A stretch of 64,000 bases of DNA from Limnanthes douglasii subsp. nivea. Lineage: Eukaryota > Streptophyta > Magnoliopsida > Brassicales > Limnanthaceae. Made by a program: the position numbers and the translations under genes. This document shows, piece by piece, positions 1 through 64,000 of the stretch. The notes below the pieces were generated by a model. That model made no database searches and was not told the origin of the DNA. It was given only the letters and a program-made list of their open reading frames with translations. The DNA is taken from the NCBI GenBank assembly GCA_036936605.1, contig JAUPFV010000004.1, positions 180,872,807 to 180,936,806 on the forward strand. The letters are read 5' to 3'. Each line of letters opens with the position of its first letter. Position 1 is the stretch's first letter.

Positions 1-173
1 GTACACTTTCTCCCTAAGCTTTATGTTCTTTATTTTATTTATGAGGTTGATCTTTCTCGTTTTTCAAAGAGCTTTGATATATTTTAAAAACCAAATCCAT
101 AGCTTTCAACTTCCTCGTCACTAGATGTGACATACCTCTGTTTATCTTTCTTTTCCTTTAGAGAAGAATGACG

Positions 174-503
174 CTATTTTGGTGTTTCGAATCGTGCATT
201 TTTCTGCTCGCTTTTGATTTTACAATCATTACAAAATCGATCAGATTGACCACAAGCATCATTTTGGTCATTCCTGTGTATCATATTTGATTTCAGCCTA
301 GCTGCTTGAATCTCCTGCTCTTTTTTATCATATTTCTCGTTCATAGCATTTATCTTATCCAGAAGATGATTCATTCGCAACTCTATCTCAGATTGAGTCT
401 GATGAACCAGAATAGATCCCTCTTGTCTATCATATTCCCTTTGTAAATCCTTTTTCAACTTTTCGAAAACTGGTGGAACTAGCGGGTCATTTTCTTGATT
501 CAT
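174..503 (-). CDS. Gag N-terminal segment of a gypsy retrotransposon
   Basis: This 109-residue frame starts at an ATG about 70 bp downstream of the primer binding site, where gag is expected. It matches the start of the gag of element A at 59384 in pattern: MNxEN at the start, then a coiled-coil stretch with RMNHLLDKINAMNEKY and KKEQEIQAARLKS. The segment is hydrophilic and helical and lies before the conserved capsid core, which is not in the window. A stop at 174 ends the frame, so the copy is probably degenerate or split. The identification rests on position and on similarity to the second copy here, not on a named domain. Confidence 0.65.
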   Translation of the reverse strand: MNQENDPLVPPVFEKLKKDLQREYDRQEGSILVHQTQSEIELRMNHLLDKINAMNEKYDKKEQEIQAARLKSNMIHRNDQNDACGQSDRFCNDCKIKSEQKNARFETPK

Positions 504-575
504 TCTAAAGTTTTAAGATTGTTTTTAAAGGTTTAGAAAATTTAAAGTAGTAAACTAGGCACCAATCGTTGATCA

Positions 576-596
576 GGTCCCCAGTTAAGTCGCCAA
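576..596 (-). promoter_or_regulatory. Primer binding site (PBS) of the element at 1-916
   Basis: On the minus strand this reads TTGGCGACTTAACTGGGGAC and starts two bases after the LTR. The same place in elements A (59445-59463) and B (48941-48958) holds the related words TTGGCAACTTCACTGGGGA and TTGGCGACTACAGTGGGA. I do not assign the primer tRNA. Confidence 0.7.
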
Positions 597-598
597 TT

Positions 599-916
599 TG
601 GTGAGTTTGATTACTTGGATTGCCTTAGTAAATTGAGAGAAGTCAGATTATAGAGAGAAAGGGGTTTTAGAGAGAGAAAAACAGATTTTTAAAATGATCT
701 ATCTCAAACGTCCAACCCTTTTATTAGATCATCCTTGCCCTTTATATAGAGCCGCAAAGACTTAGCTCTTAACTGAAAACAATTACATAAAAAGGATGAT
801 TACACGCTGGTCCCTGACTAAATTACATAATTCTAAATTCCTCATCTAACTTTATAATCTGCCACAATAAGTTTTATTCTTTACATTTCAGCCCTCAAAG
901 TTCCATTTCCTTATCA
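599..916 (-). repeat. LTR (318 bp) of the gypsy element at the left edge
   Basis: The LTR starts with TG at 599 and ends with CA at 916. On the minus strand it carries TATATAAAGGGCAAGG followed by a CTAATAAAAGGG polyadenylation-like signal, as in the A-family LTRs. It is about 40 bp shorter than those (361 bp). Confidence 0.75.
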
Positions 917-3055
917 TAGATGATTTGACGGACCACTTGATTGGCGATAAGGTATTTACTAAATTAGATTTGAACAGTGGATATCACGAGATTAGCATCA
1001 GAAGGGATAATGAGTAATTAACGAGGTTGAAGACCCAAGAAGTTTTCTTTGAGTGGATGGTTATTTATTTTGATCTCTCCAATGCCCTCAGTACTTTTAT
1101 GATGCTAATGAATCAGATGTTCCGACCATTTATTGGCAAGTTTTTTGTTATTTATTATGACATTATCTTGATTTATAGTATTAATAAAGACTCGCAACTT
1201 CAACATGTACAAGAGATCTTGTTTTTTTTAAGGCGCGAACAGTTATATGAGGGTATTACTAAGTGTTCGTTGATGATAGAGTATGTTAGTTTTCTTGGTT
1301 ATGTTGTTTTAATAGACGGTCTGTCCATTAATGAATCCAAGGTAGCAAGTGTTCAAGATTTCCCACTACTTACAACTATTACTGAATTTCGTTCATGTCA
1401 TGGGCTATTTTTAGTTTATCGTTGGTTGATTTATAATTTCAGTACTATCATGGGATAAACTATTGATTGTATAAAAGGTAAGACATTTTGCTAGACTAAA
1501 AAACAACTTTAGCGTTTGAAAAAAACATTAAGGTGCGATTGACTACCGCACATGTCTTGGTTTTACCTGATTTTTTATGCAAAGTTTGAGTTAGATTATA
1601 ATATGTATGGACTGGATATTGGGGTTTTTTTGAGCCAAAGAGCATGTGTTGTGGCTTATTTCAGTGAGAAATTGAGTGACTCAAAAATTAATTATAGTAT
1701 TTATAAACGTGGAGTTCAATGTAGTGGTTTAGGAGTTGAAGTATTAGAGTTCGTATCTCGCTTATAATGATCTCGTCTTGTACAACGATCAAGATTCCTA
1801 AAAGCATTTACAAAGTCAAGATAAGCTCTCCGCATGACACGCTTGATGGGAATTGTTCACACAACAATTTACCTTTTTGTTATCAAGCATACGTTTTGGC
1901 AGTTAATCGGGTAGCTGACGCTTTGAGCATATGGAGACTGTTGATTTGAGTGGAAGGGAAGGTTACTAGTTTTAATCTGATGAATGATTTGTTGGCTCCA
2001 GATTCGTATTTCAGTCCTATCTTGGAAGACGTTGAGACTGGTATGAGAATTAATTTTTTCGTGAGCAACGTCTACATGTTCAAAGGTAACCTAGTATGTG
2101 TTCTCGTTAGGAGTTTACGACTTTTGATAGTGAAAGAAAGATACAATGACGGGCATGGTGGTTGCAATCAAACTTTAAATCGATATCCCGTTAGTTTAAG
2201 GAGATACATTATTCATTTTGCGAATGAATTCACAATTGTCAGATAGAAAAACGGACGAGTTCTAATGCAGGTTTGTTTATCCTTTACCCATACCAGAGGG
2301 ACTATGAAGAAGTGTGAGCATAGATTTTGTTTATGTGTTACCCCAGATGGGCAATGATTCAATATTTGTGATTGTTTGATCATTTTTCTAAGATGGATCA
2401 CTTTATTGTTTGCAAGAAAAGATAGATGCAGTGAATGTTGCTATATTGTGTTTTAGGGAAGTCTATCATTTGCATGGCTTACCTATGAATATCGTATCTA
2501 ACTGGGATCCAAGGTTTGTAGGATATTTTTGGAGCTTTTTATGGCAACGTACTCATACAAAATTGAGTTTTAGCAGTTCATATCACCCCTGGACATATGC
2601 GAAATATGGTGCGAGTAGAGGTGGCTCAAAATTTGAAGTCTTAGGAATAAAAATTATATCATGTGGAGTTCTCCAAAAACAAATACCACAAGATGATTAC
2701 TGGGCATAATCCATTCATGGTAGTATATGCTGTAATGTACAGGGTATCATAGATTTTTAATTTTTCCAAAGATAAATAAGTTTCATGTCAAGGCCATAAC
2801 TATTATTGTTGAATTGTACGATATTCATTAGAGTACTCGAAAGCAGCTTGAGGAGATTACCAAGAAATACAAAAACAGTGCTGACAAGAGAAGGCATCAT
2901 TACATTTCACATGAGTTTAATAAGTTGGCAGCTCAAAAGTTTTGTCCTTATGAGATCATCGAGAAGATTGACCTGAATGCCTACCGATTGAATTTTTTCA
3001 GCCACATGAAGACCCACAATGTCTTCAATGTGAAACATGTAGTATTATTTAGTGA
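917..3055 (+). pseudogene. Degenerate chromovirus-like gypsy pol (RT, RNase H, integrase)
   Basis: The order is reverse transcriptase (917-1500), RNase H (1530-1950), integrase (2000-2720) and integrase tail (2760-3055). RT motifs are KLDLNSGYHEI, then FEWMV and RPFIGKF. The catalytic YxDD reads YYDI, so the second aspartate is lost. RNase H shows VAYFSEKLS and NRVADALS. Integrase shows HGLP, IVS and SSYHPW, where the usual motif is CHPQTDGQ. The tail shows PYEIIEKIDLNAYRL and HNVFNVKH. Many stops and frameshifts show long decay. The domain order and motifs fit the chromovirus branch of Ty3/gypsy. No LTR of this element is visible; its left part is cut by the insertion ending at 916. Confidence 0.85.
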
Positions 3056-3755
3056 AATAAACACTTTTTTACTGAATTGTATGTTTTTGTTTTCCTTAGA
3101 TTAGGGTTACGTCTCTTTTTCCTTGAATTAGGGTTAAAACTTATCTTTTTTTACCTCTTTTGATTTTGGTCCTATATGAGTAAAAACTTGTTTGTTTAAT
3201 GGCAGATTATCCAAGATAAGTGTACGAACACCTTTATATACGAATCGCCCAAAACCCTAATCCAAAACTATAGAAATAATATAAACGCATTAAAACAGAA
3301 TCCTATCAAATACGAATGCAATCAAATTTGATATAATAATTAGAAAAAAACCTTATAATATTTAAAAAAATATTAAAATGTATTAAAATAAATATTTTGG
3401 TCCCTAAAACCTGTAATGTATGGCCTAAACTTCATGACGGGGAATTTAACCACTATCACATCTCCGACAATCAATGGGCTCTTCAAGACGCTCGGTTTGA
3501 GTACCAACTTAATCCAGTTTTGATATCCGAGTAAAAAATAAGGCATGTATGTGTTTGTCCATTAATGTATAGTAATTATGGGCCTCTGCTACTACATGAG
3601 ATGGGGAAGAGGGTTATATGGCCGATGATGATGCATGGGGCTTTGAGGTATTATGAAACTGGATGGGTATTAGATAACCATTAATTACATTATTTGGAAA
3701 CTAAGTGCTCAATAATGCTACTCGAGGTAATAGATGGCAGTAACTATTAGTGTTT
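3056..3755. other. Non-coding flank after the old pol; nothing recognised
   Basis: About 700 bp of AT-rich sequence follow the pol remnant. They include two AATTAGGGTT-type words and a run of AT-rich sequence at 3290-3410. This may hold the 3' untranslated region or a decayed LTR of the chromovirus, but no matching second LTR is in the window. No open frame stands out. Confidence 0.4.
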
Positions 3756-3760
3756 GGTAC
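3756..3760. repeat. Target site duplication GGTAC, left copy
   Basis: GGTAC directly precedes the TG of the left inverted LTR. The second copy follows the right LTR at 8531-8535. Five bases is the usual duplication length for Ty3/gypsy integrase. Confidence 0.85.
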
Positions 3761-4121
3761 TGATGAGTTAAAGTTTCACCTTGGTAAATTGTTATAAGAG
3801 TTTTCTAGAGAGAGAAAGAGTTAGAGAGTTTTTTTAGAGAGAAAGTTCAAGTACAAAAGAGTTCAATATAAAAAGTGTTCAACCCTTTTATTAGGTTAGC
3901 CTTGCCCTTTATATGGAGGAGCCAAGACTTAGCCTCAAGAGTAAAATCTATTACAAAAGAGGACAAATTGCTATTTAGTCCTTAGTAATTATACATAATT
4001 ACAGATGTTCTCTAAAACTTATATTACATGTAATTTAAAGACTAAACTTACATTATTTACAGTTTAATCCTTCAATTTATATTAATCACAATTTAATCTT
4101 CAAAATCCTACTTCCATATCA
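3761..4121 (-). repeat. Left inverted LTR of the palindromic composite
   Basis: This 361-bp LTR runs from TGATGAG to TATATCA-like ends. Its sense is minus, judged by the TATATAAAGG-type box near 3923 read on the minus strand. A C-rich run at 4122-4134 is the polypurine tract in reverse, marking this as a 3' LTR of a minus-sense element. Confidence 0.85.
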
Positions 4122-4587
4122 GAAGCCCCCCTAGATCTCATGTTAGTAAATGAATGAGAACTAAAATGTCTTCGAATTCCTCTGTATGTCATGTCAGTTG
4201 TTGTAAAATAAACTCGAAGAAATCATTTAAAGTAATCATTCGAAGCAACCATTCGAAGAAACCACTAGAAGCAACTATTCGAAGCGGGGTAAAAAATAAA
4301 TACCAATTAGAAGTAACTAAAATCTGATAAATTCTCAAAGCGAATAAGTCTCCTCGAATCATTGTGGAATTAAAACCTTTAAAACATACTCATCGACTTT
4401 TATCCAAACAGTTTACAAAAGTAACCGTTTCATATAGTCGTTCGAATCCATCATGACTTTATAGCTTTTAGACCCATAGCTAAGATACCTAGCCTGACAG
4501 ATGTCGAGCTCTTAATCTCCTCACCGCTTTGTATTCTACGGTATCACTGTCAAAGTCCTTTAAACTTCACACGTCTCCTTTTCTTTC

Positions 4588-4595
4588 TATAAATT
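4588..4595 (+). promoter_or_regulatory. TATA box ahead of the antisense gene, left arm
   Basis: TATAAATT lies about 170 bp before the ATG at 4762. Equivalent boxes occur at 38740-38747 (element A), 40509-40516 (element B) and 7732-7739 (right arm, minus strand). The constant placement supports a promoter for the antisense gene. Confidence 0.5.
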
Positions 4596-4761
4596 CAATC
4601 AATATCCTCATTTTTTCATTCTCATAACACAAATAATTTCAGAGAAAATTCAAAGCGCTTGGCTACCTTCATCGTGTTCCTCCTTTTTCCCGTATTTTCA
4701 TCAGAAAAAACCAAACTCTTCGATCAACCTTCATCTTCTCTGATCAACCTTCAGCTGGTTT

Positions 4762-6822
4762 ATGAGAAAAAATCCAAGAACCAGAAAATCCAAGGCTAGC
4801 ATACCCAAAAATCCGAAATATGCAGAACCTGATAACAACTTAGTATTTGGATCGTACGACTATTTCTGTATTACTCAAAGAGCAGAAGAATATAGAGCCG
4901 CATGATTAATCAATAGAGCTCATGTTGGAACAACCACCAAAACAATTTATTATGGTAATTCCGATCCAGCCAAAGCTTCTTCTATTTCTCCTTCTCCTAT
5001 ACTTGAAGAACTTTGATCATCCAAAATCCTAGGTCCTAAAACACCTCGAGCCTCTTCATCTCAAGTAACATTTTTATTTTTATTAGTGAATAATCTCATT
5101 TAAGGAAAAAGTCAAATACTCCATATTCGAATCATTCTTCAATAATCAGAAGAATAAGAAGAAGAAGAACTTTCATTTCCATGGGAGACGAATCAGAAAT
5201 TATCCCAACTCCTCCCCCTTCGAATCCAGATACTGAAGCTCCTCCTCAGAGAAAAGTAACTAAGGAAGTTCCTCGAACAAATCACCTCTTACCAGAAATT
5301 GTTAATTCATTACCCCAACAACCTCGAGAAGAAACATCAAAGGCCAACGAAGCTGATTTTGAGGCTACCAGAACCGATCTCGAAGCTGAATCCGATGATG
5401 GGAACTCAACAAATACCCATAAGCCTCAGGAAGACATAGATACTTGCTTTGTTTCCGAAGAAGAAAGAGCTGTAATTGGTAGAAATTTAAGGGGTCTCGA
5501 AGCTAAGTAAATCATTGCTCTGAAAAACGTTCAATATAATTATTAGAAGTATAGCCAAGCTTCAGTTTTAAAAAAACAATGGGGAATGAGAGATAATATA
5601 ACTCTTCGTCTGCTTAAAAAAGGAGAAACTCCCTTAGACTACAAGGATGACGAGCTAGTAGTCTACCCCGCAATCATCAAGTGGGGTCTTCGGGTTCCAC
5701 TGGATCCCATGATCGTGGAATACTTCAAAATTCTTAACTTATGCCCTCCTCAAGTGACACTGAGTCAGTGGTTCACCCTTATGTAAGTGATAATGGCATC
5801 TCGACTATCTCAGATTCCAATCAACATCCAAGACTTCATCTCATTAACTCAACTATCGAAAGGTCAGAAGCTTCCCTTTTACTATCTCACCCTGGTATAT
5901 TACCTCAAAATCAGCGATGATCTCTTAGAAGCTGATAAATTTTGGAAGCAGAAATTTATCTTTATATTAGGAGCATGGGAGAATGGCAAATAAATTTCTG
6001 ATGCTAATCCTTCAAAGCTAAATCTCATCTGAAGAAGCAATCGTAAGCACTTCGAACTTTTTACATTCTGAAATAAATTATATTTTTTGCCTTTCTCTTT
6101 CCTTAATTTTCTTCTTGCATGATTATTCCAGAATTTCGAGGCGTCATTCAGCACATCCACCAGCTGCTAAGGATATTTTCCAAAAACTTGCTGTTTGGGC
6201 TGAGAAAGAGTGGAATAATGCGTTTCACACTGCCTTCCAGCCCATCAATTTCCTCAACTGCCACATGTTCCCAATCTCAGAGGGTGCCTTGCCACCTCAA
6301 AATTTAATGTTAGAGCCCGATTCGAAGATAATCTGCAAAAGGTTAGTTCATCCCGATTATAAAGTCTTCCTTCGTATTCGCAACGGATCTGAGATTCATT
6401 TACCAAAAAAAGAAGAAAGAAAAAGTTATCAAAGAGAAAAATGGTAAAAAAAACAGCTAGCACATCAGGTGTTAGCCCTTTAACTCTATCGAAGCCAAAG
6501 CCTCGAAAAAGAAAAACTGCAGAAAAAAAACCCTCTCATCCATCGAAGAATGGAAAGATCAAGAACCGTCTTTGAAGAAAAAGAAAGGTTCTTCCAGCTC
6601 CATGGAAAGAAAAAGATACAGGCGAGAATCACTTCGTATACAGTGGTCGATAAAGACGAAAACACTATTGAAAACCAACAAAACCAATAAAATCTTTTGG
6701 TTGAAGAACAGACAACCAAAGACAACACTGTGATCATCATCGAAGACAATGCTACTAATGAAAATCAGGCTACTAAAAACTTTGATTTTGATATTTTCAT
6801 TAACTTTGAAAACACTGATGTA
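4762..6822 (+). pseudogene. Antisense-strand gene of a Tat-type element, left arm copy (broken)
   Basis: The gene starts at the ATG at 4762 (MRKNPRTRKSKAS) and runs against the sense of its LTR. Recognisable blocks are NLVFGSYD, IYYGNSDPAKA, MGDESEIIPT at 5181, CFVSEEERAVIGRNL, then the central domain with WGLRVPLDP, QWFTLM and MASRLSQIPINIQDF, then AWENGK. An intron at 6043-6131 follows. After it come AVWAEKEWNNAFHTAFQPINF and a basic, lysine-rich stretch. The central block resembles the Pfam family called putative gypsy-type transposon (PF04195), function unknown. Stops (for example near 4902 and 5508) break the frame. The copy ends at the palindrome junction near 6826, before the coiled-coil tail seen in element A. 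Confidence 0.75.
6043..6131 (+). other. Intron in the antisense gene, left arm copy
   Basis: GTAAGC at 6043 follows GAAGCAATC. The acceptor is TTATTCCAG at 6123-6131, after a pyrimidine-rich stretch. The length is 89 bp. The same codon position is interrupted in element A (50392-50483) and element B (41917-42000). Confidence 0.7.
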
Positions 6823-6825
6823 CTT

Positions 6826-7564
6826 AGCTTCAAGATTGCTTAAATTTTTGTCAATTGCAGCTCTTTCTTCTTCGTAAACAAAGCAAATATCCATTTCTTC
6901 CTGAGGCTTATGGGTATTTGTTGAGTTCCTATCATCTAATTCAGCTTCGAGATCGGTTCTGGTAGCCTCAGAATCAGCTTCGTTGGCCTTTGATGTTTCT
7001 TCTCGAGGTTGTTGGGGTAATGGATTAACAATTTTTGGTAAAGGGTTATTTGTTCGAAGAACTTCCTCAGTTACTTCTCTCTGAGGAGGAGCTTCATTAT
7101 CTGGATTTGAAGGGGGAAGAGTTGGGATAATTTCTGATTCGTCTCCCATGGCAATGAAAGTTCTTCTTCTTCAGATTATTGAAGAATGATTCGAAGATGG
7201 AGTATTTTATTTTATTTTCCTTAAAGGAGATTCTTCACTAATCAAAGGATAAATGTTACTTTGAGATGAAGAGGCTCGAGGTATTTTAGGACCTAGGATT
7301 TTGGATGAGGAATGTTCTTCGAATATAGGAGAAAGAGAAATAACAGGAGCTTTGGTTGGATCGAAATTACCGTAATAAATTGTTTTGGTGGTTGTTCCAA
7401 AAGGAGCGTTATTCATTAATCCTGCAACTCTATATTCTTCCGCTCTTTGAGTAATATAGAAATAGTCGTACCATCCAAAGACTAAGTTGTTATCAAGTTC
7501 TGGAGATTTCGGTTTTTTGGGAATGTTAGCCTTGGATTTTCTGGTTCTTGGATTTTTTTCTCAT
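6826..7564 (-). pseudogene. Antisense-strand gene of a Tat-type element, right arm copy (truncated)
   Basis: On the minus strand the ATG is at 7564 (the TTTATGAG context matches the left arm). The blocks NFDPTKAP, KILGPK and MGDESEIIPT at 7149, then CFVYEEERAAI, match the left arm closely. Homology stops at LEAKY near 6830, where the sequence passes into the reverse strand of the left arm. The continuation of the open frame to 6559 is therefore an artefact of the junction. Only the N-terminal part is present: no central domain, intron or tail. Confidence 0.75.
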
Positions 7565-7731
7565 AAACCAGATGAACGTTGATCGAGGAAGATGAGGGTT
7601 GATCGGAGAGTTTGATTTTTTCTGATGAAAATACTGGGAAAAAAGAGGAACACAGTGAAGGTAGCCAAGCGCTTTGAATTTTCTCTAAAATGATTTGTGT
7701 TGTGAGAATGAAAAAATGAGGCTATTGATTG

Positions 7732-7739
7732 AATTTATA
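7732..7739 (-). promoter_or_regulatory. TATA box ahead of the antisense gene, right arm
   Basis: TATAAATT on the minus strand, about 170 bp before the ATG at 7564, mirrors the left arm box at 4588-4595. Confidence 0.45.
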
Positions 7740-8156
7740 GAAAGAAAAAGAGACGTGTGAAGTTTAAAGGACTTTGATGGTGATAGGGTGGAATACAAAG
7801 CGGTGAGGGGATTAAGAGCTCGACATCTGTGAGGCTAGGTATCTAGTTATGGGTCTAAAAGCTATAAAGTCATGATGGATTCGAACAGTTATATGAAACA
7901 GTTACTTTTGTATATTGTTTGGATAAACGTCGATGAGTTTGTTTTAAAAGTTTTACTTCCACAATGATTCAATGACACTTATTTGCTTTGAGAATTTATT
8001 AGATTTTAGTTACTTCTAATTGGTATTTGTTTTTTACCCCACTTCGCTTCTAGTGGTTGCTTCGAATGATTGCTTCGAGTTTATTTTACAACAACTGACA
8101 TGACATACGGAAGAATTCGAAGACATTTTAGTTCTCATTCATTTACTGGCATGAGA

Positions 8157-8170
8157 ACAAGGGGGGATTC
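8157..8170 (+). promoter_or_regulatory. Polypurine tract of the right arm
   Basis: ACAAGGGGGGATTC lies directly before the TG of the LTR at 8171. This marks that LTR as a 3' LTR of a plus-sense element. The mirror copy is the C-rich run at 4122-4134. Confidence 0.7.
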
Positions 8171-8530
8171 TGATATAGAAGTAGGATTTAAGGATTAAAT
8201 TGTAATTAATATAAATTTAAGGATTAAACTATAAATAATGTAAGTTTAGTCTTTAAATTACATGTAATATAAGTTTTAGAGAACATATGTGATTATGTAT
8301 AATTACTAAGGACTAAATAGAAATGTATCCTCTTTTGTAACAGATTTTACTCTTGAGGCTAAGTCTTGGCTCCTCTATATAAAGGGCAAGGCTAACCTAA
8401 TAAAGGGGTTGAACATTTTTTCTATTGAACTCATTTATACTTGAACTTTCTCTCTCTAAAAACTATCTAACTCTTTCTCTCTATAGAAAACTCTTATAAC
8501 AATTTACCATGGTAAAATCTTAACTCATCA
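8171..8530 (+). repeat. Right inverted LTR of the palindromic composite
   Basis: This 360-bp LTR runs from TGATATAG to ACTCATCA in plus sense. A TCTATATAAAGGGC box and a CTAATAAAGG signal lie about two thirds of the way along. It is followed by GGTAC at 8531-8535. Confidence 0.85.
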
Positions 8531-8535
8531 GGTAC

Positions 8536-11500
8536 ATTCACTTACATTTTGCTATAACCTACACATGAAACTGTGTGAAGATGAGAACCACCGCTCACTA
8601 TGGATAAATAACATAATATACATAGGCTGAAGATATCCATGTTAATACAAAAATAGGATATGAAATAACTTGTAAATTTTGTATTTAACATATCTGAATA
8701 TCAACTAAATATACGATGACCTCACATATGTAATGATTGAGTAATTATATTAGTATACCTTATCCAGGTAGGACCACATCTCATCTCCACAAGACTACAC
8801 ATCATACGCAGATGATCATACCTCGTCAAATCAGCATCATACATCATCTACATGCAATCATCGTCCACATAATATCAAGCACATTACATACGCATGACCA
8901 CACACGTTGTTCAAACATGACAATATATCATCTCCGTGTGACATAATCTACATGAGCCACATACATCATCCACGTATGGCCACATATCATTCACACATGA
9001 CCATATTTGATCTACATATAATATTATCCACACATGATCACACACATCATCCATCTAAAACATGCATATGAATATTTATATCAGTACTATGCACATGTAA
9101 AATAATAACTAAAGTCCACATATGAATGTTATTATTTTATCTAAATCATATTTCAACTTCATCTTATTGTTTAGTCATGTATACCTCAACAAAAAATTTA
9201 AAAGAAATAGACAAACATAATATAAGTATACTCACATTATTAATATTATATTGTTTATCCATACATAAAAATCCAACAAACATCGTATCATCTACAAGTG
9301 ACCGTGCTCGTGTCTTTAAGAATAAATTTTCTATCACCTCAAAAAATTTATTACTGTTAACTGTATGATTTATTAGTTTTCTCTATTTTTTCATTCTTTT
9401 TTAAATGTCTATATTTATATATTATACCTACCATGTTGTATTTACTGTATGACTTGTATTATTTATATTCCTCACTTTTTAGTTCTTCATTTTGATGTTG
9501 TTTTTATAACTTAGGTTAAATAGTTAAAGTAGGCATAACTAAAACAACGATACAATTTTACTATGTAAGCTAAATGCAATGACTTGGGTTTTTAGGATAT
9601 TTATTCAATACGGGGTCATGATGGCGTCCCTAATAAAGATGTGGGGAAATTCCAAAAAGGCAAAAATAGAATAGGAAAAAATTAAGAGCTGGAGGAAGTA
9701 GAACTACCTTATTCGTAGGCCTAGTGTGTGGGGCCTAATTTCAATAACGTGAGCGAAACATATTTCTTTGCTTTCTCCCAAATATCTTAGAACTACTACT
9801 AGGATAATGAGTTATGAGTGATTCAATCCAAATGAGAAATCCTGAAAGAGCCGGCAATAAGGTTACCAAAGGAAGAAGAGACAACGATGAATTGTGCAGC
9901 AAAAGAACTCGTCGTATCCTTATGTGCTGAACTGATGCCTTCAGTTTCTGTTAAGTGTTGAGATAATTAAGTACTTCGATCTAGTTAGCCTATATCTAAG
10001 TCAAGCTAGCCCAAATTTGTGGTTCATCTTGATATCATGTATCATGGCAACGAAATTATCCAATTGAAATATCGATGGAGCAATTTATCGCTATTGTTGG
10101 GTTGTCGAGGAATCTTCGGATTCCCTTCTACTTTCTTAATTATTTTTCTAAAATATTTTAATTATTTTTCTAAATATTGTTTTCTATTTTATTTGTGTAT
10201 TCTGGCGGATTCTGTTATTTTAATATTTTTAGTTAAAAGTTTAATATATGAAAAAATGAGTATTGTTTTGTTAGATCACATTTTCCTCTTAAATATATTT
10301 GGTTTCAAAAATACCTAGTTTATCCGCATCTTTGGTTTATATATCATTTGGATTTATTTGTTTATTATATGATCTATTTTTATAAATATTTGGCAATAAG
10401 AATCGTTCACGGTTAAACTAAATCATCTAATTTACTAAAATATTACACAATATTTAAAAAAACAAAAAAATGTCGTATACTCAAATAATATTTCAAATTT
10501 GTAAATTTTAAAATGCATGTAAAATGATTTTTCTCTAAATGTTTATTTGAGATAAAAAATAACATTTGGTTTTTATAACCATTTAGTTGTATTTTAAAAA
10601 TATTTAGTTGATTGATTTATTTTACTATTATTTGATAATGTTAACTATTAAAAATATTTGACTCTTAAAAATACTATGATTTATAAGATATTTAATTATT
10701 AAATTTATTTGACTATTTTTAAAATAATATTAATGATAAAAAAATATTTGTTATAAATATTTAGCTCTTAAACATATTTAGTTGTTACAAAATTTTAGTT
10801 ATTAGAGAAGTTTTTTATCCCTTAAAATATTTATTTGTTAGAGTGTTTGGATATTGTATGATAATCGTTATAAGAAATATTTAATCGATAGGCTCAATAC
10901 ATTATCATTTTGTATCATGGGTTGCTAAAAATATATTGTTAGGTACGATTGTTAGAAACATTTAATTGTTATGTTTTTTTTTGTATTTAATGTTATTTTT
11001 ATTTGTGAAAATATTTAGTTATAAATATATCGTTGTTAAAAATATTTGGTTTTTAAGTTTTATTTAGGCTCGTCGCTACTAGCATATTTCATTATTAATA
11101 AAAAAAAATAGAATACAAATGTATGGAAGGATGTCGACTTTGTCCAATAATATCGATGCAACTTAAACTTGTAAAATAAGAATTAATTTTTACCAATATC
11201 TTAGAAGTTTTTTTAGTTTTGTTATGTCCATTTATCTTTAAAACTCTATGGTTTTCAAGTTATGTCTCATGTAGCAAATAATTTTAACATACAACTGCTC
11301 TCACTACGTAAGTTTGTATCACATTTGATGTAAGCTTAAAAATGAACATCACTCAAATAATTTAGTACTAAATGTATCATTATCTCTTTATATGAAGTTT
11401 TAGAATTATTTTAACTTAAGAAAGTATAATATTCAGATATTTTATTTCATTCTCTTCTTATGTTACTTTTATATCTACAATAAAGTCACATGTTGCGTTA

Positions 11501-11935
11501 CATTCTTAGTAGATATAGAGAAATCAAATTAGACCTGAATTAGATCATGAATTTATACATTCAATTTCTTTTACATACCATATGAAGTTTTGCATTCACT
11601 GTGAATATGAACATAAAATAGAACCAAGTTTAACTTGGTTGCTTTATGATAAAGTATACTCCTCCAATACCCAAGCCAAATCCACAAACATTTATCATCT
11701 AATTTTATTATTTTTATAATTTTTATTGCGTATTTGAATTTAAAGAAAGTAAAATATCTAAAGGTCGTGATGAATTATAAGAAAATATAATGCCAAAAAA
11801 ATTTAAATACCTTCAAAATACGGCATGCAATGTATTTTATATATGTTAGTAGTATGCTAGAAGTAACTCATCAATAAATATATTATCAAAGTATTATATG
11901 AGCCAAAGATTGATCAGCTGAAAGTATATATAGGC
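8536..11935. other. AT-rich intergenic DNA, no gene recognised
   Basis: About 3.4 kb without a convincing gene. 8740-9120 is a degenerate CA-rich stretch (see its own entry). 10130-11090 is very AT-rich with a loosely repeated AAAATATTTAGTT word. The short open frames here (for example 9126-9368 and 10019-10318) have no recognisable protein signature and follow base composition. Confidence 0.5.
8740..9120. repeat. Degenerate CATCATCYACAT-type low-complexity repeat
   Basis: Words such as CATCATCCAC, ACATATCAT and CACACATGACCA recur at irregular spacing of roughly 20-35 bp. The pattern looks like an old, diverged minisatellite or simple sequence. No exact unit could be defined by eye. Confidence 0.4.
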
Positions 11936-12437
11936 AAGAACTATTGTTGCTTCTGAGGGCCTGATATCTGGTAAAGGTTGTGATTCAGAGTGCTTGGCCT
12001 GTGGAGCCGCTTTAGCTATCTCTGATCCTGAGGGTTTTGAGGTTGATGGTGTGGACTGAGTTTTGTTTTGGCGAGTTGTCCGGCAATGAATTATCTTCTC
12101 CGGTGACCTTTCAATATCAGAACCCATTGCTATGAATGGTGAGGGTTTTCTGATGCTTGAAACAGCTTTTTCCTTAGACACAGGGTGCTAAGATTCTTGT
12201 ATGGAAGAACTAGAAGGGGGTGAAAGGTTTGGTCTAAATGGGAGCTTTTTGGGTCTAGGGTTTCATGAGGAAGATGACCTCTAATCGGCGTCCTGGTTTG
12301 GCTGACTGTTTTTCTCGCTTGGAGAAACTGGGAGACCGGCGGCGATACGATTTTTCTCTCTCTACTTTTCTTGCTCTCTCTAACTCCAATAAATTCAGCG
12401 AACCACCTTTAATTAGAGCGTTTCTGGCTGTGAACAT
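11936..12437 (-). pseudogene. Antisense-strand gene, B-family, truncated copy
   Basis: On the minus strand the ATG at 12437 gives MFTARNALIKGG, close to MFTARNALVKGG at 40616 in element B. It continues with LELERARKVERE. After frameshifts the second block, KPSPFIAMGSDIERSPEK (about 12142-12089), matches KKPSPFIAM near 40915. Homology ends near 11936, before the central domain and the intron. The upstream TATA box position is occupied by a (TA)n run. Confidence 0.7.
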
Positions 12438-12516
12438 ATAATCTCTCAAGAACAGTTTAAAGATGAAGGTGATTTTATCTTTAAGAAAGTTTTGAGTGTG
12501 GAAGACAATGGAATAG

Positions 12517-12536
12517 TATATATATATATATATATA
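12517..12536. repeat. (TA)10 microsatellite at the antisense promoter position
   Basis: A pure TA run of 20 bp lies about 80-100 bp upstream of the ATG at 12437 (minus strand). Element B has its TATAAATA box 100 bp upstream of the equivalent ATG. Confidence 0.7.
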
Positions 12537-12896
12537 ACAGTAGAAAGCAACAGTTATCAAAGAGAAGTTGAACAGGGTTTTTTGTAATGATTAAGGGATG
12601 CATAACGTGTGAAAAATCAAAACCTAGGTAACTTTCTAGACCTAGTGGGTGCGATGATCTAGGGAACATAACGGCTGGGAGGTCAAACCAGGTATTGACA
12701 CGTGTCCCACGATTCTTGAAAAAACTCCTAGGATTCTGGAAAGAAAAACCAGTCCTGATGAAATTTGAACTGAGTTGTTTGTGAGAGAAAGGCTTTTCAG
12801 TTTGGACAACGCAGACAAATCGGATGCAATTGATGTAGACTTGGTGAATTTTTTAACCCTTCCAAAAATACTTTGCAAGGCGTAAAAAAGGGCTAC

Positions 12897-13262
12897 TGAT
12901 GAGTTCGATCTTGCAGACACAGTCCACCCATTGATCCAAACAGGGGTAATTCGGACCATATCACACCATTATAAATCCAAACAGGACAAATGTAAACCAC
13001 TTTTGAGTAAGCTATATTTGCTAATCGACTTAAAAACTAATGGGTCTTTGAATTCGACCCAGTTTCACAACTTGACTCGGTAAGCCCATGAGTCATTAAT
13101 TAAAGTATAAATACCCCAACCACTCTCATTAATGAGGGTGATCAACATTTAATAATAGCATTCTGCTTAATTATCTCACTATTCCTCACACTAAACACAA
13201 AACACCCCAAACTTATTAAAACACTTTACAAAACTACCCCCAGCTCAAAATAAACAAAACCA
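12897..13262 (+). repeat. 3' LTR (366 bp), B-family
   Basis: The LTR runs from TGATGAG to AAACCA. It shares TATAAATACCCCAACCACT and the later CTCATTAATGAGGGT block with the solo LTR at 53257-53631 read in reverse. In length and order it matches the B-family LTRs. Confidence 0.75.
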
Positions 13263-13495
13263 TTAATGACATCTAATATTGTGAGTTGCATTGTAACAAG
13301 ATATTAAGGATTGTGTAACATCAACAATACGATTTGTGTACGTTGAATTGTTGACATTTTATAATGCGAGTTGTTCAATTAGTATTTTGAGAGTTGTTAA
13401 TTGAGTTATTTGCGAGTTGTTCTTTATTACTGAGTTATGTATTGGTAATTTTATACCACGTGACTGCTTTATAATTGTTCAATGCAAGATAAGGT

Positions 13496-16167
13496 ATGTC
13501 TAAACTACGAGTTTCTATTTTAAAACATGGTCACCAAACTACAATTGTGCCTTTCACGGAGTTTGCAAGCTTTCAAAGTATCCAAGAGTACGTTGAAAGC
13601 ATATAATAGGACCTGATCATAGACAACTACATTATTACCTACTCCTGCGGGTATCAAAAGAATTGTGTCTTTAATAATAAGAAATATTTTGTTGGTTTAG
13701 AATTATATCTTGATTTGGAGCGTTTAAAACGGGTTAGTTATATCATAGAACATCAAGTCATTGATAAAGGTTTTGGTGATAAGGGTTTTGGTCAAAAGCG
13801 TAAATAGACATGAGAGAAACCTCTCATAATCAACTAACTAACGGGGAGAGTAGTTATGGTTTAGTTAATTCTGATCAGAGGAAAAAACAACTTGCTACTA
13901 CTGGTTGGATTGATGCTATCACAGGTGTTGGTCAAACTTTTGAAGAAGGTGTTCCTGCTCTAAGGTTATCTTTATGCCGATACACTTTAGAGCTTGGTTT
14001 TCTTTCAAATACATGCATAATACAGCAAACAAGATCACTACTTATTATGAAAATAAATTCTCAAGCGGGTGCAATTGGGGACTTTATGCTTCAATTGATT
14101 CCAACAACGGCTTAATGATTATTAAGAGATATGTTTCGCACCATACTTGCAGTCTCGTTTACTCCAAAAAAGAAGAAGCATATGTATTTGACATCAGATT
14201 TGGTTATAGATGAAAATTATGATTCTATCTGGACATGTCATTCGTTGACAGCCAAAACGATACAATCGTCTATCAAACAAGACTACAGTTTAGATATCTC
14301 CTATCGTCTGTCATGGAATGTTTTAGAGAAGGCACTGAGGGGAGTTTTTTAAGATAGTTCAAGTTCTTTTAGTTAATTAAGGGGGTATTTCAGACAATTC
14401 AAGAGCCGTGATATTACTACCGACTGCTAATTGGAATTATCAGCTAGAATACTTTTTAAATAATTTTTTTATAGCTATCGGTTCATGTCTTCAAAGTTTC
14501 CATTCATGCCGCTCGATGTTGTATGTCCATGGAACCCACTTGACCGGCAAGTATAAGGGTGTCTTGGTTTCTTTCGTAGGAAAGGACGGGATGAATAGTT
14601 AGTTTCGTGCTTTTTTTATAATTTGATAGATTGCGAGAATTTCTAAAAATTATAACATATAAATCGCGAATTGTTTGTCAACTAAGTGAGAGTTTTTTAA
14701 TGTTCTGTGAGTTCTTTTCACAAATATATTTATACACGTAACTGCGAGTTGTTTTTTAACTCATTGAGAGTTGTCTGATTGATCATGAGTTGTTCCCATA
14801 TAATATAGTTATGCGAGTTGTTTGACTTATCATATGCAAATTATGTGTATTCTACATACAGGTGTGAGTTGTTCAATATAGTATGTACATGTGAGTTGTT
14901 TAAGTTATATTTTGTATAATATACACATGCCACTTTAATACAACGTAATGCAAGTTGCGTTGTAACACATATCGCGAGTTGCGTTGTAACAGATATTGTG
15001 TGTTGTGTTGTAACACGCGTTGCGAGTTGTTCAGTAACAGATATTATTGATTAGAGGTATCGCGAGCTCTTTTACAATTGACATTACGGTTTGTGTAAAT
15101 CATTTGACCATGCTTGTCTTTTATTTCAAGATTGTTCTCTGTTGCGTTTGCAATCGTAAGAACTGAGGATTCTGACAATTGGTTGTGGTTTTTTAAGTGC
15201 TAAAAAACTCATTTGCTAGAGCGCCAAATCACATTTATTTCGGACCGTCATGTAGGTATCATTAATGTGTTTTTGTCTTGTATCCAAACTGTTTTCATAT
15301 ATACTGTTATTTCCATCTTGTTCAGAAAATGAGAACTGCTCTGGATCACACTGAGAGAGACTATAAGTCTAGTATGCTAAGTTTCTTCCATCGTCTTGTT
15401 TATGCTCCCACTCAAGATGTTTTGAAGGATATACTAATAGATTTTCTATCTGAAGATAGTGATAGAATTACAAATAATGTTGAAAATTTGCCTCCGGATA
15501 AGTATGCTCAGGCATTTCTTAAAGGGAAACGATACGGGGCAATGGCTTTTACTGCGTCCAAATTTTTTAACGCACAGATCAAAAAATATTATGGGCTACC
15601 CATTATTGAAGCCATAGACCGGATTAGAGTCTTTCTTATGACTCAAGTTTCACGACAATATCAAGAGGCACTAAGCTGGAGTACTAATTTATGCCCCGAG
15701 TATGAAAAAAAGATTAAAAAAAAAATAAATGCCAAACTTGGGTAGTCCGTAAGTCTTCTGCATTCGCGTTTGAAGTCTTTGCAGAACCCGTATTGGTTTT
15801 TAATATGCTAGATTTCAAAGTTTCTTGCGGTGCATGACAACAAGAGTGTTTTTCATGTCCTCACGCATTAGCGGCAATACAATCTACCCAGAATGATCCT
15901 CTTACGATAATAGAGTCACTCTTCACGGTTAAAAATTACAAGTCAAGTTACTCTTTCAGCATACCAGCGATAACGAATTTTAACAAAGGATTAAGCTCTA
16001 ACAATATGTTGGAGCCAAAAATTCTGCCTCCCAATGTAAAAAGACACCCCGGAAGGCCTAAGAAAAAAAGAATCTCGTCTAGAGGAGAAGCGACAACCAA
16101 GCACTTAAGGTGTGGGTGTTGTATGAAAGCAGATCATAACACGAGGACATTTGAGGCTCGAGTTTAA
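13496..16167 (+). pseudogene. MULE (MuDR-type) transposase, broken
   Basis: A likely start is the ATG at 13496 (MSKLRVSILKHG). The MuDR N-terminal domain follows at about 13930-14190, with VGQTFEEG, FKYMHN, WGLYAS and HHTCS in shifting frames. The transposase core begins with AKTIQSSIKQDYSLDISY (about 14255), then FIAIGSCLQSFHSC and GTHLTGKYKGVLVSFVGKDG (to about 14595). After an intron (14598 to about 15130) it resumes with VAFAIV, SDNWLWF, ISDRHVGI, then KGKRYGAMAFTASKFFNAQI (about 15525) and IRVFLMTQVSRQYQ. A SWIM-like CPHALAAI lies near 15870 and a zinc-knuckle tail, GRPKKKR to ADHNTRTF, near 16050-16150. The stop is at 16165-16167. Frameshifts and stops make it non-functional as it stands. 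Confidence 0.8.
14598..15130 (+). other. Intron of the MULE transposase gene, packed with GCGAGTTGTT-like words
   Basis: GTTAGT at 14598 begins the interruption between KGVLVSFVGKDG and VAFAIV, two blocks that are adjacent in known MULE transposases. The likely acceptor is TTATTTCAAG near 15130. About a dozen or more copies of GCGAGTTGTT or near variants lie inside it. Confidence 0.55.
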
Positions 16168-17320
16168 AGATCGATCTGTTTGGTAAACTAATCTTCCATA
16201 GTTGTGATATATGTGTTTTTATCAATGCGAGTTGTTTACTACAAACATTTGCGAGTTGTTTACATTACAATGTGAAAATGAGAGTTGTTTGAATACTAAG
16301 ATAACGAGTGTTTAATGTATCATTTGCGAGTTGTTACTATTGATATTGCGGATTGTGTACTTATCATTAAGGAAATGGGAGTTGTTTGTATGTCCTTCCT
16401 ATGAGTCTTCCCTTTATATTAGTCACGACCGTCAGCGAGTTCTTTGTAAATATAATTTTGGTTTTGCTTTGCGAGTTGTTTGGATACTACTATCTTGAGA
16501 GTTGTTTGTAATTCAAACGCTAACATTGATATATACACAACTAGAGCGACTTGTTTGTATATTATTATCATGAGAATTGTTGTTAATTATATATAACGCG
16601 TTGTATGAATTGATGTTCAGAGAGTTGTTTAGGATAAGATTCAAAGAATTCTTTAGGAATATTCAGAGAGTTCTGTGTAATTAGAAAGAGCGAGTTGTTA
16701 TGGATAATGAACTAGTGCTATTAAGCATTATAAACTTTTTACACCAATAGAAAGTTTATACCAAAAGATATTATAAGGCCATAACAGCCTACGTGCACTC
16801 AACCTTTCCAAAAAACTACTACTATATTTAGGGTTGGTTAGTTTGAATTAAAAAAACAAAAGTAGTAATAATTAGTCATCAATATAAGATTCTTCATCAT
16901 GACACTTAACTTCGCGTTCATCGTCAACATCTTCCTAGAGGTCATGCGCATCATCTACCTACATCCCAAGCACTTGAGGTGTGGCCATTTTTCGAAAGCA
17001 AGTCATAACATGAGGACCTGTGAGGCTCCAGTTTAAAGATCGATATGTTTGGTATATTAATATGCCATAATTGCGAGTTTTTTTTTATCAATGCGAGTTA
17101 TTTACCAACAAACATTTGCGAGTTGTTTACATTAGAATGTGAAAATGAGAGTTGTTTACATATTGAGATAACGAGTGTTTTGTGTATCATTTGCGAGTTG
17201 TTAGTATTGATATTGCGGATTGTGTACTTACCGTTGAGGAAATGGGAGTTGTTTGTATCTCCTTCCCATTAGTCTTCCATTTGTATTAGTCACGACCGTT
17301 GGCGAATTATATGTAAATAT

Positions 17321-17646
17321 TGATAAGGGCATAAAATACCAAGTGTAGTAAAGGGCTTAAATTGTAATACAATAATGTGCAGAGGCTTAATTGTAAAGTA
17401 AGAAGTAAGTGACATAAATGCAAATGAATGGGGTAACACGCAATTAGAATAAGTTTGGCATGTGACCATGGGCCCCACATCTGTCACTATATAAAGAAAG
17501 ATTATGTCCCCCAAAAGGGGACCTCCTAATGATTTGTACTTGATTTTGATCACTTTCTCTCTCTAGATTTTTGTACTCACTTTCCTGACACTTTTCACTC
17601 GTTCACGTTTCCTGATAAACTACCTTAGATATTCTGACACTTATCA
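17321..17646 (+). repeat. 5' LTR (326 bp) of element D
   Basis: It starts with TGATAAGGGC and ends with GACACTTATCA. CACTATATAAAGAAAG near 17487 is a good TATA box, and a TCTCTCTCT run follows near 17555. Confidence 0.8.
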
Positions 17647-17647
17647 T

Positions 17648-17667
17648 TTTCGCCGTCTGTGGGAACG
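17648..17667 (+). promoter_or_regulatory. PBS of element D
   Basis: TTTCGCCGTCTGTGGGAACG follows the LTR after one base. It differs from the PBS of elements A and B, so D is a different family. Confidence 0.65.
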
Positions 17668-17727
17668 AGAGATACTCGGAGATCAGGTTCCCCAAAATAT
17701 CGACCTTACGAAAAGAAAAGTCAATGA

Positions 17728-18346
17728 ATGAATACCGAGTCTAGGAAGGGAAAGGCAAAGGAAAAAGGTTCTGACAAGGAGATGTCATTCTCGGAGGGTC
17801 GGAACTCTAAAGAATTACTTGGTAATGATGATCAAGGAAATCAGGGTCGAAGGACCCGGTCGACCCTAATCATGACTAGGCAACAGCTTTTAGATGACAT
17901 TGTTAAGCTGAATGCCGAGAGGGATTTGTCCTTGGCTGAAAAGAAAGGTCGGCTGGATGGTCGAAGTGAACGATCATATATAGAAACTAAAGAGGTTCGA
18001 CACAATGCTGATCGAGAGGAAGTGGAGTTTTACAAAGGCAGGAGTCGGTCGAGGAGGATCGACGGGGCTGCACGAAAGAAGTACGGATTCCAATCCAAGT
18101 TTGAATACGAATTTTCTTCAGGGGAGGATTTAGGCGAGTCTTCTTCCCCGGTGAGGGATTTCCGACGCTTCAGGAAAGATAAAAGGATGATCAAAGAAAG
18201 AGAGCTCAGAAGGCGTAAGTCATCGCGAGCTAAAATATTCGAACCTCAGGGAGGTAGCATCGACAAAGTAACGCCCACATCAGTTGAAAAAATCGGAACG
18301 GTTACTTTCAATAGAGAAGGCAGAGGAAATTTCCTTGGTAATTTTT
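17728..18346 (+). pseudogene. Gag of element D, N-terminal part, core deleted
   Basis: The ATG at 17728 opens a 206-residue frame that is charged and helical: MNTESRKGKAKEK, then MTRQQLLDDIVKLNAERD. A basic, arginine- and serine-rich stretch follows. The frame then passes, at about 18250-18300, into sequence that in elements A and B lies just before the protease (IEKAEEISLVIFEV). The capsid core (the CRAFSQSF to KRFV block of A) is missing. A deletion has therefore joined the gag N-terminus to the protease linker. Confidence 0.7.
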
Positions 18347-19095
18347 GAGGTCAATGATTCGTTCGACGTGTCCACCGAATATTTAGACCCGAACAAGAAT
18401 AGGAATCTAATCAGAGTAATTGAGGAAGTGGTACCCCCAGCACGAGAAAAGGTAAAAGAGTTATGCAAATTTTTTGAGTCTCTGACTATCTTCGGGGGCA
18501 ATTCAATGGCAGGTACTACCAATTCTTCACGGAAGAGGCATGCAGTAAATCTGGCAACTCAGCTAGAAGCAAGAATTTGCCTCATGTGTATCAGAACCCT
18601 TCTCTTATTTTATACTTTGACGACGATGACATGAGAGACGTGGCTGGCCCTCATGAGGACGCAATCGTAATCGGCGCGACTATCGTAGGGGATGAGGTGC
18701 GAAGAATTTGGGTGGATACCGATAGTTCAACAAATATAATTTTCTTATCCACCTTTTCAGGGTTCAGGAATAAGCCAGTGATTGTAAAGTCAGATCGTAT
18801 AATCATCGGGTTTACAGGGGCATCGGCAGAAGTACTAGGAGAATTCGAAGGAGTGGTTCAGCTCGGGAGAGGGCCGTTCAAGAAAGAAGTGACGGTTTTA
18901 TTCATTGTTGTCAATGCACCTACGTCGCACAACGTAAATTTTCGGTCGCTCTTGGTTGTTAAGAATGCATGCCGTAACTTCTACAGTTCACCAATTCTTG
19001 AAGTATGTAATCGGAAACAACGTCGGAGTTGTCAGAAGCAGCCAAAAGACCGCAATGGAATGTTACCGGGCAGCTTTGGCAGTAAAACCGGATAA
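18284..19095 (+). pseudogene. Aspartic protease region of element D, broken
   Basis: Blocks in order: DVSTEYLDPNKNRNLI, then ELCKFFESLTIFGGNS and SSRKRHAVNLATQLEA, a frameshift near 18577, then DDDDMRDVAGPHEDAIVIGA. The protease motif follows as WVDTDSSTN, where DTGSSAN is usual, so the glycine after the catalytic aspartate is replaced. FTGASAEVLGEFEGVVQLG and GPFKKEV complete the domain. A further frameshift precedes the pol frame at 19133. Confidence 0.75.
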
Positions 19096-19132
19096 AGAAA
19101 TGGTCGATGTAAGGAATTAGCAATTAGCGGGG

Positions 19133-20835
19133 TTGGCCCGTGGATCAGAGCCTGCAGATGATCCTAGGGAGACCCCAGGCTTTTTTCTTACAGATGAAAG
19201 TTGTGAGAGTTATGAATTTTCCAAAGGGAAGGTATTGAAGATTGGGGTAAATATGTCCCCCTGGTTCCGAAAAAAATTAATTGATTTTCTCAAACAAAAA
19301 TTACATCTATTCGCTTGGTGTTCAGAAGACGCAACAGGGGTCCCTGAGAGCATCATCTACCACCAGTTATCTATAAACCCAAGTGTTCGACCCATAACAC
19401 AAAAGCGCCGAGCATTTTCTCAAGAAAAGGCAGAGGCGATCATTTCAGAAGTCGAAAGATTGACAAGGGTAGGACATATTCGAGAGTCTCAGTACCCACG
19501 ATGGACAGCTAATCCAGTTCTGGTTAAAAAGAAAAACCGAAAATGGAGAATGTGCGTAGACTTCACAGACCTTAACAAAGCATGTCCCAAGGACCATTTT
19601 CCCATACCGATGATTGATCAGTTGGTAGACTCGACATCAGGTAACAAGCTACTATCTTTCATGGATGCCTACGCAGGGTATAATCAGATAAAGTCGGATC
19701 CAAAAGATCAGGAAAGCACCACATTTATCTCAGGAAGAGGCTTATATTGTTACAAAGTTATCCCGTTTGGTCTAAAAATGACGGGGGCTACCTATCAAAG
19801 GCTTGTGAATAAAGTTTTCAAGGAGCAAATTGGACGGAATGTAGAGGTCTACATTGATGATATGCTGGCCAAAAGCATCACCGACGAGAGCCATTTCGCA
19901 GACCTAGAAGAAACATTCAGGAATCTTGGAAAAGTGAACCTTAAATTGAACCCAGAAAAATGCTCTTTCGGAGTCCGGTCTAGAAAATGTTTAGGGTTCA
20001 TGATTAGCGAGAAGGGGATGGAAGCGGATCCAACTCAGTTAAACGCTCTGAAAAATATGGCACCTCCAAGAAATGTTAAGGAGGTACAGATTTTGATCGG
20101 GCGTTTAGCAGCGCTAAACAGATTTATCTCGCGATCGTTGGACAAGTGCGTACCATTTTTTCAAATTCTGAGGAATTCTAAGAACTTTAACTGGACTCCT
20201 GAGTGTACCGAAGCGTTCGTCAACATCAAGAATTATTTGTCATCCTCAACATTGTTGACAAAATCATTACCCCGGGAAAGGTTGTTTCTTTATATAGCAG
20301 TCTCGGAACATGCGGTCAGCGCAACGCTAGTTCGAGAACATGAAAGGATCCCTAAGCCGGTCTATTATGTGAGTAAAAGTCTGTTGGACGCTGAAAAGCG
20401 GTACTTGAAGCTCGAGAAATTACCAGTGGCTTTGGTGACAGCCGCTAGAAAATGCGACCGTACTTCCAAGGCCATTCTATTACAGTTCAAACCGATTTTC
20501 CCCTTAAAAGTGTTTTACAACGGCCCGACATTTCTGGTTGTATGACGAAATGGTCGGTAGAACTGGGAGACTTTGACATCGATTTTGAACCAAGAACGGC
20601 TATCAAGGGGAAAGCGTTGGTAGATTTCTTAGTGGAATTTCATTCTAGTAGATCCGAGGAAGTACCAGTCGAGACAGAGATTAACACGGATGAATGGATA
20701 GTCAGAACGGACGGTGGCTCCAATATCATCGGATGTGGGGGTGGCATTCAAATTTCTACACCTTCTGTGGTCGCAATGCATCAAGTGATCCGTTTCGGGT
20801 CCAAAGCCTCGAACAACTAAACAGAGTATGAAGCA
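19133..20835 (+). pseudogene. Reverse transcriptase and RNase H of element D, 3'-truncated
   Basis: The RT frame is long and intact. It has FAWCSEDATGVPESI, VKKKNRKWRMCVDFTDLNKA, the catalytic VEVYIDDMLAKS, and RNase H features (RLFLYIAVSEHAVSA, KPVYYVSKSL). A frameshift near 20450-20545 leads into MTKWSVELGDFDIDF and the start of a second, archaeal-type RNase H (WIVRTDGGSN, then SKASNN). Having a second RNase H is a feature of the Tat lineage. Homology ends near 20835, inside this domain. The integrase is absent. Confidence 0.8.
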
Positions 20836-21020
20836 GATTTGCAGTGTAAGAAACGTTTCGGGTTCAAAATAGTCACATTGTTTCATCGTTGGTCACTAAT
20901 GTTGGTCTTTTATTTACATTTTTGTCACCACTAGTGACAATAAATGTAAAAAAATTTAACTCGATCGGCAATTTTGAAACAAATGCCTAACTCCGGTGAC
21001 TAATGAAATTTCTTAGCCTA
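20836..21020. other. Unexplained 185-bp filler between element D and the tandem array
   Basis: The stretch belongs neither to D nor to the MULE unit. It contains an imperfect hairpin: TTTACATTTTTGTCAC at 20913-20928 against GTGACAATAAATGTAAA at 20934-20950. It may be a small MITE or repair filler. Confidence 0.4.
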
Positions 21021-24000
21021 TATGTATCATTTTTGTATTGTTACTATTGATATTGCGGATTGTGTAATTACCGTTGAGGAAATGCGAGTTGTTTGTATCT
21101 CCTTCCCATGAGTCTTCCCTCTGTATTAGTCACGACCGTTGGCGAGTTATATGTAAAATAATATGTTGGTTTTTCTTTGTAAGTTGTTTGGATACTATTA
21201 TCTTGAGATTACTTTGTAATTTAAACACTAACATTGGTATGTACACAACCAGAGCGAGTTGTTTTTATATTATTATCATGAGAGTTGTTGTTAATTAGAT
21301 ACAATGAGTTGCATGAAACGGATTCAGAGAGTTGTTTATGATAAGATTCAGAGATTTCTTTAGGATTAGATTAAAAAAGGTCTGTGTAATTAGAAAGAGC
21401 GAATTGTTATTGATAATGAACCAGTGCTATTAAGCATTATAAACTTTTTACACTAATAGAATTTTTATACCAGAAAGAGATTATAAGGCCATAACCTCCT
21501 TCGTGCATTCAACCGTTCCAAGAAAACTATTACCATCATTAGGGTTGGTAAGTTTGCATGCAAAAAAAAAACAAAGGCAGTAACAATCAGTCATTTGTAC
21601 AGTAGTCTTTATCTTAAGACTTTTCTTCACATTCATCATCGGTGTTTTCCTAGGGGTCCTCCTCACCATCTACCTGCATTCCAAGAACTTGAAGTGTCGC
21701 CGTTTTTCGAAAGCAGGTCATAACAGGAGGACCTATGGGGCTCCAGTTTAATGATCGATCTGTTTGGTATATTAATCTGCCGATAGTTGCGAGTTGTTAG
21801 TTTTTATCAATTCAAGTTGTTTACTACAAACATGGGCGAGTTGTTTACATTACAATAAGAAAATGATAGTCGTTTGAATACTGAGATAACAAGTGTTATG
21901 TGTATCCTTTGCCAGATGTCACTATTGATATTGCGGATTGTGTACTTACCGTTGAGAAAATGGGAGTTGTTTGTATTTCCTTCCCATGAGTCTTCCCTCT
22001 CTATTAGTCACGACCGTTGGCGAATTATATGTAAATATAGTATTTTGGTTTTGCTTTGCGAGTTGTTTGGATACTATTATCTTGAGATTTTTTTGTGATT
22101 TAAACGCTAACATTGGTATGTACACAACTAGAACGAGTTGTTTGTATATTATTATTATGAGAGTTGTTCTTAATTAGATACAACGAGTTGTATGAAATGA
22201 GATTCAGAGAGTTTTTTATGATAAGATTCAAAATGCTCTTTAGGATAAGATTAAGAGAATTCTGTGTAATTTGAAAGAGCACATTGTTATAGATAATGAA
22301 CCAGTGCTATTAAGCATTATAAACGTTTTACACTAATAGAAAATTTATACCAGAAAGAGATTATAAAGCCATAATAGCCTTTGTGCACTTAACCCTTCCA
22401 AAAAACTACTACCATAATTAAGATTGGTTAGTTTACATGCAAAAAAACAAAGGCAGTAACAATTAGTCATCAGTAGAGGAGTTTTCATCTTGAGACTTTT
22501 CTTCGCGTTCATCATTGACGTCTTCCTAGAGATCCTCCTAGAACTTTAGGTGTGGCTGTTGTTCGAAAGCAGGTCATAACAGGAGGATCTATGGGGTTCC
22601 AGTTTATAGATCGATCTGTTTGGTATATTATTCTGGCATAGTTGTGAGGTGATTGTTTTTATCAATTCGAGTTGTTTATTAGAAACATGGACGAGCTGTT
22701 TACATTAAAATATGAAAACGAGAGTCATTTGAATATTGAGATAACGAGTGTTCTGTGTATCCTTTGCATTTTGTTACTATTAATATTGCGGAGTGTAATT
22801 ACCATTGAGAAAATGCGAGTTGTTTGTATCCCCTTCCCATGAGTCTTCCCTCTGTATTATTCACGACCGTTGGCGAATTATATGTAAATATAATATGTTG
22901 GTTTTGCTTTGCGAGTTGTTTGGATATTATTATGTTGAGATTTCTTTGTAATTTAAACGCTAACATTGGTATGTACACAACTAGAGCGAGTTGTTTGTAT
23001 ATTATTATCATGAGAGTTGTTCTTAATTAGAAACCACGAGTTGTGTGAAATAAATTCAGAGAGTTCTTTATGATAAGATTAAGAGAGTTCTTTAGGATAA
23101 GATTAAGAGAGTTCTTTGTAATTAGAAAGAGTGAGTTGTTATGGATAATGAACCAGTGCTATTAAGAATTATAAACTTTTTAGACTAATAGAAAGTTTAT
23201 ACCATAAAGAGATTATAAGGCCATAACAACCTTTGTGCACTCAACCCTTCCAAAAAACTACTACCATCATTAAGGTTGGTTAGTTTGCATGCAAAAAAAA
23301 TAAAAGGAGTAACAGTTAGTCATCAATAGAGGAGTCTTCATCTTCAGAATTCTTTTCACGTTCATCATCGGTGTCTTCCTAGAGGTCCCCCTCACCATCT
23401 ACCTGCATCCCAAGAACTTGAGGTGTGGCCGTTGTTCGAAAGCAGGTCATAATAGGAGGACTTATGAGGCTCTAGTTTAAAGATCGATCTGTTTGCTATA
23501 TTAAGCTGCCATAGTTGCGAGTTGTTTGTGTTTATCAATGCGAGTTTTTTACTACAAACATTTGCGAGTTGTTTACATTACAATGTGAAAATGACAGTTG
23601 TTTGAATACATATATAAGAGTGTTATGTGTATCATTTGCGAGTTTTTACTATTGACGTTGCGGATTGTGTACTTACCGTTGAGGAAATGGGAATCGTTTG
23701 TATCTTCTTCCCATGAGTATTCCCTCTGCATTAGTCATGACATATGTAAATGTAATATGTTGGTTTTGCTTTGCGAGTTGTTTTTGGATACTATTATCAT
23801 GAGATTTCTTTGTAATTTAAATGTTAACATTGGTATGTACATAACTAGAGCGAGTTGTTTGTATATTATTATCATGAGAATTGTTGTTAATTAGATACAT
23901 TGAGTTGTATGAAATGAGGTTCTAAGGGTTGTTTATGATAAGATTCAGAGAGTTCTTTAGGATAAGCTTCAGAGAGTTCTGTGTAATTAGAAAGAGCGAG

Positions 24001-24259
24001 CTATTATGGATAATGAAACAGAGCTATTAAGCATTTAACAATTTTACACTAAAAGAAATTTTATACAAAAAAGAGACTATAAGGTCATAATAGCCATCGT
24101 GCACTGAACCCTTCCAAAAAACTACTACCATCTTTAGGGTTGGTTAGTTTGCATACAAAAAAAACAAAGGTAGTAACAATTAGTCATTAGTAGAGGAGTC
24201 TTCATCTTGAGACTTTTTTTTTGCGTTCATCATCGATGTCTTCCTAGAGGTCATCCTTA

Positions 24260-27200
24260 CCATCTACCTCCATCCCATGGTCCTCCTACGACGTACCAAC
24301 ATCTTCCTTCTCTTCCTCTGTCTCTTCTCTTTTCTTTTTCCTGTCTGGAACCTTGGTTGGTTGAGGGTCAACCACTAACTCAACCAACTCAACTAACCCA
24401 GAGTCAGCAGAGAAGTAGTCGAGGTCAAAATCTAGTATAGAGGTTGGGTTGTTGGGTGGTGCCAACAGATAGATAAGCCGGAGTTTCTTATGGTCGTTAT
24501 GGAAGACCATAAGTCTCCTAACGAACCACAACTTGACATGGTAATTAGAGTTTAATATATGTTAAATGTTTTATTTGAAGAGTTTATTATTTAATTAGTT
24601 TATGAAGACTAATATTTATAGGAATTGAGGGAGTCCTATTGTAGTAGTGTATTGGTTATGATAATGATTAAACCTCCTCTGTCAAATCAGCAATAAATTG
24701 GATGACGTGATTATATGGTTTTTTGCTTGCTCAATGCATATATCGGTTACCAAGGCAGACGCTCAAGGCATTTCGTATTCATCGAGATATTGCGAATTAT
24801 TTTATTATAATTCTATCTAAGAGTGGTTATGTAATTGTACTTAGTATATAGCAACTTTTAAGTAAAAATTCAAGCACATATTGCGAATTTTTTAGTATAA
24901 ATTCAAAAGTGAGAGTTGTTAATTACTGCACAAACACGGATTCTTTAGTAGTCAATTTTTATACACGTCGCGAATTGTTATGTAGAACTCAAGGGTGAGA
25001 GTTGTTAACTGTTAGACAGACACAAATTGTTTGAAGGTAAAATGGATAACCGTTTGCGAATTGTTTTATATACACCAAAAAATTCCAAATCAATATATTT
25101 AAACAAATGAGCCATGCAGCAATTGTGGAGCCAATCAATATATGTACACCAAAAAATCTGAACCAATAGATGACTATCGTTGTTGGTTAGTGTTTTCATC
25201 AGTTAGGAAATAATAAAGCATTCCATCTCTCATATCTCTTACCATATCTTTCCGGCAAGTCTTCGGCAAACATCATTTTTCGATAATATCTTTGGTATAT
25301 TGACAAATGAAAATACCATAGTCGAGAATGCCTTGTTTTTGTTGTAGAATCCCTCAGGTATTCTTACATTATATCGATTTTTTACTGGTTAAGTATCCCT
25401 TCTCGACACAATATTCCAATTATTGATAAGAGTTTGTGTCACAAATCAGATATTAATAAACAGTGAATTGTTTCATAAACATTGTTGCGAGTTGTTTATT
25501 ATATCACCAATTATTTAAAAAAATAACAATATAGAATTGATAACTAGCATCATATTACGAATTGTTTTGAAAGACCAAGATAGAATTGTTTTTAAGTAGC
25601 TTCTGTGATTTGTTAGCAATTAAATTCAGCGAGTTGTTTGAAACACTTTTTACCCTACGAATCTTAAAACATGGTAAAATCTTACCAGCGGAACAGCCGT
25701 CCTTGCTGTGTAGTCCGTTGCATGATTTTTAAGAGGCAGAAGCGGGTTATAGTTTGTTGTTGTCCTTTCGTCTATATCAATAACAACCAATGTCCAATGG
25801 TTCATTATATACTTCTTAACGTTGCACACTCGAATGAGCACAATATTCGTGTCCTCCCTTATGCTTTTAAATACTTCGTCTACTATATGTGTCATGTCCT
25901 CTCCCGTGGACATTTTGTATTGCATTCAAAGAAAAAGTACATTTCAACAAGAACATGAGAATTTTTTGTAGTTTATAGCTAAACTTACCGTAATCATGCC
26001 AGAAATTTGTATAGCGCTGTATTTGGCGGTATGGAAACCTTTACACGCAATTTTCTAATATACTGCTTTGAGCATCTTTAGAATCCAAGCGTTAACAACC
26101 TACCAAATAACAGATAAAGCGAATTGTTTAGGAAATCCAACAAAGCGAATTGTTTGAAAATACCAATATAGTTGTTTTAATCATATTCTGTGAGCTAACA
26201 ACGCTAAATGTATTAGATAAAGGAAGAGAATAATTGTTTGAAAAAAATCATCATATAGTGTATAAAACAGCCAATTGCAAGAAAAGTCGAATTGCATGAA
26301 AAATGATCTGCATGAAACTGAGTTGTTTGAGAAGATTATCAGATAGTGTATTAAACAGCAAATTGCAAAAAATAAAAATTGCATAAAATGAGAATTGCAT
26401 AAAACGCAAATTGCATGAAACACGGGAAGAGCGAGTTGTTTGTAACTGTGTACCTTATAGTCCAAGTGTCATTGGAAGGGTAGCAACAACACTTCATCAC
26501 GGCCACGTGAAGTCTGTAGGGAAACTGGGACATTGTTAAATACCATACTGATGGATCTTCCCCATCTTGTCTGCTTTTAATTATTTGTACTTTCCAGTAT
26601 TTATGGACATCGATCAGTTTAATTGTTGGTGTAGTCTTTGGCCAATCAATTAGATTTACCGCTTCCATTGTCGTCGGAGCTTCTAAAACACTTAACTCTT
26701 CCACCGACGGCTGTATCAGATTCAGTAGATTCAAATTAGGTAGTATGACATCCTCTTCTACTATCTCTTCCATTTACTTTGAACATATAAAGGTGGCTTT
26801 CAATACCCAAAAAATCCAAACTACACACCTTTTATGTATAATTATTTAAAAATCAACTTACCACACTATCTGCAACGATCAATATTGTTGACTCCTCTGG
26901 AACCTTCTCAGCATCACCAGCTTGACAAAGTCTATTAAACGCATCCTCTATAATATTTTCCAAATTCTATTGTATCATAACATCCAACTCAATATTATCA
27001 ACTTTATCCAAAACCGACTGTGTAAACTGCGACTAATAAGCCCCCAAGGGGTAGCCGAGTTGGTTGAGTATGGCATTCTTATGACCAAAAGGTCATGAGT
27101 TCGAGTCCCTCTACATACGCTTTCTCGGCTGAGCCTGCCACCTTGTGTGGTTTACCTTCTGGCGTTGGTTTGCAGGCTATCGCGTCAGACTGAGGGTTTA

Positions 27201-27656
27201 CCCTGTGCGCACTCATTGCACTATGAGTAGCGGCTGCGGGTTCCCTCCGAAAAAAAACTGCGACTAATAACCATCAAAATATACATTTGGTAAATATACT
27301 GTGTTATTGTGCATATCTAAATTTTTTGAAACTTTTCATTTTCTATTTTCAAGTTGATCTAGTACTGGTTCCGCAAATGTTGCTTGACTCAGTGGTTCTG
27401 ACTTTGTGTAGGCCAGTTTCTTGTGTTCATATACCTCTCCATCTCGCTATTTGTTTTCTACCGCTGCTTCTTGTTGGTTGAGTAATTCTGACTTCTTACA
27501 TGGTTGGGCAGACTCAGAATCTTGTTGTGGTACATGTTGTGCTTCTTCAATTTGTGTTAGCCTCTCACTCTTTGCTAGAGCTAGGTGTTCTTATTGTTGT
27601 TCTCCTTAATATTGTTGTTCTTGTTGGGGTTGTTGTTTGTCGCCATGCTGTTCCAT
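24260..27656 (-). pseudogene. Ulp1-like cysteine protease gene of the MULE, broken, multi-exon
   Basis: On the minus strand a likely start is the ATG at 27656 (MEQHGDKQQPQQEQQ), a glutamine-rich N-terminus with repeated KSE-L-Q words. A SINE interrupts it at 27040-27254. Further blocks are NIIEDAFNRLCQAGDAEK (about 26950-26890) and MEEIVEEDVIL at 26773. The Ulp1-like core comes at 25925-25650, with the catalytic-type pair HW at about 25799-25794 in NHWTLVVIDIDER. After a motif-rich intron, LQQKQGILDYGIFICQY (about 25345-25295) matches the QQ-x-x-DCG motif, but the catalytic Cys codon reads Tyr at 25318-25320. ERYGKRYERWNALLF follows. An acidic block (24531-24286, DFDLDYFSADSG) may be a last exon. 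Ulp1 proteins cleave SUMO; this copy should be inactive. Confidence 0.6.
27040..27254 (+). mobile_element. tRNA-derived SINE
   Basis: The head is tRNA-like, with an A-box region (GTAGCCGAGTTGG near 27050) and a B box (GAGTTCGAGTCCC near 27097). A unique body and an A-rich tail follow. A 16-bp duplication (AAACTGCGACTAATAA) lies at 27024-27039 and 27255-27270, although the A-tail makes its right edge slightly uncertain. It sits inside the Ulp1-like gene. A long duplication plus an A-tail is typical of LINE-mobilised SINEs. Confidence 0.85.
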
Positions 27657-28125
27657 ATAAAAATTGAGAGTTCTTCGCACTAAAAAAAACTAAGAGTTCT
27701 TTGCAATCCTAAAATACGAGTTCTTTGAAACTATACAAGCATAGCGCAAATTGTTTGTTTTTAGAACTGAGATATGTTTGAAAATGCATATTATACGAGT
27801 TGTTAGTATGAGACTAACGAGAGGAGTCTGAAAGGAGAATTGTTGGTAACACAAATAACTCTAGTTTTTCAAATAGACTAGCAATAATAAATGTGAGTTG
27901 TTTGTAACAGACACAACGAGAGTTGTTTGGAAAACATATCATGAGAGTTGTTTTAGATGGAGGTACCAATTGGCACTATCCTATATTTGGGTAATATTTG
28001 GTAATTAGGTATTTACTGATACGTTTCTCTTTTATCAATCTAGTATTGGTTGTTTCAAAATAGTATTTTCAGATTTTTTATAGAATAAATAAAAATATGG
28101 AAAAGAAAAAATTAACGCATATTAA

Positions 28126-28143
28126 TATTAACCCAAAGTGAAA
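28126..28143. repeat. LINE target site duplication, left copy
   Basis: TATTAACCCAAAGTGAAA at 28126-28143 recurs exactly at 29894-29911, just after the A-rich tail of the LINE. Confidence 0.85.
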
Positions 28144-29893
28144 ATCAAGTAGCTTGCTGAGCCTAACATTATGTGGAACTTAGGCAAAGGAAATATCAAA
28201 TTTTGGCTTGAAAATTGGTATGGTCAGCCCCCTATAATAGTTCTTAATGATAATTGTGATAATTCTGGATACAGGTAGGAGTTGATCAATAACTTCTTGA
28301 AAGATGATGATTGGAATATCAACAAACTTAGAATTTTCTTAGATAAAACTACTATTGAGAATATAAAAAAGACTTCAATGATCAATAAAAAAGAAGATTG
28401 TATTCTCTGGAAACTTTCCAAAGACTCAAACTTCGACACAAAACTCACGTGGAACCATCTAAAAAGTAAGCACAACAAATCAGAATTGCTTGGCAAGATG
28501 TGGAACTCGGTAATCTCTAAAAACTTCTCCTTCTTGGCTTGGAAGTTGATGCATAACTTCGTTCATGTCGACACAATAATGCACAAAAACACTTTAATAT
28601 TGTTTCAAAATGCCAGTTCTGCCTTAACATTGAATTTCCTAAACATCTCTTTATTAACTACCAATTTGCTTGGAATTTATGGTGTTATTATGCTGATTTA
28701 TTTAACATCAGGATTGAGAAGTTCATGACTATAACTCACATCCTTAGAACTTGGTTTTGGTCTACTTCTCAATATGTTCATATAAGAACCATACTGCCTA
28801 TAATTATCTTACGGGCAGTATGGAAAGCTAGAAACAATAAAAAAAATTAATAATAATAATCAAAGCATGAATTCTAGTATTAGGTACATTAACAATATTA
28901 TTATTCGTCTTGATTTCTCTGATAATCTTAAAGCTAAGCACTGGAAGAAAGACCTTAAGGTTGCTAAAACGACCTTCGACGTACTAGCTGCAAACCTGAT
29001 AGCAGAAATCCGTGTTACTAAAAATGGTGTCCCGCAAGTCAGGACTTCCTGAAGCTGAATACGGATGCATCCTGTCAATGGAATGGAAATTCAAGTGGCA
29101 GTATTTTTATCAGAGATTATAAGGAAGGTATCATTCGAGGAGATACTTATCTGTATATAAGATGATTCTTATTATGGCTGAATCAAGGGCTTTGTTAGAT
29201 GGTCTGTTGTTGTGCAAAATGTATGGTTGGACCAGCATAAAATTAGAAACTCATTCACTCATTTTGGTCAACATGATTTTGAATGAAATTTATCCATGGA
29301 CTTTAAACCAGACTCTTCGATGTTGTAGAAAATTAATTTCCTCATCTATGTCCATATCTCACATTTCAATGGTCCAAAATAAAGCAGCCGATTGGCTTGC
29401 TAAATGGTTTTGAAATGCAAGTTAAAAACAGAGTTCTCTTCTTCTGATGCTCTAAATCCATTAAAAACCATTATCTTCTTAGAGAGCTTAAATTTTAGCT
29501 ACTTTAAGACTAACTTATTTGGATTGGCTGCTGTTCTTTCTTTATTTTATATAGATACATTTCTAACCGGCTGCAAACGATGCTTGACAATTCCTATAAT
29601 TTACTCTTGTAATTGCAGGTAGGTTTCCAAAATCAAAGAAGGTATAAAGATGAAGAAGATGAAAGGAACTAGAGGCAGGGTTCATGGGTTTTGTCTTGAA
29701 GAAATTAAAATTTGTTTCTATTTGTTCAGATTCACTCTATTTGAGCTTCGTGAATGGAGGGAAAATGAATTCTCCCTTTGTTAGGCTCGTAGCCTTGATT
29801 TTGGAATTTTTGGCCTGATGAATTAAGCCTGATAACATTATAAACCGGGCCTTTATGGTTTAATAAATTTTTTATTTCAAAAAAGAAAAAAAT
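28144..29893 (+). mobile_element. 5'-truncated LINE just upstream of the OTP84-type gene
   Basis: Only the 3' end of ORF2 is present (zinc-binding RT domain and RNase H), followed by about 470 bp of 3' untranslated sequence and an A-rich tail (29877-29893). The exact 18-bp duplication on both sides marks it as one insertion by target-primed reverse transcription. Confidence 0.85.
28160..29413 (+). pseudogene. LINE ORF2 3' end: zf-RVT and RNase H domains, broken
   Basis: WNLGKGNIKFWLENWYG opens the fragment. A zf-RVT-like segment follows: DCILWKLSKDSNFDTKLTW, then KMWNSVISKNFSFLAWKLMH at about 28500-28560. The RNase H domain begins with KLNTDASCQWNGNSSGSIFI (about 29050-29115), continues with AESRALLDGLLLCKMYGW and ends with ISHISMVQNKAADWLAKWF at 29413. 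A C-terminal RNase H of this kind is common in plant L1-type LINEs. Stops and frameshifts lie near 28727 and 29160. Confidence 0.8.
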
Positions 29894-29983
29894 TATTAAC
29901 CCAAAGTGAAAGTGGTTATTTATTTTTATTTTTTTTAGTCTAAATGAAATTTATTTAATAAATCCTAATGCTAGAGTTACATT

Positions 29984-29999
29984 GGTTTAAATTTAAACC
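29984..29999. repeat. 16-bp perfect palindrome upstream of the PPR gene
   Basis: GGTTTAAATTTAAACC reads the same on both strands and lies 111-126 bp before the ATG at 30110. It could be a regulatory site or chance in AT-rich DNA. Confidence 0.4.
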
Positions 30000-30037
30000 T
30001 TACACAAAATTTATTTAAATTTGTTTCTATTTGTTCA

Positions 30038-30080
30038 GATTATCGCCTATGTTTGCCACCTCTAAACATAGGCGATAATC
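30038..30080 (+). promoter_or_regulatory. Strong hairpin in the leader of the PPR gene
   Basis: GATTATCGCCTATGTTT (30038-30054) and its exact reverse complement (30064-30080) flank a 9-base loop. The 17-bp stem ends directly before an upstream ATG at 30081 and 30 bp before the main start. If transcribed, it would be a stable leader structure. Confidence 0.6.
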
Positions 30081-30101
30081 ATGTACAGTTGTGACTGGTG
30101 A
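30081..30101 (+). CDS. Upstream mini-ORF (6 codons) in the PPR gene leader
   Basis: ATG at 30081 is followed in frame by TGA at 30099-30101 (MYSCDW). The stop is 8 bases before the main ATG at 30110. It may lower translation of the main frame if the leader begins upstream of it. Confidence 0.4.
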   Translation: MYSCDW

Positions 30102-30109
30102 AGTACTCG

Positions 30110-32740
30110 ATGACCTCCTATGCTCATCTTCTCCCGCCTCTCTCTCTTCCATATCCGTCTTCATCATCTCCCCCAAAGCCCTTCACTCTTCACAAACACC
30201 CTCCTCGATGTCCAGCCACAGCCACTGCAACCATCGTCACTGAACCTGCTTCCCAATTACCCTCTCAGGCAATATGGATAGAGTCTATTCGGTCCAAAAC
30301 TCGGTCCAGTTTATTCCGAGAAGCAATCTTCACTTACATTGACATGGTTTCTTCGGGTACTCTACCTGATAACTTCGCATTCCCTGCGGTTTTGAAGGCC
30401 GCGACAGGTCTCCAGGACCTGTATTTAGGGAAACAGGTTCACGCTCATGTTGTCAAATTTGGGTATGCGTCAGATGCTGTTACCGTGGCTAATACACTTG
30501 TAAACTTCTATGGCAAGTATGGAGATATTGGTGATGTCTGTAAGGTGTTCGACAGAATACTGGACAGAGACCAAGTTTCTTGGAACTCGATGATTGCTGC
30601 ATTGTGTAAATTCGAGGAGTGGGAATTCGCTCTAGATGCATTTAGGTTGATGTTAGATGAGAATATGGATCCTAGCTCGTTTACTTTGGTGAGCCTGGCA
30701 CTTGCTTGTTCAAATTTGCCTAGGCAGGATGGGTTGCCACTTGGAAAACAAGTTCATGCTTATAGTTTGAGAGTGGGGGATAGAAAAACATTCACCATGA
30801 ATGCTCTTATGACCATGTATGCTAAGTTTGGAAAGTTCGGCGATGCAAAAGCTTTGTTCGAGCTTTTTGAGGACCGTGACTTGGTGTCATGGAATACCAT
30901 ATTAAGCTCATTCTCTCAAGGTGAACGCTTTTTAGAAGCATTAGTATTCTTGCGCTCTATGGTTCTTGATGGTAATGCACTAGATGGAGTTACAATTTCA
31001 AGTGTGCTCCCTGCGTGTTCTCATTTGGAGATGCTGAATACCGGCAGAGAAATTCACGCTTATGCATTAAAAAATAATATTTTAGTTGGGAATTCATTTG
31101 TAGGCAGTGCTTTGGTTGACATGTATTGCAATTGCAGACAGGTCCATAGTGGTCGTAGAGCTTTTAATGGTATCTTAAATAGAAAAATTGGTATGTGGAA
31201 CGCTATGATCACTGGTTATGCACAAAATGAGTTTGACGAGGAAGCACTTAAGCTCTTCATTCAAATGGAAGAAGTTGCTGGCCTAAGTGCAAATGCAACC
31301 ACAATGGCCAGTGTTATACCTGCTTGCATGCGTTGTAATACATTCTTGAAAAAAGAAGCCATCCATGGGTATATAATAAAGAGGGATTTGGAGAGAGACC
31401 GGTTCGTTCAAAATGCACTAATGGACATGTATTCTAGGATGGGGAAGACAGATATTTCAGAGTCAATATTTGACGGAATGGAAGTTAAAGATATAGTTTC
31501 CTGGAACACGATGATCACAGGTTATGTTATAACTGGACGCCATAGTGAGGCACTTGTTCTGCTGCATGATATGCAGAGATTAAAAGGGAAAGAGAAGAAA
31601 CAAGCTGCTTTAAGACCTAATTCGATAACAGTCATGACCGTTCTTCCAGGTTGTGCTACCTTGGGAGCATTAGCTAAGGGGAAGGAGATCCATGCCTATG
31701 CCATCAAGAACCTGTTAGCGTCCGATGTCGCAGTTGGAAGTGCCTTGGTTGACATGTATGCAAAATGCGGCTGCCTGAAATTGTCAAGACGAGTGTTCGA
31801 CCTAATGCCTATTAAAAATGTTATCACTTGGAACGTTATCACAATGGCTTATGGGATGCATGGAAAAGGAAAGGAAGCTTTGGAGCTATTCAAAACTATG
31901 GTGGAAGTGAAACCAAATGCGATCACATTTATTGCAGTATTTGCTGCTTGTAGTCACTCAGGGATGGTAGATGATGGCCTAAACTTATTTCACAGAATGA
32001 AGACTGACCATGGAATCGAACATAACTCGGATCACTATGCTTGCATAATAGACTTGCTTGGTCGAGCTGGTAGAGTGGAAGAAGCATACAAGCTCATCGG
32101 TACAATGCCATCCGAGTTCGACAAGGCTGGTGCATGGAGTAGCTTGCTTGGTGCTTGCAGGATCCACCAGAATGTAGAAATCGGAGAAATCGCAGCAGAT
32201 AGTCTCTTTGAGTTGGAGCCAGATGTGGCGAGTCATTATGTTTTACTCTCTAATATCTACTCATCAGCTGGGCTCTGGAACAAGGCGATGGATGTCCGGA
32301 AGAAAATGAAAGAAATGGGAGTGAAAAAAGAAGCCGGTTGTAGTTGGATCGAGTTCGGTGACGAGGTTCATAAGTTTATAGCCGGGGATGCTTCACACAA
32401 ACAAAGCCAGCGGCTCTATGAATACTTGGGGAGTTTGTCGGAGAAGATGAGGAAGGAGGGTTATGTACCGGATACTTCTTGTGTACTACACAATGTTGAG
32501 GAGGAGGTGAAAGAAAGTTTGCTCTGTGGACATAGTGAGAAACTAGCAATAGCCTTTGGTATTCTTAATACGCCCCCTGGCACAACAATTCGAGTTGCTA
32601 AAAACCTCAGGGTCTGTAATGACTGCCATATAGCTGCTAAGTTCATTTCAAAGATAGTTGGCAGGGAAATCATCCTCAGAGATGTGCGTAGGTTTCACTA
32701 TTTCAAGAATGGGACTTGTTCTTGTGGTGATTATTGGTGA
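30110..32740 (+). CDS. OTP84: PPR-DYW protein, OTP84 type, chloroplast RNA editing factor
   Basis: This intact, intronless frame of 876 residues is the only clearly functional host gene. The first 45 or so residues are serine- and proline-rich without many acids, as in chloroplast transit peptides. PLS-type pentatricopeptide repeats follow from about residue 60 to 690 (for example VSWNSMIAALCKF and SALVDMYAKCGCLKLSRRVF). E-type motifs come next and then a full DYW deaminase domain. HSE at 808-810 and CNDC at 836-839 are the catalytic glutamate and zinc ligands, and the protein ends in CSCGDYW. The sequence closely follows Arabidopsis At3g57430 (OTP84), known to be needed for C-to-U editing of psbZ, ndhB and ndhF sites; that role here is inferred. 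I chose the ATG at 30110 because the frame upstream only offers GTG. Confidence 0.85.
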   Translation: MTSYAHLLPPLSLPYPSSSSPPKPFTLHKHPPRCPATATATIVTEPASQLPSQAIWIESIRSKTRSSLFREAIFTYIDMVSSGTLPDNFAFPAVLKAATGLQDLYLGKQVHAHVVKFGYASDAVTVANTLVNFYGKYGDIGDVCKVFDRILDRDQVSWNSMIAALCKFEEWEFALDAFRLMLDENMDPSSFTLVSLALACSNLPRQDGLPLGKQVHAYSLRVGDRKTFTMNALMTMYAKFGKFGDAKALFELFEDRDLVSWNTILSSFSQGERFLEALVFLRSMVLDGNALDGVTISSVLPACSHLEMLNTGREIHAYALKNNILVGNSFVGSALVDMYCNCRQVHSGRRAFNGILNRKIGMWNAMITGYAQNEFDEEALKLFIQMEEVAGLSANATTMASVIPACMRCNTFLKKEAIHGYIIKRDLERDRFVQNALMDMYSRMGKTDISESIFDGMEVKDIVSWNTMITGYVITGRHSEALVLLHDMQRLKGKEKKQAALRPNSITVMTVLPGCATLGALAKGKEIHAYAIKNLLASDVAVGSALVDMYAKCGCLKLSRRVFDLMPIKNVITWNVITMAYGMHGKGKEALELFKTMVEVKPNAITFIAVFAACSHSGMVDDGLNLFHRMKTDHGIEHNSDHYACIIDLLGRAGRVEEAYKLIGTMPSEFDKAGAWSSLLGACRIHQNVEIGEIAADSLFELEPDVASHYVLLSNIYSSAGLWNKAMDVRKKMKEMGVKKEAGCSWIEFGDEVHKFIAGDASHKQSQRLYEYLGSLSEKMRKEGYVPDTSCVLHNVEEEVKESLLCGHSEKLAIAFGILNTPPGTTIRVAKNLRVCNDCHIAAKFISKIVGREIILRDVRRFHYFKNGTCSCGDYW

Positions 32741-33128
32741 TATTCAACACATTTGCTACTCGAGTGAAGCCTAAAATTGTCTGTATAACTGTAAGTTCCT
32801 TGTATTCATTTAGAATTTTGCACCTGTCTTTTAGCCTCAACTCGAAAATATAAGATGTAAAGATAGCAATTTATGGAAAATGTGATTAGCAAAGTAACTC
32901 TTGACATGTGCATTATGCGGAATGCTACCTAACACATAACGATTGCATCGATATTATGACACCTAATTGAGTTTTGCACACATAGGCCTTTCTCATCTTC
33001 TAATATAGGCCTTCAGTTCAAGTAATGGTTGCGCTGACTGGCTTAAAGGTTGAGCTATTTCACTAGTAAGTGGAATGTACTGTGACATGATCAACATGAT
33101 CTCTGTGTCCATGTAAGTCTACAAATAT
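32741..33128. other. 3' flank of the PPR gene
   Basis: About 390 bp of ordinary AT-rich sequence that probably includes the 3' untranslated region. No clear polyadenylation signal or other element was identified. Confidence 0.4.
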
Positions 33129-33430
33129 TTAAATCTTGTTATAGGGAACATTATTATGAAAGAACGTTAGTTCGATCAAAAGGATAATAAGTACCCAGAG
33201 CCGATATTTATAGAATATGTAAGCAGCAGCTATACCAGAACCACCAAAGCTGCTAGGATCAAGAACGCAAGTGACACTGTAAATATTAGAATATGTAGTA
33301 ATACAAGTATCTTGTTCCTTCAAACACAGTTAGTCGTTTTTACACTTGCATTCGTATTCACCCCATGTGTTCTTACACTTGCAACCATTGCACTGACACA
33401 CTCTTCCTTCGTTGCACTTGTTCGCATCAG
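33129..33430 (-). pseudogene. Vacuolar sorting receptor (VSR) C-terminal fragment
   Basis: On the minus strand, [20 protein letters not shown] (from about 33419) matches the calcium-binding EGF-like repeat of plant vacuolar sorting receptors. It is followed by a frameshift, then KEQDTCI and, after further change, GIAAAYIFYKYRLW. The last block fits the end of the VSR transmembrane helix and the start of its cytosolic tail. The lumenal protease-associated domain, the first EGF repeats and the YMPL-type sorting tail are not seen. VSRs carry soluble cargo to the vacuole; this fragment cannot. It may be a retained exon pair of a lost gene. Confidence 0.6.
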
Positions 33431-34440
33431 TTGCAATACCAGAATAAAACACCTGATTCATAGAGGTTGCAAAAAGATGATATATCACCTTTGCGTTTAC
33501 GACCATCTCCTTAGAAGCCTTTTCGGCATGTACAGGCTCATAGTTATGATCCCTTCTGCGATTCGTTTATTACGCTATGTAAGGTTTTAAAAGGTGACCT
33601 TTGGCGAAAAAGGTACTATGTAATAAAAAAATACACGATTAGCTAAGGAATACACACACCGTAAACTCTTTTGAGGATTGACCATGTTAAAAACCGTAGT
33701 TTTACTACATCAAGATTTTCATAAAGAGTGAAGCATCTCTCTATTACGGTAAGACATATGACTTGTTCCCCAGTCAACCGAAGTCAAACTACTTTTTTTA
33801 TAATAATTTTATATAACTAGATTGCATATTCACATAGGGAGGAAATCACAAGATAACTAATGAGTAGCATACTTAACTGTATCAACAAGTTCGCGGAAAA
33901 ACATTTTGGTTATGCTACACACAACAGCTCTCAGTGGTACAGAGATCGTCTGGCTCCCACTAATGCTCACGAATAAGATTGATCGGACTCTTAAGACAAC
34001 TATCACTTCAACATAACATAACATATGATTAGAGGTGTCCAAAGTCAGTCACAATCACGGCCGTATGTTCGGCAAGGTGGAGGTAACAAAACACGCCGGA
34101 TTTTTGTCCTGTCCCATCCCATAACGGTACAAACATTGCTCCGTCACGGCAACGACAAAACAAGATGAGATTTACGTCCCGTATATTTGATATATTTCTG
34201 ACTCGCCTAAAACTCATAATAATTTTAAATTATTTTTAGTGGGTTTTTAATAGTCATGTCTGTAAAATTTACACAAAAATTCAATTATTTTTGATTTATT
34301 ATTATTATCGTAACCCATACAGTAATATAGTAGTAGTGGTGTTATTATCGTTTGATAAATGAGATCCACCTTTTGTTTTTGAAAGGTATTAGGGTTTTGT
34401 TTCCTCTAAGTAATGAAATCTTGAAGCCCGATCTACATTG
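33431..34440. other. Intergenic DNA, no gene recognised
   Basis: About 1 kb without a recognisable protein or repeat. The short open frames (for example 33312-33590 and 33857-34042) have no family signature. Confidence 0.4.
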
Positions 34441-34979
34441 TGCATGATTCACCTTCCATCAGAATGGTAAAAAGCTCACCTTCTATTGCGCCACTAACTA
34501 ACTGGAGATGTCCTACCTTCCGAGCTTCATATTCATCCACAGATCCCTGCCAAAACGAATGAAAACAATAAATCAACCTCAAATAAAAATAAAAGCAATC
34601 AAACACGTGATTAGCCTTTCATTCACATGTCTTGACTAATAAGTTAGATTCAAAATAATGGATTACAACCACAATAGTCTAGAAATCTCACTTCAAATCC
34701 TAACCAATTTCCAACCCCGAGAAACAACCCTATATATGAACAACACTCACCTTAACACCTACCTCGAAGAACCTGCCTCAAACTCAAAACTAAAATTACC
34801 TACAAAAATCATATGCAGGCACTACTAGAACTCTATCTAAGGATTTTATCCATAAAAATGTGAAGTTTGAGGATAAGGGTGATCACAAATCTCTCAAATT
34901 CTAAAAAAATGAAAAAAAAATTGGAATCTAATTCTAAACATACCTTTATTGGAAAGTTCTAAACTCGCAGACCACCAAT

Positions 34980-35500
34980 GACAAAAATCCATAATTATTT
35001 TGGTACCTTTGGTTTTAATGGCAAGATCAGTCTTACATTGTAGGGTCCAAGACACCTAATGATCGAACTTGGTCTTCATGAAGACATAAGGAAGCCGCAA
35101 AGGCGGAACATATGGACCATTGGCCATCATACCATGCATATTACAAAATGGAACCCCACCTTTCACCCAAGAGAGAATCCTCAATCATCCATGTTTGGAT
35201 CTCATTCTCATACTAACTAGGATACATGTATTATGAAGACACCATCAAGGTTCTTGTGAAGGATATTTGTAACCTTCCTTATAAAAATAGGACAATGTAT
35301 AATTGTTGCAAGATTTGGATCGAGCTGGACATATTTAAGAATCTATTGAATAAAATATAGATCAATATTTGAAAAACAGAAGGTCATTGGCAAGAAGTTC
35401 AATACGATGATAGGCCTAGCTATTCTTCAGATTGTTTCCATTTAGAACATAAACAAGTTGAATGCATAAATATTTTTGATAGCTAAAATACGACAAGAAG
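34980..35500 (+). pseudogene. LINE ORF1 remnant (DUF4283/zinc-knuckle type)
   Basis: In broken frames, KWNPTFHPREN (about 35140) is followed by YYEDTIKVLVKDICNLPYK (about 35235) and CKIWIELDIFKNLL. A GHWQEVQYDDRPSYSSDCF block then leads to a decayed zinc knuckle (LEHKQVEC near 35450). This order is typical of the ORF1 protein of plant LINEs with a DUF4283-type domain. Many stops are present. Confidence 0.5.
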
Positions 35501-36084
35501 AACACAATCAAAAGGCTCAAACCACAACTTCTATCAAACCTCAAAACCAACAGAATAATGTATCCCTAAGCTGAAATCCATATATGTGAATGAGGTGAAT
35601 CAAAATAACACATAAAACAAAAAAAACAATGCAAGTTCATGAAGTACTTAACCTAGAACAAGCTTCAAGTGATCAAGAAACTTCAACCAACAGCCTGATC
35701 TACCATCCACTTGACAAATTATCTATATTTACTAGGAAAAAAGCTAACTATGATTTCCACCACATATTGAGAATACTAATCATACACATGAGATCAAAGA
35801 TGTTGAGATTATTGAAGCCTTTAATATTATTGAAACATGAATTCTGATCTCAGCAAACAATGACCTCAACTCATTGAAATCTGATACTTCATCTCCAAAA
35901 AATCAATACACTAGTAAGTTTCCTCGTCCCATATTAATACAATATAAGAAGGTAAAGAATTCAAGAAATTTATGAGTCATAAATTAATTAAAGTCAAGTT
36001 GAAACCACCTAAAATCCTAAATACTACAAAATAAATTAGTTCAAAGGGTTTCCCATGCCTAATGTTGGCTCTTCAAAATAACAA

Positions 36085-37475
36085 TTACAATTCTATGTTG
36101 GAATGTAAAAGGTATTGGTAACACTGGTACTATATGTAGGCTCAAATCCATCATTAGAACGGATTGATTTCCCTGTTATTCACGACCTGTGATTACTGAT
36201 ATTCATTTAGTTAAGACTGCTAGACTTCTTGGCTATCATGATGGTATTGCTAACATTTCTAACATGATCTGGCTATTCTAGAAAGATGATTATATAATTC
36301 AAACACTAGAAAATTAAGAAAAGCTACTTTATATAAAGCTCAAACATACTACTCTAGAAAATGATTTTATGGTTTCTGTTGTTTATGCAAAGTGAATTCG
36401 ATATCAAACAAAAGCTCTCTCAGATAAATTAAGATATCCGACGATGAGCGATTTCAATGTTATCACTAACCCTAATGAGAAACTATCTTGCTCTTCTCTA
36501 TGTTTAAGGAGCATCAACGATTTCAACACCACTATCAATGACTGCCATATAATAGAAGATGGCTTTTCTGGCTCTAAATATACTTGGACCGTCTATCGTA
36601 AATGGAAGTGTTTGTATAGAGTGTTATACAACACTTTATGGTCCAACTATTTTGAAAATACCTTGATTAAACATTTGGCCAGAACGAGTTCTGTCCACAC
36701 CCCTTTTTGTATCACTATATCTGACTCCACAAACAAGATTAAATCCTTATTCAAGCTCCTAAAAATGTGTCTTCTTCACCTGGAATATTTAAGCATTGTT
36801 GAGCAAAGCTGGAATGAAGAGCTTACTGGCCTCCCTCTTCAGGGTTTTTGGTAGAAATTGAAAAGACTAAAGACCAAACTCAAGACTTGGGATAAAGAAC
36901 TTTTTAATTAATATATTCAATGCTATTGCACAATCTGAAAAAGATGTAAAGTTCCTTGAAATTTGTTTTGAAGAAACTAAGACACTAGAATATAAAAACA
37001 AGTTGGCTATTGGGAACATCAATATAATGTTAATTGGATAAAAAAATGGTGATAGAAAGTCTACTGCATTTGATAGCTATGTAAATAAGAAAATAAGAAA
37101 GAGTAACATACTCAAAATTTTGGAAGGCAACAATTGGATTGAGGATCAACATGAGCTTGATACTTCTGCTGTAAATCATACTAAGTCTCCTCTAACTGAG
37201 CACCGTATTCCTAAAGAGCTAGATGATCTAAAAAATGTTATACTAAATATCATTACCAATGAACATAAGAAGAATTTAATAGCCTCACCTTCTGATGAAG
37301 AAATACTTAACTATGTTAAAGCTATGACCTCCACTAGTGTAGCAGGTGCGGATGGCTTTAACACTAAATCCTTTTAACATTTTTGGGCTATAATTGCTAA
37401 GGAATTATGTGCTCCAATTGGTGTCTTCTTCAATGGTAACCATCTTCCCAAAGGAAACTACGCAACAATAATATG
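36085..37475 (+). pseudogene. LINE ORF2 remnant: endonuclease and start of reverse transcriptase
   Basis: CWNVKGIGNTGT (about 36098) is the usual start of the AP-endonuclease domain. Further on are the SVVYAK-like VVYAK (about 36382), SDFNVITNPNEKLS at 36447 (the GDFN motif with Gly to Ser), and DGFSGSKYTWTVYRKW. RT begins with LIASPSDEEILNYVKAMTST and AGADGFNTKSF (about 37275-37375), then FFNGNHLPKGNYATIICL (to about 37475). The rest of RT is missing. Stops break the frame in several places. Confidence 0.75.
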
Positions 37476-37479
37476 TCTT

Positions 37480-38043
37480 AGATGACTTGCTGTAAGAAGA
37501 TAATTCTTGGAAAACGCATTTCTTGTTCGTTAACGGATCTTGGGAGAATGATCGAGCTTATTCCAACGAGAACAACCACTCGAGACGATTCTCGCGCTCG
37601 TGGATATGCCAAAGTACTTATCTCAACATAATTCATATTTTTAGCTTTAGATATTAAATATACTGCTTTATTATTAGCAGTTCAAATGTTGAAGCTGCAA
37701 TCTTTGAGGAAGAGGTACACGATAGTTACGGAGATGACCATCACACGACTGAATACCTGGGCTTGGGAGAACTGGGTGGATGAGTTTCAAAGGTGCTTTA
37801 CGCCCTTGAACCTTATCAATAACCATGTTTGGAACTCCTCAGAGGGTAATCTGATTGAAGATCATTTGATAATACTCTTAAGGACGTCGTTGTCATGAAA
37901 ATGTTGAATTCTCCTGATGTGCGAGCTATGCCTCCCAAATGAAAGAGGGTGCCCATTCATCGAGTTCTAAAGAAAAAAGTCGTGGAAACCCATGTGCAGA
38001 TGAAAACAACGATCAATGTTATTGCCCCGGGAAACGTGGCTAC
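37480..38043 (+). pseudogene. Antisense-strand gene of element C, middle part
   Basis: ENAFLVRxGSWENDRA-type sequence at about 37508-37560 matches the FLFVSGAWENDK block of element B. A probable intron follows (GTACTT near 37615 to TTATTAGCAG at 37680), at the same position as in A and B. The next exon reads RLNTWAWENWVDEFQRCF, then NNHVWNSSEGNL. The frame is cut at 38043 by element A. The copy continues at 59827. The 5' part of this gene, including its promoter, is missing. Confidence 0.6.
38039..38043. repeat. Target site duplication GCTAC of element A, left copy
   Basis: GCTAC precedes the LTR at 38044. The second copy follows the other LTR at 59827-59831. Confidence 0.9.
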
Positions 38044-38404
38044 TGATAAGGTTTTAATTTGCTTAGGTAAATTGCTAGAGAGAAATTATAGAGAGAGAAA
38101 GTGCTTAAGAGTTTTTAGAAAAAGAAAACACAAGTACACAATGAGTTTCAAGTAAAAAGTGTTCAACCCCTTTATTAGATCTGTGTGGTCCTTTATATAG
38201 AGGAGCCAAGACTTAGTTGAATAAATGAATCTGTTACAAAAACGGATCAATTGCTATTTAGTCCTTACAAGTTATGTAAAGTCACAATAGCCTCCTAAAA
38301 CTTACATCATTCATAAATTAAAGACAAAACTTACACTAATTACAATCAAGTCCCTGAATTTACATTGTTTACAAATTTATTCCTAAAAACTCATTTCCAT
38401 ATCA
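38044..38404 (-). repeat. 3' LTR of element A (361 bp)
   Basis: It runs from TGATAAGG to CATATCA. On the minus strand it carries CTCTATATAAAGGACC. AGAAGCCCCCTAG at 38404-38416 is the polypurine tract in reverse. Confidence 0.9.
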
Positions 38405-38739
38405 GAAGCCCCCTAGTTATCATGTCTAGTAAATGAATGAGAACTAAAAAGTCTTCAAACCGTTTATCTTTGAATCATCAACCTGCCATAGTCAAATGAC
38501 CTTTGAATAATAACCAAAAGATTCGATGTAATCACTTCGAATAAATTCCAAACAAAATTTCCCTTTATCATGTTACTTAAGTGTTCCATCTTCGAATGTA
38601 ACAGTTACATGCGTAACGGTTATATTCAGTCGATGATGTAGATATGACAAGTGTCAAACATCTAATCCACCCAGCGATTCGTATTCCAACGTATCACCAA
38701 ATGGGTCTGTTCATCTTCACACGTCTTTACCTACTTTAG

Positions 38740-38747
38740 TATAAATA
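38740..38747 (+). promoter_or_regulatory. TATA box ahead of the antisense gene of element A
   Basis: TATAAATA lies about 160 bp before the ATG at 38902 and is followed by a TCATTTCAACTC-type leader. The same arrangement is seen in three other copies in this window. Confidence 0.55.
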
Positions 38748-39020
38748 CCATTCATTTCTCATTTCAACTCTCTTTACACACAACCATTCTAGAGAGAAGT
38801 CAGAGTTTTTTTGGCTACCTTCAACTGCTCCTCCCCTATTCCCAGAATTCTGACATCTTCCGATCAATCTTCATCTTCTCCGATCAATCCATTCCTGGTT
38901 TATGAGAAAGAAAACAGTAACAAAAAATTCGAAGGCCATCTTTCCCAAAACAGCAGAATCTTCTAATACTGATAGCAACCTGGTGTTCGGTTCTTACGAC
39001 TGAGACATTTCACTACGGTA

Positions 39021-39025
39021 ACTTC
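39021..39025. repeat. Target site duplication ACTTC of element B, left copy
   Basis: ACTTC precedes the LTR at 39026 and recurs after the other LTR at 49370-49374. Confidence 0.9.
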
Positions 39026-40168
39026 TGGTGTGGATAATTATCGCCTGAGGGTAGGCTTGCAATTTGGTTGGTGTTTTACAATAGTATGTGGGTGTTATGT
39101 GTTTAGAGTAGAGAGTAGATAGATAATTAAGCTGGCTGGTAGCAGTTAATTCTTATTCTTCACACTTATTGCAGGTGGTTGGGTATTTAGACCCTGATGT
39201 TTGGGCCCTTATGGGCTTTCGGGTCATGTTTAATGGATCCGGGTCATGTTCAAAGATCCATGAGCTCTTAAGTAAGAGAGCAAGTAGCTTAGTCAAGAAG
39301 TGTTTAGGGTTTTAAGTAATTTTATCATAGTTCGAACAGTCCTATGGTCTGAGTGTTCGAAGTGATCTGTCCGGTCCGGAGGCATCGGAGCGAACTGTCC
39401 TAGTCCGGGGAGTAGGGCTGTCGATGGTTCTCCGGAACCGAGAACCGGATCGGGACCGAACCGATAAGGACCGGACCGAGAACCGGACCGAATCTTAACG
39501 GTCCGGTTCGCGGTTCCATTCTAAAAACTGAAAACCGATAAGGAACCGAAACGAAAAACCGGTTAGGAACCGAACCGATAGAACCGATAGAACCGATAGA
39601 ACCGATAGAACCGATAAGGAACCGAACCGATAAAACCGACAGGACCGAAAGAACCGATACGGAATCGAACCGATAAAACCGATAAACCGGTAGAACCGAT
39701 AAGAAATCGGACCAATAAAACCGTTAAAACCGATTATTTATTATTATTATATATTCTTTTATAAATTATTGTACCAAAATTAATAGTTAATTACTAATTT
39801 TTTAAACTTTAGTTTTTATATCATTTATTTTAATAAAAAAAAATTAAAAATCAATTTTTAATTGATTTTATTTTTTTAAGTGGACCGAACCGGACCGAAA
39901 CGGGACCGGACCGAACTCGGACCGAACCGAACTCGGACCGAACCGAAACCGGAACCGAACCGAACCGGACCGAACCGGACCGGACCGAACCGAACCGAAC
40001 CGAAAGCTTAGCGGTTCGGTCCGGTTCCAAAAATTAGAACCGAAAGCTTAGCGGTCCGGTTCGGTCCGAACCGATAAGCTTAGCGGTCCGGTCCGGTTCC
40101 TTCAAAACCCGGACCGAACCGGACCGATAACAGCCCTACCGGGGAGCATGCAGAATTCAGACTCATCA
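39026..40168 (-). repeat. 3' LTR of element B, interrupted by a hAT element
   Basis: It runs from TGGTGTGG to ACTCATCA. The LTR parts are 39026-39412 and 40147-40168; the rest is the hAT insertion plus one copy of its 8-bp duplication. Without those it is 409 bp, the same as its partner. Confidence 0.9.
39413..40138. mobile_element. Non-autonomous hAT element (726 bp)
   Basis: Terminal inverted repeats are TAGGGCTGT at both ends. The 8-bp duplication CCGGGGAG lies at 39405-39412 and 40139-40146, as expected for hAT. There is no coding capacity. The outer parts are dense in ACCGAACCGG-type words and the middle (39735-39870) is AT-rich. Near the right end, AAGCTTAGCGGTYCGGT occurs three times (about 40003, 40045 and 40078). 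An empty site is given by the partner LTR near 49350. Confidence 0.9.
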
Positions 40169-40508
40169 GGAGCCCCTTTTTTAGGTGTTTGTGCAAATAC
40201 TCTTGCCAAAGACATGAAAAACAGTCCGACATCAGGGGTAGTTTTTATCCGGATAGGTCTGTCAATTTGGGCTATGGGTTTATCCGGACAGATAAAGCTT
40301 CACGAATTCAAAACGGTTTTTGCCAGAGTTCGTGGGACACGTGTCGCTCTCTGATTGGTTGCTTCAACCGTTTTTTCACCTTCAATTTCGAACCCACCTT
40401 CTTCGAAAAGCAACCTCTTAATTAAAGGTGGTGACATCAGCGCCGTCTTTTAATCATTGCCAAACTTTTCGAATTCTCCTAGGAATCAACTTCCTTTTTC
40501 AGATTTAC

Positions 40509-40516
40509 TATAAATA
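40509..40516 (+). promoter_or_regulatory. TATA box ahead of the antisense gene of element B
   Basis: TATAAATA lies 102 bp upstream of the ATG at 40618, with a CA/CT-rich leader between. Confidence 0.55.
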
Positions 40517-40617
40517 CAAACTCACTTTCTACTGTTTTACCATCTCCTTCAAATTTACTCTACAAAATCTCTCAAAGCTTTCTCTCTCTAAAGCAAAAAC
40601 TTTGTTTGATAGTTTAT

Positions 40618-43481
40618 GTTTACAGCGAGGAACGCTCTTGTCAAAGGCGGGTGGCTCAACCTTTCTGAGTTAGAGAAGGCTCAAAAAGTCGAAAGAGATA
40701 GACGGATCGCAACAGGGTTACCCACCTCGCCTGTTAATAGACCAATCACCTCTGCTACCGAGTCAGACCGAGGCTCTTCTTCTTCCAAAGGCACTAAGCC
40801 TAGAAAACTATTTCAAACCAACCTCTCCCCCATAATCTCTGGTTCCTCAGTTCAGGAATCGGAGCCTGCTGTCGAGCCAGGAGTTACAACCACTAGCATA
40901 AAAAAACCCTCTCCCTTCATAGCAATGTGATCGGATACAGAGCACTCTCCTGAGAAGCTAGTCGATAGGAGGAGAGGCCGATTGGTTAAAGGCCAAGGGT
41001 CTAAAAATACACCCTCTAAGTCGGGGGAAAAAGACAGCAGCACCGGGTCAGAGGTGCCTATTAGAGCCCCCAAGGACAGGCTGTCCGGAGAGCAGAAATC
41101 AAAGGGGTACTGAGGCCCATTAGTCCGGAGACAAGGCTGAATCAAATTTGAACCCTCCCCCCACTACAGCTGCTGAAATCCCTTCAACAATTATGGAGGA
41201 AGTGATGGAGGACTCTGTTGAAGAGGCCCCATTTGAGTCTGAGCCCTCCGGTCAGACCAGCAAAGAGATAGTTGCCAAGAAGGATAAGGGCAAGGAAAAA
41301 TTGTACTTGAGGCATCCGGATCTGCCGGAGAGCCTAGAAGGAAACGTGGGGCCTTGTTTTCACAAGGTCAGCGTTAATTACCTCCTCTCCTTACAAAAAA
41401 TCAACTACGCATTCATCCACACTGCTGAGCTGGGCAGGATGCATACGAAGTGGGGCATACCAGAAAACGTAAAGATCAGGATTCCTATACACCCGGAGAC
41501 TCTTATGGATTGCAAGTTAAGCGAAGTGGTCATATTCACGGAGTTATTCAACTGGGGGCTCAGGTTCCTATTAGACCCAGAGATTGTCAGATATTTCCAT
41601 CTGATAAAACTCTGTCCGAGCCAACTGAGCCCCAACTCTTGGTACACCCTCATGTCTTGCATCATGGCATCAAGGCTGTCCGGGATCCCTCTGCCAATGG
41701 AGGAGTTTGCTGCAGTGGCCAACCTGTGTAGAAACCACCACATCCCCTTTTACCACTTTAACATGGGGGATGACTTCAAGGCGGTGGATGATCTGTTGGA
41801 GGCAGAGAGGAATTGGAGGACCAAGTTCCTATTTGTCAGTGGTGCTTGGGAGAATGACAAGAAGATCAAATCCGGAGAGAACCCAAGCCTCCTCGGAAGC
41901 AGGTGGAGGAGTGACCGTAAGTTCTCTACTTTATAATTTTGTTTCTTCCTTTCTTTTCTAACGTAGTTCGAACTAATAGGTCTCACTTTTTCCTTGGTAG
42001 TACTGCCCAAGGAGTTTAGTGACTATCAGAAAGCCGGGCAGGTTACTTGTGGCAAGATTAATGCCTGGGCTGCTGAGAGATGGGGGAATCGATTCCATGC
42101 TGCTTTTACCAGTGGCAACTTGGCAAGGTCTCACATGTGGAATACCACAGGTCGGAGAGACTTGAATTGGGAGGAGCTCACCACCCAGCCTCCTCCAGAC
42201 GTTGTGCTTAAAAGGACCCATGAACCAAATGGGACACTCTTCCTGCCAGGCCGGGCCAAAGCCCCGAGCAAGATGAAAGGCAAGAAGAAGAAGGGCAAAA
42301 ATGTGGTGGGTGATGCTAACCCTCCTGATGCAGAGAAGGATGCTCCAACAGATCCGGAGGGGCTAGCCCAGAGCCAAATTGATGCTGCTCTCCTGGAAGT
42401 GGCGGAGCAAGAGACTGAAAAACAAGAAGCGAACCTCCCAAAACCTCAAAGGGCTTCTAAGAGGAATCGTAAACAGGGAAGCGAAGGCACAGACCAGGAG
42501 GCCAAGAAGAAGAAAACTTCTAAGGTAGACGAGCTTTCTCTCCGGGCTCCGGAGCCTTCTGTCCATGCTGACCCTACTGACCCAACACATGCCGAGGAGA
42601 TTCCGGGCGACTTTCATACTGATGAGGTTGAGGGGGGAGATATCAACATCGATGGAGTTGACATCACCGGTCTTGGTGAGCTTGGTGAATACTTCCTCAA
42701 TCTTCCCAGAGATGACTTTGCCGGGCCTTACCTTCCTCCAAGCACCTCCAACACGGTCACTTTTAATGGTAAGACTTTTAGTGTTTCTAGTGAAAGGGAT
42801 CCCATAGCCCACCCTTTGTTGAGTAACGTGCAACCTGTACTTGCGTTGGAGAGACAAGTTCGAAATCAGGCTGATATCATCAAAGATCTCAAGTCTGACA
42901 AAGAGAAGCTGTCCGACGACCTTCGTACTGCCACTTCCAATGCTGACATGTTAAAGGAAGAAAACGAGGAGTTGAAGAGAAACCAAAAGGCAAGCACCAC
43001 AAAAGTCGCCACTTTAGAGGAAACCATTAAAGACCTCCGGGAGAAACTGTCCGGTTTGGAGAAAGACCTTGCTACCTCAAATGGAGAATCCAATGCCAAA
43101 TATCAAATTATCTCCAACTTGACCAACGACAAGATTGCCCTTGAAAATGTACGGGAGCAGGAGGCCAAGATCCAAGCCAAGATCAATGCTTATGCTACCA
43201 GAATGATCGACAGTCAGGAGGAAATGTATGCCAAGGTGAGGTCTGACATGGTTCTACTCTTCCACGAGAAGTTTCTGAAGAGGAACCTAGGGGACTTATG
43301 GCTTCATGTTGAGCATGAAGACCTCCCGTATCATACGATGGCCGAAGGCGACCGGTATGGCTACTCTAGTGACTCCTCAGATGACGAAGAACACACCGAG
43401 GAGAAAATTGGCGAAGAGAAAGATGATCCTAAGGGAAAGAAGGTAGATGAAAGTGAGCCATCTTCAAAGGCTCAACCTTAA
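40618..43481 (+). pseudogene. Antisense-strand gene of element B (nearly intact, one intron)
   Basis: The ATG at 40618 gives MFTARNALVKGGWLN. The first block ends with KKPSPFIAM, then TGA at 40927. The remnant at 11936-12437 has GGA there, so this stop is a point change. The frame continues from about 41148 with the central domain: WGLRFLLDPEIVRYFHL, then SWYTLMSCIMASRLSGIPLP and FLFVSGAWENDK. The intron is 41917-42000; splicing keeps the frame. Exon 2 has AAERWGNRFHAAF, basic clusters (KGKKKKGK), a long coiled coil (about 42850-43230) and an acidic, serine-rich end (SSDSSDDEEHTEE). The stop is at 43479-43481. The gene lies between the end of pol and the 3' LTR and converges on pol. The central block resembles PF04195. 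Role unknown; nuclear or chromatin work is only a guess. Confidence 0.75.
41917..42000 (+). other. Intron in the antisense gene of element B
   Basis: GTAAGTTC at 41917 and TTCCTTGGTAG ending at 42000 give an 84-bp intron in phase 1. Joining the exons keeps the frame across WRSD and LPKEFSDY. The interior is T-rich, as plant introns are. Confidence 0.75.
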
Positions 43482-43967
43482 CTTATGATTTACTTTGTTT
43501 ACTTTTTATTCAGATCAAAGTCTTTGGAAGGCCAAGGCATTCTTTTTTGTAATTGTGTCCGGTATCTGACCGGACAGGTTTTTTTGTTCTACTCTGACCA
43601 TTCAAAAGTCCTTGGAAGGCCAAGGCATTTTAAGTTATTTCAATGAATGTTTCTGTTTTGCATAAATTTCATCTTCTTTCATTGTTTGTTCCAATTTTGA
43701 TGACTAGAGTTTAAGTAGCCTTTAATTATTTCATAGTGAGAGTGTTTAAGTTCTCCGGCTAGAGTTTAAATAGCCCTTAGTTATTTCAATCCGGATAGTG
43801 TGACAAAAGACAAAACTTAAAACACTTGGAATTTTTTTTAAGAAGGCATCAAATTTCATTCAAAAGCCCGGACACCTCATTAAAACCTCCCCGTGCCACC
43901 AGGGAGGAAAAAGTATGCCCCCAAATATTTACATGGATGTTTAAACAAGTAAATATTTACACAAATG
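43482..43967. repeat. Variable spacer of element B with short duplications
   Basis: This stretch lies between the convergent antisense gene and pol. TTGGAAGGCCAAGGCATT occurs twice (about 43524 and 43613). A block with CTAGAGTTTAA, TAGCC and TTATTTCA also occurs twice (about 43704 and 43761). Short tandem duplications in this part are known from Tat/Ogre elements. Confidence 0.6.
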
Positions 43968-46675
43968 CTACTCCAAGTACATCCGGAGATGCTCAATATT
44001 CCAAGGATGAGTAGAGGGGCTGCTTCAATCCACTTCGAAAAGTAGTCTATGGCCACAATTATAGCTTTGCGTCCTCCGGACGCCACAGGGAGAGGCCCTA
44101 CTAAATCCAACCCCCAACGAGCAAACGGAATAGGCTCAGAAATTGATTCTAAAGGAATGGCTGGGACATGAATTTCATTGCTGTACCTCTGGCATGGGTC
44201 ACACCTTATTACCAATTCCTTAGCATCTTTCATGATAGATGGCCAATAGTAACCGGACAGTAAAACTCTTCTTGTTAAAGCTCTAAACCCACAATGGGCT
44301 GATCCCTCACCATCATGCAATTCAGAGAGAACTACTTGAGACTCTTCATCCCCCAAACAGCACATGAGAGGTTTACTGTAAGATTTTTTGTACAACACGT
44401 CTCTCAATATGATAAAACCACGAGCCTTATGTTTCAAAGTTCTGGCTAGTGACTTATCCGGAGGCACGACACCATCAGAGAGATATTGCAGGAGAGGAAA
44501 CCTCCAGTCTTGAGGTTGTTTCACTTGTACTTCAAAAATTTCCTCTTCTTCACCCTTACTAAGTTGAATGGAGGGGCTTTCCAGCACATGGATCCATGGG
44601 TATGACTCTGTATATGCTATGGTTGCTAACGAGTCTGCTAGCTCATTTTCTGCCCGGGGAATGTGCTCATAAACAACACTTTTAAACTTGAGTGCTTCAT
44701 TCTTAAGGAGGAGTAAATATTTCACAAGCTGCTCCTTCTTAGCCTCAGATTGGCCTTGGGCATGGTGAATAAGAAGTTGGGAGTCACTTAGTAGCTTGAC
44801 CCTCTTAGCCCCACAAATGTAGGCTAACTTTAACCCAGCTATAGCTGCTTCGTATTCGGACTCATTATTAGATGCCCTGAAAGCAAAACAAATAGCCTGG
44901 TACATTTTGTCTCCATATGGGGAAGTTAAACACACTCCTGCACCACATCCCATAGTGCTAGATCCACCATCTGTTTGGACGACCCATACTTTTTTATATT
45001 TTATGTCAGTAGTTTGCTCCGAATCCCTGTCGGAGTGAAATTCAACCAAGAAATCAGCCACAGCTTGGGCCTTGACTGCTGTTCGAGGAGCAAAATCTAT
45101 GTCGAAGTCCCCCAACTCTACTGACCACTTAGTCATCCTGCTTGAAATGTCTGCCTTTTGGAGGACATTCTTCAGGGGAAAAGAAGTCCGGACGATGATG
45201 GGATGAGCCTGGAAATAAGGCCTCATCTTCCTCGCAGCTATCACCAGGGCTAATGCTAATTTTTCAAGTTTCAAGTAACGCCTTTCTGCATCTATCAAAC
45301 TTTTGCTGACGTAGTACACTGGATGGGGACTTCCATCGACCTCCCTTACCAACACAGCACTGATGGCACAACTTGAAACTGCCAAATATACAAAGAGTGT
45401 CTCCTCATCAACTGGCTTAAAGAAAGTTTTGGGGGAGGACAGGTGCTTCTTGATCTCATTGAAAGCTTCATCGCACTGTGGGGTCCAATCGAATCCCTTT
45501 GCACCCTTCAAGGTTTGAAAGAAAGGGGCACACCTGTCCGAAGACCTTGAGATAAATCTGTTTAAGGCAGCTAATCTCCCCGTTAACCGCTGTATTTCTT
45601 TAATGTTTCGAGGAGGTTCCATCTGAAATAGGGCATTAAGCTGGTCCGGGTCGGGTTGTATTCCATGCTCACTTATAATATAGCCCAGAAACTTCCCGGA
45701 CTGCACTTCGAACCCACACTTTTCTGGGTTTAATTTCAAATTCACTTTAACCAAGTTGGAAAAAGTTTCTTGGAGACCGGACAAGTGCAACTGCTCATCC
45801 ACACTCTTCACCATCATGTCATCAATGTACACTTCCATATTTCTTCCAATTTGATCAGCAAATGCCTTGTTGACTAATCTCTGATAAGTAGCCCCATCAT
45901 TTTTCAAACCAAATGGCATTACCTTGTAGCAATGAAGACCTCTATCAGTAACAAATGTGGTATGCTCTTGATCTTTTGGATCTACTTGAATCTGATTGTA
46001 TCCAGAGAAGGCATCCATAAAGGAAAGCAACTTGTTCCCAGAGGTGGAGTCTACCAACTGATCAATCCGGGGGACTAGATACAAATCTTTTGGGCAAGCT
46101 CTATTGAGATCTGTGAAGTCTATGCACATGCGCCACTTGCCATTTTTCTTTTTTACCATAACCGGATTGGCAGTCCACAAAGGATATTGAGACTCCTTGA
46201 TGTGCCCCATTTGTGTGAGCTTGTCAACTTCTTGCACAATGACATCAGCCTTCTCCTTAGAAAAAGCTCTTCTCTTTTGAACCGCTGGTGCTACGTCTCT
46301 CCGGACGGATAGGTGATGTGATATCACTTCTGATGGAACCCCAGTAACATCAGCATTGCACCAAGCAAAAACGTGCTGATGGTTCTTCAAAAACTTTAAC
46401 ATTTCATTTTTCAAACTAGGTGGCATCTTAGACCCTATCTTGACACTTTTTCCTTCTTCCAGACAGTGTGTTTCTACCTCTTCGACTGGTATCAATACTC
46501 CAGGGGTCTCTCTGGGGTCATCAATTTCACCCTCACCCCCCAGAAAGGCCCTCAAATTGCTATTGTTCGTTAATACGGACTGCCCCCAGCGTTCGAGGAG
46601 CCAAGGCGGTAGCATAACATTCCCTTGAAATCTTTTGGCTGCTCCGGACGAATCCAACCTGTCCCTGAACAGCAT
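43968..46675 (-). pseudogene. Pol of element B: RT, RNase H, archaeal-type RNase H, truncated integrase
   Basis: One long frame on the minus strand. RT has VKKKNGKWRMCIDFTDLNRA and an intact VYIDDMMVKS. The first RNase H has LFVYLAVSSCAISAVL. The second, archaeal-type RNase H has VVQTDGGSSTMGCGAG, ASNNESEYEAAIAGLKLA and ADSLATIAY. Integrase shows the HHCC-type zinc region (HCGFRALTRRVLLSGYYW, CDPCQRYS) and the first catalytic aspartate region (GLDLVGPLP, IVAIDYFSKWIEA). At about 44014 the frame jumps directly to the last residues (PWNIEHLRMYLE in another frame, stop at 43968). Roughly 1.2 kb, including the other catalytic residues, is deleted. Confidence 0.85.
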
Positions 46676-47802
46676 ATTTCAAGCACTGGTGGACTGTTGA
46701 AGCCACTACATGCATCCGAGAGAGCCAAGACCTCCATAGAATAGCATTATAGCAAGTGGGACAATCCACCACAATAAAGAGTATTCTTACCATTTTCTTG
46801 AAAGGGCCCTTTCCCAATAGAACTTCCTCTTCGAACTCACCGATCACATCTGCTGAGCTGCCCGTAAAGCCCACAATTGATCTGTCCGAACTCTGAATTA
46901 CGGCTGGATTTTTCATTCTCTTGTATGTGGTTAAAAACAGGATATTGGCTGAGCTTCCAGTATCCACAAGTATTCGCCTTATGTCGTTACCCCCAATAGA
47001 TGCTCCTATGACAACAACATCCTCATGAGGGCCAGCAATATCTCTTAAATCATCTTCATAAAAAACAATGAAGGGGAATGAATTTTGTGAGTGATAGGAA
47101 GTCATGCCTCCTTCTAACTGGGAGGCTAAAGTATGAATGTGCCTCTTCCTCGAAGAAGCAGTATGAGTTGTCATAGTGTCCCCTCCGAAAATTGTAAGTG
47201 ACTCAAAAAACTTAATGAGTCCGGAGACCGACCTAGAACATTCCTCAATTGTACCCACTCTGTTTTGAGTTGGATCAGGATCCAAGTACTCAGATTCCAC
47301 GTCAAACCTTTCAATTATAACCATGGCTCCCTCCGGAGCAGCATTACTTGGACCAACCCGGTGAGTGTTGTCAGCCCTGTTACCTCCTCTTCTTTTCACG
47401 TAAGCCCCCAGCTTTCCCCTCTCAATCAAGTTCTGAACTTCTTGTTTCAATGCTATGCAGTCATCAGTGGTATAACCAATATCGTTGTGATACTGGCAAA
47501 AAGAGTTATTACGATGCTCTCCGGGAGACTGCAATGTGGCTGGTCTCCAATAATGCAACTCTTCTTTTGTTTTGTCAAAAATGGTGGCAACATTTTCTTT
47601 CAATTCTGCGAACCACTCCGGCTGGACCCATGGCCCTCTCTTGTTTCTGGATTGCTGACTTTGAGCAGGAGCAGCTGGCTGAGACTGAGCTTTTACCCTA
47701 CCATGCCCCTGTCCGGTCTCTCTTGCTTTGTTCCCGAACTGATTTTGATTGGGATTTGGTGCCACCGGGGTAGACCTTACCTGCCTGTGTACCCTGGTTT
47801 TC
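46560..47802 (-). pseudogene. Gag C-terminus and aspartic protease of element B
   Basis: After the inverted gag core, the minus frame resumes with KKTRVHRQVRSTPVAPN. A zinc-knuckle-like FCQYHNDIGYTTDDC lies near 47510-47460. The protease follows: RILVDTGSSANILF with the canonical DTG intact (about 46985-46945), FTGSSADVIGEFEEEV, then FIVVDCPTCYNAIL. It passes by frameshift near 46600 into the pol frame, a common arrangement. The frame's apparent start at 47822 lies inside the inverted segment and is not real. Confidence 0.75.
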
Positions 47803-47805
47803 TTT

Positions 47806-48164
47806 GTAGGGCATTCTCCCAATCATTTACGGGGAGTGCTCTAAAATGGTACAACAGCCTGCCTCAGGGTTGTATTAAAGATTTCGATACTTTTTGGGTA
47901 GCCTTTCGAAGGCAGTTTGTAGGGAGTAAAGAGCTAAAGGGCAATTGAGACACAATAATCCATTGTGCCCAGGAACCAAATGAGTCCTTGAAAGAATATA
48001 TAAGCCGTTTTGTGAACACCAAGAATGGGTTGGCTGATTGCTTCGAACATGTAGCAATAGCATCCCTAAGACAAGGTTTTAACCCATGCAATCTAGCTGA
48101 CTCAGTGACCAGAAAGAAGGCCATGACATGGGGAGGGTTGCTGAATCAGGTTGGGAAACAAATA
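47806..48164 (+). pseudogene. Inverted gag core segment inside element B
   Basis: On the plus strand this stretch encodes the retrotransposon gag core: CRAFSQSFTGSALKWYNSLP, then FVGSKELKGN, ESLKEYISRFVNT and RKKAMTWGGLLNQV. The gag parts on either side (up to DDDDKQRL, and from KKTRVHRQ) are on the minus strand. In element A the same core follows directly after FEDDDW on the same strand. About 360 bp have therefore been flipped in place. AATAAACGTTGTTTATC at 48161-48177 forms a small palindrome at one breakpoint. Confidence 0.8.
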
Positions 48165-48165
48165 A

Positions 48166-48888
48166 ACGTTGTTTATCATCGTCGTCAAAGTTCATCATGA
48201 AGTTTTTAAATTGCTCCAGATGGTTGTCCGGATCAGTATTGCCATCGTACTTCTCTATTTTGGTGCTGTCAAACCTCTTAGGGAGGTTTCCGGACAGGAT
48301 TTTAGAAGACAATGGAGATTGTCTCCAGTTTCTTCCACGACTGAACACAGTACCCTCATTGGGAGTTGCAAAGATACCTGGTTCATCGTGAAAAGCGAAG
48401 GGATCCATCAGCATCCGGTCTACATGCTTCCGACTATGAGATGATCCTTTACCAATATGCCTCTTCATCTTTCCTTGTCTATCCCGTTTTCTTGAATATT
48501 TTTTAATCTGCTTTTGCTTCTTTCTAGTTCGACCCTCATCGCTGCTAGAGGATAAGGATTTTTCAACTCCCTCACTGTCCGAAGAGCTATCAGAAGATTC
48601 CGAGCTTGAGTCAGAACTCTCCACTGGCTTAGACCGGTGAGACTTTTTGGAACTTGCATGAGTCTTTTTGGTGCTCACATGAGTCTTCGAAGACTCATGC
48701 TCTCTGGGGTTATCGGTGTGATGAGCAACTGATGCTTTGGACTTTTCTTTCAGGCCCATCTTAGCCTTTTCGGCCCTCAGAGCTTCTATTTCACCCTTTA
48801 GCTTATCACACTCTTCGATAGTGTACTCATCGTTCTCTCCCACCACTTCGAGCAGAGCTGGTGGTACTTCTGGATTGTCCGGATTCAT
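48166..48888 (-). pseudogene. Gag N-terminal part of element B
   Basis: The ATG at 48888 (MNPDNPEVPPALLEVVGE) is the best start; the open frame upstream only offers GTG. A charged region follows with KLKGEIEALRAEKAKM, then a serine-rich stretch (48640-48540) and a basic region (KKQKQIKKYSRKRDRQGK). The capsid start shows LPKRFDSTKIEKYDGNTDP and HLEQFKNFMMNFDDDD. It ends at the inversion breakpoint. Confidence 0.8.
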
Positions 48889-48940
48889 TCTGACAGATTT
48901 TCTTAGCTGGTTTTGAATTCTTGATTCAGGCACATTCTCC

Positions 48941-48958
48941 TCCCACTGTAGTCGCCAA
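48941..48958 (-). promoter_or_regulatory. PBS of element B
   Basis: TTGGCGACTACAGTGGGA on the minus strand, two bases inside the 5' LTR. Confidence 0.7.
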
Positions 48959-48960
48959 TT

Positions 48961-49369
48961 TGGTATGGATAATTATCGCCTGAGGGTAGGCTTGTAATTT
49001 GGTTGGTGTTTTACAGTAGTATGTGGGTGTTATGTGTTTAGAGTAGAGAGTAGAAAGATAATTAAGCTGGCTGGTAGCAGTTAATTCTCATTCTTCACAC
49101 TTATTGCAGGTGGTTGGGTATTTATACCCTGATGTTTGGGCCCTTATGGGCTTTCGGGTCATGTTTAATGGACCCGGGTCATGTTCAAAGATCAATGAGC
49201 TCTTAAGTAAGAGAGCAAGTAGCTTAGTCAAGAAGTGTTTAGGTTTTTTAGTACTTTTGTCATAGTTCGAACAGTCCTATGGTCTGAGTGTTCGAAGTGA
49301 TCTGTCCGGTCCGGAGACATCGGACCGAACTGTCCTTGTCCGGGGAGCATGCAAAATTCGGACTCATCA
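48961..49369 (-). repeat. 5' LTR of element B (409 bp)
   Basis: It runs from TGGTATGG to ACTCATCA. On the minus strand TATAAATACCCAACCAC lies near 49122. It has no hAT insertion and so shows the empty site. Confidence 0.9.
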
Positions 49370-50391
49370 ACTTCGATCCTACCAAAGCTCCAAAACTTTC
49401 TCCTACTCCAAGTATCAGAAAAAAATCATCATCTAAAATATATGGCCCTAAAACCCTCGAACATCTTCAACTCAGAGCAAAGTTTGTCCTCTGAAACTGA
49501 AAAAAATAACTTTTCCTCACAGAAACCTCCTTCATCCAAACCTAAAAAGACCTTCATCGCAATGGGAGATGAATCAACAATAGTTCGAACTCCATCTCCT
49601 TCGAAAATCACCACCAATGATCCTCCTAAAAGAGAGTTGACAGAAGAAGCAATTCGAACTGCAATTCCTCTATCAGAAGCAAATATTCCAACTTCTCAAG
49701 ATCTTCAAGAAGGTACCTCAAAAACCAATGAAGCTGATTCAGAGGCTACCAAATCTGATGCTGAAGCTGAATCTCAAGATGAAGTTGATGTCTGTTTTGT
49801 TTCCGAGGAGGAAAGAGCAACGATTGGGAGAAATCTGAGAAACCTCGAAAGCAAATATATTATCGCCTTGAAAAAGGTTCGATACATATATTGTAAAGAA
49901 AGCCAAGCCTCTTTCCTAAAAAAAGCAATGGGGAATGGGAGAGAAAATCACCCTTCGACTACCAAAAGAAGGAGAAACTCCCTTTAACTGCAAGGATGAT
50001 GAATTGGTGGTTTACCCATAAATCATCAACTAGGGTCTTTGATTTCTACTAGATCCGATGATCTTGGAGTAATTCGAAGTTCTCAGCTTGTGCCCTACCC
50101 AAGTAACTCCAAACCAGTGGTTCACCCTAATGTCAGTGATTATGGCATCTCGCCTCTCCAAAATACCGATCAACATCAAGGACTTCATTTCACTGACTCA
50201 GCTCTCAAAAGGTCTGAAGCTCCCATTCTATTATCTTACATTGATGGATGATCTTAAAATTATCGACGATATTTTGGAAGCTAATAAGTTCAGGACACAA
50301 AAAGTTGTTTTCATCTCTGGAGCTTGGGAGAATGGTAAGCCAATTTCCGAAGACAATCCTTCGAAGTTAACTATGGTCTGGAGAAGCAATC

Positions 50392-50483
50392 GTAAGTTAT
50401 CTAAAATTTTCCTTTCTACCTTAATCTTTTAATACAAATTTCTTTTTCTTCACTTAATATTTTATTTTGTTTGTTTATACCAG
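50392..50483 (+). other. Intron in the antisense gene of element A
   Basis: GTAAGTTATC at 50392 and TTTATACCAG ending at 50483 give a 92-bp, T-rich intron. It falls after WRSN, the same place as in element B and the left palindrome arm. Confidence 0.75.
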
Positions 50484-52013
50484 AAATGTCGAAGCGCTAC
50501 TCCACTCGTCGAGAAGCAGCTAAGGTTATATTCTAAAAATTGGCTGTCTGGGCTGAAAAAAAGTGGAAAAATGCTTTCCATACCGCCTTCCAGCCCATTA
50601 ACTTCCTTCAGTGCCACATATTTCCGGTCATAGAAGGTGGGATACCTCCTAAAGATTTATCTTCTAACCTAGATCCAAAGCTCCTCCTCCTACGAATTCC
50701 ACAAGCCGGTTGTAAAATCTTTCTCCCAATCCGGAACAGATCAGACATCTATCTGCCTAAAAAGAAAAAGGAAAAAAATCACCAAAGAGAAGAAAGGCAA
50801 AAAGACAGTTAGTACATCTAGTGCTAACCCTTCCACACCCTCTAAACCAAAGCGTCGAAAGCGTAACGTTGCTGAACATCCTCTTTCACCCATCAAAGAA
50901 GGAGAAATCGAGAGAACTCATAAAAAAAAGTCTACTGATTCCTTCGGAAAGAAGAAGAAACAAAGAAAAATCACTTCGTATAAATTGATTGACCATCGTC
51001 CAAATCCTCCAACCGAAGAGCATTCGTCGCAAGAAAATCATGTAATTGTCATCGATAACTTTTCTCCTACTATTTACCATCGTCCCACAAACTTCGAACC
51101 AGATACGTTCATTGATTTTGGAAACACAGAAGCACTTGCTGACGAAGAGGATCCTACCCTTCAAGTCATTCAGAATCACATGCTTGATTTTGCGAGGCCT
51201 ACTCTAGAGAAATAAATTCCAAAATCAACTCGTACCTTCGAACCTATTACATCTCTGGATATGATCGATAAGCCTAGTACCTCGGAATATCGAAGACCTC
51301 CTCCAAATCCTGCAATAGTTGTCGCTCTTCAATCATTTTCCGGTCTTGATGCTACTGCAAAAGCTCTTGCCTCTCAAATTGAAGCCTCTCAAGACCATCT
51401 CAAGCAGCTGGCCAAGGATGTGGTTTACTATAAGGAAACTTATGAGTCTGAAAATAAATTCAAAGAGACCTTGCATAACAAAGTATCCGAGCAGTTTTAT
51501 GTCTATGAGATAGCTAGATCTGAGCTGATAAAAGACGCTCTTTATATAAAGTATCATCTTCAGATCAAGCATATGGTCGACACAGAACTGCTGACAAAGT
51601 CTCATGAAGACAAAGTAAAGAAACTCAAAACCGAGCACGTCGCTGAATTGAACATTGAAAAGTCCAACTCTACCACACTTCAAAATTCTCTAACTCTTTC
51701 AGAAGGAAAAAAATAAAGAGTTGTCCAATGAGATAGAGAAATTGAAGAAGAATTTCGAAGCAGAAAAAGCTGCTGCTGTAACCACTGCCGAAGCTGAACT
51801 CTCAAGAAATATGTAGACAACTACTCAGGTCGGAAAAGAAGATGCAACTATCCTTCTCTTTCGAGAACTCCATGCTGGTTATTCAAAAATTAACCTCACA
51901 AATTTTTGGAACGATATTCCCGAAGAAAAACGCCCAAGTGAAGCATTCGACCCTGTTCTCAGCTCATCATCTTCAGAGGACGAATCATCCGAAGAAGAAG
52001 AATCTTCTGACTA

Positions 52014-52557
52014 ACTACTCGTTTAACTTAGTTTTTTTTGTGCTTGTCTAATCAGAATACCTCTTTTTGTATTGTAACAACTCAATCTGAATGAGAAAGT
52101 GTTCTTCATTTTTATATCATTGTTCCATACACTATTCAATCCTAAATACCAAATAAATGCAAAATCTTGATAAAAAAATAACAAGTATTCTCTTCTTCGA
52201 AAATATATGAATGTATTGTTAAGCTTGGTTAGCTCATCAAAATTCTCAGTGAGTTTTAAAACATTCACCTCTAAATTCTAAATGTAAAATTATTGTAAAA
52301 CGTGGTTATCTCTTCGAAAAGTGTTATAAACACTTTGGAATATACTTTCCTTAACTAATCTCAAAGGTGATCAATCTTTGATGATTTGTTAAGATAGTAT
52401 CCAAATAAACCTAAAATAATCATTGGAAAAAAAACGAACTTTAGTGATAAAGTTGAATATGTACAAGTACATGACGCCTAATTAAAGCCTTCATGGGCCA
52501 ACATGGTAGGAAAGAGTGCGCCATTAAAAACAAGCATTCTAAAGTATAAACACATGT
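52014..52557. other. Spacer between the convergent antisense gene and pol of element A
   Basis: About 540 bp of AT-rich sequence without a gene. No tandem repeat was obvious, unlike the same region of elements B and C. Confidence 0.5.
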
Positions 52558-54150
52558 CTACTCCCAATAAAGCTTCAAATGTTGAATATTCCATGGATGC
52601 TGTAGCATCCTCCTCTCGAAATCACAAAGACAATAAGACCCTGGCTTAACTCTTTCAACCACTGTATAAGGCCCTTCCCAGTTCAGAGCCATTTTGCCGA
52701 AACTCTTGTCCTTTGTGTGTAGAAAACAATTTCGCAACACTTTATCGCCTTCTTTAAATTCTCTTCTTTTTAGCTTCGAATCATGTCTACTTCTCATGAG
52801 AGTTTGATAATGTATGGTATTCAAATAACCTCGAACCCTTTTTTCCTCAATCAAATCTACATTTCCCCTTCAAATTTCATCATTAAATATTTCAAAATAT
52901 TGAGATATTCTAAAAGATGACATCATAGATTCAATGGGGCTAACCGCCTCCATACCATATGCCAAAGCAAAAGGAGTTTCTTTTGTAGCCTCTCTTGAAG
53001 TTGTTCGATAAGCACAAAGCACCTCTTGCAAATAATTTGGCCATTTTCCTGCTGCCCCCGATAGATTATTCTTCAAACCATCTGAGATTGTTCTATTTGT
53101 CACTTCCACTTGTCCATTGGCTTGAGGATGAAAGGGCGTCGAAAAAAATTGTTGAATCCCTTTAGAAGTACAAAATGCAGCCATTTCCCTATTGTTAAAT
53201 TTGAGGGCCATTATCTGTTGTAATTCTCCGAGGAACCCCAAAATGACAACAAATATTGGTGTGGATTATTTTTTACTGAGGGTAATTCGGTCAGGTGTTT
53301 TATGGTATTTCAAAGGTATTTAATGTTTAAGTATTTTTTTGTGAGAGATTTGAGCTGCATGGTTGTATTAAATATTCATTACCCTCATTAATGAAAGTGG
53401 TTGGGTATTTATACCCTTAATTATGGGCCACATTGGCTTTCGGGTCAAACTTCTGTAACTGGGTCGAGTTCAAAAACCCATTAGTTTATTAAGCAGATTA
53501 GCAATTAGCTTAGTAAAAAAGTGATAGCTTTTAGTACTTTTGTCCAGTTCGGATGGTTTAGTGGATGGCTTTTGTCCGAATTGCCCCTGTCCGGTTTCTA
53601 CAGTGAGTGGTGAGAATTTTCGGACTCATCAGATATTATTCACAATGAATTTGATAACATCATTTTCTTTGGTACCTGATAGCGGTTCTTCTTCTGCCCA
53701 CTTCGTAAAATAATCCACCGCCACAATTATCATTTGCCTTCCCCTAGAGGCCATCGACAAAGGTCCCATCAGATCAATTCCCCACCTATCAAATGGTATC
53801 ACCTGAGATATAGACATAAGCGGCACTGCTGGTCTATGAATAACATTAGAAAATCTTTGACAAGTATCATAACCTCAGACTAAATTTTTAGCATCGTTCA
53901 TGATTGTATGCCAGTAAAACCATGCAAGTAAAACTCTACGAGATAAAGCTTTAAACCCACAATGAGTTGTCCCTTCTCCATCATGCAACTCTGATAATAC
54001 TTCTTGTAATTCTTGCATGCTTAAGCATCTTAGCAATGATCTGCTTAATGCCTTTTTATATAAAATACCATTTAGAACTATGTATCCAAAGGCTTTACCT
54101 CTTAATTTTTTAGCCAGTTGAGAATCATCTGGCAGTAATCCTTGGGTCAA
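52558..54150 (-). pseudogene. Integrase of element A, split by a solo LTR
   Basis: On the minus strand: zinc region HCGFKALSRRVLLAWFYW (about 53975-53920), catalytic core start FDRWGIDLMGPL and IIVAVDYFTKWAEEEPL (53800-53690), then a solo LTR at 53257-53631. The core continues with FGVPREL, FFSTPFHPQANGQVEVTNRT (about 53150-53090) and YLQEVLCAYRTTSREATKET. The C-terminal part has LRNCF, WEGPYTVVERVKPGSYCL and ends PWNIQHLKLYWE at 52558. It is nearly full length but broken by stops and the LTR. Confidence 0.85.
53257..53631 (-). mobile_element. Solo LTR (375 bp), B-family-like, in element A integrase
   Basis: It runs from TGGTGTGG to ACTCATCA and shares blocks with the B-family LTRs: TGGTTGGGTATTTATACCC, GGGCTTTCGGGTCA-like sequence and CTGTCCGG. 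Five bases on each side are AATAT (53252-53256) and GATAT (53632-53636), a duplication with one later change. No internal sequence remains, so it arose by LTR-LTR recombination. Confidence 0.8.
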
Positions 54151-54231
54151 AAAATTAAGAATATCTGATCGCCAATCGCATCACCTTTCATCAGTGGAAA
54201 AAAATTCCTATATAATTTCACATTTGCCAGG

Positions 54232-56072
54232 TTAAGAAACAATTGAAGAATTCTCATGTAGTAAAATCCAAGGATATTCTTCCTTGTAAGCAACATTTGC
54301 TAAAGAATCAACCACAATGTTACTTCCTCGCCCAATATATTCCACAACCACATTTTCAAACAAAAGCATTAAATTCCGAAGCTCCCAAAGATATAAAATC
54401 AAACGATGATTCCTTGCTTCGGAAAACCCAGATACTTGATTTGCCAATAACTGAGAATCCGTTTCTAGACGTACTGAAGTTGCCCCACAAACCTTTGCCA
54501 ATCTCAAACCTGCTAAAGCAGCTTCTTACTCAGCTTCATTGTTTGAAGCATGAAACCGAATTTAATTGATTGAACCATTGTTTCCCCCCTCAGAACTATC
54601 AATTGAACTCCAGCACTGCACCCTGAAATACTGGACCCTCCATCTGCTCGAACAACCCACCTCGAATCAGTAGGCAAAAATTTTGGACTTTCTTCCTCAT
54701 CTGATCGACTTGAGTGGAACTCCACAAAAAAGTCAGCCAATGCATGTGCCTTGATTGCTGTTCGAGGTGTAAATAAAATATCATAGTCTCCCAACTCCAC
54801 TGACCATTTAGTCATCCTCCCTGAAATATCTGGTCGTTGCAATAATTTTTTTTATAAAGGGAATGAAGTTCAGACTTCTATAGTATGAGCTTCAAATATA
54901 TGGACGCATCTTCCTAGTAACAATCACCAATGCTAAAGCCAGCTTCTCCAACTTCATATACCTTTTTTCTACTGCCACTAGACTTTTACTTACGTAATAC
55001 ACCGGCTTCAGAATACCTGAATCTTCAATAATCAGCACTACACTGAGTGCAAAATCCGATACGGCAATGTACAAGAATAATTTCTCCCCATTTCGAGGCT
55101 TTGTTAATATTTCTGGTGATGACAACAAATTTTTAATGCTTGTGAACGCTGCTTCGCATTCTGACGTCCATTCGAACCTGTTAGGTCCTCGCAACACTTG
55201 AAAGAAAGGAAAGCATTTATCAGACAATCGTGAAATAAATCGATTAAGTGCTGTTAACCTTCCTGTCAATACTTGCACTTCTTTAACTGATCGAGGTGAA
55301 TTCATTGTTATCAAAGCGTTTAATTGTTCTGGGTCGGCTTCTATTATTCTTCACTAATAATAAAACCCAAAAACTTCCCCGATCGAACTCCGAAGGTATA
55401 TTTTTCCGGATTTAGCTTCAACCTGATTGCCCTTAGATTCAAAAAAGCTTCTTCTAGATCATCAATATGCACTTCATCCCTTGAACTTTTCACTACCATA
55501 TCGTTTATATATACCTCCATATTCCTTCCGATCTGTGTAGCAAAAGCTTTGTTCATTAATCTCTGATAAGTTGCCCCACCATTCTTCAATCCAAAGGGCA
55601 TCACCCTATAACAATGGAGGCCTCTATCAATTATAAAATTCGTGCATTCTTGATCCTTCGGATCCATCTGGATCTGATTATACCATGCAAAAGCATCCAT
55701 AAAAGTCAAAATTTTATTGCCTGAAGTGGAATCAATCAACTGGTCAATTCGAGGAACTGGAAACAGATCTTTGGTGAAAGCTCTATTTAAATCTGTAAAA
55801 TCTACACACATCCTCCATTTCCCATTCTTCTTTTTAACCACTACCGAATTTGCAGTCTACAAAGGATATTTAGATTCCCTTATGTATCCGACTTTAGAAA
55901 ACCGATCCACTTCTGCAACAATTGCTTCCGCTTTTTCCGATGAAAATGCTCTTCTTTTTTGAATCACTGGCTTAACCTTCGGATCTATGGCCAAGATATG
56001 CCGAATTACTTCGATAGGTACTCCTGTTACATCTTCTATCTTCCAAGTGAAGACGTCCAAATTCTGAGACAA
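54232..56072 (-). pseudogene. Reverse transcriptase and RNase H domains of element A
   Basis: Blocks on the minus strand: DVTGVPIEVIRHILAI, VKKKNGKWRMCVDFTDLNRA, then the catalytic VYINDMVVKS, where Asp is replaced by Asn (YIDD to YIND). A stop separates FLGFIISEE from the next part. RNase H follows with LFLYIAVSDFALSVVL and KPVYYVSKSLV. The second, archaeal-type RNase H begins with WVVRADGGSSISGCSAG and ends with IVVDSLANVAYKEEYPW (to 54232). The two RNase H domains place it in the Tat lineage. Several stops and frameshifts. Confidence 0.85.
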
Positions 56073-56282
56073 AAAATTAAGCAGTTATTGGCATAGATTA
56101 GGGGTCAATAAAGTTCCAATCCGAAGCATTTTTCCTTCTGAAAAAGTAAACTCTTCTATTTCTTAACTCACTTTTAAAGACCCCGGAGTTTCCCTCGGAT
56201 CGTCAACCCTTTCTTCCAACTCCGAGGGAACCTCTTCTAACTGCTATTCTCGCATCAAATCTCCACTGCTGGATCCTCGGAC

Positions 56283-57043
56283 TCAAAGCACAGTAGCATA
56301 GCGTTCTTTGGCGACCTTTTGATCGCCCCGAACCACTCCAACTCTGTCTCTAACCACGTACTTAAAACATTGATGGACTGCTGATACCACCCCGTACATT
56401 CTTAAAAGCCACGACCTTCCAAAAATAGCATTATAACTTGTGGGACAGTCCACCACCATAAAAAGCACTTGAACCTTCTTCTTGAATGGTCCTTTCCCCA
56501 AACTAACTTCTCCCTCGAATTCCCTAACAACACGAGCTGTTACACCCGTAAATCCAATAATTGTACGATCTGATTGAGTAATCCGAGGAGGGTTTGTCAT
56601 CCTATCATAGGTGGACTTAAAAAGAACATTGGCAGAACTGCAAGTGTCAATCAACACACGCCGAATTTCGACGCCAGCCACCTCAGCTCCAATTACCACA
56701 GCATCCTTATGTGGTCCTGCAGTCCCTCTCAAATCATCTTCATCAAACAAAATGAAGGGAATGTCTTTCTTCCCATACAAATGCACTGACATCCTCCCTT
56801 TAATTTGAGTTGTCAAGTTGATAACATGCCTTTTCCTTGAGCTGTCTGAATTTCTGTCAATGAATCGCCCCCAAAAATTGCTAACGATTCGAAAAACTTG
56901 CACAATTCCCGAACATGTCCCTTCTCTATAGAAACAACCTCAACAGGCTCCCCGACTGCCATCACAATCAACATGTTCGGATCCTTCTCAATATATTCAT
57001 TAGAAGCATCGAATGACTCAACCTGTGAATCCATAATCATCAA
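56283..57043 (-). pseudogene. Protease region of element A
   Basis: SFDASNEYIEKDPNMLIV and ELCKFFESLAIFGGDS (57043-56880) are followed by SSRKRHVINLTTQIKGR and FDEDDLRGTAGPHKDAVVIG. The active-site motif is VLIDTCSSANVLF, so the glycine of DTG is changed to Cys. FTGVTARVVREFEGEVSLG and FMVVDCPTSYNAIFGRSWL complete the block. It ends at 56283 with KERYATVL. A frameshift lies near 56880. Confidence 0.8.
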
Positions 57044-57099
57044 ATTCTCAGCTGGCTGTGCAGCCTTTGAAGTTGACGCACCATTATTCTTCGATGCAC

Positions 57100-59384
57100 T
57101 TCAATGTGACTTCACATAAGTCAAGATCTTGCCATTCTCAATCAAATATTGAATTTATTTTTTCAAAGCAATACAATCATTTGTATCATGCCCAATATCA
57201 TCATGATACCTACAAAATTTATTATTCCTTTCTTCCCTCGGTCTGCTGATAGGAGCTCGTTTCCTAAAATTCACAAAATTTTTAGTTTTATCCCAAATAA
57301 CAGAAATACTCTCTGTTAAATAAGCATAGTACTCTGGCCTAACCCAAGTATTCAGCCTAGGCCTGTTGTAATTGTTGGATGGAGTGTGGTTAGAATATCC
57401 TCCACTCCGAGGAGGCCAATTACTGTTCTTCTGCCTCGACTACTAATTATTCCCATTAGCATTATTATTTCCATTCGAGGGCTGTCTCTAATTATTGGCT
57501 GCCTATCCCGAATTCTTCGAAGTATTAACTGGTGCACCTCGGACTCTGCTAGATTCTTCAACCTTAATTTGATCCTCGACTTGAGCCATCAACACTCCAA
57601 AAGTCAAAGCCCTTCTCTTTGTCGTCTCATTAGCCAGATCATCTGGCAACAAACCCTCACGAAAAGCGGCCATGGCCACATTTTCTTCACAATTATCTAA
57701 ACTTGCTTTGGTTAACACAAACCTCTTAGTATAATCTTTTAATTTTTCTCCTGGTGCTTGCTTGCACTGGATAATTGTATCACCATTAGCTCTCATTTCC
57801 TTGCTTCCAACAAACTGCCTTCGGAAAGCAATATAAAAATCCCTGAAATTTGAAATGGACCCCCTCGGAATCCTGTTGTACCACTTGAGAGTTGTTCCTT
57901 TAAAAGTTTGAGAGAAAGCACGACACACAAGCCAGTCATCGTCCTCGAAATTCATCATATAATTTTTGAACAGTTCGATGTGATCATCGGGATCTTGCAT
58001 CCCATCAAAATTTTCAACCTTAGAAATGTCAAAACGATTCGGAAGTGTCATAAAGCGAATTTTATATGTTAATAGAGAGTTCCTCCAATCAACACCTTGA
58101 ACAAATTGATCATCGGTCCCCATTGTAACATACAAATTCCTGTCGGTCTTAGTATATTGATTCGAAGGATTTCCTTCATGTCAAGTTGATCGAGGAGCAA
58201 TATTAGACTTGCTCTCCTTTTTATACCTCCTCGAATAATCTCTTTCTGATTCTCCATTCGAAGAACCTCTATGCCTTTTAAATCCTGAAGCTGAGCTTTC
58301 TACCTCCTCATCATTGGAAGTTATCAATTTTTGCTTATATTTCTTATCCTTTCGAGATGAATATATCTCCTAATGAGACACAAAACGTGTTTACCTCTGT
58401 AGGGAATATTGGGTCAGTATATTCCGTCTTTGTATATAAGTAAGAATACTCCGATCTCCACAATAGTGTGATATTGTCCGCTTTGGGCCCACTGGCCCGC
58501 ACGGATTTGCTTTTGGTCCACTTCCAAAAGGCCTCACACTAATGGAGATGTATTCTTAACTTATATACTGATCTTTCTTCCCATGTTTAACCGATGTGGG
58601 ATGTGGGACTTTTGGTCGCACCTAACAATCCTCCTCTCGAACAAAGTACCACTCTAGCCTCCTCTCAATTGACTTCCATCCACCTACTTGATGACACTGT
58701 GCCGCTCCTTGATCAAGCCACCTGCTTGATGAGCTATCAGGCACTCCATCTTTAGATGAATCTGTGCCGCTCCTTTATCAAGCCACCTGCTTGATGAGCC
58801 GTGACGCTCCATCTATCCAGCCTATCATTCACCTTGAGTATGGCTCCTGGAAAGATGTTCGGCACCCACATCATCACAACCCACCACATCGCGTTCTGTC
58901 TGGGCCTGGTGCTCTGATACCATTTGTAGGGAATATTGGGTCAGTATATTCCGTCTTTGTATATAAGTAAGAATACTCCGATCTCCACAATAGTGTGATA
59001 TTGTCCGCTTTGGGCCCACTGGCCCGCACGGCTTTGCTTTTGGTCCACTTCCAAAAGGCCTCAGACTAATAGAGATGTATTCTTAACTTATATACTGATC
59101 TTTCTTCCCATGTTTAACCGATGTGGGATGTGGGACTTTTGGTCGCACCTAACAACCTCAGATCTGATTCTAGCAGAGAGTATTTCTTGCTCCCTTCGCT
59201 CATATTTTTCATTCAACGCATTGATTTTATCAAGAAGTTGATTCATTCTTGTCTCAACATCAGATCGAACTTGGACCGAAGATGATCCATCAGTTCTATT
59301 CCAATCAGTCTCATTCTTTTGCAAATCATCTCTCACCGTTTCTAACGTTGATTGAAGCGTAGGATTATTATTTTCAGGATTCAT
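57100..59384 (-). pseudogene. Gag of element A, split by a TRIM element
   Basis: The ATG at 59384 begins MNPENNNPTLQSTLE, and a coiled-coil part follows (RMNQLLDKINALNEKYER). The TRIM interrupts at 58398-59154. After it come a lysine-rich part, then the capsid core in one frame (58135-57503): LPNRFDISKVENFDGMQDP, CRAFSQTFKGTTLKWYNRIP, FVGSKEMRANGDTI and RRALTFGVLMAQVEDQIK. A zinc-knuckle-like FCRYHDDIGHDTNDC lies near 57215-57170. Stops near 57580 and 57150 break the C-terminal part. Confidence 0.8.
58398..59154 (-). mobile_element. TRIM (miniature LTR retrotransposon, 757 bp)
   Basis: Two 230-bp terminal repeats (58398-58627 and 58925-59154) run from TGTAGGG to CCTAACA and look nearly identical. 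The target duplication is ACCTC (58393-58397 and 59155-59159). The PBS on the minus strand is TGGTATCAGAGC (58922-58911), the usual initiator-Met tRNA type, two bases inside the 5' LTR. A GAGAGGAGGAT polypurine tract precedes the 3' LTR. The 297-bp interior has no coding capacity. It must be mobilised in trans. Confidence 0.95.
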
Positions 59385-59444
59385 TTTATGAATTTTAGTT
59401 AAAGAATATCAACGAATGAATAAGCTACTAATTTTCTGTTCAAA

Positions 59445-59463
59445 TCCCCAGTGAAGTTGCCAA
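59445..59463 (-). promoter_or_regulatory. PBS of element A
   Basis: TTGGCAACTTCACTGGGGA on the minus strand, just inside the 5' LTR. Confidence 0.7.
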
Positions 59464-59465
59464 TT

Positions 59466-59826
59466 TAATAAGGTTTTGATTTGCTTAGGTAAATTGTTAA
59501 AGAAAAATTCTAGAGAGAGAAAGTGTTTAAGAGTTTTTAGAAAGAGAAAATACAAGTACACAATGAGTTTCAAGTAAAAAGTGTTCAACCCCTTTATTAA
59601 ATCTGTGTGGTCCTTTATATAGAGGAGCCAAGACTTAGTTGAATAACTGAATCTGTTACAAAAATTGATTAATTGTTATTTAGTATTTACAAATTATGTA
59701 AAGTCACAATAACCTCCTAAAACTTACATCATTCATAAATTAAAGACAAAACTTACACTAATTACAATCAAGTCCCTGAATTTACATTGTTTACAAACTC
59801 ATTCCTAAAAACTCATTTCCATATCA
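59466..59826 (-). repeat. 5' LTR of element A (361 bp)
   Basis: It matches the LTR at 38044-38404 over its whole length. The outer TG of the partner reads TA here at 59466. It is followed by GCTAC at 59827-59831. Confidence 0.9.
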
Positions 59827-61107
59827 GCTACGAATGTTGATATTACTGAAAAGGGGAATACCAACATAGGCAAGTCTAGCAAGAAGGAAAAAGGTCGATA
59901 GGAGAAAATAAATAAATTGGTACCAAATGAGGGAGCGACAACCAATAAAAAGGTAACGATGAAGAAAAAAATATGTTGGAAAACAATCCTACAACAGACT
60001 TCCTTGCAACCACTCAAAACATTATTCATGCCTTGTTCAATTAGTTGGATGCCCCAACTCCACAAGAAAAACTTCTGTTTTCCTTAGAGATTGGCCTAGT
60101 AAAGGTTAATGTTGAAGTCGAGGAGGAAAGTGATCAATGTTTTATCAGACAAAACGAGATTCGGGCTGATTACGATACTGACGGGCACTTAGAAGCACGA
60201 GATATCAATGTCGTGTCTTAGATTCCACCTAGTGATCATCTTGTCGATCTACCGGAGTGTTCAAGTAAGTCTCCACCCTCGACAACCTACTATGGTCCCT
60301 AACAACCAACTACATGTCCTTTATGTACCCCAAGCAAGGGGTTCGAGCAGTCAGGTTTTATTAGATAACTCTACAACTAGCGGATCTTCTCAACTTAGAC
60401 GGTCAGACTCCCATGCCTTTTTCATGTAGTATATGGTGGGTCTCATTGTCGTTGTTAAGAGGAAGGAAAAAAAATTGAAGCAAAACTTGAAGCAAAACTT
60501 GAGAAGAAGATCTCCAGATATCCCAATTAGAACAACAACTCAAAAAGAAAAAGTAGCAAGTCAAACATGTTAATGCATGGGCTCGGTATTCTAATAACTC
60601 GACGAAAAGTGGAAGGCCTCTAAAAAATAACTTAACCAGTTTCAGAAATATTTGACGAAGCAAGATAAGCGTCTTAGTGTCTTGCGATTTGATGTGAAGG
60701 TAGCCAATGAGAAGAAGGACGAGACTATTCACAAACTAGCTGTTTTTAAAGTCAAACCCAATGAGGATGAAACAAAGCATCTTGTGGCTCTCCAGTCTAA
60801 ATTAGAGAAGGTTTTCAAAGCCTCACATAACATTTTTTCCGCCAAATTCTTTAAAACCATGTCTACTCAAGAACCTAGATCCAAAGCCACGTTGATTATG
60901 GACATACATGAAAGGTTCCCAAACTTAAAACTTGGGTCTTACGGGAAGTTGGTTCCTAAAAAGGATCCTCCCACGATAGTCGCCTATAAAGATAGTACTA
61001 GTGAAGGATCCTCACCCGCGGGGTCGACCAAAGAAACTAGAGAGAGTGGTTCCGATGAGAGTCTAGAAGACACTTCCGATGATGATAATTCTAGTGCCTC
61101 GGAGTAG
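59827..61107 (+). pseudogene. Antisense-strand gene of element C, C-terminal part
   Basis: After the duplication, VDITEKGNTNIGKSSKKEK continues the basic stretch cut at 38043. Frames are broken until 60652, then a 151-residue frame runs to 61107: KRLSVLRFDVKVANEKKDE (coiled coil), AKFFKTMSTQEPRSKATLI, and an acidic, serine-rich end, DESLEDTSDDDNSSASE. The same design, coiled coil plus acidic tail, closes the genes of elements A and B. Stop at 61105-61107. Confidence 0.65.
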
Positions 61108-62100
61108 TTGGTCTCGTTAAGTTGTTGGTTTGTGTTTTTAACAAATTCCTGACCATCAAGGCTGTACAGTTTTTGTTTTCACACCTTTTTGATTAATCGC
61201 TGCATTTTTATCTTAATTCGAAACCCCAATTTTATCTTTTAATATTGCTCCGGTTTTATCCTTTGATTGAAAGTGATCAGTTACCATGTTAAACCTAAGC
61301 TCGGTCTGTTAATCGACGTGGTAGATAGCTCAGGTCGATATTGATTATACAAATATGTACTAACCAAAGTTGGTAGATCCTCACGTCCAAACTTGTAGAA
61401 AAGAATGTTAACCAATCGAAGTTAGAAGACCCCTCAGATCCAACTTTATAAAAAATAAATGTTAATCAACCAAAATTAGAAGACCCCTTAGGTCTAACAT
61501 TATAAAAAATTAATGTTGACCAACCAAAATTGAAAAACCCTTCAAGTCCCAACTTATAAAAAATGAATGTTAACTTCAAATCTTGTAAGACGCACAAAAA
61601 ATAAAAATATTTGTATTGATCAATTGGCTAAATGAGCACCTTATTAAAACCATTATGCGCCACGAGGGTATCAAATGACGTGTTACCGATTGGTATATGC
61701 AAAATAACAAAAACGATGTACAACACATTAACATTTAATCTAAATATAATTTCAAATGTTCGATATTCCAACGACGCCAAAGAGTTTTTGTTCTTTTTAT
61801 CTCTTAATAGATATATCATCGGTTTTACCTTTTTCGTCACGATATTTGGGCATTTCCACTTCACAAATAATATCCCAAGTTTTTTCTATTTTGTGTGCAG
61901 GAACACTTTCTTAATAAACTTAATTTGATCTAAATTATTGTCCTCTAACTTTTGACACATATTTGTTTTGCATTAAAGTCTAATAGTGTAAGGCATTTAT
62001 TTACACTTACCTTCTTTTATCTTCGATCAAATCAAATTCAACACTTTTGCCATCATCATTCTCTTTTTTGGAATATTTGTTTCAACATAATATGAGGGGA
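61108..62100. other. Spacer between antisense gene and pol of element C
   Basis: About 1 kb without a gene, apart from the 54-bp tandem repeat listed separately. The frame at 61628-61864 has no recognisable features. Confidence 0.5.
61371..61573. repeat. 54-bp tandem repeat, nearly four copies, in element C
   Basis: Units begin AACCAA/GACCAACC and contain AGAAGACCCCT and CTTATAAAAAATRAATGTT. Four diverged copies end at the GTT words near 61409, 61463, 61517 and 61571. They sit between pol and the antisense gene, a place where Tat elements often carry tandem repeats. Confidence 0.75.
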
Positions 62101-64000
62101 GCATGGTCTCCGATGGGGTCACAACATTCATCCTATAAACTAGTGCGTAAGACGACTCTCAGGTGGGCGAGGAGTGGTTCGATATGCCCATAACACCTCT
62201 TGCAAATAATTTGGCTAGCTCTTGTCTTTCCATTATGATTTTTTCTTGAGGCCGTCAAGAATTGTTCTATTTGTTACTTCGAACTTCCCGTTAGGCTACA
62301 AGTAGAAATGTGCCAAAAAAGTTATTGTATCCCTCGGGAAGAGAAAAAGTCCATAATTTATTTTTTATTAAACTACGGGGAATTATCCATAATTAATTTC
62401 TTTGGGCACCAAAACGACAATATATATTTAATAAGCTGAAATTTATCACATCTTTTGCCCATTTCTCGGATAGTAGATCTGCTTAGACCACATTAGGAGA
62501 AATAATCCACCGCGACTACTATCATATGTGTTTCATTCGAAGCCATTGAAAAAGTCCCCATTAAATCAATACTGTATCGATCAAAAGGCAATGCCGCGAC
62601 AATGGACTCGGGTTGTACCACAAGCTTGTGAATTGAGTTAACAAATCGCTGAAAAATATCACATATTTTTACTAATTCTTCGGTGTCCCTCATAATGGTG
62701 GGCCAATAAAAACCTGCTAACAGACAATACCATTTGTGACTCATTCTTGCCAAGGAAACGTAACAAAGGTCTTCTTAAATCATAGGAAAATACCATTTGT
62801 GACTCATTACACCAAGGACCCTGAAACTTAGGGCTTTGAAGTAGACATTATTAGCCATTGTCATGCCAACGTGTAAAATGTTATTAACCAATAACTCTTT
62901 AATATCGTACCTTCAATCCTTGCCATTGTTTGTTGATATTTGGAATGCCGCATCTGCATAGAAAACATGTTCCAGAATTTTCACTATCGACGAGTTATTT
63001 TGCGTGAGTATCCATGGGTAACCAGCAGAATACGTTGTAGTCGCTATAGAGTCATCCACGATGTTTTCAGCCATGTGAACGTGTTCATATTTAATTTTGT
63101 CAAATATCATTGCCAATCATTTCAATGTCGTAAAATACTTACAAAGTGGTCCTTCATGGCCTCGGATAGTATTGAAACATGATTAACTAACAATTTTGAG
63201 TCACTTATTAATCGAACCAGCTTGGCCCTACAAACATGCGCGAGTTTTAGTCCCGCCAAAGCATACGTTGCTTCATTATTCAAACTTGTAAAACCGAAGC
63301 CAATAGCTTGATATATTACTACTCCCATCGGGGTGGTTAACTGAACTCCTACCCCACAACCAGAAATGATGGACCCTCCGTCGGTCCGAACAACACATTA
63401 TGTTTTTTCTTCCTCTTGATCTAGATTTATGGTCGTTCAACATGGAATTCTACAAAACAAATCTGTTAAACCTGACCCTTAATTGTTGTTTGAGGCTCAA
63501 AACTGATGTCAGAATCACTTAATTCCATAGACCATTTCGCTATCCCACCCGATACATCAAGTCTTTGCACTTATTTCTTCAAAGGAAAATATGTCTGAAT
63601 TATTATAGAATATGCTTGAAAATAGGGTCGCATTTTACGTGCCATAGTTACTAATGTTGGGCCTAGCTTTTCCAATTTTAAATATATATTCTCGGTGTCT
63701 ATGATGCTTTTAGTCACGTAATAGACAAGTCAAGGATAATTATTAGCTTCATGAATCAATACAACACTTACCGCATAGTTATATACAGCAATACAAATAA
63801 ACAACGTTTCTCATGGGTTCAACTTGTCAAAACAGCAGGAAAAGACAGATACTTCTTGATTTCGAGGAAAACGTTATTGCTTTATGGGGTCCAATTGAAA
63901 TATTTCACATGTCTAAGCACTTGGAAAAATGGGGCACATTTGTCCGATGGACTGAGGGGAGGCATAGTGTTCAAAGCGTTAAATTGCACAAGATGAGGTT
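62100..64000 (-). pseudogene. Pol of element C: RT end, RNase H domains, integrase, heavily decayed
   Basis: On the minus strand from the right edge: SDKCAPFFQVLRHVKYFNWT (about 63945), KYLS, VYYVTKSIIDTENIYLKLEK, ARKMRPYFQAYSII and KWSMELSDSDISFEP. The archaeal-type RNase H has GPSF-type TEGPS near 63385, NNEATYALAGLKLAHVC (63260) and YSAGYPWIL. Integrase shows LLAGFYWPTIMRDTEELVKI (62720-62665), FDRYSIDLMGTFSMASNET and VVAVDYFS, then after a break PNYLQEVLWAYRTTP (about 62210-62160). Stops and frameshifts are frequent. The frame continues beyond the window. Confidence 0.75.

Follow-up and report, generated by a model that had tools for sequence, protein, structure and literature searches.

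A pair of inverted LTRs in Limnanthes douglasii probably records one integration of an aberrant Retand-like cDNA through two U5 ends

How can a retrotransposon insertion come to expose the same LTR end at both of its outer borders? An ordinary insertion has direct LTRs, with one U3 and one U5 end on the outside, a layout from which the insertion considered here departs. Within the window, i.e. the whole 64,000-nucleotide stretch of Limnanthes douglasii subsp. nivea that was analysed, the assembly sequence shows two LTRs of a single family, minus-sense at 3761-4121 and plus-sense at 8171-8530, with two 3′ element ends between them. The polypurine tract (PPT) lies inside each LTR and the outer ends are U5 on both sides, as a sequence-only reading of the locus had described, and the GGTAC that it had reported at both outer sides is present at 3756-3760 and 8531-8535. 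Our analysis makes it very probable that an aberrant, Retand-like cDNA was inserted here by integrase in a single event that used two U5 ends. The features are as follows:

3756..3760, no strand: left target duplication GGTAC, single in 5/7 insert-free paralogous sites
3761..4121, minus strand: left LTR (3′ LTR of the left arm), U5 outermost
4122..4134, minus strand: left PPT, CTAGGGGGGCTTC on this strand, internal to the LTR and placed as in ordinary copies
4122..6815, minus strand: left arm interior, the putative 3′ region of a Retand-like element, 5′-truncated within the antisense-ORF region
5181..5510, plus strand: first open piece of the left-arm antisense ORF (MGDESEIIPTPPPS...), opposing the element sense, from the ORF list
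5526..6815, minus strand: part of the left arm alone, between the inverted repeats and collinear with ordinary copies
6816..6818, no strand: junction of the two 5′-truncated ends, TGA, within longer imperfect microhomology
6819..8170, plus strand: right arm interior, that 3′ region again but oppositely oriented and truncated earlier
6819..7149, minus strand: right-arm antisense ORF, truncated, its open frame crossing the junction and reaching 6559
8158..8170, plus strand: right PPT, internal to the LTR
8171..8530, plus strand: right LTR (3′ LTR of the right arm), U5 outermost
8531..8535, no strand: right target duplication GGTAC
38044..59826, minus strand: ordinary relative with direct LTRs, outside the insertion and listed for comparison, with GCTAC at 38039-38043 and 59827-59831
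about 39026-49347: another element, nested in the 38044..59826 relative

Read on the plus strand, the left LTR starts TGATGAGTTA and finishes TTCCATATCA, followed from 4122 by the PPT GAAGCCCCCCTAG; the right PPT, CAAGGGGGGATTC, has its last base at 8170, and the right LTR starts TGATATAGAA and finishes TAACTCATCA. The arms are unequal (3,055 bp on the left vs 1,712 bp on the right) and align over 1,772 columns with 88.7% identity or, when gaps are left out, 92.8% in the LTRs and 90.9% in the internal parts. Inverted arms of ~1.7 kb exceed chance by far. The earlier description of the element as palindromic is borne out in that the inverted arms align, but the palindrome is imperfect, since the 1,290 bp from 5526 to 6815 have their place in the left arm only.

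The arms belong to the same sequence family as ordinary copies: when 20 fetched loci were compared with the left arm, eight aligned over ~3.1 kb at 84.7-87.0% identity, four aligned piecewise and eight through the LTR alone. Ordinary copies carry a PBS-like AATTGGCGAC or near variants of it next to the 5′ LTR and a PPT next to the 3′ LTR, whereas the insertion has a PPT at both inner sides and no PBS-side LTR. Matching 5-bp duplications flank all five of the ordinary LTR pairs checked. The family itself is probably Retand-like (Tat) Ty3/gypsy. RT together with a second RNase H-like domain in pol is a mark of Tat; among relatives in the window, RT and RNase H-like domains are present, and the nested element, which is separate from the insertion, has such a second domain (RT_RNaseH plus RVT_3 in its pol). 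A piece of the left-arm antisense ORF (5547-5783) shows homology (E 7e-21) to its counterpart in this nested element. PF04195 (TRP28), which the antisense ORF of Retand/Tat elements would be expected to carry, matched that counterpart below the cut-off (E 0.07) and gave no match to the two arm pieces. In Retand/Tat elements the antisense ORF sits between pol and the 3′ LTR (PMC11963269). Ordinary members carry gag and pol between direct LTRs; the insertion differs in holding no pol and consisting of two 3′ ends only.

Does GGTAC on both sides reflect one target site or two? With 29 flank 5-mers, taken from 29 of 38 loci (nine were unplaced by the search expression), the probability of GGTAC as a random target of the family is estimated at ~0.0006, and two independent targets would match by chance in 0.5% of cases. 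Equal 5-mers occurred in 0/231 pairs of other sites, a comparison that uses 22 flanks and in which the class of L009 and L025 is uncertain, as the LTRs that precede these flanks have no internal part within what was fetched. Moreover, a 28-mer made of both flanks and one GGTAC was searched in the 1.78-Gb genome alongside a control pattern and found seven matches with 2-3 mismatches each (control: 0). At these seven paralogous sites of the same genome, left-flank sequence passes into right-flank sequence without an insert, and the target 5-mer is GGTAC in five, GATAC in one and GGTAT in one. The fetched loci represent a diverged repeat that continues through the target site, with a right-hand homology that is short: it extends 14-22 bp past GGTAC in the four loci, out of seven, with a BLAST alignment through the site, and 12 of those bases were already part of the search pattern. 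A query with the left flank gave no insert-free site among the best 40 of 465 candidates; 39 other matches fell within query positions 50-444. The insertion has a 5-bp duplication of a formerly continuous site, as expected of one made by integrase. An empty site in a related accession had been proposed as a check on the idea of one integration through two U5 ends; paralogues of the same genome stand in for that accession here, and with contiguous flanks and a single GGTAC in five of seven they uphold the idea.

This evidence bears directly on a history of two independent insertions in opposite orientation, which would have lost both 5′ halves by deletion and met GGTAC twice by chance. Recombination between neighbours is the common origin of composite elements (Sabot and Schulman 2007, PMC1950507), and with at least 1,323 PPT-LTR junctions in the family—the number of places that matched a looser PPT-LTR pattern, against 0 for the control—neighbours in opposite orientation may occur. 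Contiguous flanks and a single GGTAC in the paralogues, however, speak against separate duplications and deleted intervening DNA, and together with the small chance of equal targets and the sister relationship and near-equal branch lengths of the arms (see below) they leave this history extremely improbable.

Where the two arms meet, C6815 is the last left-type base and T6819 the first right-type base, the TGA between them being compatible with both; this moves the junction from the earlier estimate of about 6826 to 6816-6818. The turn combines 3 nt of exact with a longer stretch of imperfect complementarity. In a rough test, the microhomology score at the junction was equalled by random joins in 0.07-3% of cases for 11 of 13 copies, by 0/20,000 random joins for one copy and by 60% for L044, which is mis-placed; in the alignment used for junction placement, L024 is mis-placed among the left-side copies. 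Replication-based mechanisms are also consistent with such microhomology, and an ordinary insertion might have been rearranged later in DNA, either by inverted duplication through fold-back replication or by inversion through repeats. Yet a duplication reaching beyond the LTR would have placed a copy of the left flank at the right, and BLAST of 2 kb per flank against the window found none. The rearrangement would also have had to end precisely at the LTR border, beside a direct rather than inverted copy of the target duplication, and the right outer end of an ordinary element would be U3, where U5 is observed. We therefore regard later rearrangement as very improbable.

The two arms most likely stem from one parental element, judging by their sequence relationships. 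They are mutually nearest among 47 sequences (distance 0.091, the fourth smallest of 1,081 pairs) and form sisters in the corresponding tree (SH-aLRT 98.8, bootstrap 100) with near-equal terminal branches of 0.0466 and 0.0484; this tree keeps 47 of 72 rows, the other 25 having coverage <80% and 15 of those being roughly LTR alone. Sisterhood recurs in a 14-sequence tree and in a 22-sequence tree of 20 copies plus the arms. The left-right LTR distance of 0.076 compares with 0.064, 0.077, 0.064, 0.064 and 0.086 in five ordinary pairs, supporting an insertion age typical of the family. At the same time, the left-arm interior scores slightly higher in BLAST against L017 (1764 bits) than against the right arm (1755 bits), and, among the 41 matches listed, the left LTR ranks first for the right LTR by a margin of just 1 bit. 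In the 22-sequence set, 6/230 other pairs are closer than the arms by internal distance and 48/230 by LTR distance, and the second half of the interior by itself does not unite them. The AU test rejects a pairing of the left arm with L017 (0.031) and leaves right arm with L017 (0.24), right arm with L018 (0.24) and left arm with L012 (0.058). By these scores, pairs, half-interior tree and AU values, two close but different parents are possible.

A misassembly near 6818 that fused two unrelated element ends might be favoured by the high copy number of the family. A chance misjoin would be expected to produce none of what is seen—outer flanks that form one target site and are contiguous in the paralogues, arms that are nearest relatives among 47 sequences, and microhomology at the junction—and misassembly is accordingly highly improbable.

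The results thus support the anatomy, the single target site, the junction, the relationship of the arms and the family-typical age. As for the route, within a single two-U5 integration we favour, with moderate confidence, two joined cDNAs. Two reverse transcripts of one parental element would have started normally, each with a complete 3′ LTR, PPT priming and a correct U5 end, and both would have stayed unfinished, their 5′ side absent. Joined through microhomology at the unfinished ends, they would form a molecule with U5 at each side, which integrase could have put into a single site, making its customary 5-bp staggered cut and thereby duplicating GGTAC. The two cDNAs may have shared one particle, joined before or during integration by end joining or by the switch of a nascent minus strand to its counterpart in the other cDNA. 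In an unlikelier route to the same single integration, one nascent minus strand would have primed itself: its 3′ end, situated where the left arm is truncated, would have folded back, annealed by microhomology to an earlier part of the strand and copied the strand to U5; once the hairpin was opened to a linear duplex, the product and its two-U5 integration would be identical. The single strand 3761-8530 reads exactly like such a turn-round, with sister arms and with the exact and imperfect complementarity where the strand turns. The loop would measure 1,290 nt, however, and a hairpin with one duplex U5 end would presumably need an extra step of opening or copying before two-ended integration. 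A simple self-primed hairpin accounts less well for the unequal arms and for the two duplex U5 ends that are needed than do two truncated cDNAs or an intermolecular switch. The original proposal of a palindromic cDNA made by template switching or self-priming holds as regards the integration of an aberrant cDNA, while the two routes cannot be told apart with certainty.

Is the locus one of many? A replicating element class with a two-U5 layout finds no support, as the best 40 of 2,674 genome candidates scored contain no second copy of the junction, which is spanned by the window sequence alone. An exact PPT-LTR pattern occurs at 87 places in the genome (41 forward, 46 reverse), the nearest minus-then-plus pair of which is ~228 kb apart; both PPTs of the insertion fall outside this pattern. 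For the looser pattern, positions cover the first 100 of 1,323 places, all of them exact matches with mismatch-bearing partners out of view, and these 100 include the left PPT of the insertion and lack the right one. Among the 41 matches listed, the only close inverted LTR pair is that of the window. Separately, TRF detected no tandem arrays with a score of at least 400 and periods up to 500 at 15-26 kb. It is a tentative and rather doubtful reading that front-to-front cDNAs with two U5 ends form a recurrent insertion class, overlooked by annotation because direct LTRs are sought, and that the integrase of this lineage routinely takes two identical U5 ends. If it were true, antisense-ORF transcripts of the left arm that enter the right arm could yield hairpin RNA against the family.

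The locus looks like a natural record of two-U5 integration in a plant genome, with paralogues in which the target is still single, and suggests that unfinished reverse transcripts may be joined and still be integrated cleanly into a chromosome. It also provides a searchable signature, i.e. inverted LTRs, internal PPTs, external U5 ends and a target duplication. From loci of this kind one could learn how many cDNAs are made in a particle, whether integrase depends on having a U3 end and a U5 end, and how long inverted repeats, a potential source for small-RNA silencing, come about.

How does the insertion compare with known systems? DIRS elements have inverted LTRs and a tyrosine recombinase and are not known to make a target duplication; the insertion shares the inverted LTRs but has its GGTAC duplication, and ordinary copies of its family make 5-bp duplications. 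Foldback and TIR DNA transposons combine long terminal inverted repeats with a short target duplication, whereas the repeats here are LTRs with PPTs from a retrotransposon family of >1,000 copies, and no second copy of the junction occurred among the 40 candidates scored. The layout was not found in the open-licence papers searched, and we claim its absence from print no further; within that partial coverage, this agrees with the sequence-only reading, which knew of no standard element class of this kind. Tandem arrays, as described in PMC7215508, are a different layout. The closest parallel is offered by the complex LTR-retrotransposon insertions of Angela, Squiq and Opie, which were put down to template switching (Sabot and Schulman 2007, PMC1950507). 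Like these, the insertion presumably goes back to an aberrant two-template cDNA and one integration, and it has the outer 5-bp duplication and similar outer LTRs. In those, the units follow one another in direct tandem, a third LTR lies inside and the outer ends are the ordinary ones; the present units are inverted and 5′-truncated, with no LTR inside and U5 at both outer ends. The insertion is, as one case, an inverted variant of the known ‘complex’ insertions made by template switching.

The insertion at 3756–8535 joins two 5′-truncated arms of one LTR retrotransposon family in inverted orientation, with polypurine tracts (PPTs) facing inwards:

3756–3760, + strand reading: left GGTAC
3761–4121, minus-sense: left LTR, PPT on its inner side
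to 6815, minus-sense: left arm, 2.7 kb of the 3′ region of the element
6816–6818: junction
6819–8170, plus-sense: right arm, 1.35 kb of the same 3′ region, PPT at its end
8171–8530, plus-sense: right LTR
8531–8535: right GGTAC

The sequence-only reading had described a palindrome, which holds for the inverted LTRs with their inner PPTs but not for equal arms, as the stretch 5526–6815 is confined to the left arm. Aligned with each other, the arms share 88.7% identity over 1,772 columns (gap-free, 92.8% in the LTRs and 90.9% in the internal parts). A 29-bp direct repeat (8186–8243) lies in U3 of the right LTR, and the truncated antisense ORF of the right arm continues without a stop through the junction and into the left arm (6559–7149, 196 codons in total).

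The main ordinary explanation for such a layout is two independent insertions in opposite orientation followed by a deletion, with GGTAC present twice by chance. Matching 5-bp duplications flank all five ordinary LTR pairs checked (GTTAT, GTATT, ACTTT, GTTGC and ATAAT), and none of 231 pairs drawn from 22 flanks next to LTR ends shares a 5-mer. Estimated on 29 flank 5-mers (four being the second side of an already counted pair), two targets would agree by chance in 0.5% of cases, and GGTAC itself would be hit in 0.06%. A 28-mer consisting of the left flank, one GGTAC and the right flank has seven matches in the genome at two to three mismatches (reversed control, 0). These loci (L093–L099) are copies of a single diverged repeat in which the site is uninterrupted, L095 resembling the others over short stretches only. 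Five of the seven sites, all without the insertion, carry a single GGTAC, the others GATAC and GGTAT. BLAST similarity to the joined flanks crosses the junction in four loci (65–88% over 50–170 columns) and is absent in three at E 0.001; homology on the right side is short (14–22 bp in the four loci aligned across the junction), after which the repeat ends. Before the insertion, therefore, the two flanks adjoined each other and GGTAC occurred once, which speaks strongly against the two-insertion explanation. The insertion lies about 14–22 bp from where a diverged repeat (3603–3760) ends, and L093–L099 have that same end; about 3211–3602 belongs to a different, many-copy repeat.

The junction was placed against ordinary copies, 8 of them usable on the left side and 12 on the right. 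The last left-type base is C6815 and the first right-type base T6819, the intervening TGA fitting both sides in most copies, and the parental sequences match around it over a longer, interrupted stretch. Random joins of the same copies, in a rough test, reached the microhomology score of the junction in 0.07–3% of cases for 11 of 13 copies, in 0 of 20,000 trials for locus L043 and in 60% for locus L044, where the site is misplaced (14 mismatches). Among the best 40 of 2,674 candidates for a junction-spanning query, only the window itself spans the junction; the other 39 end at query positions 219–227 or begin at 206–217.

The two arms come out as sisters (SH-aLRT 98.8, bootstrap 100) in a 47-sequence tree that includes 45 other copies, 25 of 72 rows having been excluded for coverage. 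Their terminal branches measure 0.0466 and 0.0484 (median 0.056), and they have an internal branch of 0.010 in common. By distance they are the fourth closest of 1,081 pairs, and the eight rare states common to both are exceeded in only 11 of these; the next best partner shares four with the left arm and six with the right (mean 1.4–1.6). Both arms also have a 26-bp gap found in 3 of 20 other copies. The LTR-to-LTR distance, 0.076, compares with 0.064, 0.077, 0.064, 0.064 and 0.086 in five ordinary pairs, and 48 of 230 other pairs in a smaller set have more similar LTRs. The second half of the interior alone does not group the arms, and by BLAST score the left interior resembles locus L017 marginally more than it does the right arm. 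Of four alternatives in the AU test, right arm with L017 (0.24), right arm with L018 (0.24) and left arm with L012 (0.058) are not rejected; left arm with L017 is (0.031). Gene conversion between the arms could likewise give a false sister grouping. That they come from one parent, or from two nearly identical co-packaged parents, is likely but not proven. Elsewhere in the tree, two copies 350 kb apart (L088 and L092; C112:179871956–179873745 and 179522355–179524145) differ by 0.034, far below any other pair, and are perhaps a segmental duplication.

During reverse transcription, the first strand transfer is followed by minus-strand copying of U3, the PPT and the upstream region, and priming of the plus strand at the PPT completes a duplex 3′ LTR whose U5 end is correct. 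Most likely, two such products, left unfinished at 2.7 and 1.35 kb beyond the PPT, were joined on their incomplete sides, which would give exactly the observed molecule with two U5 ends. The sequence of the + strand is also consistent with a nascent minus strand that doubled back on another minus strand. The sequence is compatible with joining either before integration or after two cDNAs had attached separately. Simple self-priming of the minus strand on itself ranks second to the joining of two products, because the resulting hairpin would have a single duplex end and would require another step.

An LTR query of the same 1.78-Gb assembly returned 3,755 first-look candidates, of which the best 40 scored are 88–93% identical (query itself excluded), and PPT–LTR junctions of the family gave at least 1,323 matches at three or fewer mismatches (control, 0). 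Ordinary copies have direct LTRs, a primer-binding-site-like AATTGGCGAC or close variant 3′ of the 5′ LTR, and a PPT before the 3′ LTR with the typical end GGGGG(G)CTTC. Two family LTR matches in the same orientation lie 4 bases apart at G000:C334:193112098–193112801. The window also holds a more distant ordinary relative with a second retrotransposon nested in it:

38044–59826, minus orientation: full-length relative, duplication GCTAC, LTRs 94% identical
about 39026–49347: nested retrotransposon, LTRs 96% identical

The outer element encodes RT, RNase H and gag, and its 5′ part contains a 236-bp direct repeat (58398–58633 and 58925–59159, 98% identical). The pol of the nested element has RT, RT_RNaseH, RVT_3 and integrase zinc-binding domains. 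An antisense ORF occupies part of the region from pol to the 3′ LTR; the piece of it in the left arm and the antisense ORF of the nested element are homologous (40% identity, E 7e-21). Antisense ORFs in this region, most with TRP28, are described as typical of the Retand lineage in one account (PMC11963269). We call the family Retand-like by architecture, because the position of its antisense ORF matches Retand but TRP28 was matched only in the nested element and below the cut-off (E 0.07). Elsewhere in the window, long direct repeats at 16097–17320 and 21019–24277 (83–92% identical, offset about 870 bp) look like a small satellite array interrupted by about 3.7 kb; no array of period 500 or less reached score 400 in TRF.

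A partial coverage of the literature, judged by title or start of abstract, revealed no inverted insertion with two U5 ends; the evidence is good for one such case, with none yet for recurrence. Sabot and Schulman (PMC1950507) give the nearest description found, a template-switching complex insertion which, as is likely here, entered by a single integration with a target duplication but, unlike the present inverted insertion, has direct orientation and an internal LTR.
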